From the NCBI RefSeq assembly GCF_000002425.4, contig NC_037257.1:9055524-9119523 (forward strand): a DNA stretch of 64,000 nt, written 5' to 3'. The stretch is from Physcomitrium patens (taxonomy: Eukaryota > Streptophyta > Bryopsida > Funariales > Funariaceae). The position numbers and the translations under genes are program-made. This document shows positions 1-64,000 of the stretch, in pieces (the first letter of the stretch is position 1; each line of letters opens with the position of its first letter). Below the pieces are notes generated by a model that saw only the letters and a program-made list of their open reading frames with translations, ran no database searches and was not told where the DNA came from.

Positions 1-1
1 T

Positions 2-445
2 GAGGCGCCTAGAGGGATTCCCAGGATCAATTCTGGCAGCGAGGATCTCTACGCTGAGGTCATAGGTGAATTTTCGGCGGGCAGTTTGGTAGAGGATCCA
101 GACCGTGAGGCATTTCAGTCACCATGTGTCGATGGCAAGAACTCTCGTATTGTCGCTGGCTTTGCTCACGTTTTCCCAAATTACTCGACCTACCTTGCGA
201 AACCAGGCTTGTATATGGAGGCTCTTCATATCAGGAAACCTTACAGAAGGATGGGATTGGGCACGATGTTTCTCAAGAAAATTGCCAAGGAGGCTGTGAA
301 GCTAGGGATGGAGAGGATAGAATGGTGTTTGCTGCATTCCAACCAGCCTGCCATTAATTTTTATGAAGGCAACGGTGGAAGGATCAAACCTGGGTTTCGG
401 AAGTGTGCCATCGATGGCGAAGCCTTCAACAGTTGCGAACCATAG
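2..445 (+). CDS. GNAT-family N-acetyltransferase, 3' part (5' end outside window)
   Basis: The frame is open from the window edge to the TAG at 443-445, so the start codon, and possibly earlier exons, lie off the left side; no in-window start is proposed. The visible 147 residues cover the core of a GNAT acetyltransferase, a family that moves an acetyl group from acetyl-CoA to an amine. A strand with GLYMEALHIR is followed by the acetyl-CoA loop RRMGLG (the R/Q-x-x-G-x-G/A motif), a helix FLKKIAKEAVKLGM, then the strand IEWCLL and the helix with N-x-PAINFYEGNGG, which is typical of the C-terminal half. The GLY-x-E-x-L-x-(V/I)R pattern and the final NxxAxxFY motif are most like the spermidine/diamine acetyltransferase (SSAT-like) branch, but the substrate cannot be fixed from this part. 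The base composition is gene-like, unlike the AT-rich DNA after 1000. The family call is firm; the substrate is inference. Confidence 0.78.
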   Translation, partial: EAPRGIPRINSGSEDLYAEVIGEFSAGSLVEDPDREAFQSPCVDGKNSRIVAGFAHVFPNYSTYLAKPGLYMEALHIRKPYRRMGLGTMFLKKIAKEAVKLGMERIEWCLLHSNQPAINFYEGNGGRIKPGFRKCAIDGEAFNSCEP

Positions 446-2400
446 CGTCAAGATCACCTCTTGCATCGAAAATAAAAGGCACTTGAAGTCGTCGTCGTTA
501 GAGAAAGATTTTAGAAAATGCTTCCTGAAACTTTTCTTTGTGGATGCTTGAGCTGTTTTCCTTGTAAAGCATTATTTGAAGATTGTTTTTCAGAGTTTTT
601 GCAATTAGAGTGCCAGGACAGCTAGCATGCGTCTCATGCATTGTTGGCTTTTGGAATTGGTAGTTGTAGATAGTAAATTGATTCTCTTTTAGAGTTAGTG
701 TTCACTTCGCTACAGATTAGTTACATAAGTTTCATTGGTCAACACTCCGTCAGCGATGAATAGATTAATATTTTTTTGCTTTAGTTAAGTGAGTGCTTCG
801 GCACATCTTTACTCGCAACGTTCCAATTGTTGGCAAAACTTCGATAAACACCGTGATATCCGTTTCGTTATCCTTTTTGTTAATGAATAGCTGTTTTGCA
901 TCTACGTATTGTGGGTCTTTTCCTGAACAAGTGATATCAGTGACGTCGAGAAGCACCATCTGCAATCCTGTTTAGAAAGCGGGTGAGGGAACCGGTTTCT
1001 CTGCAATTAATCCAGTTTGTTTGTGCTAAAACATCAACAAATAGATCGATAAGCAAACCAGAACCTGTTTCTTTCCAAGATGTGGTTTCTCTGCAGTTGA
1101 TGTGTTAGAGCACCCTGAATCTTGCTGCAAAAAATATGCTGTATTAAACACATTGTTTCTCATCAAATATCTGATTAAAAAAAAAAGTACATGTATACTT
1201 TGAGGATCATTATTCTTATTGAGATATTATTAATATTGATAGATAACATCAAAGAAAAGCTTCAATAGTGAAAGTTTCATAGTAAATGTATTAAAATTTT
1301 ACCATAATTGTTTTAATGATAAGTGAATGTTGATTTAAACTTTTATTATTGCCAACTAAATTTATTTGGTTTTTTTGTAATTATACAAATATATATATAT
1401 ATATATTGAATGAAGTTTAGATAAGAAAGTAGATCCAAATATTATTATATAAGTAAAAAAATCTCATCTAAAAATAAAGAAATTAATTCTTTTCCCACAA
1501 TCAAACCACCAACATTTTTCTATACATTAGCTCTTTTTACTCTTCATATCCAACAAGTTTAAATAATTAAATAATTATATATAATGAATCAAATAATTAT
1601 ATATATATATATATAAATACCTTCATAATAATAAATAATAAATTGAAATTTTTCTAAAACTTGATACAAAATTATGATTTGTTTATCAATTTGAAGATAA
1701 AATAAATAAACTATCAATTATATAAGAATATCAAAAGATATATTATAATTTTCTTAAATAGAATCTTTAGTAAATATAAAATCTACTGAAAATCCATGAT
1801 AATAATGGATATAAAAAAAATTGGTTACTTTTTTACTTATGATAGTTCTTAGTTCTTATTTTAAGATTTTTTTAAAATTTCCTCAAAAAGAATAATTATC
1901 TAAATAAGTCTTCATAAATAACATACATAATATAAAATATCTTTTAACAACTAAACATAAACAAGAATATCTATTCTATCTTATATACATGTTAAATACG
2001 TTATACTTTTATTGAACTTTATCTAGTCCTTATAATCAAACTTCTTTATGAATATATTTATTATTTAAATATCACTCAATTTGTATACTTCAATACATTA
2101 TATGGTGAGATTATAATTTGTAATTGCACATCTTATGGTATAGTTTGATCGACTGTCAAATATTCCATGAGATATTTCTGTAGAACTCTTCTATCTCTCC
2201 ACTTATTAAAGATCCATTTGTAATTATTACAAATACAACTGTCTAAATTATATAGATTGGATACGAAGTCCAATCATTTCATTTGTAAATAACTTCTATT
2301 ACATTCTCGTGTTTGCACTTGTCACTATGCACTGAAGCAACTATAATCGCGTTCTGGAGTTCACACTAACTTTATATATACTCATCTTCAGTTCTCATGT
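446..2400. other. 3' flank of the acetyltransferase gene, then AT-rich spacer
   Basis: Positions 446 to about 1130 have mixed composition and probably include the 3' UTR of the acetyltransferase gene. No reading frame here resembles a known protein. From about 1130 to 2400 the DNA is very AT-rich with (AT)n tracts near 1388-1405 and 1600-1614, and I see no gene. Confidence 0.5.
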
Positions 2401-2686
2401 TATGGATTTCACTCCAACTCCTACCAGTGCATCTTCAACCAAATGGGAATCTCGAAAGAACATTTTCATTACATCGTTCTTTACATTTGCTTTTAAACGA
2501 ACTTTCACATCGACTATGAGGGACATATGGAATTGTGTGATCATGCAATACAAGTATTCACTTCATTTCCATGCAGACTTCACATCAAAGGTCGGCGAGT
2601 GCTCCGTAGTGAAATAATGCAGACAAACAAAAATCATGCCATGTATCCACACGCAGTCGAAATAAAGCCATCCATGAGCATCGTGC
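2401..2686. other. 3' flank of pectin methylesterase copy 1, unique to this copy
   Basis: Moderate-GC DNA that lies downstream of the minus-strand pectin methylesterase and shares no visible similarity with the flank of the second copy. Short open frames are present but none is recognisable. It is probably the remainder of the original 3' flank. Confidence 0.4.
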
Positions 2687-5272
2687 TGGAACGAAAGGTT
2701 CCTCCGCATACCCGTGTTCGGAGCCCACATGCATGACACTACTTCCATTGCAAAACTCACTGCCAGGCATATCAAAACCTCACCTTCTTCTTCTGGACCT
2801 GATCCTTGCTGCCAGGAGTTCGCACTGCGTTTGTCTGTGGCTGCCCCGACAATGCCATGGATTTCTACACTTCCACCCTCCCTCTATCCACACCACTACC
2901 AAGTTCTCATCACTCAAACACATTCCTACCTCTCCGCGGCTACCCACCTGTGTATGCACATCTCACATCTGCCAGAACTAAGCGATCGCCAACTCCCACC
3001 GCACTGCACAGCAACAGTACGCACTCCACTGTGAAAGCACATCCACGCTCCAACGACACAATAAAACCAACCACAGCAACGATCGCATCGCGCTGCTCTG
3101 CTTCTCATTTATTGGAAACAAAGAATGCTTAACATGAATACCAATCTTCACCCCACCCATCTCCAAATAATTATCTTCCTATCTAACCAATCGTTCCACC
3201 CTTCCCACGTACCCATCACCTTCACCTACGCCCACCCTACTCTACACATACGGCAGCCACTGCTTGGCGTCGATGAATCCGTAATCCAAAAACGGCTTCG
3301 CCTGTGCGGCGCTCAGAACCTTCGACCACGGCGCGCGACCTTTCCTGTTCGCTCCGGGACCCGTGCACGCATACTCGGCGTAGAATACCGTCTTCTGCCT
3401 CCTCTTATCATCCCAGTCCTGCCACCCGATCGGACGGATTATGTTCGCCATGTTGCACCTGCAGAACACCACGCGAGAGTGCGTCCCCCAAGCACGTCCC
3501 AGGTAGATAGACCCGCTTCCCCTGATCGTGCATTGGTCGAACACGAAACCCGTCCTCGAAAAGCTCTCCCTCTTCTGAGCTGTGATCGACCCACTCGTGC
3601 CCTTTGCGATTGACTCGATCAGACACTTCTTGTAGATCGACTGCCCATCGCCGAATACAAAATCGATAGACCCCCGAATGTAGCAATCCCTGAAGTAGTG
3701 ACGTCCTTCCTTGTCGTACAACGTGTCCTGCGCTCCCAAAAATGCACATCGGTAGAATGCGCCCTGGTCTCCCTGGATCCGAAGCGCCACCGCCTGCTTC
3801 CCTACAGCGCCGCCCGGTGGAGCGGGTGCAGAGTTCGCGAACGTGCAGTCATAAGCAATGAACCCCTTCGACTCGATCGCAGTAGAAGCACTCTTCGCCG
3901 TTCCTCCCGCCTTCGCAGCTGTATCTCCCCACACCAACGTCGCTTTCCTGCTCTGGCACTGGAACGTGATAAACGGCTTCGTCTTCGGTACCAAGATCTT
4001 CTCCCTGCACCATTCCCAAACAAAAACCACGTCAACTCACCCATCACCGCCAATAACCCCAACACCATCCACTTCTCACCAGCTCTCGTCAAAATACGGG
4101 CCCATGACTTACTTGTAAACGCCGTCAGGAATGTAGATCACAATGCGCTTCGTGTTGCCCTTCGGTACCGCGTTCACAGCCTGCTGAACAGTCCTGTACG
4201 GCCCTTTCTGCTTGTTCACATAAATGGTCTTCCCCTTCGGTGCCGCCTGTGTTGTCATAGTCTCGTCGACGCCCAGAACACTTTGCTGCTGCTTCTTTTC
4301 GTACTCGACGCGGACGGATTCTAGCCACTTATCCCACGACGAATCGCTGTCGCTTCCCTGTCCGGAGAGAGTTCTGAACTCCGCTGCTGACGCGGGCTTC
4401 GCAACCGAACATACGGCGACTAAAATCACCAGTGCCGAGAAAATGCATCTTGACATGCTCCCCATTGCGGGTAGATCAGAAAGATTTCGCCAATGCACTT
4501 CGCAACGCACCACTGTGCTGATCAGACCGAAATTGTGAACCGTGATGTTGGCGCCTGTGCGAAAAATCCCTGAACTACCTCTCGGCACCCTTCGCCTGAT
4601 CCCAGCGAGGAACGAGAAGTGGGAGACTTGCTGCAGTCGAGGGACCGCGAGGGGTTTTAAAGCGAGAAGACCTCACCACGGTCCATAACTGCGAGTTCGT
4701 CGCGAAAGGAGGCGGTAAACCATGTGAGAGAGCCCAAATATAGAGCTGCATACTTTTTCTGAGACATTCGTTTCACAATAGCCTCCACCAAACAAACACT
4801 TCCGTGCCAGAATATTTCGGCTCAACAATCTACCTGAGATGAAACCCAATGATAGTAACTGCGAGCTCAGATAACCTCAGGTGGCATCTCGGAATCCTTG
4901 CACTGCTTCTCAACAAAAACAGCGCTCCAGGGGTAGGATTCACCTGGGCCCACCAAGCATCGAGCGTGAGGCACTGAGATGGACCTTCGTTGGAAATGCA
5001 TAGTAAAATGGGATGGTGTCATTTAACGGTTCTGAGAGCTTCGACATGATGCTTGGTGCAGGAGATTAGTTCGACATATGCCGTGGAATCACATCCTGAT
5101 GAGATTTTGTGATCATGGACACAGCAAAGCACGTTGTGAATGCACCCCTGAAGTGGTCATGCTCACTGCTTTTCGACGAGTGCAGACTTCAGTGTCTTGG
5201 TTTAGAATAAAAACAAAGAGGACAGTCAATGCTAACAATCAAGCAACCCCTCCATTTGACTGTCGAATTCAA
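2687..5272 (-). repeat. Inverted duplication, arm 1 (pectin methylesterase locus)
   Basis: This arm is the reverse complement of 38904-41508. From 2736 to 5272 every stretch I compared matches base for base, and the positions keep a constant sum of 44176, so there are no net indels over 2,537 bp. The arm holds the whole gene, about 800 bp upstream of the start codon and about 500 bp downstream. Beyond 2736 the similarity continues for about 50 bp but with three substitutions and a 19-bp length difference, and it ends near 2687. At 5272 it stops abruptly: this side continues into GC-rich DNA, whereas the other arm continues into AT-rich DNA, which suggests that this arm is the ancestral location. 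Confidence 0.95.
3242..4465 (-). CDS. Pectin methylesterase (pectinesterase, CE8), copy 1, two exons
   Basis: Exon 1 is 4465-4113, the intron is 4112-4005 (108 bp, GT...AG: GTAAGT donor, TGCAG acceptor) and exon 2 is 4004-3242, giving 371 residues. The enzyme removes methyl esters from homogalacturonan in the cell wall. A signal peptide is visible (MGSMSRC, a hydrophobic core to about residue 20, then PASA), so it should be secreted. The mature protein has the CE8 beta-helix landmarks in order: TIYVNKQKGPYRTVQQAVNAV, PDGVYKEKI across the splice junction, QAVALRI, GAQDTLYD (first catalytic Asp), SIDFVFGDG (second catalytic Asp) and LGRAWG (substrate-binding Arg; usually LGRPWG). There is no N-terminal PMEI-type pro-domain, so it is a short type II enzyme. 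I chose the ATG at 4465 because it starts the signal peptide and the longer upstream frame has no ATG. The predicted protein is identical to that of the copy at 39711. Confidence 0.93.
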
Positions 5273-5890
5273 TTGCATCGGCGGTTTCTCAGGGGTTCAT
5301 CTCATCTTTCCGTCCACGGAGTCTCAAGTACAGAATTCAACGCCTTTCACGCGTTGTAGCTTCGATTTGCCACTTTGCACCATGCCGACGGACCGTCAGT
5401 AACTGCACCTGAGCTTCTTCGAAATTGAGTTTGCTGGTACCACTTCGGGGAAATTGGTAACTGCTAGGCGACTACAACGTCAACCTGCCGAGTCCGCGTT
5501 GCACCAGCACGAGGCGCGGTGACAAGACTGCGCCCGGTGCATTGCATATGGCAGCGAAGTGATTTTTCGGGTTGGTTCGGGGCTTGAGACTCAACTACTA
5601 ATTTTAGGAACAGCTGTCTGACGAACTCATCTAGTCCAGAATTGCATCTGTTCCACGTTTTGCGCTCCAGCTGCGCACATCTAGGCACTTTCAGGTGCTG
5701 TGCTCCATCGGCGTAATCGGAAGCCAGCGTCAGGTTCCAGCTTGCAGAGGCGGCAGTCATCCTTTGCACGAGGAGCTGTTTTCGTCACTGTCGCCACCTC
5801 CGAACCATGGTGAACGTGGGGTGCCAAGTAGGAGGGGCACGATTCCACCCAGTAAATGTCCCAGCTCACGATTTTTTTGTTATTTGTTTT
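5273..5890. other. GC-rich upstream flank of pectin methylesterase copy 1
   Basis: This GC-rich stretch continues the 5' side of the minus-strand gene beyond the duplicated arm. Short open frames exist on both strands but none resembles a known protein. It changes sharply to AT-rich DNA near 5870-5890 at a T-rich run. It may be distal promoter or the edge of the original gene island. Confidence 0.4.
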
Positions 5891-6579
5891 TGTTTTTGTT
5901 TTTTTTTTTTACTGTAATTCGAACAAGTACGGAGTATAGCCACCTGGGTATAACTGACATCTTATCTCTTAAAATCTTAATACCAAAGAGATGGAATAAG
6001 CATTCTTAGGAAAGTAGCTACCAACTATTATTTAGACTATTGTGTAATATCAAGCCACATTGTGCTGTTCTGAGAATTCTATTTAATTGGCTTGACCGTT
6101 CTAGTACCAAGATGGTGTTTTTCCTTTCATGACTTGTCCCATCTCAAGAGGAGGATATTGTCCTACTCATTGAATTATTGATCTATATCATGCTTCTTAT
6201 ACAGATGTTATTCTATGTTTCTTGTTTAGTTGTTCTTTTTTAATCTAAATGGACCATAAGCAAAATTCTTTAAATGGAGACCGAATTTGCAAAAACATTT
6301 AAATTATTGGAGAGGGTTTATTACAAAGATAGTTTATTTCAAAGAAAAAGCTTACAACTATCTCATATTTGAAGATTTGATGTTAGTAAGTATAATATAG
6401 AGGTAGTTTATTCCAAATTTTATGTGCTTGCTCATACTTCTAAAATCCATATAAAATGGTTTCAAGTTTTAGAAGAAAGCACAAGATACAATAAATATTA
6501 ATAAAATGGACAAGTTTATCTTCTTTATATCATGAGCCTTAATCATAAAAAAATGCTAAAAAGAATATACTTTCTTGAG
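5891..6579. other. AT-rich spacer, nothing recognised
   Basis: No gene, repeat edge or recognisable mobile-element part was seen in this stretch. Confidence 0.4.
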
Positions 6580-6663
6580 ACACACAATAGATAAAAGTAG
6601 ACAAATTAAAGCTAAATATAAGACAAAAATTAGAATGGTTGTTGCCAATTACAAAGTAGCTAC

Positions 6664-6699
<36 letters not shown>

Positions 6700-6960
6700 T
6701 AACTTGTAACGCAAGTTTCTCCTATATGCAATACATGATCAACTTGTTGATTAAGTTTTTAATCTATTAATCATTTAAAAATACTCATTAAATAAACTCT
6801 GCATGTACAAGACTTTTAAGAAGCTTTTTTTGTGAGACATTATTAAATTTATGTATTTTTATTTTTTTATAATTCTTTTTATCTTCCTAATTACTAATAC
6901 CAACGTTGATGTCCATGATACTATATATTCACTACCACATCTTTGTGCCACAAAAGCCAA
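6580..6960 (-). mobile_element. Old chromovirus LTR fossil (same family as the LTRs at 47670 and 62595)
   Basis: In reverse complement this stretch follows the old LTR family also seen at 47670, 53975, 55425 and 62595. Shared landmarks include AGAATGGTTGTTGCCAA (AGAATGGCTATTGCCAA in the other copies), the stretch around TTGATTAAGTTTTTAATCTATTAATCA, and the TATTTTTATT...TTATCT run that marks the outer LTR end. It is strongly diverged and AT-enriched, hence old. An (AT)15 microsatellite at 6667-6696 lies inside it. Confidence 0.6.
6667..6696. repeat. (AT)15 microsatellite
   Basis: Uninterrupted AT dinucleotides inside the old LTR fossil. Confidence 0.95.
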
Positions 6961-9627
6961 ATAAATATGGTATTTTTTTGGATGCAAGATTTGAAGTAAA
7001 TGTCATTCTATTTAAATGGAAAGTCTTCTTCAAGTACAAAGTTTATTTGTAGGCAACAAGGATAATTGATGGAAATTCTTTTGTAGAATTGTTTGCCTAA
7101 ATTTTACAAAGTGAGTTATGAATTTTTCCTTTATAGTCCAAAAATAAGTTTAAGAATCAAAATTTAATCTATAAAGTATAAAAGATATCATTATTATTAA
7201 TTCTTTTTTATATTAGAATTAGTTTGATTCTATTTTAATATAAAATTAAAATAAATAGATTATTTAAATAAATATTATTTGACTAATATTACCTTAGAAT
7301 TTTAAATTTTCTTGATTAGATGAGAGTGCATTATTATATTTTAAAATTCTTATTTAAATACTTCCTTAAAACAAAATTACTTTAAATTTCAATATAAAAC
7401 AATTTATTTGTCTTTGCCATCTGTTCATATTAGGTTAGAAGTTAAAATACTACCAAAGATAATTGGTTTTTTTTTTTAAATATATGAACCTACGCAATTC
7501 TTAGCATTAAATAAGGTGTTTCCTTATTAGAATTTTGTTTTTAATATTTAGAGAAATAATAATGAAGTTTGCTCTATCTGTTGCTAATTCTTGACACCAT
7601 CATTTTATACTCTAATAATGTTTTGTCATAGGAATAAGGTTGCAAAGGTGTTATAAATAGTTTTTATAATCCTTTAAAGGACATTTCAGTATATAAATTC
7701 GACTTATTAAGATTTTACAACTCACCAATTTCTTTCTTGTGTTTTCTACATAGAATCATGCCAATCCTGAGACAAGTGTGCAATTCCTTGAATATGCATT
7801 TATGCCTCATGTTTTACTTCAAATCAAACTTTATTATGAACTAAAACATATATTAATAATAAAAGAATAATATAAGAAATAAAACAAATTCTAATGTAGG
7901 TGTATTAGAATTAAATTAAAATTATTTTTATGTAAGGTAAAAAGTTATAAAAACATCTAACATGATCTTCTTTTGATATAAAATAATCTTAAAATAAGAA
8001 TTATCTAAAATAAGAAATTTTTATCAAATATAGAATTATCTTATTTATCTTAAATGAAATTGATATTTGTGAAGAGTTATTTTATGAATATTACTACTAA
8101 TTGTTCTACTTACATTGAGGTTTTATAATTTTGTGATCTGTTTTACAGATTCCTTAAACATGAGTCATTCTTCTTCACTTTATTTCATATTTATTATAAC
8201 AAATGGAATCTCTCAAATAAAATAATTTTCTAACCATGTTCACAAAAAAATTGTATTTTTAACCACATGAGTTTCCTATTTTTTCCTAATTCAGAATAAT
8301 TATTAAAAGCTGAATTTGGTTTTTTATTAAATAACTCTGTTGTGTAGGAACACTGGCAGCTATTATATAGATAGTAATATCGATAATCATGGCAGTATTT
8401 TAGCCTTTAATTTATGATTTTGCAAAAAAAATATTACAATACAGTTAGAAGAACTAAAAACTTTACGGATTTATAATTTTGCGTTTGAATCTTTGTGAAT
8501 ACAAATTCAAGTATGTTTTATCTGACCTATAATACAATGTTTGCAGAAATAGTTTAAAATTTTTTCAAATCATATTTTTTGAGTAAAATTAAACTATTAG
8601 TATTTTATTAACTAAAAATTTATTTTAAAAAAACATCGTGATTTTTTAATTTTAATAAATTACATTAAATTTTTTTTTAAAAAATCTTCTTTCCATCTCA
8701 TGTTTAAATTCCAATGAGAATACATGTAGAAAATTTACATTTAATTAACATAATTACATATATTTAATCATCTTAAAAAATTAATTCATTTCCATTTTCA
8801 TCAAACGTTTCAAGTATGATTTTTAAAATATTTAATATATAATATTTTATTTCAAACCATCAACAAGAAATGATTTATAATATTATTGATATTTTTAAAT
8901 ATTATTAATTGATATACTTAGTTACATAATTATATTAATTTATTAAATATTATAACTTCAATTATTTATGTAATTTAAATGATATTGCTTTTATTTGTCA
9001 CAATTATAATTTTTAAAAAAACATTGAATTTAAAGTAATTATCAATCTAATGAAAAGCAGTAGATTTCGAAGTAAAAAAAAAAGGTTTTAAAGTAAAGAA
9101 ACAAAATGAAAAAAAGTTAAAAAATAAAAAATCCTAATATTTTTTATTTTGTTTTTATTTTTAATTAATTGTGTGGATAAAATAATTACTAGAATACTCT
9201 TTAAACTATCAAAGTTATTTAAGAAAATATAAATTTTTCTTTTATGTTTTACTACAAAAATATTTTTATGATTTAATTAATTTGAGTATTATACAAAATA
9301 AATATACAAGATATTTAAGTATTATTTACTATTATAATATTAATATACACTATTTTTTTATTGCACACATAATTCAAATTTTCTTAATTTTTTATTATGA
9401 TATATGTCATTAAAACTTAATTAATTTTAAAATTTTATAATATGATTTTAAAATATTTTTTATTTAAAATATGTGGACAATTAAGTGAAAAGTCTATAAC
9501 TTCAAATAAGTACTCTAAATTTTTAAAGATATTTTGGAACGTCTTTAGAGAAGACTTTCAATGCAAATTTACAAATAATAATAGTACAATAATTCACATT
9601 GGTTATAATTATCAAAGACATGAATTA

Positions 9628-9663
<36 letters not shown>

Positions 9664-9669
9664 TAAAAC
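6961..9669. other. AT-rich spacer with no recognised gene
   Basis: Very AT-rich throughout. The only notable simple feature is a run of 29 A at 9633-9661, directly before the old LTR fossil that starts near 9670. The open frame that ends in this A-run is only a product of the low complexity. The stretch may include further decayed internal sequence of the old chromovirus family, but I could not support any domain. Confidence 0.4.
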
Positions 9670-10698
9670 ACTCTTTTTCAAACTCAAGAACAATAAATAT
9701 TCACTCTAGAAATAATATAGTATTAAGACTAGAATGGCTATTGCCAAAAACAAGAAGAGTATAGATTCTTGAAACAAGACTAAGAACATGTAGAATAGAT
9801 ATTAGTTCGTTTTTGTAAGATATTGGTAAAATAGACTAATAGTCCATAGAATAGTCAGTTCAAGAGGATAGATGATTGATTTAGTTATTAAAAGCGGTTA
9901 GTTATGGGATTACGGTTAGAATCTGGAAATCATGAGCAATTATATAGGAGTTGTAGAAGTTTGTTGGGATGCCAGATTGTGATAGTCATGAGCCGAGGTA
10001 AGCTTGGTTCTACCTCTTTGTCTCTTTGTTTTTTTTTATTATTGAAGAGTAATGGATAGTTTTTGAATACTGAGAGGTGAGTCTGTAGAATAAATCAGAG
10101 ATTGATTTATGAGTTATTGATTATGTAATTGGAGTATTGAGTGATTGAATTATATGAGGAGTTATTAGAAGATTATGACTATTGTTTATTGAGAGCTATG
10201 TGTGTTTCGACAAAGGAAGTTTGTGATTACAAAAATTATGTGAATTCAGATTGTTGGAATGAAGTCTATTATTCTTCGTGTTGGATGGAAATTATTATGT
10301 TTTGAGCGGTATTTTGAGAGTGCAGAGTTGCACACTATTGTTATCAGTTGATGAAGGAGTATTGTTACTGTGAGAAAGCATTGTAGTGTTTCTTAGTATT
10401 TTAGTGGTTCGGAATACAGTTAATTGTGTGCTCCTAACAAGTAAAACTCATACACTTAGTCTTTTCCTGTGTTCGAATTCTCCTATACAAGTTTATTTTG
10501 AAAGGAATTGTAGAATAAGTAAAACGACAATCATAGAACAAAAAAGGCATTGATAAGAATGATGAAGGCTTCACTTTTGCTTCTAAATATACTATCAAAC
10601 TAGAAACCATGTCACTACATTCTATAGAATCTTTGACATGTGTCCAAATTACAAGACACATGTTTTAACTTGTAAGGCTAGTTTCTTATATGTGTGCT
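9670..10698 (-). mobile_element. Old chromovirus LTR fossil, left part; target of later insertions
   Basis: Positions 9715-9785 and 10540-10698 match the reverse complement of the old LTR family (for example AGAATGGCTATTGCCAA near 9731, CACTACATTCTATAGAATC near 10612 and ACACATGTTTTAACTTG near 10655). The match resumes in register at 31084-31290, on the far side of the 20.4-kb chromovirus nest. This LTR was therefore already present when the nest arrived. The stretch from about 9789 to 10439 is foreign to the family and is listed separately. Confidence 0.7.
9789..10439 (+). mobile_element. Possible solo LTR of an unidentified retrotransposon
   Basis: This roughly 640-bp block of less AT-rich DNA interrupts the old LTR fossil. 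It has no coding capacity, contains a TATA-like AATTATATAGG near 9939 and ends in CTCCTAACA, a common type of LTR terminus. I could not find a convincing target-site duplication, and the left edge is uncertain (9789 or 9800), so the call is tentative. Confidence 0.3.
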
Positions 10699-11025
10699 TA
10701 TCACAAACATAGAAATACAGGCTCGAGATCTAACAAGAAGTTCAAGAAGAACTGGCAAGAACTAGATTAATCAGATGAATACAAGAACAATACCAAAGAG
10801 GTGAGATAGAGCTCCAAGATATGTGTTGTCGAGACTGAAGAACTCTTCAAACTCGATTCCAATATATACTCCTATTTAAGAAGCTTCTCAAACAACTTCC
10901 ATCAACTAGGAAGCTTCTCAAGGAACTTCCATCAACTAGGAAGCTTCTAGAAGGTTCTAGAGACTTGCTTCTAGAAGGTTCTAGAAACTTGTCTCTAGAA
11001 GATTCTAAAGACTATGTCCCTAACA
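10699..11025 (-). repeat. 3' LTR of the outer chromovirus
   Basis: Reads TGTTAGGGACATAG...GTGATA in its own orientation and is 327 bp long. It is 30 bp longer than its partner at 30787-31083 because a 30-bp block around AACTTCCATCAACTAGGAAG is present twice (about 10874-10940). It contains several TTCTAGAA-type heat-shock motifs near 10945-11005 and the transcript-start motif (reverse complement GTTGTCGAGACT at 10825-10836). Confidence 0.88.
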
Positions 11026-11178
11026 TCACCCCCTCCTTTAGCTTCGAGGTCTCTGAGAAGCAATGTTGTTGTTAATCAATATCAATGCAAGAAAATCAAG
11101 ATCTATTGCATAACGTCTGCTATGAATTCCAACTGTTGTTCATAAGTCAAGTGGTTCATCGGTCCTTGAAGCCAACGG
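11026..11178 (-). mobile_element. Polypurine tract and 3' tail of the outer chromovirus
   Basis: The reverse complement of 11026-11039 is AAAGGAGGGGGTGA, the polypurine tract next to the 3' LTR; it matches AAAGGAGGAGGTGA in the sister copy. The rest corresponds to the end of the small post-pol reading frame of the sister copy (near 25262-25411). The stretch ends where the next element begins at 11179. Confidence 0.8.
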
Positions 11179-12505
11179 TGTCATATTCTAATACGAGTAT
11201 ACCATGAAAATATAAAGAAAAGAGACTTTTATTAATGTTCAATTACCTCGAATATTGGGAGCAACAACCAACTCCAATGCAAATACTGAGTGGCCAGGTT
11301 CAGTCACCCCATTACAGTCAGCCACGGCATACTGAAATGCTCCATTCGATTCCAGTAACGGAAGTCAGCAGGAAGAGAAAGGACCAATTCACACGACGGG
11401 TGAGCCTGGTTCGAAGAGCCAATTGGATCCAATTTCAAGAATCCAATCCGGGTCCTCTTACCCAATATGAGACCAGCATTTGTCGGGCAATCCAATGCAG
11501 TCTAATTACGGAAAAATCCAGGTCTTACTACGGGCCTCAGCCAGTCTGACGCGAAGGACCAATTTGATCCAATTACGGGAATATCTAGGTCTTACTACGG
11601 GCGTCTTAGCCAATGTGACGCGAGGACCAATTTGACCCAATTACGTGAACATCCAGGTTACTACGGGCATCTTACTCAATATGAAACCTGAATTGGTCGG
11701 GCGACTCAATGTGGATCCGAGTACGAGGTTCCGATTTTGTTTCAGGCTGTCCTATTCTCTGTGCCGTTTCAGGGAACGTTGTTTTCGGTAAATGGATCTC
11801 TTAAAGGTAAAAACGGAGGAGAAAGCTCTGACGGCGAGAGCCAATTTTGGATCTAAGCTCTGATGGTGGGAGCCAATTCCGGATCCAAGACGGAAGATTG
11901 AAGAAATTCAAAGGATAAGGTTAGAGGGAGAATAAGTTTTTGGGAGGTTTTTTGAAGATCGGGGGGAGAGGAGCTTCATGCTTCGGGCGTGGAAAGAAGA
12001 CAGAGAATTGGGTTTTTTTTCTTCATAGGATTTTGGGAAGACTGAGGCAATCATTGTTGAAGTTAGTGTTGTAATGGTGAATCGAGATTTTTAATGAAGT
12101 GGGTTTGATTACTCTTGACTGTTTTGTGAAATCGAGTTACGTCTGAGATTGAAGAATTAAAAGGGTGTCTATAGGATTGAGTATGCGGAGTGAATGAAAT
12201 TTATTGGGTTAATCTAACAAGACAGTTAGTGGATACAAGATTGTAAGTACAAAGTGGTATCGAAGATTAATAGTTTGGGTTATTCGAGGTTCTCTGTAAC
12301 GTTTAGAGACCTACCGGCTGGGACAAAAAGGACTTCGGCGAGCAGTCGAAGGGGCATCCGTATAGATTTACGATGAATTCTTGTAGTCGTTTATATTCTA
12401 ACAGTCAAAAACTGATAGACTGCTTGACTATTGGCGAATCTCCATACTACCTTCTACAGCCAGACGCGCGACGCGTTCTCGAGCAAGAAAGCACGTAATA
12501 CGACA
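11179..12505 (+). repeat. Left LTR of the 11179 gypsy element
   Basis: Starts TGTCATATT and ends AATACGACA, so the ends are inverted repeats. The end was placed by the primer-binding-site candidate 4 bp further on. It shares about 1.19 kb with the right LTR from 18486. Short imperfect repeats with AGGACCAATTTGA(T/C)CCAATTACG and TTACTACGGGC occur between 11470 and 11680. Confidence 0.85.
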
Positions 12506-12509
12506 AAAG

Positions 12510-12525
12510 TGGTGAACCCGACGTG
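12510..12525 (+). promoter_or_regulatory. Primer-binding-site candidate of the 11179 gypsy element
   Basis: TGGTGAACCCGACGTG lies 4 bp after the LTR end and begins with the TGG expected from pairing to a tRNA CCA tail. It is not the initiator-Met site TGGTATCAGAGC common in plants. Which tRNA it would pair with was not determined. Confidence 0.6.
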
Positions 12526-12575
12526 AAAGCTTGAAGTGGAAGATATTGGATTTCGGTTGATTTTATCTTTATTTT

Positions 12576-13825
12576 ATGGAAAACGAAAATAAAAATTTTG
12601 AAGTATTTTTGGGAGGAGTTTATAGTGGGGATTCTTCTAAAGGACAAGGTATGCACATGGATCCGTCTATTGCTAGTTTGTTTCAAGCCTTCTCATTATC
12701 AATGCAGCAACAACAAAGCAATGATCAAAAGGAAGCTTTGGTAACCAAAGCATTGCAAGCAATGGTCAATAAAATTGATCAATTTGATGGGAGGAATATT
12801 TCAAGGTATTTAAGTTGTTATATTCGTGAAATGGAATTAAATCGGGTTTCTGAGAAGAAAATGGTTGAACTATTTGGACTTGCCATGATACCAGAGATAA
12901 GAGACCACATTACATCGATTACGGATCGTTATGGAAATTCATAGGAGGTTTTTTTACATGCATTGAAAGACAAATATTTCTTGGAAGATGCTGATCGTGT
13001 TACTAAGAAGCTGTTTCTCGAATGGATTGAACGGCCCAATAAGAATTTGCAAGCAACAGAGCTACTAAAGGAATTTGAAAGGGAGTACTCTCAATTGTCA
13101 AAGGTAGAAAAATTGACATTGGAGCCGAACAAAGTTGATCTATTTCTTCAAGCTGCTGATGGAGAATTGCAAGAGAAATTAGAACTCCTTCTTGAAGACA
13201 AAGAAGAACATGAAGGATTGACAACGAAGTGGAAGAACGTTGAAGATGCAATGGGGTTGCTTACAAAAAGAGAAAGGAGGAAGGATGGGAGCAATATTCC
13301 GAAAATAGTACAAGCACCCAAAGCTCCAGTACATACAACACCACCAACAATGCCTACAGTTCAACCTTCAACATCCTTATCAAAGAAAGCAGTATGAAAA
13401 AAGAAGAAATTATACGAGGAATGCGAGATCTTCAAATCAAATTACCAAGACTTGAAGAGAATACTTCTACAAACAATTCAAAGAATGTTTCAAAACAAGG
13501 ATATGTACAAAGATGCATTTGGTGTGATGATGCTTCACACACTAGAAAAGATTGCAATGAATTTAATAATATGATATGGCAGGGAATTATTTGCTGGAAA
13601 GATGGAAAGATAGCATTAAAAAATAGAATGGATCTTCTTCAAACCAATTTTGGCAAGGGAGGAATGAGAGCATTGGTTCAAGATTACCTAAAAGAGCATG
13701 AAACAGCAACACGAGAAAGTGCAAGTTATGGTGCTAGAGTAGATGATGAAATTGGTGGAAGTACGGAAACTAGTGAGTTTTGGGCTTCTGCCGTTTCTAC
13801 AATGCAAGAAGGGAAATTACCTTGA
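12576..13825 (+). mobile_element. gag region of the 11179 gypsy element
   Basis: Begins at an ATG 51 bp after the primer-binding site. The encoded protein is rich in charged helices (capsid-like), followed by a proline/threonine-rich linker and a zinc knuckle CIWCDDASHTRKDC, i.e. C-x2-C-x4-H-x4-C, near 13520-13560. This layout is typical of gypsy Gag. It is part of a broken element. Confidence 0.75.
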
Positions 13826-14422
13826 GAAGTGTTATTGAGAACTGCAGCTACAATACGAGGAAGAATAGGTTGGGAGGATCCTGTTGAGTCTCTTTCAGTT
13901 CATGCATATATTGCTAAGAGCCAACATGAAGCTTTGATGGAAGAAAAAAGACGAGGAAATTTTGATGATACTAGAGAAGGAAATTCTTTTAAGAGGCAAA
14001 CTCGAGGAGACAAGGCTCGGGAGGCAACTTCACAAGAATTGCCTGTAAAGGATACCTCAGCATCATTGGGAGAAAAAACAACGGAGACAAAAGATAAGGG
14101 CAAATCAATTGCTTATAAGCTACTTTCTGACATTGAAGCGGCAACAAATTTGAAAGGGGTGTTGGAAGAACGTATATTAAACGCTAAGGTGGAATTCACA
14201 TTGAAAGAAGTCTTGGAAATTGCAAAGAAGGAGTTTCATGATGTTATCATTGACAGCATTAAGCGAAAGAGGCAATTAATGAGCGAAACTAGAATGAATC
14301 ATGCTATTGATGCAAGAATATGTAGAGATGAAGAAGAGGTTGATATTGGTTACAAGCAACCAACAAATGAAAAGAATGGGTATAATTAGCGAGTACGTTT
14401 CGAAGATTCTAGTGACAAGGAA

Positions 14423-14947
14423 ATGGAAACTTTGAGCCATTATACTCGAAAGCATTGGACAAGGGCAACTACTGAGGTATTGCTAAAGGTAGGAGATATA
14501 GAAGAACCAATTGTTGCTTTAGTCGACCATGGTTCTGAAATAAATCTCATGTCTAAATATCTTTATAAGAAGCAAAAATGGCCAATTGATATGGAACATG
14601 GATGGGTAATACGAGCAGTTAATAATACATGGAGCAAATTATATGGAGCTTGTCCAGATGTCAAAATTCGGATTGGGGATGTTGCGACGGAGCAACATTT
14701 CTTTGTTCAAGATACAACGTCTTATCTGTTGATTTTAGGACAACCTTATATCACGGCAACACGGATGGAAATAAAAGTACTTGACGATGGTTCTGCTTAT
14801 GCAAGGGTATGGAGCGAAGATGAGAGGAAAGCTGTACAATTTCTAACAGTACCTCCTAACCATGAACAGAATCGAGATAGGTTGAGGGAGAAACCATTGC
14901 CAAAGATTGTTGAAGGATTTAAGGATTTTGGGGAGGTACCACTGTAA
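14423..14947 (+). mobile_element. Aspartic protease region of the 11179 gypsy element
   Basis: Contains the retropepsin landmarks: LVDHGSEINLMS (the D-x-G-S type active site) near 14520 and later LLILGQPYI (the hydrophobic ILG flap-partner motif) near 14730. It lies between gag and RT, as expected. Confidence 0.8.
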
Positions 14948-15561
14948 AGCGAGATTATGGAGGTACAAAAGAGGAGGTACTCTCGCGAGATGAAGGTGCC
15001 TTTGATGCGAGTTTTATTGGTATATTGCAGAATGGAAATTTTATGTTTAAGAAAGTTGATGATTTTAAAAGAAGAGAAAGAAAAAGATTATATGATATTG
15101 AAGGACAATTATGCAAGTTAGGTACATTGCAAGATGATGAGAGGATTTTAGGTGTTTACGAAGAAAATGGACTGGAAGATTCATTGGAATTGATTACATC
15201 TATTGGGTTAAAGAATAATGATAAGATTGTTGAGATTCATTCAAGAGAGGTTTATACCATACTTGAATCTTTTCAAGCACAAAAAGTCACTGTAGAGATG
15301 AGATATAAAATGGCAGATAAGAAGATAAAGCCTGTTGCCGGACCATTACCAGAAGATTCTAAAGAAGAAATGGGAGAAGCATCAAAAGAAGCAAGTTTAA
15401 GACATCCAATGAGTATTGGACACCAGTTTACTAAAGAGACTTTTGAAGAATTGAAGATTGGTTTTGATGGTTCTTTATTACCGGAGGAAATTACTTGCTT
15501 CAAAAAGATGGTTGCTAAATAAGGTAGATCGTTTGCCTTCGAATCTCATGAAATTAGGTGT

Positions 15562-16338
15562 GTGGATCCAAATATTATAACACCTATGGTTATCTTCACT
15601 GTACCACATGTACCTTGGAATCTAAGACCGATTCCAGTACCGAGGACACATTTACCTAAATTGATTGAGCTTTTAAAAGAAAAGATAAAGATGAAAATAT
15701 TGGAACCCTCGTTTGCACCGTATTCTAGTCGATGGTTTACGGTACCTAAGAAGAATGGGTCACTATGGTTTATTCAAGATATGCAACCGGTGAATGCAGT
15801 AACTGTCAGAAATGTAGGAATTGGACCTATTGTGGATGAATTTACTGAGGCGTTTGCTGGAAGGGCGATCTATTCAATGGGTGACTTGTATTCAGATTAT
15901 GATCAATTTCAACTTACCGAAGGAAGTACAGATATGACAACGATGAGGACACCACTTGGATTGGTTAGAATGTGCACTCTTCCTCAAGGCGCGACCAACT
16001 CAGTTGCACATATGATGAATGGGATGAATAAGGTATTGAGAGATTTTATTCCGGAAAAGACTATGCCTTTTCTGGATGATGTTCCTATAAAAGGGTGCAA
16101 AGAAGGAGACAAGGATGAAACTTTAGATAAGAAGGGATGTCGCAAATATGTTGTTGATCATATACAAGATTGTGAAAAGATTTTAACTCGGCTTGGAGAA
16201 GTTCATCTTACATTATTGGGTATGAAGTCCATATTTGGAGTACGAGAGGTTGTAATTGTTGGACATTTATGTGGATCTTACGAAAGACAACCAGATCCGA
16301 CTAAAGTTGATGCAATTGGAAGGATGAAAGAGGATTGA
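15562..16338 (+). mobile_element. Reverse transcriptase region of the 11179 gypsy element
   Basis: The entry motif VPRTHLPKLIELLKEKIKM and SSRWFTVPKKNGSLWFIQDMQPVN correspond to RT motifs 1-2. FLDDVPIKG is the catalytic box, in the F-x-DD form seen in a subset of gypsy elements. TLPQGATNSVAHM matches the motif that precedes it in other gypsy RTs (PFGLINAPAVFQHM in the chromovirus). Confidence 0.85.
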
Positions 16339-16365
16339 GATTCTTTAATAGAGGTTCATAGGTTT

Positions 16366-16920
16366 TTGGGTGCATGTGTATTTTATCGAATCTGGATCCC
16401 TCATTTTGCTCACATAGCGAATCCATTATATGAACTGTTACACAAGGGCTACCGATTTAAATGGGAAGAAAGGCATATTCAGGCAATGCAAAGATTGAAG
16501 AAATTATTGATGTCACCTCCAATATTGAGGAAGGTTGATTATAAGTGCAATAGACCAGTGATTCTTACTGTGGACACTAGTCCAATTGCCATTGGATGGG
16601 CAATGGGTCAAGATGATTCAAGTGGAAATAGATTTGCAGTTCGATTTCGGGCTAAAGTTTTAAGTATTCGTCAACGTGCATATTTGCAAGTCAAAAGAGA
16701 ACTTTGGGAAGTTGTTTTGACTATGAAAGCTGAAAAGGACTATTTGATTGGGGCAGTAGTAGTAATTGAAACAGATTGCTTGCCATTGCTTGGAATTATT
16801 ATTAACTGTTCAATGCCAGATATTGCAATGTTGAGATGGATTGCTTATATTAAGTCACTAAATCCAGAATTTAAGCATGTTACTGGGAAGGACAATTTAG
16901 TAGCAGACATGCTATCTTGA
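16366..16920 (+). mobile_element. RNase H region of the 11179 gypsy element
   Basis: Follows RT. VILTVDTSPIAIGWAMGQ corresponds to the first RNase H strand (TDAS-like in other gypsy elements), REL(W)EVVL to the KELLA motif, and HVTGKDNLVADMLS to the terminal motif usually read as xGKxNxxADxLSR. Confidence 0.8.
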
Positions 16921-16944
16921 GCAAGATACAAGTGGGAGGACGAA

Positions 16945-18111
16945 ATGGTTGAAGACATTGATGACGTCGGATTGAAATTCTATTCAATATCAAATCTCAA
17001 CGGAGAAGACAAGCTATTTCTTGAAAAATCTTATGAAGGAGAATTATTGGATATTGGTCATTACTTGAATACCTTGACTAAGCAGGGGAATTGGTTTACA
17101 GAAAAATTCAAACAAATAAGAAAAAAGACATATGGATTTTTGCTTCGAGATGGATTCTTATGGAAGAGACCGAAGAAAGGAATTGGGATGCCACAACAAG
17201 TGATAGGCAAAAAGGAAGAAAAAGTAAAATTATTAAAAGAGTTTCATGATAGTTTATGGGCAGGGCATAGAGGAATCTGGGCTACTTTTGCTAAACTCAA
17301 GGAATGATATTGGTAGAAAAATATGTATCGAGATGTGCTCTCATTTGTAGAGTCATGTGAAATCTGTCAATCGTATTCTAATATCCGACATCGAGATGGT
17401 CTTCATCCTACGTATCCTCTGGCTATTCATTTTAAATGGGTTGTTGATTTGGTTATTATGCCGGTTGGGTTATGGCAAATGAGATATTTGGTTTTAGCTC
17501 GTGAAGATTTATCAAATCAAGTAGAAGGAAGAGCATTGAGGACAAAATCTACAGAGGGGATTTGTAGGTTTTTGCTTGAAGATGTCATTTGCCGCTACGG
17601 ATGCGTAGGAAAAATCACTGCAGATCGTGGAGAATTAAATGCACAAGAAGCTCGTAAGTTCTTTGAAAGATGTGGAGTTAAACTATCACTGAGTACTGCT
17701 TATAATCTAGAAGGGAATGCAAAAAGCGAACGCGGTCACCCACCGATTGTGAAAGCATTAGTTAAAGCTTGTAATGGGAAAGTTAAAGAGTGACCACGGT
17801 TTTTGTCATTTGCATTATGGGCTGATGGAACAACATATAGTTCGGTGACAGGATATATGCCAGTAGAACTTATGACAGGTCGAAAACCAATTATGCCGAT
17901 TGAAGAAAAGGTACTTACTTGGAGTATGCTACCATGGGAAGATGGATTGACAAGAGAAGAACTTTTGGCTATTAGGATTCGACAATTGAAGCAAATAACA
18001 GAAGATGTTCAAATAGCATTGGAAAGGTTAAAAAGAGCAAGGTTACAAAACAAGGCGCGATTCGATAAGCAACATCAATTAAGACCTAAAGCAATCGAAG
18101 AAAGTCACTAG
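16945..18111 (+). mobile_element. Integrase region of the 11179 gypsy element
   Basis: The zinc-binding N-terminus is visible as H-x-GHRG...C-x2-C (near 17245-17370). It is followed by the catalytic core with WVVDLVIMPVG, ITADRGELNAQEARKFFERCG and SLSTAYNLEGNAKSERGH, which parallel the D, D and E regions of retroviral integrases. An acidic C-terminal tail follows to about 18420. Confidence 0.8.
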
Positions 18112-18473
18112 GTACTTGTTTATGACAATAGTCTAGATAATAAACATATTGCTTTGTGAAAATTTTTAAAACGTTGGTTTGGACCATATGTGGTAACAAG
18201 TGTTCATGATAATATGACTTACTCGTTACGGGAGTTAGATGGTACAAAATTGAAAATACCAATTGCAGGAAAGCGAGTAAAAATATTTAAACGAATACAC
18301 GCAGAGATGAATATGAAAGACCTTAATGAAGGTATAGAGATCCCGCAGCAAGAAGATGAAAGTGATTTTAATAATGAAGGTGATGAAGACGAACTGGACA
18401 AAGACGTAGAGGATATATTTTGAATCAAACAGCAATTGGGTAAATTCCTGCATACCGGAGGATGCACAGGTTC

Positions 18474-18485
18474 AGAGGGGGTGGA
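18474..18485 (+). promoter_or_regulatory. Polypurine tract of the 11179 gypsy element
   Basis: AGAGGGGGTGGA lies directly before the TG of the right LTR at 18486, the expected place for plus-strand priming. Confidence 0.75.
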
Positions 18486-19673
18486 TGTCGTCTTGTAACA
18501 CGAGTATACCATGAAAATATAAAAAAAGGGACTTTTCTTAATGTTCAATTACCTCGAATATTAGGAGCAACAACCAACTCTAATGCAAATACTGAGTGGA
18601 CTGGTTCAGTCACCCCGTTACAGTCAGCCACGGCATACTGAAATGCTCCATTCGATTCCAATAACGGAAGTCAGCAGGAAGAGAAAGGACCAATTCACAC
18701 GACGGGTGAGCCTGGTTCGAAGAGCCAATTGGATCCAATTTCAAAAATCCAATCCGGGTCCTCTTACCCAATATGAGACCAGCATTCGTCGGGCAATCCA
18801 ATACAGTCTAATTACGGAAAAATCCAGGTCTTACTACGGGCCTCAGCCAGTCTGACGCGAAGGACCAATTTGATCCAATTACGGGAATATCTAGGTCTTA
18901 CTACGGGCGTCTTAGCCAATGTGACGCGAGGACCAATTTGACCCAATTACGTGAACATCCAGGTTACTACGGGCATCTTACTCAATATGAAACCTGAATT
19001 GGTCGGGCGACTCAATGTGGACCCGAGTACGAGGTTCCGATTTTGTTTCACGCTGTCCTATTCTCTGTGCCGTTTCAGGGAACGTTGTTTTCGGTAAATG
19101 GATCTCTTAAAGGTAAAAACGGAGGAGAAAGCTCTGACGGCGAGAGCCAATTTTGGATCTAAGCTCTGACGGTGGGAGCCAATTCCGGATCCAAGACGGA
19201 AGATTGAAGAAATTCAAAGGATAAGGTTAGAGGGAGAATAAGTTTTTGGGAGGTTTTTTGAAGATCGGGGGGAGAGGAGCTTCATGCTTCGGGCGTGGAA
19301 AGAAGACAGAGAATTGGGTTTTTTTTCTTCATAGGGTTTTGGAAAGACTGAGGCAATCATTGTTGAAGTTAGTGTTGTAATGGTGAATCGAGATTTTTAA
19401 TGAAGTGGGTTTGATTACTCTTGACTGTTTTGTGAAATCGAGTTACGTCTGAGATTGAAGAATTAAAAGGGTGTCTATAGGATTGAGTATGCGGGGTGAA
19501 TGAAAATTTATTGAGTTAATCTAACAAGACAGTTAGTGGATACAAGATTGTAAGTACAAAGTGGTATCGAAGATTAACAGTTTGGGTTGTTCGGGGTTCT
19601 CTGTAACGTTTAGAGACCTACCGGCTGGGACAAAAAGGACTTCGGCGAACAGTCGAAGGGGCATCCGTATAGA
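18486..19673 (+). repeat. Right LTR of the 11179 gypsy element
   Basis: Starts TGTCGTCTT and follows the left LTR with a few percent difference up to about 19673. There it meets LTR sequence of the next chromovirus; three bases (AGA, 19671-19673) fit either element. Confidence 0.85.
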
Positions 19674-19819
19674 GTTCTTCAGTCTCGACAACGCATCTCT
19701 TGAAGCTCTAGCTCAATTCTCTTGCCGTTGCTCTTGTACTCATCTGTTTGATCTAGTTCTTGTCATTTCTTCTTGAAATTCTTGTTTAGATTTCTTGTTT
19801 GTAATTTTGGTCCGTGACA
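19674..19819 (+). repeat. 5' LTR sequence of the plus-strand chromovirus
   Basis: Matches the last part of the LTR at 25412-25885 with about ten differences by eye and ends TCCGTGACA. It contains the predicted transcript-start motif AGTCTCGACAAC at 19681-19692. Confidence 0.85.
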
Positions 19820-19833
19820 GTTTGTCGAGACTG
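19820..19833 (+). promoter_or_regulatory. Self-priming type primer-binding site of the chromovirus
   Basis: GTTTGTCGAGACTG begins at the first base after the LTR. Its inner 11 bases TTGTCGAGACT are the exact reverse complement of AGTCTCGACAA in the LTR (19681 and 25748), which is where transcription should start, 32 bp after the TATA box. This arrangement is known from Tf1 and related chromoviruses, whose RNA 5' end folds back to prime reverse transcription. The minus-strand sister copy has the same site at 30773-30786. Confidence 0.75.
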
Positions 19834-19843
19834 CCTTTATCTT

Positions 19844-20218
19844 AATATCAGAGCTGAATCCTTCTTGTTTGAGAGCGGATTACCCCTCTTCTTGAAGGTA
19901 TTCTAGTGCTTTAGGGATTGCGGATTACCTTCCTCTAAACTGATATTTTCTCAATCACAATATCAGAGCTTAGTTCTTTGAGGCAGAGAGTGGACTACCC
20001 CTTTCCTTGGAGATACTTGAGCGTTCTAAGGGTTGCGGATTACCCTCTCTTGGACTGATATTAAATCCTTCTTTTTGTTTAGCATAGCTAGTTGGAAAAG
20101 ACTGTTAATATCGATTTCAGAGCTTTGCCTTCTTGATAGAGTGCAGATTACCCCTCTTCTTGAAAGCATTGAGGCATTTTTAGAGATTGCAGATTACCCT
20201 CCTCTAAAACTGAAATCG
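19844..20218 (+). repeat. Three ~104-bp leader units closed by inverted repeats
   Basis: The units are 19844-19947, 19959-20062 and 20112-20218. The first two open with AATATCAG and close with CTGATATT; the third opens with CGATTTCAG and closes with CTGAAATCG. The closing arms are perfect reverse complements in every unit although the sequence changes. Each unit has AGAGCT overlapping or directly after the opening arm (AGCT in all three) and two GGATTACC-like boxes inside, one followed by CCTCTT and one by TCCTCTAA. The block lies between the primer site and the gag ATG at 20341, so it should form a structured RNA leader. Confidence 0.8.
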
Positions 20219-20340
20219 TTTAGTGTTTTTTTTTTCCTTTTCTCCGAGTAGGTTTTAGTGACAGGTAGTGCTACAATTTTCTCCAAGAGACTTAGCAATT
20301 TCTTCTTCTCTCAAAATTTTAATCCATCTATTCTCTAAAT

Positions 20341-21306
20341 ATGGAAGTAGACCATGTCATAGACAGTGCATCTCCACAAGTAGACAATAGAGTGGCAACT
20401 CTTGCAGATCTTCAAGCTCTTATGAATAGTGTACGAAAGGAGATTGCATTTCTTCGCAATCCAAGTAAAGAACCTCAAATTGATCTAGTGACCGAAGAAG
20501 CTAGACGCGAAATTCATAGCCTACAACAAGAGATTATTCGACTGAGAGAAGCAAGACATGTGTCACATACGACCCCTATAGATACTTCAAGGATTAGTAC
20601 GAAAGAACCAAAAGCGAGTATGCCAGATAAGTTTGACGGAACAAGAGCCAACTTCCGAGGTTTTGTGCAACAAGTACGGCTTTACCTACGCCTATATCCT
20701 TCTCGTTATCCGAATGGATTTACCCAGGTTGCTTTCATAGGTACTCTTCTATCAGGAAATGCTCGCTCTTGGTTTGCTCCACTATTGGAGAAGGATTCTC
20801 CAATATTGTACGTCCTAGAGGCTTTCATAGAGAGACTTACTGCTGCGTTTGGAGATAGCGATCGAGAAAGAGTGGCTGAAAGAAAGATACAAAATCTGCG
20901 ACAAGGATCACGTTCTGCTGCAATCTATGCTGCAGAATTTCAATAGCTTACATGTGATCTTGATTGGAATGATAAGGCGTTCATGACACGATTTTGATAT
21001 GGACTGAGAGATGATGTCAAGAACTTATTGATCACCATGCCTAAGGCAGATACTTTAGAAGAACTTATATCTCAGGCAATTATTTGTGACAACCGCCTCT
21101 TTGAATTACGACAAGAAAGACGATCAGGCTGGAGAAATGATGGAGCATTTGCTACATTTTCAAAAGGTCCAGAGAATCACTCCACAGATCCTGATCCATG
21201 CAAATTGATGCGGTACATTTCAAACCCCTCACAGTTGAGGAAAGGAAGTGACGGTTTGAACAAAACTTGTGTTAATATTGTGGAGAAGCGAGCCATAAAG
21301 CTGTAG
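20341..21306 (+). mobile_element. gag region of the plus-strand chromovirus
   Basis: Begins at the ATG after the leader. The N-terminal part has a coiled-coil-like stretch, then the capsid motif PDKFDGTRANFRGFVQQV followed by FIGTLLSGNARSWFAPLLE, which is the typical Ty3/gypsy capsid (retrotrans_gag) signature. It is part of a broken element. Confidence 0.85.
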
Positions 21307-21307
21307 A

Positions 21308-21784
21308 TTGTCGGAAGAAACAGAAGCCTCAAACAACAAGACTCAGGAGTACAAGCATGCAGGAAAACAAGGACGTCGAGCCACAATAGGGACCGTGCGG
21401 CTGGACATCTCAACATCCAAAATTAATCAAGGTTCCTTTCTCTTAGCTCAACCTTCAGATTGTTTTATAGTACCTTTACATCTGGGTATTCAAGAACTAC
21501 AAGTCGATGCTTTATTAGACTCGGGTGCATCCGCTTGCTTTATAGATGAAGAGTTTGCCAAGCTTCACAATATTTCTCTTGTAAAGAAACTTAAGCCTGT
21601 CCATGTAGAAGTCATAGACGGACGACCATTGTCTTCGGGCAATGTTATCCATGAAACTAAACCATTGAAGGTACGTCTTGAAAACCATGAGAGCAATATT
21701 GTGTTTAATGTTATCAAGACCCCTTCATGTCCTATCATTTTGGGACTATCTTGGCTTGATAGATATAATCCATTGATAGATTGA
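21308..21784 (+). mobile_element. Aspartic protease region of the plus-strand chromovirus
   Basis: ALLDSGASACFIDEEFA is the retropepsin active site (D-S-G-A) and PIILGLSWL is the later ILG motif, spaced as in other gypsy proteases. It lies between gag and RT. Confidence 0.88.
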
Positions 21785-21787
21785 AAG

Positions 21788-23371
21788 TTGCGGAAAGTGA
21801 CATTTCCAACAAACTCCTTGAAGGTGGAATCTGCCAAGACAATGTCTAGAAATAAATCCTTGTTTATAGATACAAGGGCTTTCATGAAGGAAGCCAAGCA
21901 AAATACACCTCTTGTCATCTTCGCAACTCCGACTCGAGAAGATGCAACTCCGACTTTGGTTATTCCAAAGCAGTATGAAGAATTCAAAGATGTCTTTGAA
22001 AAGAAGAATGCTGATATGCTGCCAGAGCATCGACCCTATGATTGTGCCATTGAATTGCAAGAAGGAGCACAACCACCTTTTGGACCAATCTACAATTTGT
22101 CGCAGACGGAGTTGACTGAGTTGCGGAAGTACATTGACGAGAATCTAGCCAAGAACTTCATCCGTCATTCGAAGTCGCCAGCTGGGGCACCAATCTTATT
22201 TGTGAAGAAGAAAGATGGCTCACTACGGATGTGCGTGGACTATCGAGGTCTCAACAAGGTGACAAAAAAGAATCGCTATCCACTGCCTTTGATCTCTGGT
22301 CTTCTAGAACAACTTGGGCATGCAAGGATCTTTACAAAGATTGACCTAAGGGGAGCTTACAACCTTGTGCGAATCAAGGAAGGAGATGAATGGAAGACAG
22401 CTTTCCGAACAAGGTATGGCCATTTTGAATACAATGTCATGCCATTTGGTCTTATTAATGCTCCAGCGGTCTTTCAACACATGATGAATGACATCTTTCG
22501 AGAGCATCTAGACGATTTTGTTGTCATCTATCTAGATGATATTTTGATATTTTCTAAGAACGAGGAAGAACATGAGAAGCACATTCGTCTGGTACTCAAA
22601 AAACTACGGGAGCGAGGACTCTATGCCAAATTGGAGAAGTGCTTATTTCACCAAACTGAAATGGAGTTTTTGGGATTCATCGCGACTATGGAAGGATTGA
22701 AGATGGATCCAAAGAAGGTGGAAGCAATCATGTCTTGGGAAGTTCCAAAGACGGTTAGGGACGTACAATGTTTTCTTGGATTTGCTAACTACTATCGGAT
22801 CTTCATCAAGAATTATTCTCAAGTTGCTGCCCCCCTCACTCGGTTAACGTGCAAGGACAAGCTCGAATGGGGACCTATCGCAGAAAAAGCATTCCAAGAT
22901 TTGAAGATGGTATTTACTACAACTCCAATCTTGGTACATCCGGACTTTACAAAGGCCTTTTATTTGGAGACAGATGCTTCGGATTTTGCTTTGGGAGCTG
23001 TACTTTCACAGATGGGCGTAGATGAAAAGCTCCATCTAGTTGCGTTCCATTCTCGAAAATTCTCTGCTGCTGAGATCAACTATGAGATCCACGATAAGGA
23101 ACTCCTTGCTATAGTAGATTCTTTCCAAGAGTGGCGCCACTTTCTCGAAGGAACTGCACATCCAGTGACCGTATATACGGATCACAAGAATTTGGAGTAT
23201 TTTATGTCGGCTCGGGTTTTGAATCGGCGTCAAGCTCGGTGGAGTATGTCGCTATCCAAGTTCAACTTTGTTATAACTTATCGGCCTGGGAAGCAACAAG
23301 GGTTGTCCGATGCATTATCGAGGAGATCATATCTCGCACCAAAGGTTGGAGATGCAGCATTTGATCAATAG
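21788..23371 (+). CDS. Reverse transcriptase-RNase H segment of the plus-strand chromovirus (element fossil)
   Basis: An open segment of 527 residues. RT motifs: [60 protein letters not shown] and the catalytic box [11 protein letters not shown] near residues 250-260, then FLGFANYYRIFI. RNase H follows with [37 protein letters not shown] and the terminal GKQQGLSDALSRR. This is a standard Ty3/gypsy pol order. It is part of a broken element, so it is listed as a segment and not as a working gene. Confidence 0.9.
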   Translation: MRKVTFPTNSLKVESAKTMSRNKSLFIDTRAFMKEAKQNTPLVIFATPTREDATPTLVIPKQYEEFKDVFEKKNADMLPEHRPYDCAIELQEGAQPPFGPIYNLSQTELTELRKYIDENLAKNFIRHSKSPAGAPILFVKKKDGSLRMCVDYRGLNKVTKKNRYPLPLISGLLEQLGHARIFTKIDLRGAYNLVRIKEGDEWKTAFRTRYGHFEYNVMPFGLINAPAVFQHMMNDIFREHLDDFVVIYLDDILIFSKNEEEHEKHIRLVLKKLRERGLYAKLEKCLFHQTEMEFLGFIATMEGLKMDPKKVEAIMSWEVPKTVRDVQCFLGFANYYRIFIKNYSQVAAPLTRLTCKDKLEWGPIAEKAFQDLKMVFTTTPILVHPDFTKAFYLETDASDFALGAVLSQMGVDEKLHLVAFHSRKFSAAEINYEIHDKELLAIVDSFQEWRHFLEGTAHPVTVYTDHKNLEYFMSARVLNRRQARWSMSLSKFNFVITYRPGKQQGLSDALSRRSYLAPKVGDAAFDQ

Positions 23372-23380
23372 TGCACGACA

Positions 23381-24868
23381 TTGTTGAAGCCAGAGAAATT
23401 TCAGCTCAACGCAGCTATTGTACCAATTGATGCAGACTTCCTCGACCAGATATGGGCCGCAACCATTGAAGATTCTCTAGCCCTTGATATCAAGCAACAT
23501 GCTAGTGATGATAAATTCAAGATGGAAGGAGATCTAGTATATTTCGAAGAGCGGTTGTATATCCCAAAAGGGCCAGCACGACTCCGAGTTCTTCAATCTC
23601 GTCATGACTTCTCAGCTGCGGGACATTTTGGATTCAATAAGACCTTAGAACTTATTTCCCGCGATTTCTGGTGGCCTCAAATGTGGAAGGATGTGAAAGA
23701 TTTTGTTGTATCTTGTGACATTTGTTCAAGATCCAAAAACCCTCGACATCGGCCTTATGGACTTCTACAGCCATTGCCTATTCCGCGCCGACCATGGTCT
23801 TCGGTTTCTATGGACTTTATTACGGATCTACCACCATCGAATTCATTTGACAACATTTTTGTTGTCGTAGACCGGCTTACAAAGATGGCACATTTTGTCC
23901 CTTGCAAGAAGACATCGTCAAGCGAAGACACAGCAAGACTCTTTCTTGATAATGTGTATCGATATCATGGTCTACCAGATGATATCGTATCGAATCGAGG
24001 AACCCAGTTTGTGTCAAAGTTTTGGAAATCTCTTTTTGAGATATTGAAGGTGGATATCAAGCTTTCTTCGGCATTTCATCCTCAAACGGATGGCCAAACA
24101 GAACGGGTGAATCAAGTTTTAGAGCAATATTTACGTTGCACCATCAACTATCAACAAGATGATTGGGTCGCATATCTACCGCTAGCTGAGTTCGCATATA
24201 ACAACACCCTTCATGCGTCAACTCAACAAACGCCATTCTTTTCCAATTATGGATACCATCCGAAGCTTGACTTATGTAGTTCGTCAACGATTAACAATTC
24301 GACAGCTGAAGGATTGGTGAAGGAGCTTTTGCAGCTTCAAACTACATTGAAGCTTCAATTGCAAACTGCCCAAGAATCTTACAAGGCGTCCGCGGACAAA
24401 TTTCGGAATCAGGCACCTAAATTCACGATTGGAGACAAAGTTTGGCTGCTTCGACGAAATATTAAGACCAAGCGGCCATGTGACAAATTGGACTATCGGA
24501 GATTGGGACCATTTGTTATCCAGAAGCAGATCAATCCTGTAGCGTATCGTCTGGAGTTACCAGCTACTATGAACGTACATCCTGTCTTTCATGTTTCTTT
24601 GTTGGAGCCTTATCAAGAATCGTCTTTTCCTGGAAGAGTACAATGTCCACCACCTAGCATAGAAATAGAGAACCACGAAGAATACGAGGTGGAAAAGGTC
24701 CTGGATTCACGGCAAAGACGGGGTAAATTAGAATACTTTGTGCATTGGAGTGGTTACGATATTAATGAACGAACATGGGAGCCGGCCGAAAATCTCGCGA
24801 ATGCGCCGCAAAAGGTACAGGAGTTTTATCAACGATATCCTGAGAAACCCAAGCCGGTTCGACGATAG
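23381..24868 (+). CDS. Integrase-chromodomain segment of the plus-strand chromovirus (element fossil)
   Basis: An open segment of about 495 residues. Residues 75-115 are the HHCC zinc-binding domain, ending C-DI-C. The DDE catalytic core follows with [22 protein letters not shown] and [17 protein letters not shown]. The GPF/Y-type module is seen as [14 protein letters not shown], and a C-terminal chromodomain occupies about residues 429-486 ([27 protein letters not shown]). Chromodomains bind methylated histone tails and steer integration, so this protein would have targeted heterochromatin, in keeping with the nested insertions here. Confidence 0.92.
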
Positions 24869-25013
24869 CTTGTTACTGAAGCTTGCCCATCCAGAAAACA
24901 AAAAAGAGGAGAGAGCACCACCAAAATCCATAGTTGATGTAGTCATTCTCTCCAAGATAGCGTAGAACTTTGTTAGTAGCCCAAGTTTGTTCTTATTGTT
25001 TTAGCCTTTGAAT

Positions 25014-25361
25014 ATGGATAGCCAAGATACTACACTTGTCATGTCATCTCAAGCAACTAGCTCACGAAGACGACCACGAGATGAAGAACCGCCTGCACCA
25101 CGACGACGTCGAAGGATTCCGAGCAACAGATCGCTGGTGATTGTATTTGAGGTCGAGCCTGCCTACGATGGTCAGCCAGAAGGAGTGTTTGCAGGACAAT
25201 TTCACAATGAAGACACGGAGGTTCATGCTTGGTCAGAAGTTGAAGGCGTGGGCCACTACCGTTGGCTTCAAGAACCATTGAATCACTTGCCTCGTGAACA
25301 ACAATTGGAGTTCATAGCAGAGGTTATGCGACAGATCTTCATTTTCTTGCGTTGTTATTGA
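25014..25361 (+). CDS. Small arginine-rich reading frame between pol and the 3' LTR
   Basis: A 115-residue frame starting at an ATG, about 145 bp after the integrase-chromodomain segment and about 50 bp before the 3' LTR. The N-terminal part is Ser/Thr-rich, then very basic (SRRRPRDEEPPAPRRRRR), like a nuclear localisation or RNA-binding patch. The rest is acidic and aromatic (VEPAYDG, HAWSEVEGVGHYRWL). I do not recognise the family. A related sequence is present in the minus-strand sister copy (reverse complement of 11040-11178), so it is part of the element and not a chance frame in one copy. Confidence 0.45.
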   Translation: MDSQDTTLVMSSQATSSRRRPRDEEPPAPRRRRRIPSNRSLVIVFEVEPAYDGQPEGVFAGQFHNEDTEVHAWSEVEGVGHYRWLQEPLNHLPREQQLEFIAEVMRQIFIFLRCY

Positions 25362-25397
25362 CTGACGATAACATTGCTTCTCGGAGACCTCGAAGCT

Positions 25398-25411
25398 AAA
25401 GGAGGAGGTGA
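25398..25411 (+). promoter_or_regulatory. Polypurine tract of the plus-strand chromovirus
   Basis: AAAGGAGGAGGTGA immediately precedes the TGTTAGGG start of the 3' LTR. Confidence 0.85.
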
Positions 25412-25450
25412 TGTTAGGGACATAGTCCTTAGACCTTTCTAGAGACAAGT

Positions 25451-25682
25451 TTCTAGAACCTTCTAGAAAGAAGTGTCTAGAAACTTCCAGAAGATTCCTT
25501 GAATATTCTCTTAGAATATTCTTCAAAGATTCCCTAAAGATTCTTTGAAGATTCTCTAAAGATTCTCTTAGAAGGCTCTAGAAGATTCTTAGAATATTCT
25601 AATAGATTCTAAAAAGTTACTTGAGAAGCTTCGTAGCTCTTAGGTAGTTGCTCGAGAAGCTTCATAGTTCTTGGGAAGCTTC
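25451..25682 (+). promoter_or_regulatory. Cluster of heat-shock-element motifs in the LTR U3
   Basis: Alternating GAA/TTC 5-bp units are the binding site of heat-shock factors. Seen here: TTCTAGAACCTTCTAGAA (25451-25468, four units), GAAACTTCCAGAAGATTC (25480-25497, four units), then GAAnnTTC pairs at 25501, 25514, 25547, 25581, 25592, 25625, 25656 and 25675. All lie upstream of the TATA box at 25716. The sister LTR has two four-unit arrays at 30998-31015 and 31027-31044. Confidence 0.7.
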
Positions 25683-25715
25683 TTGATGCGCTTCCTTAGA
25701 ACCATAGGCCAGTAG

Positions 25716-25724
25716 TATATATAA
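25716..25724 (+). promoter_or_regulatory. TATA box of the chromovirus LTR
   Basis: TATATATAA lies 32 bp before AGTCTCGACAAC at 25748, the normal plant TATA-to-start distance. That start fits the complementarity with the primer site at 19820. Confidence 0.75.
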
Positions 25725-25885
25725 GAGTCGAGGCTGAAGAGTTCTTCAGTCTCGACAACACATCTCTTGGAGTTCTAGCTCACCTTTCTGGTGTTGTTCT
25801 TGTACTCATCTGTTTAATCTAGTTCTTGTCATTTCTTCTTGAAATTCTTGTTTAGATTTCTTGTTTGTAATTTTGGTCCGTGACA

Positions 25886-27490
25886 CTATGGCTACTCAAA
25901 AAATTCTACTTAATCTTGGAAAAAGTAACTATATCAACTACTAATTTTGGTGGTGCTCTCCCCCTTTCTTATATTCTTGGGTGAGCAAGCTTCAGAAGGA
26001 AGCTATCGTCAAACCGGCTTAGGTTTATGAGGATGTTGTTGATGAAAATCTTGTACCTTTTGCAGTGCATTGGCAAGATTTTCAGGTGGCTCCCACGTTC
26101 GCTCATTAATGTCGTAGTCGCACCAATGAACAAGATACTCCAACTTGTCTCATCTTCGTCGTGAATCCAGCACCTTTTTGACCTCGTATTCCTCGTGATT
26201 GTCGATCTCATTACTAGGTGGTAGACATTGCAGTCTTCCAAGAAAAGACAACTCTCGATAAGGCTCCAACAGAGAAACATGAAAGACTAGATGTACCTTC
26301 ATAAAAGTCGATAATTCCAGACGGTACTCCACTGGATTGATTTGCTTCTGGATGATAAATGGTCCCAATCTTCAATAGTCCAACTTATGACATACTCGCT
26401 TGGTCTTGATATTTCGTCAAAGAAGCCATGCTTTATCTCTAATTTTTAAAGTAGGTGCTTGATTCCGAAATCTATCTGCAGACGCCTTGTAGGATTCTTG
26501 AGCGGATTGTAATTGAAGCTTCAACGTATTTTGAAGCTTTGATAGTTGTTTCGCAAATCCTTCAGCTGCTGGAATGTTATTTGTTGATGGACTCAATAAA
26601 TCAAGCTTCAAATGATACCCATAGTTGGAAAAGAATGGTGTGTATTGAGTCGACGCATGGAGGGTGTTGTTATATGCAAACTCGGCTACCGGCAGATATG
26701 TAGTCCAATCGTCTTGCTGATAGTTGATGCTGCATCATAAGTATTGTTCCAAGACTTGGTTCACCCATTCCATTTGGCCGTCAGTTTGAGGATGAAAAGC
26801 CGAATAAAGCTTGATATCCACCTTCAATATCTCAAAGAGAGATCTCTAAAACTTTGATACAAACTAGGTTCCTCAATCTGATATGATATCATCTGGTAGT
26901 CCATGATAACGATACACATTATCGAGAAAGAGCCTTGCTCTGACTTCACTGGACGATGTCTTTTTGCAAGGAACAAAGTGTGCCATCTTTGTAAGCCGAT
27001 CTACCATGACAAAGATGCTATCAAATGATTTCCATGATGGCAGGTCCGTGATGAAGTCCATGGAAACTGAAGACCATCGTCGACGTGGAATCGGTAATGG
27101 CTGTAGAAGTCCACAAAGGCGATGCCAAGGATTCTTGGATCTTGAACAGATGTGGCAGGAGAGGACAAAATCTTTCACATCCTTCCACATTTGGGGCCAC
27201 CAGAAATCTCGAGAAATAAGCTCCAAGGTCTTGTTGAATCCAAAATGTCCCGCAGTTGGAAAATCGTGGCGAGATTGTAGAACTCGGAGTCGTGTTGGCC
27301 CTTTTGGAATATACAACCACTCCTCAAAGTATAAAAGACCCTCCTCCACCTTGAACTTGTCGTCATTGGCACATTGCTTGATATCAATGGCTATTGAAAC
27401 TTCTATGGTCATGGCACGTACTTGGTTCAAGAAGCCCGCATCAATTGGCACAATAGTAGTGCAAAGCTGAAATTGCTTTGGCTTCAACAA
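25886..27490 (-). mobile_element. Integrase and chromodomain region of the outer chromovirus
   Basis: On the minus strand, the zinc-binding integrase N-terminus and the start of the catalytic core are readable at 26873-27490 ([29 protein letters not shown]). Sequence matching the integrase C-terminus lies at 26400-26620 and the chromodomain (EEYEVKKVLDSRRR and the following tryptophan-rich part) at about 26080-26200. The part at 25886-25970 matches the post-pol region of the sister copy. It is broken in several places. Confidence 0.85.
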
Positions 27491-27499
27491 CCTCGTATA

Positions 27500-28790
27500 T
27501 TATTGATCAAACGCTACTTCTCCAGCCTTTGGTACAAGATACAATTTCTTCGATAAGGCATCAGATAGTCCTTGCTCTTTTCACGTCGATAAGTGATAAC
27601 AAAATCGAACCTAGATAACGACATACTCCACCAAGCTTGACGTCGATTTAGAACTCAAGCTGACATGAAATATTCCAAATTCTTGTGATCCATGTATACA
27701 GTCACTAGGTGTGCAGCTCCTTCAGAAAAGTGATGCCATTCTTGGTAAGAATCCACTATAACAAGAAGTTCCTTATCGTGGATCTCATAATTGATTTCAA
27801 CAGCAAAAAACTTTCGAGAATAGAATGCAATCGGATGGAGCTTCTTATCTTCTCCCATTTATGAAAGTACAGCTTTCAAAGCAAAATCGGAAGCATCAGT
27901 TTCTAAATAGAAGGCCTTTGTAAAGTCTAGATGTACCAAGATTGGAGTCGTATTAAATGTCGTCTTCAAGTCTTGAAATGCCTTCTCCGCTAGAGGTCTC
28001 TATTCCAGCTTATCCTTGCATGTCAACAGAGTGAGAGGAGCAGCAACTTGAGAGTAATTCTTCATGAAGATCTGATAGAAGTTAGCAAAACCAAGGAAGC
28101 ATTGTACGTATCCCACCACCTTCGGGACCTCCCAAGACACGATTGCTTCTACCTTCTTGGGGTCCATCTTCAAGCCTTATGTAGTCGCAATGAATTCCAA
28201 AAATTCCATCTCCATTTGGTGAAATAAACACTTTTCCAACTTGGCATATAGTCCTCGCTTGCGTAGTTTCTCCAAGGCCAAACAAACATGCTTTTTATGC
28301 TCTTCTTCATTTTTGGAAAATATCAGAATATCATCCAAGTAGATGACAAAAAAATTGTCAAGGTGCTCCCGAAAAATGTCATTCATCATATATTGGAAGA
28401 CCGTTGGAGCATTGATAAGACGAAAGGACATGACATTGTACTCAAAATGGCCATACCTTGTACGGAACGCTGTCTTCCACTCGTCTCCTTCTTTGATTCG
28501 TACGAGGTTGTAAGCTCCCCTTAAATCAATTTTTGTAAAGATCCTTGCACGTCCAAGTTGTTCTAAGAGACCAAAAATCAAAGGTAACAGGTAACGATTC
28601 TTCTTTGTTACCTTGTTGAGGCCTCAATAGTCCATGTACATCCGCAACGAGCCATCTTTCTTCTTCATAAATAAGATGGGTGCCCTAGTTGATGATTTTG
28701 AATGACGGATGAAGTTCTTGGTTAGATTCTCGTCGATGTACTTCCGCAACTCCGCCAACTCTATCTGCAAAAGATTGTAGATTGGGCCAA
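27500..28790 (-). mobile_element. Reverse transcriptase and RNase H region of the outer chromovirus
   Basis: The minus strand encodes RT with [20 protein letters not shown] and the catalytic box [11 protein letters not shown] near 28330-28370, followed by RNase H around 27560-28080 ([20 protein letters not shown]). Order and sequence match the plus-strand copy. It is part of a broken element. Confidence 0.87.
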
Positions 28791-28797
28791 AAGGCGG

Positions 28798-30480
28798 TTA
28801 TGCTCCTTCCTGCAAGGCTATGGCACAATCATATGGCTGGTGTTCCAATAGCATGTCGGCATTTTTCTTTTGAAACATGTCTTTAAAATCCTTATATTGC
28901 TCCAGTATACTTGCTGTCAAAATCTTCTCCCTTGTAGTTGGAGCTGCATAAATGACAAACGATGTGCCTTCCGTAGACGATCTTACAAACATTTTTGCTC
29001 CAATAAATAAGGATTTCTCTATTTGGGGTTTTTTACTAGGCTTCCTCTTAGGTGATTTTGTGGAAAAGGTCAACTTTCTCAACCTCCAATCTATGGATGG
29101 GTTATGCTTTTCCAACCAGGAAAGGCGAAGAATAATAGGATTTGATGGGATCCTAATAATATTAAAAATAATATGACTACTATGGCCCTTAAACGTCACT
29201 TCTATAGGTTCTGATTCATGGGTGATACTACCAGACAATAAAGATCGCCCATCTATGACCTCAACGTGAACAGGTTTGGATTTTTGTATTAAAGGGATCT
29301 TATGACGCTTCGCAAATTCTTCGTCTAAAAAACAAGCAGATGCTCCTGAATCTAATAATGATAAGGTTCTCAGTTTTTGAGGGCCAATAAACAAAAGGAT
29401 TATAAAACAAAGGGCAGGTTGAGCGAAAAGAAAGGAACCTGGTTGTTGTTGCAATATTTCACTGTCCAGCCGCACGATTCCTATTGTGGCTGGGCATCCT
29501 CATTTTCCTGAATATACATGCCCTTGGTCCTGATAGTGCATCGATTTTACTTCTTAGGGTAGTTTTCAACTTTGTGGCCTTCTTCATCGCAATACAAGCA
29601 TAGACCTTCCTCCATACGCCACTTTTTTTCTTCTAGAGTAAGGGATTTGACACGTACTGCATCAATTTACATGTCTTCTACTTTTGAATGTGAATTCACG
29701 CTGCTTGTCAATATAGTTGGGGCGTGGCAAATCGTATGTTGTCTTGAGCGTTGCTCTTGGTGACATTGGAATAGGTGATTATCGCACTTCACAGCTTGGC
29801 TAATAGCTTTGTTGAGCATTTACGGATCAAGAAGAGTTAAGAGCAAAACCTTCACATCGTCCCTTAAATCCCAATAGAATTGACTCATCAATGCTTCTTC
29901 ATTTCAATTGATGTCGCATACTAATTGCCTAAAATCTGATGTATAGACTGATGTAGAGCGCATCCCTTGTCATAGTGACCGGATCTTTGTTGTAGTCCAT
30001 CGAACCTTGTCATATTCACCAAATGCTTCCACAAACGCCTCCAAAAAGGTTTCAAAGTAATTTAGTATGGACGATCGTTTCTCAAACAAAGGAACAAACC
30101 ATAATAGAGCTTGCCCTGTAAGTAAGGTTCCAACAAGCCCAACACGTGACTCCTCCATTGAATAGCATTCGAGCTGTAAAACTGTTATCAACCTGATTTG
30201 ATTGACGAATCCTTGAAATTTGGAATGCGTACCATCGAACTTGTCCGAAAGACTAACTCAGGGCTCCTTATGTTGTAGAACCAGCGGTGCTTGTTGAACA
30301 TGAGGCAAAGTTACTTTTCCAAGTGCAGAAGTTTGAGGCTGGTACAGCCAAGATTGTGCCATCCCAGATGTTCCATCATTATGAAGCCTTGCCATGACTC
30401 CTTCAATCTCTGCAGTTCTTTGTGATAACGTAGCGAGGGCATTCATGATAGCATCTAATTTCGACTCCTAACTTTTCGTC
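28798..30480 (-). mobile_element. gag and protease regions of the outer chromovirus
   Basis: The protease is at about 28990-29475 with LLDSGASACFLDEEFA. Gag lies above it to about 30480, with a zinc-knuckle region near 29550-29600 and capsid sequence near 29970-30190. It is the counterpart of 20341-21784 in the sister copy. Confidence 0.82.
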
Positions 30481-30542
30481 ATACTAATGTCTTGACCTCC
30501 GGCCATTCTAAGAGAAGGACAGAAATGACTCTATAAATAAAC

Positions 30543-30759
30543 AATATTGGTTTAGAAGATGGTACTCCGCAACCTCTAAAACGCCTTAAGAGCTTCAAGA
30601 AAAGGGGTAATCTACTCTCTCCAAGAAGAATAAGACTCCAATATTATAACAAAAGAAGTATTAGTTTAGAGGAGGGTAATCCGCAACCTCTAAATTGCTA
30701 GTACACCTTCAAGCAGAGGGATAATCCACACTCTAACGAAGAAGAAACTAGCTCTAATA
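30543..30759 (-). repeat. Two leader units with inverted-repeat ends in the outer chromovirus
   Basis: The units are 30543-30645 (AATATTGG...CCAATATT, 8 bp) and 30659-30759 (TATTAG...CTAATA, 6 bp). They are homologous to the three leader units of the plus-strand copy, with the same internal boxes, but the closing arms have different sequences that still pair. Confidence 0.75.
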
Positions 30760-30772
30760 TCTGAGGTGAATG

Positions 30773-30786
30773 CAGTCTCGACAAAC
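30773..30786 (-). promoter_or_regulatory. Self-priming type primer site of the outer chromovirus
   Basis: The reverse complement is GTTTGTCGAGACTG, directly next to the 5' LTR, identical to 19820-19833. Confidence 0.72.
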
Positions 30787-31083
30787 TATCACGGACACAG
30801 AAATACAAGCTCAAGATCTAACAAGAAGTTCAAGAAGAACTGACAAGAACTAGATTAATCAGATGAATAGAAGAACAACACCAAAGAGGTAAGCTAGAGC
30901 TCCAAGAGATGTGTTGTCGAGATTGAAGAACTCTTCAGCCTTGATTCCAATATATACTCCTATTTAAGAAGCTTCTCAAGTAACTTCCATCAACTAGGAA
31001 GCTTCTAGAAGGTTCCAGAGACTTGCTTCTAGAAGGTTCTAGAAACTTGTTTCTAAAAGGTTCTAAAGACTATGTCCCTAACA
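30787..31083 (-). repeat. 5' LTR of the outer chromovirus
   Basis: 297 bp, reading TGTTAGGGACATAG...GTCCGTGATA on the minus strand. It contains the four-unit heat-shock motifs at 30998-31015 and 31027-31044. The start motif region is at 30913-30924. Confidence 0.88.
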
Positions 31084-31290
31084 ATGCTACATAGTTATCT
31101 TATTCTATAAGCTAACAATACATGTAACACATGGTTAACTTGTTGACCAAGTTTCTAACCTATAAACATGTATAAAGTCAAAGCCACATCTATAAAGCTT
31201 CTATAAAGCTTTTTTAAATGATATTATGAAATTAAATTACTTTTATTTAATTCTATCTAATCATATAGGTAGTTATTGAAATAAATATAT
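31084..31290 (-). mobile_element. Old chromovirus LTR fossil, right part
   Basis: Continues the old LTR broken by the nest: CAATACATGTAACACATGG, GTTTCTAACCTATAAAC, GTCAAAGCCACATCTATAAAGC and GATATTATGAAATTAA all match the reverse complement of the LTR at 62595-63120. Joined in order with 10540-10698 it follows that LTR without a visible gap. Confidence 0.75.
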
Positions 31291-32021
31291 ATGTTTGTGT
31301 CAATAACAAAAATAAAATAAATAATTAAGAATCCATTATTATCTTCAATAATGTCCAAAAAATCCATATGAATGTGCTTTAAATATATATATAAACATTA
31401 TTACCAAATGTAATGTATCATAATTAAATAAAAATAATTCACTCAAATTTATTCTTAATTTTTATAAAATTATAATTAAATCAAGCTTTCTAATTGGCAT
31501 TTATTTTTATTAATTGAGCTTGTCTAAAGTCTATGATAAACTCTTGTAAAATTTTATTTATTTAGTGTAATGAAAATATTAAATTTTAATATCCAATTTG
31601 ATTGAAATAAAAATAATTTAAAAAAAAAAATCCATTCAATAGAGTAATAATCAATGGATATGTGTCAATAAAGACTAATAGTTTCTTTCTTGAATGAGTA
31701 GTGTAAGATGATTGCCTATTATTCTTTTTATTCTTTTTTATTAATTTTAAATACATAATTATAAGTTATGATTTTAAAAAATCACATGTTATGTATTGAA
31801 GTTTCAAATGTTGATGAACAAAAATTATTAAAAAAATGTAAAAATAACTTAATTTTAATCGTTAAAAGAAATGAATACTTAGTTTTAAAGAGGTAGAGAA
31901 ATATTGAAGATTTATTGTGGTATAAAGGTTAGTAGTTAATCATTTAAAATCTTCTATCTATTAGCAATATAAAAAATCTAAATCACAATAGATTGATGGT
32001 TTAAGTAGAAATATTTTAAAG

Positions 32022-32069
<48 letters not shown>

Positions 32070-32917
32070 ATTTTTTATGATGATTTTGATGGAAAAAAAA
32101 AAAAAAAACTTTTTAAAATATTAGTATTTAATAAAATTAAATATTCTTCAATAAATGTTTATGATAAAAAAAAACTTTCCAATATAAATCTTTTATTTTA
32201 TTCTATTATAAACACATGCTTGATAAGTATTGAAAAAATCAGTGATTGCAACTAAGAATGTTTTTATAGAACAACATCAAAAACCTTACTTGTACAAAAG
32301 TGACTAAAATAATTTGTTGAAAATTTATAGAAGTAAATTGTCTCTATATAGTTGACTTATAAGAAGTCCTTGTGACTCTACTTGTAAAACATGTGACTAA
32401 AACCTTCTATCTAAGTAAGTAGAAAACTCATTTTTTATTAAAATATAAACATATACTCTAAGATTTTAAAATTCTAACCAATTAAAGGGTTGATTTTGCT
32501 CAGTACTTTCTTTTTAATCATAAATGGAAAAGAATATCTAAAATTAGCTTAGAATTTATCATAGAAACTAGAAATAGAATATCTAAAATTAGCTTAATAT
32601 TAAAATAAAATCAATTTTTTTCATAAAATTTCTATTATTTATTTTTAAAATAGTAAATAAAAGTTTCTAATGTATCTCAAAAGTTTCAATCATTCATATT
32701 CCAATGTAATCCCACAAGGTAAAAAAATAAATGGGTAAAAGATTAGAAACACACATAATTCTAAAATATATTATTTTATAAAAAAAACAATAGTAGAAGT
32801 ATAATTTTTATAATTAAATAAAAAACAATACATTAGAAATATTATTTGACATATTTATACCAATGAAATAACAACATCTATTAGATGAATGTATAAAACT
32901 ATTAATTATATTAATAT

Positions 32918-32963
<46 letters not shown>

Positions 32964-34429
32964 CGAGAGAGAGAGAGAGAGAGAGAGAAAGAAATTTATC
33001 TTGAATAAAAGACAAAAAATCAATAAAAAACATATTTAATTTATTGTATCTACACCAACAAAAATAAAAATCTTCACAATCTCTAAAATAGAAAAAAATA
33101 ATAATGTTAGTTTTTTATCAAATAAACAAATAATTATGCCAAAATAGCTTTATTAATAATCATATCTAAAGCAATATATTCAAACAAAGATATTAATATA
33201 TTTTTTTCAAAATTAATCAAAAAATTAACAAATATTATTTATGCATATAAATAGAATAAGAATTCTAATATAATAATCTATATAGCAAAACCATGATATA
33301 AACTCCTTCAAGAATATCAAGCTTTTTAAAACTTAAGATGCTCTAAGTACTAGTGAAAATGTAATATTCTATTATCGTCAATTGGAAGGATGTATAATTG
33401 AGACTAAAAACTAGAAAAGAGGCAATGCTTATATATGTGACATGTCACCAAAGAATATTTGTTAATGTATGAATCCTTATCCTAATAACTCCTTCCATAT
33501 ATATGTATATATATATATACATATCAACTTTGTTTATAGAATCTACTAAACATTGTTTTACAAAATTCTTAAAAATGATCTCAACTTAAAATAATTTGGA
33601 ACTAAGTCTGATCTCTAATTTATGAAATAGCTTTAGGTCTTATGCATTATAAACCTTCAAAATCATTTTTATTCAAAAGATATTTTTTTAAGTTAAAATT
33701 AAATCAAAGCCATCTGGTATTTATATTAAAAATCTTCTATGTAAACTATTTAGTTGCAATTGAAATTTATTTCCATCATACAAAAATAAATCAAGTCATC
33801 AACAAGTAAATAAACTTATTTAGTGAAATATATTAGAATACTATTGAATGATATAGATAATTACCAAAATTATTATAAAAAAAAATTGATTTTACAATAA
33901 GGTATAGATATCTTGAAAAATATTAGAAAAATATATACATAGAAAATAAATATAACTACAAAGTTTATCATATTTAGTTCACAAATCAAGAAACAATGTT
34001 AGAAACCATCATATAGTTTTTTAAGAGTTGTTCTAAACTCATTCCATCTTTAGAGGTGTTAAGACTTTAGAAGCATTATAGTTTTTATTTTTATTTTTAA
34101 AGCAAAGCATTTAATACATCCCATTTTGTGTCAAAAAAAAAAAAACAAAAACAAAAACAACAATCAAACAACAATCAAACAAACAAACAAACCAACCGAA
34201 AAACAAACAATATTAAATAAAAAAATAATTTATCCACTAGACACTTATAACATTTTATATCATGTAACTTATTTTCATGTAATACACCTACACATATTAG
34301 TTGGATGGTTAATTGCATGTATGCTTTGATGATCTTTCACCAATAAAACATGCAATGATCTTTATTCATCCCTGAAATTACATATATTTGTTTTACCTAT
34401 GTCAACAGAAAGTGGATTTTATGATAAAC
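31291..34429. other. AT-rich spacer with microsatellites
   Basis: Very AT-rich; no gene recognised. It includes (AT)21 at 32025-32066, (TA)21 at 32921-32962 followed by a (GA)n tract at 32965-32988, and an A-rich run near 34133-34200. The small open frames that cross these repeats are low-complexity artefacts. Confidence 0.5.
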
Positions 34430-35560
34430 TTACTAAGCTTTTAGGAAAGCCATCTTCGAGTGTCTTGCGCAGAGCTTCCCAAGGTTCGGTTGGTCATGTA
34501 GTGTATTGTGTGGCAGACGTTCATGTTCACCAAAGCCAACAGGCTTGAAGTGGATCCTAACTCCAGTCACTTGCAGGACTGTGACATTGGAATCGCTTCC
34601 AGTGTCTGCTAAGGTATGGCCGCCGATCTGGTTGCAAAAGTCAGACAAGAAGTGTGTTCAAAATAATTGTCAACATTCCAAAACAAAGCAGATTGGTAGG
34701 GACCTAGCCTTGGGAGAAAACCTCAGGCCAAGGCGGAGCTGAGGCAGGCAGAGTCCCGTCCTCCTCGATCACGAGACGAAGCTGCCACCGAACACAGCTA
34801 CTCGTCAGTTCCAATCTGGTGTTCACACAACGCCTCGTCACCCAAGCACCACCAGTTCTCCAAACCCAAAATTCATATCTCCATATTTCACGCTGGAGTG
34901 GTATTCCAACTGAAAAGGAAGCAAGCCAACTCAAACTGCAGAAATGTAATCCAGAATGCGCCTATTTTAAAACTGTCGAAAACTGAACTTGCTTTTGTCA
35001 GAACTTAGATCTAAATCCACCCAATGAGAATCGTGTTGTTGGGAACCTTCGAGTCGAATGGATTGCAAGACACCCTCAACAGTGTTCGATCATCCACAGC
35101 ATCGAGAAGAGACTTGTCTTACTATTAATCTCCAGTTCATTGAATTAAGGGGGGGAAATGGGTTGCGGATTGGAGTTGCGGAATAAGCTGGACGATATTT
35201 AACGCACCCTCGAGACGTGTTGACCTTGGTTTTAAAGAGCAATAAAGGAAGGGAGAAAAGAGCTGCAGATGAGCTGTAAGACCCACTTGTGCAAAGCTAA
35301 AAGCATGGAATGGATCGGCATAGACACGGCCCGATCTCAGCTTCGGCGTTGACTCTGGAGCCTTGTGGGAATCTTTCTCCTCGTGGGTATATTCGTTCGC
35401 ATATTTGAATGCTTGTCCCTACAGGGATGAAAGTCCTCCAACGATACTTCCTCTACTGCAAAATGAAAGAAGCACAATTATGATTTCGATGAATGAAATT
35501 AGGATTGCTATCTGCTGATTTTGTGTGGCCGCTGGAATGAGCAATAGAAGGGTAGGTTGG
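34430..35560. other. GC-rich gene-like island, product not recognised
   Basis: Composition rises to that of the host genes for about 1.1 kb. The clearest frame is on the minus strand at 34433-34648 (71 residues, containing IGGHTLADTGSDSNVTVLQVTG and FKPVGFGEHERL). It could be a terminal exon, because a TTTTGCAACCAG acceptor-like sequence lies just upstream of the IGGH codons. Other short frames on both strands are not convincing. I cannot name a family. It may be a host gene fragment or a remnant of the island flanking the duplicated locus. Confidence 0.3.
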
Positions 35561-38500
35561 TGTTCTACCATTGTCAAGTTTATATTTGTGTCTCTTTCTT
35601 TGTTTTAATTGATACATGTATGGTAATTTTTTTTGAATTACTTACATATTTTATTTGTTGCATTAAAAAATTAAAAAGGGTTTCATAATGGCAGTCCTAT
35701 TTTGCTTGGATACTATTATCAAAGCATAGGTAGAACATTGGCACTAAAATATGGAACAAAATAGGCAAGGTGTGGTCTCAAGTGTGTAATTATTTAAAGC
35801 TCAATTCTCAAAAAATGTTTCATTAGATATGGAATAGATTTCAATAGTAGAAGTACAAAATTTTCTTTCATTGATTTCCACCTCAATTCTCATTATGCAA
35901 CCACTTTACAATCAAAAGGCCTCCAAAGGATTAAAACCCTCTTCATAGCTCCATTTCAAATTCTTATTTTTTAAGAATAAATAATCAAATATCAATTAAC
36001 AATTTTTTTTTGGATATATATGGTTTTTTATATTATTATTTTCATTGTTCTTAGAAAAAAACTACTTCAATAAGATAAGGTTTTATCTAAAGTTCAAGAC
36101 AACAATACATTATATATCTTGAAAAGTGACCATCTAACTATTGTAATTTTTAAATTTTATATCTAGTATGAAGGAATAAAAGAAGGCAATTGGTTTTCAT
36201 TTTTTACAATCCATTAGAATAAAAAAATAAATAAAACTAGAAATAAAAATTGAATAAAAGTTCAATCTAGAATTCTCCACTTGCATAAAAAATTATCCTT
36301 TGTACAAGAAGCACTACTTCTATAAAATTAGAAGAATCAAGTTGTAGGTATTTTTTTAAAGTTGTTTGTGTAGATTCGAAAACTAGTCCATTAAGACAAA
36401 GAATAACATGTATAAACCAATTCTATGGTTTTTTGTGTATACTTACCTTAAATCATAATGCATATCTTTGGATAATGTATAAAGAAATTATGACTTAACT
36501 AATTAAATAAATCAGAAAGCTTTTGCAACTAGTTTTTTTAATACTAATATAATAATAAGCAAATGAAACACCTTGTTAGTTTATAATTTTTCTAATAGAA
36601 CAATGTTTGGTCCCAACCATGTTCTTGCAAAGAAGCAATGATCATTTGGCTTATATAACATAAAAGAGAAGCATCTATCACTAAAAATAAATCCATGTAT
36701 TGATATACATTGTGTTGTTTATCTTCTCCAAAAGCTTGAAACAAGCCTGTATAATTTTTGGCAACGTCTTCAAGCTTGTAAATTATAGAATTATGTGACC
36801 TTTCTCTCACACAAATTAACAACTGAATTGTAGGAATGGGGACCCTAGAATACATTTTTATGGAAAGAATATTTATCCCCAGTTTATACATTTCTATAAA
36901 ATTTGGGTATTGTAAAGTTGCTTAGTATATTAACTATTAGGATACAAAAGAAAGAAATATATCTTTGAATAAGACATTTAAAGTGATCTCTATAATAGAA
37001 TTTTACTTTAAAAAAGACTAAAAGAATATGGGCAAGGTGTGCAGAAAATTTTAAAGGAAAAAATTGGAAAACACATTACAGATAAAGTGTCCATTTTCAT
37101 GAGATATGATACATTACAGATGGCTAAACATTTGTAAGAATTTAGGATATTTCAAGAAATTAATTATAGTAATAAAATATTACAAAGTGATTAATTATAC
37201 ATATTGGTGTAATAATATAAGAAATTAAACATTCACTTCTTATAAAAATCTTGACTTTTTCTTCTTAGATATAAAGTCTAGGATTTGTATTGTACTTCTT
37301 TTGATTATTTAATACATTAGTTGAATTCCATTTTTTGTCAAAATTACAATAATAATAGAAATTCTATCAGACACCTTAACTATTCTAATCTTATTTATCT
37401 TTTGTTAACTTATATGCAAATATTACTTAAATTTATATTTAAAAAATAAATATAAATTATTAGTTTATTTTAAAAAAGTAATATTACTTATTATTATATA
37501 AATACAAAATAGTATTCTTAAATGTGGATTAGAAGCGTAATTAAACAAAAATTAATTAACTAGAATATTTTAACAACATGCTTGTAATCTTACTTATTAA
37601 TTAGAAGAACAGTTTTTACATAATTTTCACAATAGATAATATCAATAAGTCATAATAAAATTTTGTATAAAAAAAAATGACAAACACTATATAAAATACA
37701 TAAAATTATTTTTTAAAAATATTTCTATATAAATTTTTTAAATAGTCTCTTAAATAATTTTAAGAGACAAATATTATAAAATTTAAAATGTATTACTGAA
37801 AAAGATTTTGAAATGATATTTTATTTTATTTTATTTTTAAAAATATTTTGTTAAAGTTAGAATATTTGGTTGAAAATCTGCACTTGAAAGTATAGATCAA
37901 TAATTTTATCTATTCTTAAGAAAATTAAAAATATATTGAAAAAAATATACATTTTAGTCTAATTTTTTTTTTTTCTTGAAAGGATTTTCTAAAGACTGCT
38001 AAGAAAATTCTATACCTAATTTCTTTTAAATCAATAATTATATTTAAAAATTTTCAAGAATAATATGAAAATTAATTGTTTTTGTAAGATATAATTTTAA
38101 AATACACATAAATATATCATTTAATAAAATATTTTAGTAAGATATGAGGTTTAAGAAATTTTTAAATGAACAACATTTTATTTAAGAAAAGAGTAAATTT
38201 TACAACAAAGTTATAAAATTCCTTTATAAATACATAAAGTCTATGATCCAAAATGTTATTTAATACAAATTCCAATCTCAACTCTATACAAAGATATTAG
38301 ATAGGCCTTCTAAGTAATTAATAACATTTCATATTGAGACAAAGAAACGATTTACTTATTTCACAATTATTCAAATCTTTATAAATACTCTCATTAAATA
38401 CATCTAAAATATTATTAGTTATAGTTTTAATCTTCAAGAATATTACCAAACACCAAAACTTACTTCTATAATTATGATACTACATGCACCACATCTTGTC

Positions 38501-38903
38501 AAATATATATATATATATATATATATGTCTGTAAAACATGTCTGTCCTAAATAACTTTTACTTAAGAATTCTTTAATATATACTTCTTAAGATATAATTG
38601 TAAGAATTTTTTTTTGGATGTGTATATATATATATATATAAATATACATATATAATATACTTTTTTGTTTTTGTTTTTCTTAGTAAGTTTAGAACAAACT
38701 TTGTAAAAGATTTTGAAGAATGCCCTTTCGGACTTGATTCTTCTATTTTCTATTGTTTCCATGCTGGTGGTTGGTATTTGGATTGCAAAAACGTGATTAA
38801 TAAAAAGCAAAAGAACAAATTTGAAATACTTGCAAATTTTTTGGATGCCTTTCATATGCACTTACTAATATTGCAAATACTATTAATTAACATCCATACT
38901 AAT
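35561..38903. other. AT-rich spacer
   Basis: No gene recognised. A 99-codon minus-strand frame at 36592-36891 is the only longer one; it has a less biased composition than its surroundings but no motif I recognise. (TA)n tracts lie near 38502-38526 and 38622-38641. The spacer ends abruptly at 38904, where the duplicated arm begins. Confidence 0.45.
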
Positions 38904-41508
38904 TTGAATTCGACAGTCAAATGGAGGGGTTGCTTGATTGTTAGCATTGACTGTCCTCTTTGTTTTTATTCTAAACCAAGACACTGAAGTCTGCACTCGT
39001 CGAAAAGCAGTGAGCATGACCACTTCAGGGGTGCATTCACAACGTGCTTTGCTGTGTCCATGATCACAAAATCTCATCAGGATGTGATTCCACGGCATAT
39101 GTCGAACTAATCTCCTGCACCAAGCATCATGTCGAAGCTCTCAGAACCGTTAAATGACACCATCCCATTTTACTATGCATTTCCAACGAAGGTCCATCTC
39201 AGTGCCTCACGCTCGATGCTTGGTGGGCCCAGGTGAATCCTACCCCTGGAGCGCTGTTTTTGTTGAGAAGCAGTGCAAGGATTCCGAGATGCCACCTGAG
39301 GTTATCTGAGCTCGCAGTTACTATCATTGGGTTTCATCTCAGGTAGATTGTTGAGCCGAAATATTCTGGCACGGAAGTGTTTGTTTGGTGGAGGCTATTG
39401 TGAAACGAATGTCTCAGAAAAAGTATGCAGCTCTATATTTGGGCTCTCTCACATGGTTTACCGCCTCCTTTCGCGACGAACTCGCAGTTATGGACCGTGG
39501 TGAGGTCTTCTCGCTTTAAAACCCCTCGCGGTCCCTCGACTGCAGCAAGTCTCCCACTTCTCGTTCCTCGCTGGGATCAGGCGAAGGGTGCCGAGAGGTA
39601 GTTCAGGGATTTTTCGCACAGGCGCCAACATCACGGTTCACAATTTCGGTCTGATCAGCACAGTGGTGCGTTGCGAAGTGCATTGGCGAAATCTTTCTGA
39701 TCTACCCGCAATGGGGAGCATGTCAAGATGCATTTTCTCGGCACTGGTGATTTTAGTCGCCGTATGTTCGGTTGCGAAGCCCGCGTCAGCAGCGGAGTTC
39801 AGAACTCTCTCCGGACAGGGAAGCGACAGCGATTCGTCGTGGGATAAGTGGCTAGAATCCGTCCGCGTCGAGTACGAAAAGAAGCAGCAGCAAAGTGTTC
39901 TGGGCGTCGACGAGACTATGACAACACAGGCGGCACCGAAGGGGAAGACCATTTATGTGAACAAGCAGAAAGGGCCGTACAGGACTGTTCAGCAGGCTGT
40001 GAACGCGGTACCGAAGGGCAACACGAAGCGCATTGTGATCTACATTCCTGACGGCGTTTACAAGTAAGTCATGGGCCCGTATTTTGACGAGAGCTGGTGA
40101 GAAGTGGATGGTGTTGGGGTTATTGGCGGTGATGGGTGAGTTGACGTGGTTTTTGTTTGGGAATGGTGCAGGGAGAAGATCTTGGTACCGAAGACGAAGC
40201 CGTTTATCACGTTCCAGTGCCAGAGCAGGAAAGCGACGTTGGTGTGGGGAGATACAGCTGCGAAGGCGGGAGGAACGGCGAAGAGTGCTTCTACTGCGAT
40301 CGAGTCGAAGGGGTTCATTGCTTATGACTGCACGTTCGCGAACTCTGCACCCGCTCCACCGGGCGGCGCTGTAGGGAAGCAGGCGGTGGCGCTTCGGATC
40401 CAGGGAGACCAGGGCGCATTCTACCGATGTGCATTTTTGGGAGCGCAGGACACGTTGTACGACAAGGAAGGACGTCACTACTTCAGGGATTGCTACATTC
40501 GGGGGTCTATCGATTTTGTATTCGGCGATGGGCAGTCGATCTACAAGAAGTGTCTGATCGAGTCAATCGCAAAGGGCACGAGTGGGTCGATCACAGCTCA
40601 GAAGAGGGAGAGCTTTTCGAGGACGGGTTTCGTGTTCGACCAATGCACGATCAGGGGAAGCGGGTCTATCTACCTGGGACGTGCTTGGGGGACGCACTCT
40701 CGCGTGGTGTTCTGCAGGTGCAACATGGCGAACATAATCCGTCCGATCGGGTGGCAGGACTGGGATGATAAGAGGAGGCAGAAGACGGTATTCTACGCCG
40801 AGTATGCGTGCACGGGTCCCGGAGCGAACAGGAAAGGTCGCGCGCCGTGGTCGAAGGTTCTGAGCGCCGCACAGGCGAAGCCGTTTTTGGATTACGGATT
40901 CATCGACGCCAAGCAGTGGCTGCCGTATGTGTAGAGTAGGGTGGGCGTAGGTGAAGGTGATGGGTACGTGGGAAGGGTGGAACGATTGGTTAGATAGGAA
41001 GATAATTATTTGGAGATGGGTGGGGTGAAGATTGGTATTCATGTTAAGCATTCTTTGTTTCCAATAAATGAGAAGCAGAGCAGCGCGATGCGATCGTTGC
41101 TGTGGTTGGTTTTATTGTGTCGTTGGAGCGTGGATGTGCTTTCACAGTGGAGTGCGTACTGTTGCTGTGCAGTGCGGTGGGAGTTGGCGATCGCTTAGTT
41201 CTGGCAGATGTGAGATGTGCATACACAGGTGGGTAGCCGCGGAGAGGTAGGAATGTGTTTGAGTGATGAGAACTTGGTAGTGGTGTGGATAGAGGGAGGG
41301 TGGAAGTGTAGAAATCCATGGCATTGTCGGGGCAGCCACAGACAAACGCAGTGCGAACTCCTGGCAGCAAGGATCAGGTCCAGAAGAAGAAGGTGAGGTT
41401 TTGATATGCCTGGCAGTGAGTTTTGCAATGGAAGTAGTGTTCGCCGCGACGGAAGAGGTCATGCATGTGGACTCCGAACATGGGTTTGCGGAGGAACCTT
41501 TCGTTCCA
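38904..41508 (+). repeat. Inverted duplication, arm 2 (pectin methylesterase locus)
   Basis: Reverse complement of 2687-5272. The identical core ends at 41440; then come a 19-bp block (41441-41459) absent from the other arm and about 49 bp with three substitutions, ending at 41508. At 38904 the composition jumps from AT-rich to GC-rich, which suggests that this arm was placed into existing spacer DNA. Confidence 0.95.
39711..40934 (+). CDS. Pectin methylesterase (pectinesterase, CE8), copy 2, two exons
   Basis: Exon 1 is 39711-40063, the intron 40064-40171 (GTAAGT...TGCAG, 108 bp) and exon 2 40172-40934; together they give 371 residues. All features match the copy at 3242-4465: secretory signal peptide, GPYRTVQQAV, PDGVYKEKI across the junction, GAQDTLYD, SIDFVFGDG and LGRAWG. 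Without the splice the first frame ends three codons into the intron, so the intron is required. The upstream 800 bp are also duplicated, with TTTAAAA at 39516-39522 as a possible TATA-like element, so both copies should have the same promoter. The two genes are divergent, pointing away from each other. The function is inferred from the CE8 family: cell-wall pectin demethylesterification. Confidence 0.93.
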
Positions 41509-41869
41509 TAACGTTGGGTTTTAGTTCGAAATCAAAATGATCTAAACTGACGTGATGGACGCTCATCTCGGTGGTAGCGGTTGGTCTGTGCTAAGGCGGT
41601 GAAGTGTTGGGGATTGTTTCATGTCCGAATCTGGTGACGACGATGCCGTTTGGGTAGGAAACAGTACTGTCGATTGCACGAAGTCTGGATCATCGTGTTC
41701 AGCTTATTTTTTGCGTATAGGTTTATGACATTATGTCGTTGTGTAGGCACTGTACCAGTTCGCATCATGCTCAGGTACATCACATTTTGTCGGCCTGGAA
41801 ACAATGATATATCTGTGTGTCCATATTCTCGCAGTTTGACCTCTCATTCACATAACTGTTTAGGTTGTC
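41509..41869. other. Moderate-GC flank of pectin methylesterase copy 2
   Basis: Unlike the flank of copy 1. No recognisable gene; it leads into the gypsy fossil that follows. Confidence 0.35.
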
Positions 41870-43030
41870 TGTAACCAATCAAGCAATGCCAATTTGTGAG
41901 AAAGGTTGGTAAAGCGACCTTCAAGGAGGATAAACATGTGATAGTTGGTAGTGAGACTGATCTGTAACTTGGGGCAATGACAATCACACTGCTGAAACAA
42001 TAGGCTACATGAACTGGGCCTTTAGTAGTGTATCTGGTTTCGAACGGGCAAGTTCGGCATAATTCAGATTCTTATGATACCGGCGCTGTTGTACGGATGT
42101 CACATCAAGTAGGAGGTCGATGGTGTTTTCTGCGATATGTACCTATATGCCTTTTAGGTCTTCATGTGACCATGCGAATATGTCTTTAAATTCCTATAAT
42201 AGGTTCATTGCTGCTTGTTTGAACGCATCAAACTTAATCTTGAGGTTTTTGGGATCATCGTTGATTCTTACGTTGATGAGTTGTATTCTTTATGTTACAT
42301 CATGCAACCACCTCGTTAGTGACTGGGATCCTTGCTGGTACCTCCTTCCGTTTAAAGTCGCTTGATATTTCCCGTGAAAAATATAATAGAATGTCAAATT
42401 CTTCTTCGTTGCATGTAGTTAGCTCTACGCGCTGAATTTTCGCAAACGAGACGAGGTTTTCGTTGACGTGGTGTAGAAACATTTCTTCTTTTGAAGTGAA
42501 TTTCGGTGGCCATGGTGTACCAGTGATTTGCGTACCTCTGTATCTCGAGCCCTTGAAACACAGTTTTCTATTGGTACAACTTCTTGTTGTTGTTCTTTAG
42601 TTAGGGTGATGCAATTTTGACACCAATCCTGAGTTGCACTCATCTCACTAAGCCAAGGTTGTCCTTATATTATCGGAAAATAGCTATTAGTCGGCATATT
42701 GATGATGGCAAAGGTGGCGGGTGTCAGCATGCTTTGCATGGATATGGAGAAGTCTTCTAGAATTTCTAGTGGTGTTATGGGAGTGTTGTTTGCCATATTT
42801 AGTATAAATGAGGCTATTTTTGGTGTAGCTAGTTGCAATATTGGAAATATTTCCTTAGATGATCTGCCATTTCATTAACACTTAATCCCTCATTGACTAG
42901 GACAATTGTTTTTGTGTATTATCCAAGCTAAATGTATACAATTGTGGCATCTGAATCTATTGTAGCTATATTTATCTCAATGGTGTCTGGGTGATTGGTG
43001 ATAGGTCATCATAGGTTCTGTAAATATGTT
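41870..43030 (-). mobile_element. Ty3/gypsy fossil: protease and protease-RT linker
   Basis: The minus strand carries a decayed retropepsin region (NEGLSVNEMAD near 42870-42900, FPII...GQPWLSEM near 42640-42680). Downstream, near 42070-42200, comes the linker typical of many plant gypsy pol proteins: EFKDIFAWSHEDLKGI...HIAENTIDLL, then the VQQRRYHKNLNYAEL part. This lineage differs from the chromoviruses in the window. It is badly broken. Matching gag sequence may continue towards 44000, but I could not support it. Confidence 0.6.
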
Positions 43031-45179
43031 TGTAGCTTAGAATTTGATTTGAGTAATTTTTCCAAAGTAATAATGATTTTAGCAGAGTCAAGAATGTTAT
43101 TAATTTTTGATGTTGTTGTGTGGAGTTTATCTTGTATAGACATATATATATCATATAATGTTTTTCAATGTTGTGGTAGAAATTCCTTCTATTGCTCAAT
43201 ATATGGTTCTTTTATTATTGCTTCTTTTTACAAATGTGTTATTACTATTGAAATATTAGATACTGAGGCATTGTTTACTTCGGTTGTCATGATACTCCCT
43301 TTTTGAGTTGAATCCTTTGCTTATGACTATCAAATTTTAGGCATTAGATAATTTCTTTGATAGTAGTCAATGGATCCATAATTCCAACAAATATCTATAC
43401 GAGTCATTTGATTTGGTTGAAGTACATTGCAATCTATTTTTGAAAATAATAAGGTGGTAGTATTTTGCTTAGGAAGTCAATTGTTGGGATTTTGTAGATT
43501 CCATCAACAAGGTCATGGATGTCGATGATTGCATGTGTTGTATAATAATAATTGTGGCCTAATATGATAGATTAGAGTACTAGAATTTATATTATTGTTT
43601 GGTCCTTATAAATTTTGTATGGTTGCATTGATATTTTTTTATAATGTTGAGACTTACATATGAATTAATCCTTGCTGAAGAGAAGTGTGTAAACCTTCTT
43701 GAAACCAATTACATAAAATGGAATCATCACCAGGATTTTCCAGTTTATCCAATATTTTTTTAAATCCATAATAATATGTATCTACTAGTTGAATTCTACT
43801 TTATACAATTATAATTATATTAAGATACTCCCCGTCATCTTTTTCAACTGGCTTATCTCGCAAGCCTCTGTGTAAGACAGTTTTAAGTTCTACAACAATG
43901 CCAATAAAATCTAGTAACATGCAACAATGGAGAGATCATAAGTACATAATCTTGTGCATCAAAATTTCTTCCCAAGTACAACTTGATGTACCTTTGGCAA
44001 CATAGCGCAAGCTCAGATAATTTTAAATTTTTCTAACATGGTGAGAGCTAGGTCTTTAGTCTCTGTAGCAAATATGATGGATAATATGTTTTTCAGATCA
44101 AGATTCTCTTTTATATCAAAATAAAATAAAATAATATAATATATTTGTCTTTATTAGTTGCTTAAGAAGATATTTACCTTCATGTTGTTTGAACTCATTG
44201 TATATATATAACATTATATCTTATATATAAATTTAAATAAATTAGTGATTTTGATCTTTGTCTATATTATGTATAATATCACTAATATTTATGAGTCTTG
44301 AATGAGAATTTGTGAGATCAAATATTTATATTTCTTACAAATATAAATTTAAAACAAAAAATCCATCACTATAATACTTACTTATATAGTTCTATATAAA
44401 TTCTTGATGCTTTTAAAAACTTCTAAATGACAACATATAATTTAATTTTTAGATCAAGTCAAAAATGTTCACTGTAATTTGATTTCCACTCATTTTGCAA
44501 AAATATGTTGTATCATAGTATAATGTAAAACCACACAAATTGTTTATATATTGTATAATTTCATTCTATTATACATAATAAAAAAGATTACTCATTTTCC
44601 TTGAGAATATTAAAATCTAACAACTACATTATTATAATATATAAATTAAGAAAGATCTCTTGTAAATCATATAAAAACTAATTCTGTGGATCTAACACTT
44701 TAATGTCTATATTGTACTAGACCGGTCATGTCAACTATATTAAAACTAGGAGCCAATTATAAGATAGACCAGAAATAGCCTTCAAGATGTAAACAATGAT
44801 TTGACTTTAGAAACTTGACAATTGTTTTTAGATTTAATAAGCACATATAAGCTTAGATGCTTGGAAGATAAATACAAGGTTATTTTTTTGGGAATATGTT
44901 AAAATTTCCAAGTGATAAATACATGATTTCTCTAAATTTTACACTCTAACAATTATTTTATGCATAAAGAAAAGTTCCATGAAATAGGCCAATACTAACT
45001 TTACAACTTATGCAATACATAGTAAGTATATTAGAATAATTAATAGGAAGAAATCTTATTGCATTAACCACTCAAAATATCTCTTTTAATATCAAAGTGA
45101 ACTAAGATATATAATGACCTTTAAAATGACAAAAAAAAAAAAAAAAAAAAAAAAACACCATAAGAAATGCTAAGTCAAA

Positions 45180-45500
45180 AGTCTTACATCTAATAATTAA
45201 AAAACTTGGAAGGCATTTTACATCCACCACTAGATTTGTAGACCTCTAAAATAAGAGAATAGATCAAATCAAAACTTATTAAATCCTCTTTATTTGTAAA
45301 GTCAACTCAAATTCTAAAAGAATTAAATTTTAAAATATCTACAAATCTATATAATTTAAAAATAATTTAATGATATATTTAAGATAAATAAATTTTAAAT
45401 GGACTTAATATTATTTTTAAAACTATTAAAAAAATTTAAATAATAAAAATCAAAATACTGATGTCCAAATCAAGATTGATATATCTTACAAACTAAGAAT
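45180..45500 (+). repeat. Diverged ~320-bp direct repeat, copy 1
   Basis: Aligns with 46028-46350 in the same orientation, for example CCACTAGATTTGTAGAC against CTATTAGATTTGTAGAC and TATTTGTAAAGTCAACTCAA against TATTTGCAAAGTTAGCTCAA. The offset is about 848 bp. Its nature is unknown. Confidence 0.6.
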
Positions 45501-46027
45501 TTATAAAGCAAGTTATTTAAACTACTAGAATTATTAACAATAAAAATGAAGAGATAGAGATAATATGCCAAGTCAAAATTTAAAAATAAATAGGTTAAAA
45601 AACCTAACATATTTATGTAATTTCAATTCCTAAATCCTAAACCTTCTTTATAATAAGAATATAGATAAAAATGTGGATAGAGTGATATTAAACAAAACCA
45701 ATAGTGGTGGATATTGAAAAAAAGAAAGATTTTATAAAGATTGTATTGGAAGAGTTCATCAGTTTATTAAATTCATTATTTATCTTAAATAAAATCATTA
45801 TTTATAAATAAATAAATAAATCTATAAAATTTTATTTATTTATTTTTACAGATCATATAAAGAATAATTTTGTAATTTTGAAAATTTTATATTTCATAAA
45901 ATATAGAAAATTTGAAGATTTTAAATATACCATTAGAATTAAAAGTATCACAAATAAAAGAATATATCAATTCAAAATTTTAGCAAGATAAAATTCAAAA
46001 AAATAAACAAAATAGCACTAAATTTAA

Positions 46028-46350
46028 GACCTTATATTTAAAAATTGAAAAACTTTTAGAGCATTCTAAATCCACTATTAGATTTGTAGACTTCAAAAAT
46101 AAAGGAATAGGTCAAATAAAAACTTACAAATTTCTACTTATTTGCAAAGTTAGCTCAAATTTTAAAATGGTCAAACCTTCAATACATACAAATTTATATA
46201 ATTTTAGAATAGTTTAATGACATATTTAGAATGAACAACCTTCAAATGGAATCAATTGTGTTTTAAAAATTCTTTAAAATCTTTTTACAAAAAAATTTAA
46301 AATCCTAAAGCCTAAATCAAAATTATTATATATTGTAAACTAGGAAACTT
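46028..46350 (+). repeat. Diverged ~320-bp direct repeat, copy 2
   Basis: Partner of 45180-45500. The two could be the ends of a decayed 1.2-kb element or two units of a longer tandem array. Confidence 0.6.
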
Positions 46351-48989
46351 TTCAGTTCCTAAGAAGCTTTAACAAGATCTTCTTGGTAGCTAGTATATAT
46401 AAAGACCATCTTTAATTAAATCAATACCTTTCTTATCATCTAGTCTTGGTTTTAGACTCTTTGAATTAGTGGTATTGAAGATATTTTTTACAGTTTATTT
46501 CTATCTAATATCTATTTATTATTTTTCTACTTTTTCTCTTTAATGATACAAGAGTTTTATTTATCAAAGTTTTCTCTTAATTCATATTCTTGATAGTTTA
46601 ACAAGACTATCAAATTATGATAATTTATTTTAAAGAAGTGAATATATTTTATTAATTTTTTATATAGATTGTATATAATAAATTTTAAATTTATTTATTA
46701 TTTTATTTATTTTTTATAAAAAAAGAATTATTAATTATCTTGATTAATTAAAGATTATTTAGAAGAATCAATCAAATAAAGAAATCTAGAGTGATAGGAT
46801 AAAAATAATAGAAGATATCTTGATGATAGCAGATCCAAGTAAGAATAAGAATAATAAGTTTCAACTAATAGAAGGAAGTCAAAGATTTTTAACTTATGCA
46901 AAAACTAGACATCTTGAAGTTTGAATTGGAACAACTTAAATTAGGAGTGTATATAGTTGCTGATAAAAAAATGGCTATTTGTCAGTAATTAATCAAAGTA
47001 GTAAAATTGATTACCATGGTTGATGGTTATAAATAATATATAATACTATATATCAAATATAATGCAAAATTTTTGTTGCTATTATTTTTGATTATATAAT
47101 TTACTTAAATTAATTATATATATAGATTATTTTATATATATATTTTTAATATTTTTGTCTAAATTCAATCCTTGAAATATCATGTTAAATGAAATTTAGC
47201 TTAAAAATATACAAGAAATATTTTTTATTTTAAAGATTTGATCTTACTTTGAAGTTAGATTTATATCCCAAATAAAGAAGCATAATATGTTCATAAACAC
47301 TTTAATAATCTTGAAAAAATATTAAATAATCTTAAAATATATTCATACATAAATTTAAAAGAAATAATAAAAAATAAAAAATCAAATCCAAAAAAATAAA
47401 AAAATAACTAAAAGAAATATTTTAAGGAATTCAAAATAAATCCTAAAAAATCCAAAAGAAATTCTAATCAAACTCCAATTAAATACTACAATTTTTTTAA
47501 ACCTTAACTAATTTTATACTAACTATTGATCTTAACTCAAAATTTTCACAAATCTCAATTTACTAGTTAACAACAAACATATAAAGCATTAAAAGAATAT
47601 ATTTTATAAATTCAAAAATATAGCTCATAATCTATTTAGGTGTTACTGGATTTTTTTTATCATCACAAATATTATCAACACTAATAATTATTTATATAAA
47701 AAGAGGTAGATAGAAGTAAATAAAAATAAATAAAATTGATAATATCTTGTAGAAAAGCTTCTCAATAGCTTCATAGATATGGATTTGACTTTACACATAT
47801 TTGTGGATGATTATTCCATTAAAAAATTGGCTATATATTCTACATGTTAGAATTTATGTTATGAATTGGTCATGTGGCATATATGTAAATTATCTTATAA
47901 GTTAGACATGTATTGGAGGTCCTATAGAATGTTGCTACATAGCTCCTACTTAGATAGTACACATAAAGGCAAGAATGAAGCCTTCTTCACTCTTGTTAAT
48001 ACTTTTCTTATTCTAAGTCTTATTTCAAGAGTTTTTGGTCTTCTATTCTTTAACAATAGCCATTTTAGTCTTAATATTAAACTATCTTTGAGTGATTATC
48101 TACTTATTTTTAGTAATATAAGAATATATGGATCTTTTGGTTATTTGTGATTCATGTCTTTTTAAAATTTGACAAGAGTGCTAATATATTATTCTTTTTT
48201 TATTTTAGAGTTAAGTGATTTATTTCATTTTTTAATTTTATTTTAAAATTTTGTGAAATATCTAAATTTATTTTAATAAAAAAATATTTCTTACATTGAT
48301 TCTTTTCTTAAAAAAAATAAACTAATTTTCTTTGTAGAAATTTTTATTTGATATTAGAAGTTGAAAATTACTCTCATTTTATTTGGCTTGTAGATTTGTT
48401 GAGGTTGTCTATTATAAAGATAGAAGAAAAAATTGTAGATATTACATTTAGCAAAAGAAAGAATAAATTTGCAACTATTGCAAATCTTTACAATCTTGTT
48501 AACAATCTTAAGGTGGAAATCTTACACATTATCAATGTGAATAATAAAAGTGTTATTCCTATATTTATGGAAGAAATCAACAATGAGGTCAAATATCTAA
48601 ACTAAGAAATTTAGCAATTGAAAAAAGTAGGTAGATTAATCCTACAATTGACTTCAAAAATTCTTGCTACTATAAACATGAGGGACATAAAGATCAATAT
48701 GCTTAAAAAGTTTAATAGAACAAGATTAAAATTTCAAGGATTTCTACAACAAGTTAAGTTATATCTAAAGTAACATTTATTTTAGTATTCTAATATATTT
48801 ACTTAAGTTGGATTCATAAATGCATTCTTATTTGGAAGTGTTTTTTTCTTAGATTGCACCTCTGATAATAAAAGACTTATGATTTCTATGTAATCTTAAT
48901 TCAATTAAGAAAGTATTTACAGTAATATTTTAAAAAAACAATTGAAAATGGATAACAAGGACCTTATTCCTATCTTCACAATGTTATAT

Positions 48990-50870
48990 AATAATACGAC
49001 CATTAAGTGAAAGAAAAATGAAAAAAAAATTATTATAGAAGAACCTAATTAAAAATATGTAATAAAAAAATATAGATAAAAGATAGAAAATAGTAAAACT
49101 TTATAGTATTAGAATTATCTTTTATAAAAAATCTCTATTTATTTTATATGGCTATAAATAAAACAAAATAAGATAGATTAGAAAAATAAAGAATATAGAA
49201 ATATATAAGAAGAAATTGGAAATGGATTTTAGCAAAAATTATTTCAAGAAAATAAGAATTGATATCCAAAGAGGACTAGTTGCCAAATAAGATCAAAATC
49301 AAACGATAAGGCACAAAATCAAGCACCTATACTATTTATTGAGTTCTATGGTAAATTAAAGAATGGAATTTGAAAGAAAAAAAAATTAAGCTTTTTTGAA
49401 TGTGAACTTTGAGGGATTTGAATTTGTAATGATATTGTAAGAGCTTTGTAAAGTCAAGTTTGTTTACAAAATAACTCTGATTTTTACAAAATAATATAGT
49501 GTTGATATTTTGGGTAATTTATTGATTTTTATAACAAAATTATATGTAAAAATTTGTAGATTTTTAAATATGATTGTGCTAAATATGCTCTATGAACTTG
49601 AACTTAATCAAATTATTAAGTTAAATATTACTAAATTTTAAATGGATTAAAGTCTCAAAAATTGAAATTAGAGACTTAGTGAGAGTTTTTAAGATCTTTA
49701 GCAATTTACTTATTGGATTGAAATAAAAATTATTTTTATGGATAGTAGATTTGATTTTCAAAATTTGTGTAAATTTTGAAGGCAATTAAATGGTTTAAAA
49801 GGAAGATATTGAAATTAAGAGCTTGATATCAAAGTTAGAAAAGGAGACTATCTAACACTTGAATGGATTATCTTACATTTTTTTCAATTAATAAGTAAAA
49901 TTAATACCATTTTTCTTGTATTTTTTTCCAATTAAATTTTTGAAAAGTGAAAAAATTTTAAATTGATATCAATAGTTCAATCACAATTATTAATATTTCA
50001 ATATATTATAGGATTTATTAAAGATTTAATTAAGGTTCATTAGGATTTGATTAGAGATTTGGTTAAGATTTGATTAAAATTTATTAAAATTTTATTAATA
50101 TTTAATTAAGATTTATTAGGATTTAGTCTAAAATTTGATTAGAATTTAGGATTTGGTCTAAGATTTGATTATAATTTAATTAAAATTTCATTAGAATTAG
50201 CCTAAGATTTGATTAATATTTGGTTAGGATTTTATTAGGATTTGATTTATGATTTAGTTAAAATTTAAGATTTATTTAAAAATTGATTTAGGAATTCATT
50301 AGGATTTGATTAGGATTTGATTAGGATTTGGTCTAGGATTTGGTCTAGGATTTGGTTAGAATTTGGTTACATTTGATTTAAGATTTCATTAGAATTTATT
50401 TAAGATTTGATTAGGATTGGTTTAGAATTTTATTAGAATTTATTTAAGATTTTATTAGGATTGATTTATAATTTTATTAAGATATTTTTAAGATTTGATT
50501 AAAATTGATTTAATATTTAATTAGTATTTATTGAAAATTATATTAAGATTTGATTAAAATCAAATTAAGATTTTTATTTTTAATATTTTAAAAACATTTT
50601 TTGATGTTTTTCTCTAAGATTATTTTATTTTATATATTTCTTTATGATTTCTTTATGATTTTTTATGTTTCTTTTGTAAGTCTTTAAGATTCTTTTGGAA
50701 TTTAATTAAAGTTTTATTAGCATTTTTATAATTTAATTGGAGTTTATTTAGGATTCTATTAGAATTATTGGGATCTTCTTATTGCAAGTTTTATTTTATC
50801 TTCCATAGCCAAATGCCCAATGTATTCTTAAGAAAACTTCAAAAAATACGACAACAATAAGGATCACAAT
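48990..50870 (+). repeat. 1.6-1.9 kb repeat with an 11-12 bp satellite, copy 1
   Basis: Homologous to 58631-60224 in the same orientation, for example GAGAGGACTAGTTGCCAA... followed by GGCACAAAATCAAGCACCTA against GAGAGGACCGATTATCAA... with GGCACAAAACCATGCACCTA. No protein-like frame. Positions 50010-50580 are a degenerate tandem tract of GATTTGATTAG / GATTTGGTCTAG units. It sits inside chromovirus fossil A. Confidence 0.65.
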
Positions 50871-50914
50871 CAATTACTATATATATTGTTAAAATCCAAA
50901 ACTATGCTTGTAAT

Positions 50915-51311
50915 TGTCACGGACACAGAATACAGACTTGATATCTACCAAGAAGTTCAAGAAGAACTAGCAAGAATTAGATTAATCAAATGAATACAAG
51001 AACAACACCAGAGAGGTGAGCTAGAGCTCCAAGAGATGTGTTGTCGAGACTGAAGAACTCTTCAGCCTCGATTCCAATATATACTCCTATTTAGGAAGCT
51101 TCTCAAGCAACTTCTACCAACTAGGAAGCTTCTAGAAGGTTCCATAGACTTGTTTCTAGAAGGTTCTAGAAACTTATCTTTCGAAGGTTCTAAGGACTAT
51201 GTCCCTAACATCTTCTACCAACTAAGAAGCTTCTAGAAGGTTCCAAAGACTTGCTTCTAGAAGGTTCTAGAAACTTATCTCTAGAAGGTTCTAAGGACTA
51301 TGTCCCTAACA
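50915..51311 (-). mobile_element. Solo LTR of the younger chromovirus family, partly duplicated
   Basis: The minus-strand LTR reads TGTTAGGGACATAG...GTCCGTGACA over 50915-51210; positions 51211-51311 repeat its U3 end in tandem. Flanks GTAAT (50910-50914) and ATAAT (51312-51316) resemble a target-site duplication with one difference. It has the start motif at 51040-51051 and several TTCTAGAA heat-shock motifs. No internal sequence is present, so it is a solo LTR left by recombination. Confidence 0.8.
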
Positions 51312-54300
51312 ATAATGTAAATTGAAATGATAAAGCCATTATCAATGAATTTTGATATGAATTAAAAGTTCTAAAAAGTAAACCACAACTACATACTTTT
51401 TAAGCTTATTACAATTTTTCAATTACAAGATAATTTGGATAGAACAAGACCTTGAAATTAATGTCAAGAGATTTTTTGTGGCCTTAAATATAAAAAAAAA
51501 TTAAAGACTTTGTATGATCATGTGATAGTTGTTCATGATCAAAATTTCTTATTAATGATCTTATAGACTTCTTCAACCACTACTGACACCAAAAAAACCA
51601 TGGTCTTTAGTTTCTATCTATTTTATCATAGATCATCCAATCTTAAGTTGATATGACTCTACATGTGATAGTAGATTGTTTCACTAAAATGAATTTTTTT
51701 TAATTATATGTAAAAATTATCACATGTAAAGAAATAGCTAAATTATTTCTTAATAATATTTATTACTATTCTAGATTATTATATGATATTATATTGGATA
51801 GAGTTATTTAATTTATATAAAGATTTTAGAAAATTATTTTTATGACATTAAAGATAGATATTAAAATATCTTTATTTTTCTATCCTTAAACTAATAAAAA
51901 AAATAAAATAAGTAAATTAAATTTAAAAAGTATTGTGAATTCTATCAATAAATTTTAATTGAAAGAATTATTAAACGTATAATTATAAATTATTTAAATA
52001 TAAAAATATTAGGATTAGAGAGTTTTTATTATTATTATTAGTATATTTATAAGAATTTAGATGGATTTATAACTAATAAGAGTCTTATTAAAGATAAAAT
52101 TATAAGTTACAATTTTAGTAAGTCTTGGAGGTAATTTCTTAGTTAATTTAGTATTTTTACTTATTTTTAAATAATAATTTTTAATTATTGAGACCAATAT
52201 ATATATTAGCCTTTTATCTATATGTATTATTTATAAAAAAACCTATAAATATTAATCAATAATTAGAAAAAGCATGAAAAAAATTCATGTCTTTTTAATT
52301 ATTTATATAAAAATTAGGATTTATAGTAGATTTAAATTTATTTTACTACTATAAAAAATCTCCAAGATAAAAATATATAGCTTTATTTAGATATTAAAAA
52401 TATAAAAAATATAGAAGTATTTAAAATTTATTTAGATTTATTTAAGAATTTTAGAGTAATTTTTAAGACTTTGGTAAAAATAAATTTTAGTACCATGTAA
52501 GCCTTTATAAAGAAATGGAATAAGATTTGAAAGCCATACAAGGTTTATAGGCTAATTAGGTATTTTTAAAAACCATGGTGAAGTTAAAAATAAAATATTA
52601 GTTCTATTAGTAGGAAATATATGAATCAATAGCTAGTTTAATCATTTAAGATAAGAAGGTGCACAAGTCTCATATGGATTATAACACCTTGGTTGTAGGT
52701 AAGAGACTAAGGTTAAAGACTTATGGCCTCTCTATGACACCCTTCTATACCACATGTGAGCCTTAACAAGGCTCAAATTCTTGTTCACTTAAGCATGTTG
52801 TTCATGAGATAAATTTTATTTATTATTTTTTTATAATTAAAATTTTATCTTTAGTTATTTTAATTTATTTATATTAATTTAATTTTACATATTTTTATGT
52901 TATTAAAAAGATAAAATTACCTATAAAATTTTATTTTTTATTTATTATATTTGTTATATTTTTATTAGATAAAAATTTAGATATAAATTGTGACTATTTT
53001 ATAATATATAATTACTTAATTAAACTTATTTTACATATTTTATATTATTATTATTATTATTATTAATACTATTTTTATTATTATTGTTGTTTTTGTTGTT
53101 GTTTTTTTTTTTTTTTTTTTTTTTTAATTTCTTTTACTTTATACTGCCAATTACAAGAAATTCTTTATAAAAGCTATTTTATAATTTAAAATCAAGGGTG
53201 AATTTTACCTTCACATGTACCATCAACCACTATCTAGATGATTGGACAACTTTTTTCCCATTGGCAATGTTTGCCTATAGTAACATAATATATTCTTCTA
53301 TTTAATAAAAATATTCTTATAATAATTATGATTATCATTCACAACTTGATATTTTTAACTTCTCAAAAGTTCATAATTTTATAGCAATAGACTTACTAAT
53401 TGTTTATCAAAGCTACATATGAAAGTGAAAGTATAGTTAAAAAATAAAAAACAACAAAAGATCAATAAAGATGCTTATTGTAGGGAAAAAATTCAATTCT
53501 ATATTGGCAACAAAGTATAGTTACCTTGTGCTGATATTAAGACTATTTTCTCTTGTGATGAGTTGGATTATTATAGACTAAGATAATTTTTTATTTGTGA
53601 ACATATCAACCTAATTTTATATTAATTACAACAAACAAAGTCTTATATTTCATGTTTCTTTTTTTGAGCCATAAAAGGTAGTGAATATATCAAGAAAAAA
53701 ATAAATACTATTTTATTTTATAGTAATAAAAAATAATTAAAATTTTGAGATAGAAGAAATCTATAATTTAAAGTAGCACCAAAATAGGTTGAAATATCTT
53801 GTATATTAGTGCAGATATGATATTAATGAACGGAAAAAGGAGCCAAAAAAAAATCTTATAAATACATCAAAGAAGATTGATTTTTTTTATTAATGATATT
53901 TATGAAAATCAAAATAAAGAATTAAGGAGTGATTATTTTTCTTCATGGAATTTTTTTCTAAAAGAGAGAATAATATCTTAAACATCATTAATATTTATAA
54001 TTATTTAGATAAAAAGAAATAATTAGAAGTAAATAAAAATAAACAAATTTGATAATATCTTATAGAATAGCTTCTTAGAAGCTTTATAGATGTAAATTTG
54101 ATTTTGAACATATTTTTAGGTATTTGATTGATTTAAAACTTAGCCAAAAAATTAATCATATATCAAACATATTGGCAACTTGTATTATAAGCTAGTCATA
54201 TAGTATACATTTAAAAAAATTATCTTCTAAATTAGACACATGTTAGAAATCCTATAGAATATTTTCACATAACTCCTAGTTAGATAGTATATATGGAGAG

Positions 54301-54480
54301 AAGAATATAGTTTTTTTTCACTCTTTTCAATACCTTTCTTGTTTTTAGTCATATTTCATTAGTCTCTAGTTTTATTATCTTTACTAATAGCCATTCTAAT
54401 CTTAGTATTATATCATCTTTGAATATTTATCTTTTTTTTTAGTGATATAAGAAGTTATTGATTTTTTTAATTTGTGATTC

Positions 54481-55209
54481 ATTTATTTTTACTTTTCTAA
54501 TTTCAATCCAAATCTTTTACCTTAAATATTTTTTTGTGAACTATTAATTTTTTAAAAAACTTTTAAATAATATAAAAAATTAATTTACCATCAATATACC
54601 AAGGAAATTTTTATTTTAATCCAAAAATTTCTTAAAATCTAAAAAATCCTCAATTATCTTTAAAAACTAATTTCTAAGATGTTAATTTATTTAATCTATA
54701 ATTACTTTTGATTTAATAGTTTTTATTTATTTCAAATTAATTACCTATATTTAATAAAATAAATTTTATAAATCCAAAAAATTTTACTTATAGATTTGCT
54801 ATAAATCTCATATAATTTACTAAAATAAACATTTTTTATTTAATAAAATAAATTAATTTAAAAAAACTTCAACTTTATAAAGTTCTTACAAATTCAATTT
54901 ACATTCAAATTATTCAAAATTAAAATTTATAAAAATCATATGAAGTTTATTTTGATATCTTATACTTTAATTAACAAAAAATAAGTCTAATTTATTGTAA
55001 GTGTTGCTAGTTGAGAAAATTTGCTTCAAAAAAATATAAGATTTTTGGCTATAATTAAATATAATCAAATATTGTCTTTCACTCAAATGAATTCTACCAC
55101 CTCATACCCTTGATAGTACGTGAGAGTTGTCACCTCTTCTTCACTCAACAAATCACCATAGTTCTATACTTTATTAAATTTGAGCATGTGATGGCTCTTT
55201 AAAGAGCTA

Positions 55210-55243
<34 letters not shown>

Positions 55244-55424
55244 ATATATATATATCAAATTTTACTCCTTAAAATTCTCTATAACATATTTTATAAGCAA
55301 ACAAAGTCATTGTACATGGTGCCTCTTGATACTATGTAGTAGTTGTCATGTCTTTTTGACTTAGCTTTGTGCCATAGCTCCATACTTCATTAGATTTGAA
55401 TATGTTATGGTTTCATGGACATAT
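54481..55424. other. AT-rich spacer between two chromovirus fossils
   Basis: Contains (TA)n at 55213-55240. Positions 55180-55290 resemble 63150-63260 (GCTAC...(TA)n...ATCAAATTT...ACT...CTTAAAATT), so a shared, unnamed repeat flanks both sides of fossil B. Confidence 0.45.
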
Positions 55425-55579
55425 ATATATTATAATTATTACTTAAGTAATATGAATAGATAGAATTAGATTAAAATAGATTAATTTCATAATATCTTTT
55501 AAAAAAGCTTCTTAAAAGCCTCATAAATGTTGTTTTGACTTTACATGTGTTTATAATTGATTGATAGGTTATACCAATT

Positions 55580-55585
<6 letters not shown>

Positions 55586-55640
<55 letters not shown>
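55586..55640. repeat. (AT)n microsatellite, about 55 bp
   Basis: AT dinucleotides inside the 5' LTR of fossil B. Confidence 0.9.
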
Positions 55641-55644
<4 letters not shown>

Positions 55645-58630
55645 ATTTTATCATACTTCTTTGAAAAATTCTCACTTTTTTTTTTTTTTTTATTAAGTCC
55701 TTATTCTTGACAAATTGACAAGAGTACACTTATAATATCAAAGCTTTTTTTTTTTTTTTTTTCATTAAGAGTGGATTACTTTTTTTCTTGATAATACATA
55801 AGCATATCAGAAGTTTCATATTATCTTCTTTTAAATTGATATTTTTTTTAATATTTTTTCTATTCTCAAGTTCTTTTTTTACTTGTCTTGAGCAATATTA
55901 GACATCTCTTTTTTTCTAAGTATCATTATGATAGAGCTTGTCAAAATAAGAGTGCAATGGTACAAATGCAAGAATAATTGAGAAAGTTAATGCTTACAAT
56001 GTATCAAGTCAATTTATCATGACAAGAAAAAAAAAGAATGATAAAAAATATAAATATAGAAATAATTGAAGTTGCTTTAACATCTGCCTCAAATCATGTT
56101 TTTTTTTACATAGTCAATCACCATTCAAATGCTAAAAAACCAAAAATTGCTTTATTTGAAAAATGTGATGGTATATGATCAAAATTTTAAGGATTCATCA
56201 ATCAAATACATTTGGCAATTGAACTTCAATCCCAAAGCTATTCAACTTCAAGATCACAAGTCAAATTTATTGAAATACTATATTTTGGTTTTGCATTATC
56301 ATAATTTTTATTTTTTTTAAATAATATGATCTAATATTGGATAATTTAAAAGCTTTCTTAGCATAGTTTTAATCTATATATAGAAAATATAATATAATAT
56401 ATATTACAAAAAAATAAGATTTATATTTTTTAATAAAAAAATTAATTTATAATATTACATACTTTAAAATTTTGATAACTTGTAATTGATATCAAGTAGA
56501 ATGATATTATACTTATTAATTAATTTTTTTATAGATTATTATATAAAATAAAAAAATTAATTCTTAATAAAGTTGATCCTCAAACATTGAGTCAAGCAAT
56601 TGATTTTATTATAAAATGTGATAATTGATTTTTTGAATTTTAATTTGAAAATTATAACATTAAAATTATTACAATTTAATGGAAATACTATTGTCTTTTC
56701 AATACATTCCTTTGCAAGTAGAGGATATGAAAATTGATGCAATACATTTTAAACTTCTTACTAAGCAAGAAAAGACTCGTCATCATAAAAAAGGATTGTG
56801 TTTAAATTGTAGAAAATCAAAGCATACTACTCAACATTTTTCAAAGAAGCAATGCAATAATAAAATAAAAAATAAAACTATGAAAGAAGACAATATATTA
56901 GAAAAAAAGTTTGTCCATCTATAATAGAGATCAGGTGATTGGAACCTTTTACAATACCTAATAAAGGTCCTATTCTCTCTTTAGAATCTTTTTATTTTAT
57001 TTTACAATAGTTGTTAATTTAGGATCTAAACATCTCAAAACCTCTATCTTACTAGATTGAAGAACCTTAACTTATTTATTAAATGAAGAATTTGTTAAAA
57101 GACATAATATATCTTTAATAAAGAAAATAAAATCTATTCATATAAAAGTCATAGATAGTCATTTATTATCGTCTAGAGACATTAATTATAAAATATCTCT
57201 ACTGAAAGTAATAACAAAAAATTATAATAGCTTTGTGGTATTTAGTATCATTAGATTTTTTTTAATCTAATTATTTTAAATTTATTATGATTGAAAAAGT
57301 ACAATCTTTAAATAGATTAAATTTCTTATAGTCTTAAATTTTTTTTTAAAATATAACTAAGAATGTAATTAATCAAGTAAAAAGTCATAAGTCTAGTACA
57401 ACCAAATTTATATTTATTAGTATAAGAGCTTTTTTACATGCTGCAGCAAAAGAATCACCTTGTGTCATTTATGCCACACTTATTTTTAATGGTAAAAAGA
57501 CTTGAAATCACATTTCTAGCCAATAGCAAGATTTTAAAGATATATTTGTAAAGAAGAATGTAGATACTCTTTTAAATCATTATTCCTATGATTCTTCAAT
57601 TCACCTTCAAGAAGGAGTTCAATTGCCATTTGGATCAATCTACAATTTATCACAAAATGATTTGGCTAAATTAAAAGAATATATTGAAGAGAATCTAGCT
57701 AAGAACTTCATATATCATTTCAAATTTCTAACAAGAGCTCTAATTTTATTTGTAAAAAAGAAAGACAGATCATTGCAAATGTATATCAATTATTGAAGAC
57801 TCAAAAAGATTACCAGCAAAAATAAGTTTTTTCTACCTTTTATATTTGGAATTCTACATCAATTAAATCAAACTAAGATCTATAAAAAAAAATAGATCTA
57901 TAAGGGATATGTAATCTAATATATATCAAAGATAGAGATGAATGAAGACGTCATTTTGAACCAAGTTGGACATTTTAAAAATAATGTCATGCCTTTTAGA
58001 CTTACAAATGAACTAATAGATTTTCAACATCTAATGAATGATGTCTTTTGAAATTTTTTAGATGATTTTATTATCTATTACCTAAAAAATATTTTAATCT
58101 ATTCTAAGAATGCAAAAGAATATAAATTTCATATTTGTCATGTATTACAAAAACTAAAAGATGCAAGATTCCATGCTAAGATAGAAAAGTGTGTATTTCA
58201 TATTACTTAAGTCAACTTCTTAGGATACATTATTTCAAATGATGGATTTGTAATAGATATTAAGAAAGTTCAAACTATTATGGATTGAAAGATCTCAAAA
58301 ATAATAAAAGATGTTCAATGTTTTTTGAGATTTATCAACTATTATTGGATCTTCATCAAAGTCTTTTCAAGTTGTAGCTCCACTTATATGTCTGACTTCT
58401 AAAGATAAACTTCAATAGAATCAAGAAGCAAAAGTAGCATTTGAAGCTTTGAAAAAAACCTTTATTTTGGCACTAATCTTGTATTGCATTGATTTTTTTA
58501 AACCATTTTTTATGAAAATAGAAGCATCAAAAATTTGCTTTAGATGTTGTATTATTTCAAATAGGAACAAATGATAAACTTCACTTAGTAGCTTTTCATT
58601 CCAGAAAAGTTTTAGTAGCCAATATTATAA

Positions 58631-60224
58631 TGTGATATAGCTAATAAATGAAAGAGAGAAGAAAATATTATATCATATAAGATATTATTTTAAATTATAG
58701 TAAAAAATTATTTTAAAAATATAAATAATAATTAAAAAGATAATAAAATTAAAAAGTATTAATATTGGCTTTTTACAAAATAAGCTTCTACTTATTTTGT
58801 AGGACCATAAATAAAGAAAAATAAGATATATTAAAAAATTAAATGATATAAGCATGTATAGAAAAAAAAATTAAGAATAGATTTTAATAAAATTTACCTC
58901 AAAAAGCCAAGAATTAAAATCTAGAGAGGACCGATTATCAATTTGGATCAAAATCAGACCCCCAAGGCACAAAACCATGCACCTATAATTACTTTGAGAT
59001 TTATTTGTAGATAAAAGAGTGGAATTTGAAGGTAGACTTTAAGAAAAAATTAAAGCATTGGTTTCATATCATTTGAATTAATATTAAAATTTTGAGAGAT
59101 TTTCAAAATTAATGATGTTCTTGGTAGAATTAAGATTTGAGAAATAAAAATATGTTTACAAATTTGAAGGTTTCTTGAATTCTATGATATGTGTATAAGT
59201 GAGATTTGGACAAAGAGTTGAATTTTTGGTTATTAATGTGTATAAAAATTTTAAGATCAATCAAACAATTAGATTGAAGTATATGAAGGTTTTTATAGGT
59301 TGAGGTCTTAGAAATTGGAGTTTGAAGGTCAATGAATTTTTCTAAGATCTTTAATAATTTATTAATTAAATTGAAGTGATTTTTTATTCATTTATTTATT
59401 TATATTTTCATGAATATTAGACTAAATTTTTAATGTTTGGGTGAAATTTGAGAGCAATTCAATGGTTCAAGAAGGAGATATTGATGCTAGATGTTTAATA
59501 TTTATATTGGAGTAGGAGATTGACTAACACTTCATTGGATTGTCTTGCATTTCATTCAATTGATAAATGTGATCAATTTCATCTTTCTTGTGCTTTTTCC
59601 TAACTAAGATATTAAGAAATATGTAAATTTCGAGTTGATATCAACGACTCAATTATTAATTTTTGAGGTTCTATTTTACCATAGGATTTATTGAGAATTT
59701 ATTTAAGATCTAGGATTTGATTAGGATTTGGTTTAGGATTTGTCTAAGGTTTGATTAAGAATTAGGATTTGGTCTAGGATTTGAATTAGAATTTAATTAG
59801 GATTTTATTAAGATTTTTTTGGAATTTCATTAACATATAACTAAGAGATTGATTAAAATTCAATTAGGATTTTAATTAGGATTTTAATTAAGATTATATT
59901 AGGATTTTTATTTTTATTATTTTTAAAATACTTAATTTTACTTTTAAATTTTTATTTTTAATATTTAATTTATATAAAAGTTTTTTTTTATATTTCTTTA
60001 ATATTTTTTGTTATTTTTTTAAAAATTAAATCATGACTTCTTTATATTTATTTTGTGACTTCTTTTCAATTAATTTTGATAGATTAAAGTTTAATTGGAT
60101 TAATTAGAAATTATTTGAAGTTTATTTAAGACTCTATTAGACTTGATAGAATTATTGTTACATTTTTACTTATCTTCCATAGCTAAGTGCCTAGTGCATT
60201 CTCAAGTAAGAACACATATAATAC
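58631..60224 (+). repeat. 1.6-1.9 kb repeat with an 11-12 bp satellite, copy 2
   Basis: Interrupts the RNase H part of chromovirus fossil B, so its limits are defined: left of it CATTCCAGAAAAG still follows the chromovirus, and right of it ATCAACTACAAGATCCATGAG resumes it. AATATTA occurs on both sides (58621-58627 and 60225-60231), a possible target-site duplication. The satellite part is 59690-59910. It starts TGTGATATAG and ends near ATACA, so an LTR-like or other non-coding element is possible. Confidence 0.65.
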
Positions 60225-63120
60225 AATATTAAGATCAACTACAAGATCCATGAGAAAGAACTTCTTGCAATCATGGATTTGTTTCTAGAATGGTACCATT
60301 ATCTAATAGGTACTCTTAATCTAATCACTGTATATACAAATGATAAGAATCTTAAGTATTTTATGTCAACACCTATTTTGATTCATTGCCAAGTTTGTTG
60401 GAGCACGCCTTTATTAAGATTTGAATTCAAGATCATTTGCTAAGTAAAAAAATATTAAGATTTATCAAATGCACTCTCTAGGCAAATCTCACCTTATATT
60501 AAAGAAAAAAATGTTGTATTTGATTAACAATAAATAATTTTTTTCAAGCCAAAGCATCTTCAATTTTAAATAATAAAATCAATATCAATTGTTGATTCAA
60601 CTTTCATTAAACAAGTTTAGTCAAATATGTCTTTTGATCCTCTTATTTGTGATATTAAAGAAAATCCTTCAAAATCTTATGATAATTTTAAGTTTGAATT
60701 CAAGAATAATCTATTATATTTTGAGAGTTCATTATATATTTTAGAAGGCGAAGCTCAATTATGTATTCTTCAAGCTTATCATGGCTTTCTAGCAGTAAGA
60801 CATTTTAGATACAATAAGACTTTGAAACTAATATCTAAAGATTTTTGGTGGCTTCAAATAAAAAAAGCAATCAAAGATTTTGTACAATCTTGTAATGTTT
60901 ACTCAAGATGAAAAACTCCTCATCATCAACCTTACAGACTTCTTCAACCATTATCTATTTCAGAATAACCATGGTCTTCTATTTCTATGGAATTTATTAT
61001 GGATCTTCTAGTTTCAAGTTCTTATGACTTTATATTTGTGATAGTAGATTGTTTCACTTAGATGGCACATTTTGTACTATGTATAAATTCTATTATAGGT
61101 GAAGAAATAGTTAAGCTTTGCTTTAATAATATCTATCGCTATTATGGATTATCTACAAATATTATATCAAATAAGAAAACTCAATTTATATCAAGATTTT
61201 AGAGAATGCTTTTTAAGATTCTAAAGATAGATATAAAACTATCTTTTACTTTTCATTCTCAAATCAATGGACAAATAATGTATATAATTAAGTTTTGGAA
61301 CAATATTTAACATATACCATCAACTACTAATAAGATAATTAGATAATTTTTTTGCCATTAGTAAAATTTACTTATAATAACATGATATATTTTTCTACAT
61401 AATTAGCACTTTTTTTGATAATTACAATTATCATCTATGACTTGTTATTTTTTACTTTTTAAAATTTGATGATCTTTTAGCAAAATATTTAAAAAATCAT
61501 TTATGTGAACTATATATAACAATGAAGGTGTGACCAAAAAAAGCTCAAGAACAACAAAAGAAGAATAAAAATGCCTATTGCAAGGAACAACCTTATTTCC
61601 ATATTGGTGATAAGATATGGTTACTTTGTCATAATATTAAAACTATTTGTTCTTGTGACAAGTTGGATTATCATAGATTTGAACCATTTTTTATTTGTGA
61701 ATAAATCAATCCAATTGCTTATTGATTATATCTACTAGAATCAATAAAAATCCATCTTTTATTTTATGTGTCTCTTTTAGAGTCATATAAATTAGTGAAT
61801 ATCTCAAAAAAAAAGACAAATACCATTGACTCTTATAGAAGTAGGTAATAATGAAGAATTCAAACTAAAAGAAGTCTTAGATTTAAGGCAGCACTGACAT
61901 AAGTTGGAGTATCTTATTCATTAGTGTCGATACAATATTTATGAATATACATAAGAGGCAACAAAAAATGTTATAAATGCAATAGAGAAGGTCAAAGCTT
62001 TTCATCAATAACATTTATCAAAACCAAGATGAAAAATAACAAATCTTTGCCATAAAAAGAATACAATTTAGAAAATATTGCATTCTATGTTCTATTCTTA
62101 TTTGTAATTTCTATATAATTGTGGCATTAAGGAGATAAAAAATCAATAGCCAGAAAATTCAACTAAAAAGCCATTATTTATTAACTTATCAAAAGAAATA
62201 TTGCAATTATGACAACTTTGAAGATAATGTAATAGAAATGAAGATCTTCAAGAATGTCATATTTTTCTTTGAATAGATGGCAAGATACAATGCTTTTGAT
62301 ATTATGACTTGCAAACAAAGTCTTGATGTTTGGTGATTTTATTGGAGGTAGTAATGACTTTTGATGGTGTTAAAAATGTTTTGTTTGAAGAAAGTTATAA
62401 AGATCTTAACAATAATCAAATAATAGGAAGGACTTTCCACCATAGAATGGAACATTATTGATAATTAAGAAGACCTATCAACTATATTCAAAGAAAATAA
62501 AGATCAGAATATATAATAAATATAATTTACCACATCTTAAACTTCCTCAACATGTAATCAGTACTCTTCATGGAACTTGTCTTTAGAAGATGAGGTAATG
62601 TCAAAAATATATATTATTTTAATTATTATTTAGATAATATAAATAGATAGAAATAGATAAAAATAGATTAATTTCATAATATCTTTTAGAAAAGCTCCTT
62701 ATAAGCTTCATAGATGTTGCTTTGACTTTACATGTATTTTTAGTTGATTAATAGGTTAGAAACTTGGTTGAGAAGTTAATTATATGCTACATGTATTGAT
62801 AGCTTGTAGAACAACTTAACTATGTGACATCTATATAAAGAACTTATCTTGCAAATTAAAATATGTGTTGTATAAAGTCAACACGTTTTGGAGGTTCTAT
62901 AAAATATCACTACATAGTTCCTTCATAGATAATATATATAGATGTAAGAGTGAATGAAAGCATTGTAAGTCTTCTTTACTTTTAAAAAATCTTTTATTAT
63001 TTTTAATCTAATTTCAAGAATCTTTAGCTTTCTGGTCTTTTGGCAATAGCCATTCCAATTTCTTTTTAATATACGTACTTCTTTATTGTCATACTTTTTT
63101 GAAAAAGTCTTTCTTGTTTA

Positions 63121-63174
63121 TTTGCTTTTATTGAGTTCTTTCATTAATAAATATTTCTTTAAAAAGCTACTTAG

Positions 63175-63215
<41 letters not shown>

Positions 63216-64000
63216 AATTTAACTTCCTAAAATTATCTATATCATATTATATTAATAAATAAAGCCTCTAGTTATTTTAACAGAAGACAATTAATTCTTC
63301 TTTATCCAATAAAGCACCTTTGCTTCATATCAATTGTTCTTAAAGAAAATCAGGACTTTTTGAAAAGCTTACAAAGAGAGGAATAATTCTTCAAAATCTC
63401 AAATCAAAACATTAAATACACTATAAGAAAAGTTCCAAAAAAAACTTAAAGAACAACTAGCTCTCTCTTTATCACAAAAAACACTATAGTTCTATTCTAA
63501 TTCTTCTTAGAGTGAATGAAAGCATTGTGAAAAGCTTATAAAGAAAAGAATAACTCTTCAAAATCTCAACTTCAAATTTAAAACATACTATGAAAAAATC
63601 CTTAAGGAGAACCTTAAAAAAAAATCTAAAGAAAAACTTTGAAGAGCAATTGGCTCTCTTTTTATTCAAAATAGCACCATAGTTCTAGATTAACTACTCT
63701 TGGATTAAGTGAAAGTTTTTTGAAAAGCTTACAAAGAGAGAAAAATACCTTCTCAAAATTTCAAATCAAAATACTATATATACTATGAAAAAAACTCAAA
63801 GAGTGGTTGGCTATCCCTTAAAGGAGAGAGCTTGAGAAAAAGAAAACAAGAAAGTGGTCTAAAAGTCAATACCAGCCTATGTCACTTCACCTTAGCCCAT
63901 ATTTCTTTACTTCAACACTATACTATTCTATCTTAAGCTCAGATCAACCTATTTTGACTTATATCTATAAAAAAAATTTATTATTTTTTTTTCATTTCTT
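63121..64000. other. AT-rich end region with a tandem repeat
   Basis: Includes (TA)17 at 63177-63210 and the tandem repeat listed next. No gene recognised up to the window edge. Confidence 0.45.
63361..63840 (+). repeat. Tandem repeat, three units of about 165-195 bp
   Basis: Units begin with TGAAAAGCTTA(C/T)AAAGAGA-like sequence at 63361, 63528 and 63721. Each continues with CTTCAAAATCTCAA-like and ACTATGAAAAAA-like segments and a TTGGCTCTC-type segment. The array may extend past the clear part. It looks like a small satellite or a duplicated non-coding block. Confidence 0.65.

What the first reader, a model, noticed from the sequence alone, without database searches (positions are those of the whole stretch)
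19844..20218. Leader hairpin array with compensatory changes in the closing stems
Three ~104-bp units lie between the primer site and gag. Two close with AATATCAG/CTGATATT and the third with CGATTTCAG/CTGAAATCG. In the sister copy the two units close with AATATTGG/CCAATATT and TATTAG/CTAATA. All five stems differ in sequence in part, yet all pair perfectly. That pattern is hard to get without selection for structure, which points to an RNA element (packaging, translation start or dimer signal) or to a DNA-level hairpin. The number of units differs (three against two), so the array expands and contracts. I know of no described family of such leader repeats.
Basis: seen in the sequence. Interest (0 to 1): 0.88.

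Follow-up and report, generated by a model that had tools for sequence, protein, structure and literature searches.

The report
Repeated RNA junctions in retrotransposon leader
A very abundant family of jumping genes carries, just ahead of its first gene, one to three copies of a folded RNA module whose shape is kept by selection while its letters change, probably a handle by which the element's own coat protein recognises its RNA.

Summary
Three units (19844-20218) and two in the inverted sister copy lie between the primer-binding site and gag of a Ty3/gypsy chromovirus. The element looks self-primed like Tf1: 11 bases at the putative RNA start pair with the binding site, with compensatory differences between lineages. 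The own genome holds 3,861 matches to a two-loop pattern, 0 to its reversed control. Lineages carry one, two or three units. Over 16 units, 91.9% of stem cells pair (42-54% when slid); 13 of 27 pairs change on both sides; 10 double-change events against 1.4 expected (maximum 5 in 1000 tree-based simulations). G-U exceeds A-C, pointing to sense RNA. Nine leaders hold 1 AUG, about 59 expected: ribosomes probably scan through. Best reading: a modular Gag-recognition (packaging) signal beside the self-primer; the packaging role is inferred. Against: in whole-leader folds the closing stems of units 1 and 2 of three-unit leaders are outcompeted, an older lineage lacks a clear closing stem, and an all-pairs covariation test singles out no predicted pair.

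The parts
19677..19819 (+). Remnant of the 5' LTR (R-U5 part) of element A; the rest was cut off by insertion of another LTR element
   Evidence: 92.6% identity of 19671-19819 to 25738-25885; sequence
19680..19691 (+). Putative RNA 5' end (C)AGTCTCGACAA, self-primer; in intact copies about 30 nt after a TATATA box
   Evidence: 12/12 inverted match to 19822-19833; TATA spacing seen in other copies; 11-nt duplex in most copies
19822..19833 (+). Primer-binding site TTGTCGAGACT(G), complementary to the element's own RNA 5' end
   Evidence: pair probabilities 0.56-0.99 in the folded leader
19844..19947 (+). Unit 1 of the array, three-way junction
19959..20062 (+). Unit 2 of the array
20112..20218 (+). 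Unit 3 of the array, different closing stem
20341..20946 (+). 5' part of gag of element A (open frame of 201 aa)
   Evidence: DUF4939 7.4e-11, Retrotrans_gag 1e-07; no ATG between 19680 and 20341
21270..21311 (+). CCHC zinc knuckle of Gag, with a stop codon inside it in this copy
21788..23371 (+). Reverse transcriptase / RNase H open frame
   Evidence: RVT_1 8e-40, RT_RNaseH 4.1e-37
23381..24868 (+). Integrase open frame with chromodomain
   Evidence: SH3_Tf2-1 5.5e-21, Integrase_H2C2 8.1e-20, Chromo 7.4e-17
25412..25885 (+). 3' LTR of element A (TGTTAG...GTGACA); ends set by eye
   Evidence: sequence, matches to other LTRs
30787..31083 (-). 5' LTR of the sister element S; ends set by eye
30773..30784 (-). 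Primer-binding site of S (its self-primer is 30914-30925, one mismatch)
   Evidence: pair probabilities 0.00-0.41 in the folded leader of this copy
30658..30760 (-). Unit 1 of the sister array
30543..30645 (-). Unit 2 of the sister array
   Evidence: closing-stem probability 0.98-1.00 in the folded leader
55735..55842 (+). Decayed AT-rich relic of one unit
   Evidence: R1 covariance model E 3e-06 for 55728-55849; profile E 1.1e-07

Best explanation
The array is a modular, sense-strand RNA element in the 5' leader of a self-priming Ty3/gypsy chromovirus. Each unit is a three-way junction that presents two hairpin loops with the core GGAUUACC, in which the guanosines are unpaired or weakly paired in the predicted folds. 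The most likely job is to be bound by the zinc knuckle of the element's Gag, so that full-length RNA is collected into particles and held next to the self-primer duplex, where reverse transcription would start about ten nucleotides upstream of the first unit. Units duplicate and are lost, so 1, 2 or 3 (2, 4 or 6 loops) are present; stems drift but must stay paired, loops are kept. Shown here: structure under selection, strand, position, unit number, loop conservation, 11-nt self-priming complementarity, Gag with a CCHC knuckle, scanning-compatible leader. Inferred: the RNA start, Gag binding, packaging, and any help to priming.
For: Covariation: 13 of 27 pairs changed on both sides, 0 of 500 shuffles as high, slid controls far lower; 10 double-change events at 9 pairs against a null mean of 1.36 and maximum of 5 in 1000, summed covariation 86.6 against a null maximum of 40.1. 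A P1 stem closing two arms is found by single-sequence folding in 25 of 26 cluster representatives, the arms partly shifted in three of them. G-U 35 cells against A-C 10; 0 of 2000 shuffles reach that ratio. P3 loop: three positions invariant in 45 of 45 distinct hairpins, while one stem position shows four standard pair types. Array after the self-primer site and before gag in the lineages read (L112 is a rearranged exception). 11-nt self-primer duplex exact in 50 of 85 loci, in three sequence versions. CCHC knuckle motif in 24 of 30 A-like loci (two with a stop inside) and 16 of 30 S-like loci. From papers (passages seen): the HIV-1 core packaging signal is a tandem three-way junction with exposed or weakly paired guanosines needed for NC binding, and MoMuLV NC with a single zinc knuckle binds exposed UCUG (PMC7599994).
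Against: No binding, probing or packaging data exist here. In whole-leader folds of the three-unit leaders the closing stem of unit 1 and of unit 2 reaches probability 0.5 in 0 of 26 each, and in the window copy the end of unit 1 pairs with the start of unit 2; unit 3 does so in 24 of 26; in two-unit leaders unit 1 in 10 of 41 and unit 2 in 39 of 41; in one-unit leaders 4 of 6. The older lineage Y keeps the two hairpins but no closing stem that I could make out. Few independent lineages: only two of 27 pairs are significant singly (E 0.0025 and 0.036). In the all-pairs test on 26 units the only pair under E 0.05 (columns 15-64, E 0.022) is one column off a predicted pair; the predicted pairs 14-64 and 7-106 stand at E 0.82 and 0.87, and an unrelated pair at 0.067 ranks above them. 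The fetching patterns contained the loop motif, so loop conservation is partly built in; units not chosen by it (unit 2 of A, S2, Y1) do vary: GGACTACC, GGAGTACC.
Confidence: 0.5

Rival explanations
1. The array is chiefly a platform for starting reverse transcription: it holds the U5 region and the self-primer duplex in the right shape (like the structures around the Tf1 primer) and has no role in packaging.
For: It starts about 10 nt after the primer-binding site in the window copies and lies close behind it in the lineages read; the self-primer duplex is itself strongly predicted in A and exists in three compensating versions.
Against: The number of units varies from 1 to 3 although the geometry of priming should be fixed; the most conserved part is loops, not the stem next to the primer site.
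Confidence: 0.2
2. The array regulates translation or the fate of the RNA: it slows scanning, binds a host protein, or shifts RNA from translation to packaging.
For: It lies in the leader just before gag; nine A/S/X leaders have 1 ATG against about 59 expected from base composition, so the leader is probably read through by scanning ribosomes.
Against: AUG avoidance alone shows only that the leader is scanned; it argues against an internal ribosome entry site. No host partner is known.
Confidence: 0.17
3. A dimerisation element: loops or cross-unit stems pair between two RNAs.
For: In the three-unit leader the closing arms of units 1 and 2 are identical and can swap partners.
Against: The loop GGAUUACC is not self-complementary and no GGTAATC occurs in element A or S; the closing arms of the two units of S differ from each other.
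Confidence: 0.08
4. A DNA-level feature (hairpin or recombination-prone tandem repeat) without an RNA role.
For: Tandem repeats with inverted arms can arise and persist by replication slippage; unit number varies. As single-stranded DNA three of the five units fold as far below shuffles as they do as RNA (z -2.58, -3.14, -2.72).
Against: Conserved pairing with drifted letters and G-U excess over A-C on the sense strand; as DNA the other two units are at chance (z -0.03 and -0.74), while as RNA all five are low.
Confidence: 0.05

Closest known systems
Tf1/sushi group of self-priming Ty3/gypsy chromoviruses
   Same: Primer-binding site complementary to the element's own RNA 5' end over 11 nt (as in Tf1, PMC7175516, passages), chromodomain, Tf2-1-type SH3 domain in integrase
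   Different: No tandem junction array was met in the passages on Tf1 that I saw; the structural paper on Tf1 that I asked for is not held
HIV-1 core encapsidation signal (tandem three-way junction)
   Same: Three-way junctions in the 5' leader, with loosely paired guanosines (PMC7599994, passages)
   Different: No sign of homology; here whole ~105-nt modules are duplicated and their number varies
MoMuLV packaging signal
   Same: Short NC-binding sites that recur in the leader; Gag with a single zinc knuckle (PMC7599994, passages)
   Different: Different motif (UCUG) and architecture
Ty3 leader and packaging region
   Same: Ty3/gypsy relative; signals lie at the structured 5' end (PMC11381356, passages)
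   Different: tRNA-primed; its packaging sequences are described as not precisely defined
Sirevirus repeated motifs
   Same: Repeated symmetric motifs in non-coding parts of an LTR retrotransposon (PMC2829016, passages)
   Different: They sit in the LTR upstream of the TATA box and are read there as promoter-type DNA elements

Membership tests
Tf1/sushi self-priming chromoviruses | RNA 5' end complementary to the primer-binding site over 11 nt | tested here: met
   Exact in 50 of 85 loci L001-L085, one mismatch in 26, more in 9; versions AGTCTCGACAA/TTGTCGAGACT (46), ACTCTTGTCAA/TTGACAAGAGT (3), AATCTCGACAA/TTGTCGAGATT (1); the 12th position pairs in only 12 of the 50
Tf1/sushi self-priming chromoviruses | Chromodomain at the end of integrase | tested here: met
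   Chromo 7.4e-17 and SH3_Tf2-1 5.5e-21 in 23381-24868
Tf1/sushi self-priming chromoviruses | RNase H cut that frees the primer | not testable with these tools
   needs biochemistry; the transcription start is also only inferred from the TATA spacing
Retroviral-type packaging signal | Conserved structured RNA in the 5' leader near the primer site | tested here: met
Retroviral-type packaging signal | Gag with a CCHC zinc knuckle | tested here: met
   motif in 24 of 30 A-like and 16 of 30 S-like loci; not looked for in X and Y, whose loci are too short
Retroviral-type packaging signal | Specific binding by Gag/NC and enrichment in particles | not testable with these tools
   no binding data
Internal ribosome entry site | Ribosomes need not scan the leader, so upstream AUGs are tolerated | tested here: not met
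   1 ATG in nine A/S/X leaders, about 59 expected; 13 in six Y leaders, about 46 expected
Any curated Rfam family | Match at the gathering score | tested here: not met
   0 matches in the window

The most novel reading that the evidence does not exclude
A modular RNA recognition signal of tandem three-way junctions, each with a pair of like loops, has evolved in self-primed chromoviruses independently of the retroviral packaging signal, and the element tunes the number of Gag-docking loops by duplicating or losing whole modules.
Probability: 0.4. Interest if true: 0.8.

Novelty: new variant of a known kind. Interest (0 to 1): 0.62.

Why it matters
Packaging signals of Ty3 are described as not precisely defined (PMC11381356, PMC4974528; passages). 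A small, repeated, covariation-backed module with a kept loop gives a testable candidate in a self-primed relative, and a natural series of 1, 2 and 3 copies. It would also be a case of convergence with the tandem three-way junction of HIV-1.

Tried and rejected
DNA-only reading: lowered by the G-U/A-C asymmetry and by covariation, though three of five units also fold well as DNA. A private-versus-shared version of the G-U test within lineages was not decisive: among shared one-sided changes from Watson-Crick pairs 16 were G-U and 10 A-C, among private ones 29 and 18. Loop pairing elsewhere: no complement of the loop (GGTAATC) in A or S. Prokaryotic or viral relatives: pattern scans of viral contigs gave 7, 1 and 24 stretches, and of genome contigs 115, capped, 80 listed; by my own rough estimate, for which no control was run, these are chance numbers. 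Model R1 on all 8 of the first two scans and on 100 of the rest (24 viral, 76 prokaryotic) found nothing below E 0.079. A protein scan of viral contigs with the reverse transcriptase frame found no relative. Organism: two ribosomal RNA patterns gave no match, so it is not identified; it looks fungal to me, which is a guess. A substitution spectrum was spoiled, probably by misaligned copies, and is not used. Alignment A2 had badly placed rows and was not used. Whether short gag-less derivatives keep the array was not tested: similarity searches scored only the best 40 candidates and pattern searches list only the first places.

Full report
What is there. The window is G000:C5:9055524-9119523 of an unnamed 470-Mb assembly. 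Element A, on the plus strand, is a Ty3/gypsy LTR retrotransposon: gag frame from 20341, reverse transcriptase/RNase H at 21788-23371, integrase with Tf2-1-type SH3 domain and chromodomain at 23381-24868, 3' LTR 25412-25885. Its 5' LTR is cut at about 19676 by another LTR element at 11179-19676, whose two LTRs of about 1.19 kb are 97.6% identical. A sister copy, S, lies inverted at 31083-25890; the two are 78.3% identical over 3.8 kb. Both copies are broken by stop codons.

Primer site. CAGTCTCGACAA at 19680-19691 is the exact complement of TTGTCGAGACTG at 19822-19833, just after the LTR end. In other copies the first set stands about 30 nt after a TATATA box, so it is likely the RNA 5' end. 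Over loci L001-L085 the duplex is exact over 11 nt in 50, has one mismatch in 26 and more in 9 (12 of 85 are exact over 12). Beyond the 11 nt it mostly stops: the 12th position pairs in only 12 of the 50. Three versions occur: AGTCTCGACAA/TTGTCGAGACT (46), ACTCTTGTCAA/TTGACAAGAGT (3, lineage X) and AATCTCGACAA/TTGTCGAGATT (1). Several Y copies also carry the X version. [quoted passage not shown] The real RNA start was not measured, and the S copy in the window has a mismatch and only modest pairing probability there (0.00-0.41).

The unit. As single-stranded DNA the z-scores are -2.58, -0.03, -3.14, -2.72 and -0.74. The two loops share the core GGAUUACC with few changes. A decayed relic of one unit lies at 55735-55842. 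Units of A and S are 74-82% identical in the three comparisons made, about as much as the LTR part next to them (83%) and more than the first 600 bases of gag (63%).

Copies and lineages. A pattern of two loop cores 25-45 bases apart has 3,861 matches in the genome against 0 for the reversed pattern. Of 30 A-like loci 30 have three units and of 30 S-like loci 30 have two. These are the 30 best-scoring loci of two searches, so this shows constancy within close families only. The 20 loci taken by the loop pattern (L066-L085) have two units in 12, one in 7 (lineages X3 and X4) and four in one, L082, which holds two leaders in a row; L110, fetched later, also has one. An older lineage, Y (21 of the 22 loci L094-L115), has two loop-bearing hairpin pairs in most copies but no closing stem that I could make out. 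Model R1 matches all 21 Y loci, E from 4e-16 to 0.0073; it reports the match over the whole model, but I did not look at how P1 aligns.

Covariation. 202 units above 60 bits gave 140 distinct sequences and 26 clusters at 94%; five weaker matches of 207 were dropped before this. Of the 26 representatives 25 fold with P1 closing two arms; L055 does not, and in L076, L079 and L083 an arm is partly shifted. On 16 units, one for each lineage and place as chosen by me, with 27 pairs: 91.9% of 432 cells paired, slid partners 42.4-54.1%; 13 pairs with changes on both sides, slid at most 7; 42 such cells, slid at most 13; covariation score 0.363, shuffled 0.203, 0 of 500 as high. The structure was drawn from these units, which favours it over slid versions. 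The helix nearest the first loop (P2c) has no both-sided change and so gives no support. Because lineages are few I also put the substitutions back at random along the tree: 10 double-change events at 9 pairs against a mean of 1.36 and maximum of 5 in 1000; the summed score 86.6 against a maximum of 40.1; two P1 pairs significant alone (E 0.0025 and 0.036 over 27 pairs). The harder all-pairs form on 26 units has little power and singles out no predicted pair: columns 15-64 (E 0.022) are one off the predicted 14-64 (E 0.82), an unrelated pair follows at 0.067, and P1 pair 7-106 has 0.87. I read this as a lack of lineages, not as absence of structure, because the structure-wide tests are so far from their nulls. 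This is a home-made form of the R-scape idea, not R-scape.

Strand. On the 16-unit cells there are 35 G-U and 10 A-C; shuffling gives means of 49 and 22, and 0 of 2000 shuffles reach the observed ratio. That is the mark expected of structure in the sense RNA. Within families, shared and private changes do not differ in this ratio (16:10 and 29:18), so that comparison adds nothing.

Loops. In 45 distinct P3 hairpins (51 taken: 16 units, 19 Y first units, 16 Y second units; three Y second units were missed by my pattern) three of 14 loop positions never vary and 7 of the other 11 are at 80% or more, while stem position 4/25 occurs as A-U 19, G-C 17, G-U 6 and U-A 1. Here 88.6% of stem cells pair against 47.5-73.0% slid, with 6 pairs and 30 cells changed on both sides; the best slid versions reach 6 pairs (7 cells) and 20 cells (4 pairs), so the P3 hairpin alone is a weaker case. 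Loci chosen by the loop pattern bias loop conservation upward.

Results against a simple picture. Folding whole leaders, the closing stems of units 1 and 2 in the three-unit leaders never reach 0.5 probability (0 of 26 each); in the window copy the end of unit 1 pairs with the start of unit 2. The last unit does reach it in 24 of 26. For two units: 10 of 41 and 39 of 41; for one unit: 4 of 6. So either the first units switch partner, or protein or folding during transcription decides, or the model energies mislead.

Function. From the putative RNA start to gag there are 0 ATG in A (661 nt) and S (419 nt); nine A, S and X leaders have 1 against 59.4 expected from base composition, six Y leaders 13 against 45.5 (of 16 tried, L077 had no recognisable start). 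The gag start was placed by me at the first ATG of the gag frame, which makes the count a little circular. Ribosomes thus probably scan through the array, which speaks against an internal entry site. The CCHC knuckle of Gag is found in 24 of 30 A-like loci (two with a stop inside) and 16 of 30 S-like loci; X and Y were not examined. The place next to the primer site, the repeated loop with loose guanosines and the knuckle resemble retroviral packaging signals: the HIV-1 core signal is a tandem three-way junction with exposed or weakly paired guanosines needed for NC binding (PMC7599994, passages). I give the Gag-recognition reading about one in two. Help to priming, control of translation and dimerisation are the rivals.

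Known or not. No Rfam family matches in the window. Nine answered paper searches, seen as listings with starts of abstracts, show no description of such an array; the library holds open-licence papers only, and I opened passages of five papers. Relatives in other species of the host's kind could not be searched here.

Noticed in passing
window 2679-5272 and 38904-41516: Inverted pair of 2.6-kb segments, 99% identical, each holding an open frame that matches pectinesterase (PF01095, 1.3e-59), in otherwise AT-rich, transposon-filled DNA.
   Followed up: no
window 11179-19676: A second LTR element of 8.5 kb with 1.19-kb LTRs (97.6% identical), lying in the LTR of element A.
   Followed up: no
putative transcription start, L068, L069, L094: Perfect inverted repeat of 11-13 bp around the putative RNA start in 3 of 8 copies tried, the upstream arm resembling the primer-binding site; A/S copies show by eye a near-perfect version with another sequence.
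   Followed up: partly
window 51108-51311: LTR of the same family with a 103-bp direct repeat, 94% identical.
   Followed up: no
L112, minus strand: A Y-type second unit sits directly behind a reverse-transcriptase-like coding stretch instead of a leader: a rearranged copy.
   Followed up: no
L082: Two leaders of one family about 0.8 kb apart, as if one copy had inserted into the gag of another.
   Followed up: no
L196 1334-1580: Three evenly spaced matches of the loop pattern in a Ruminococcus contig, perhaps a repeat in a gene.
   Followed up: no
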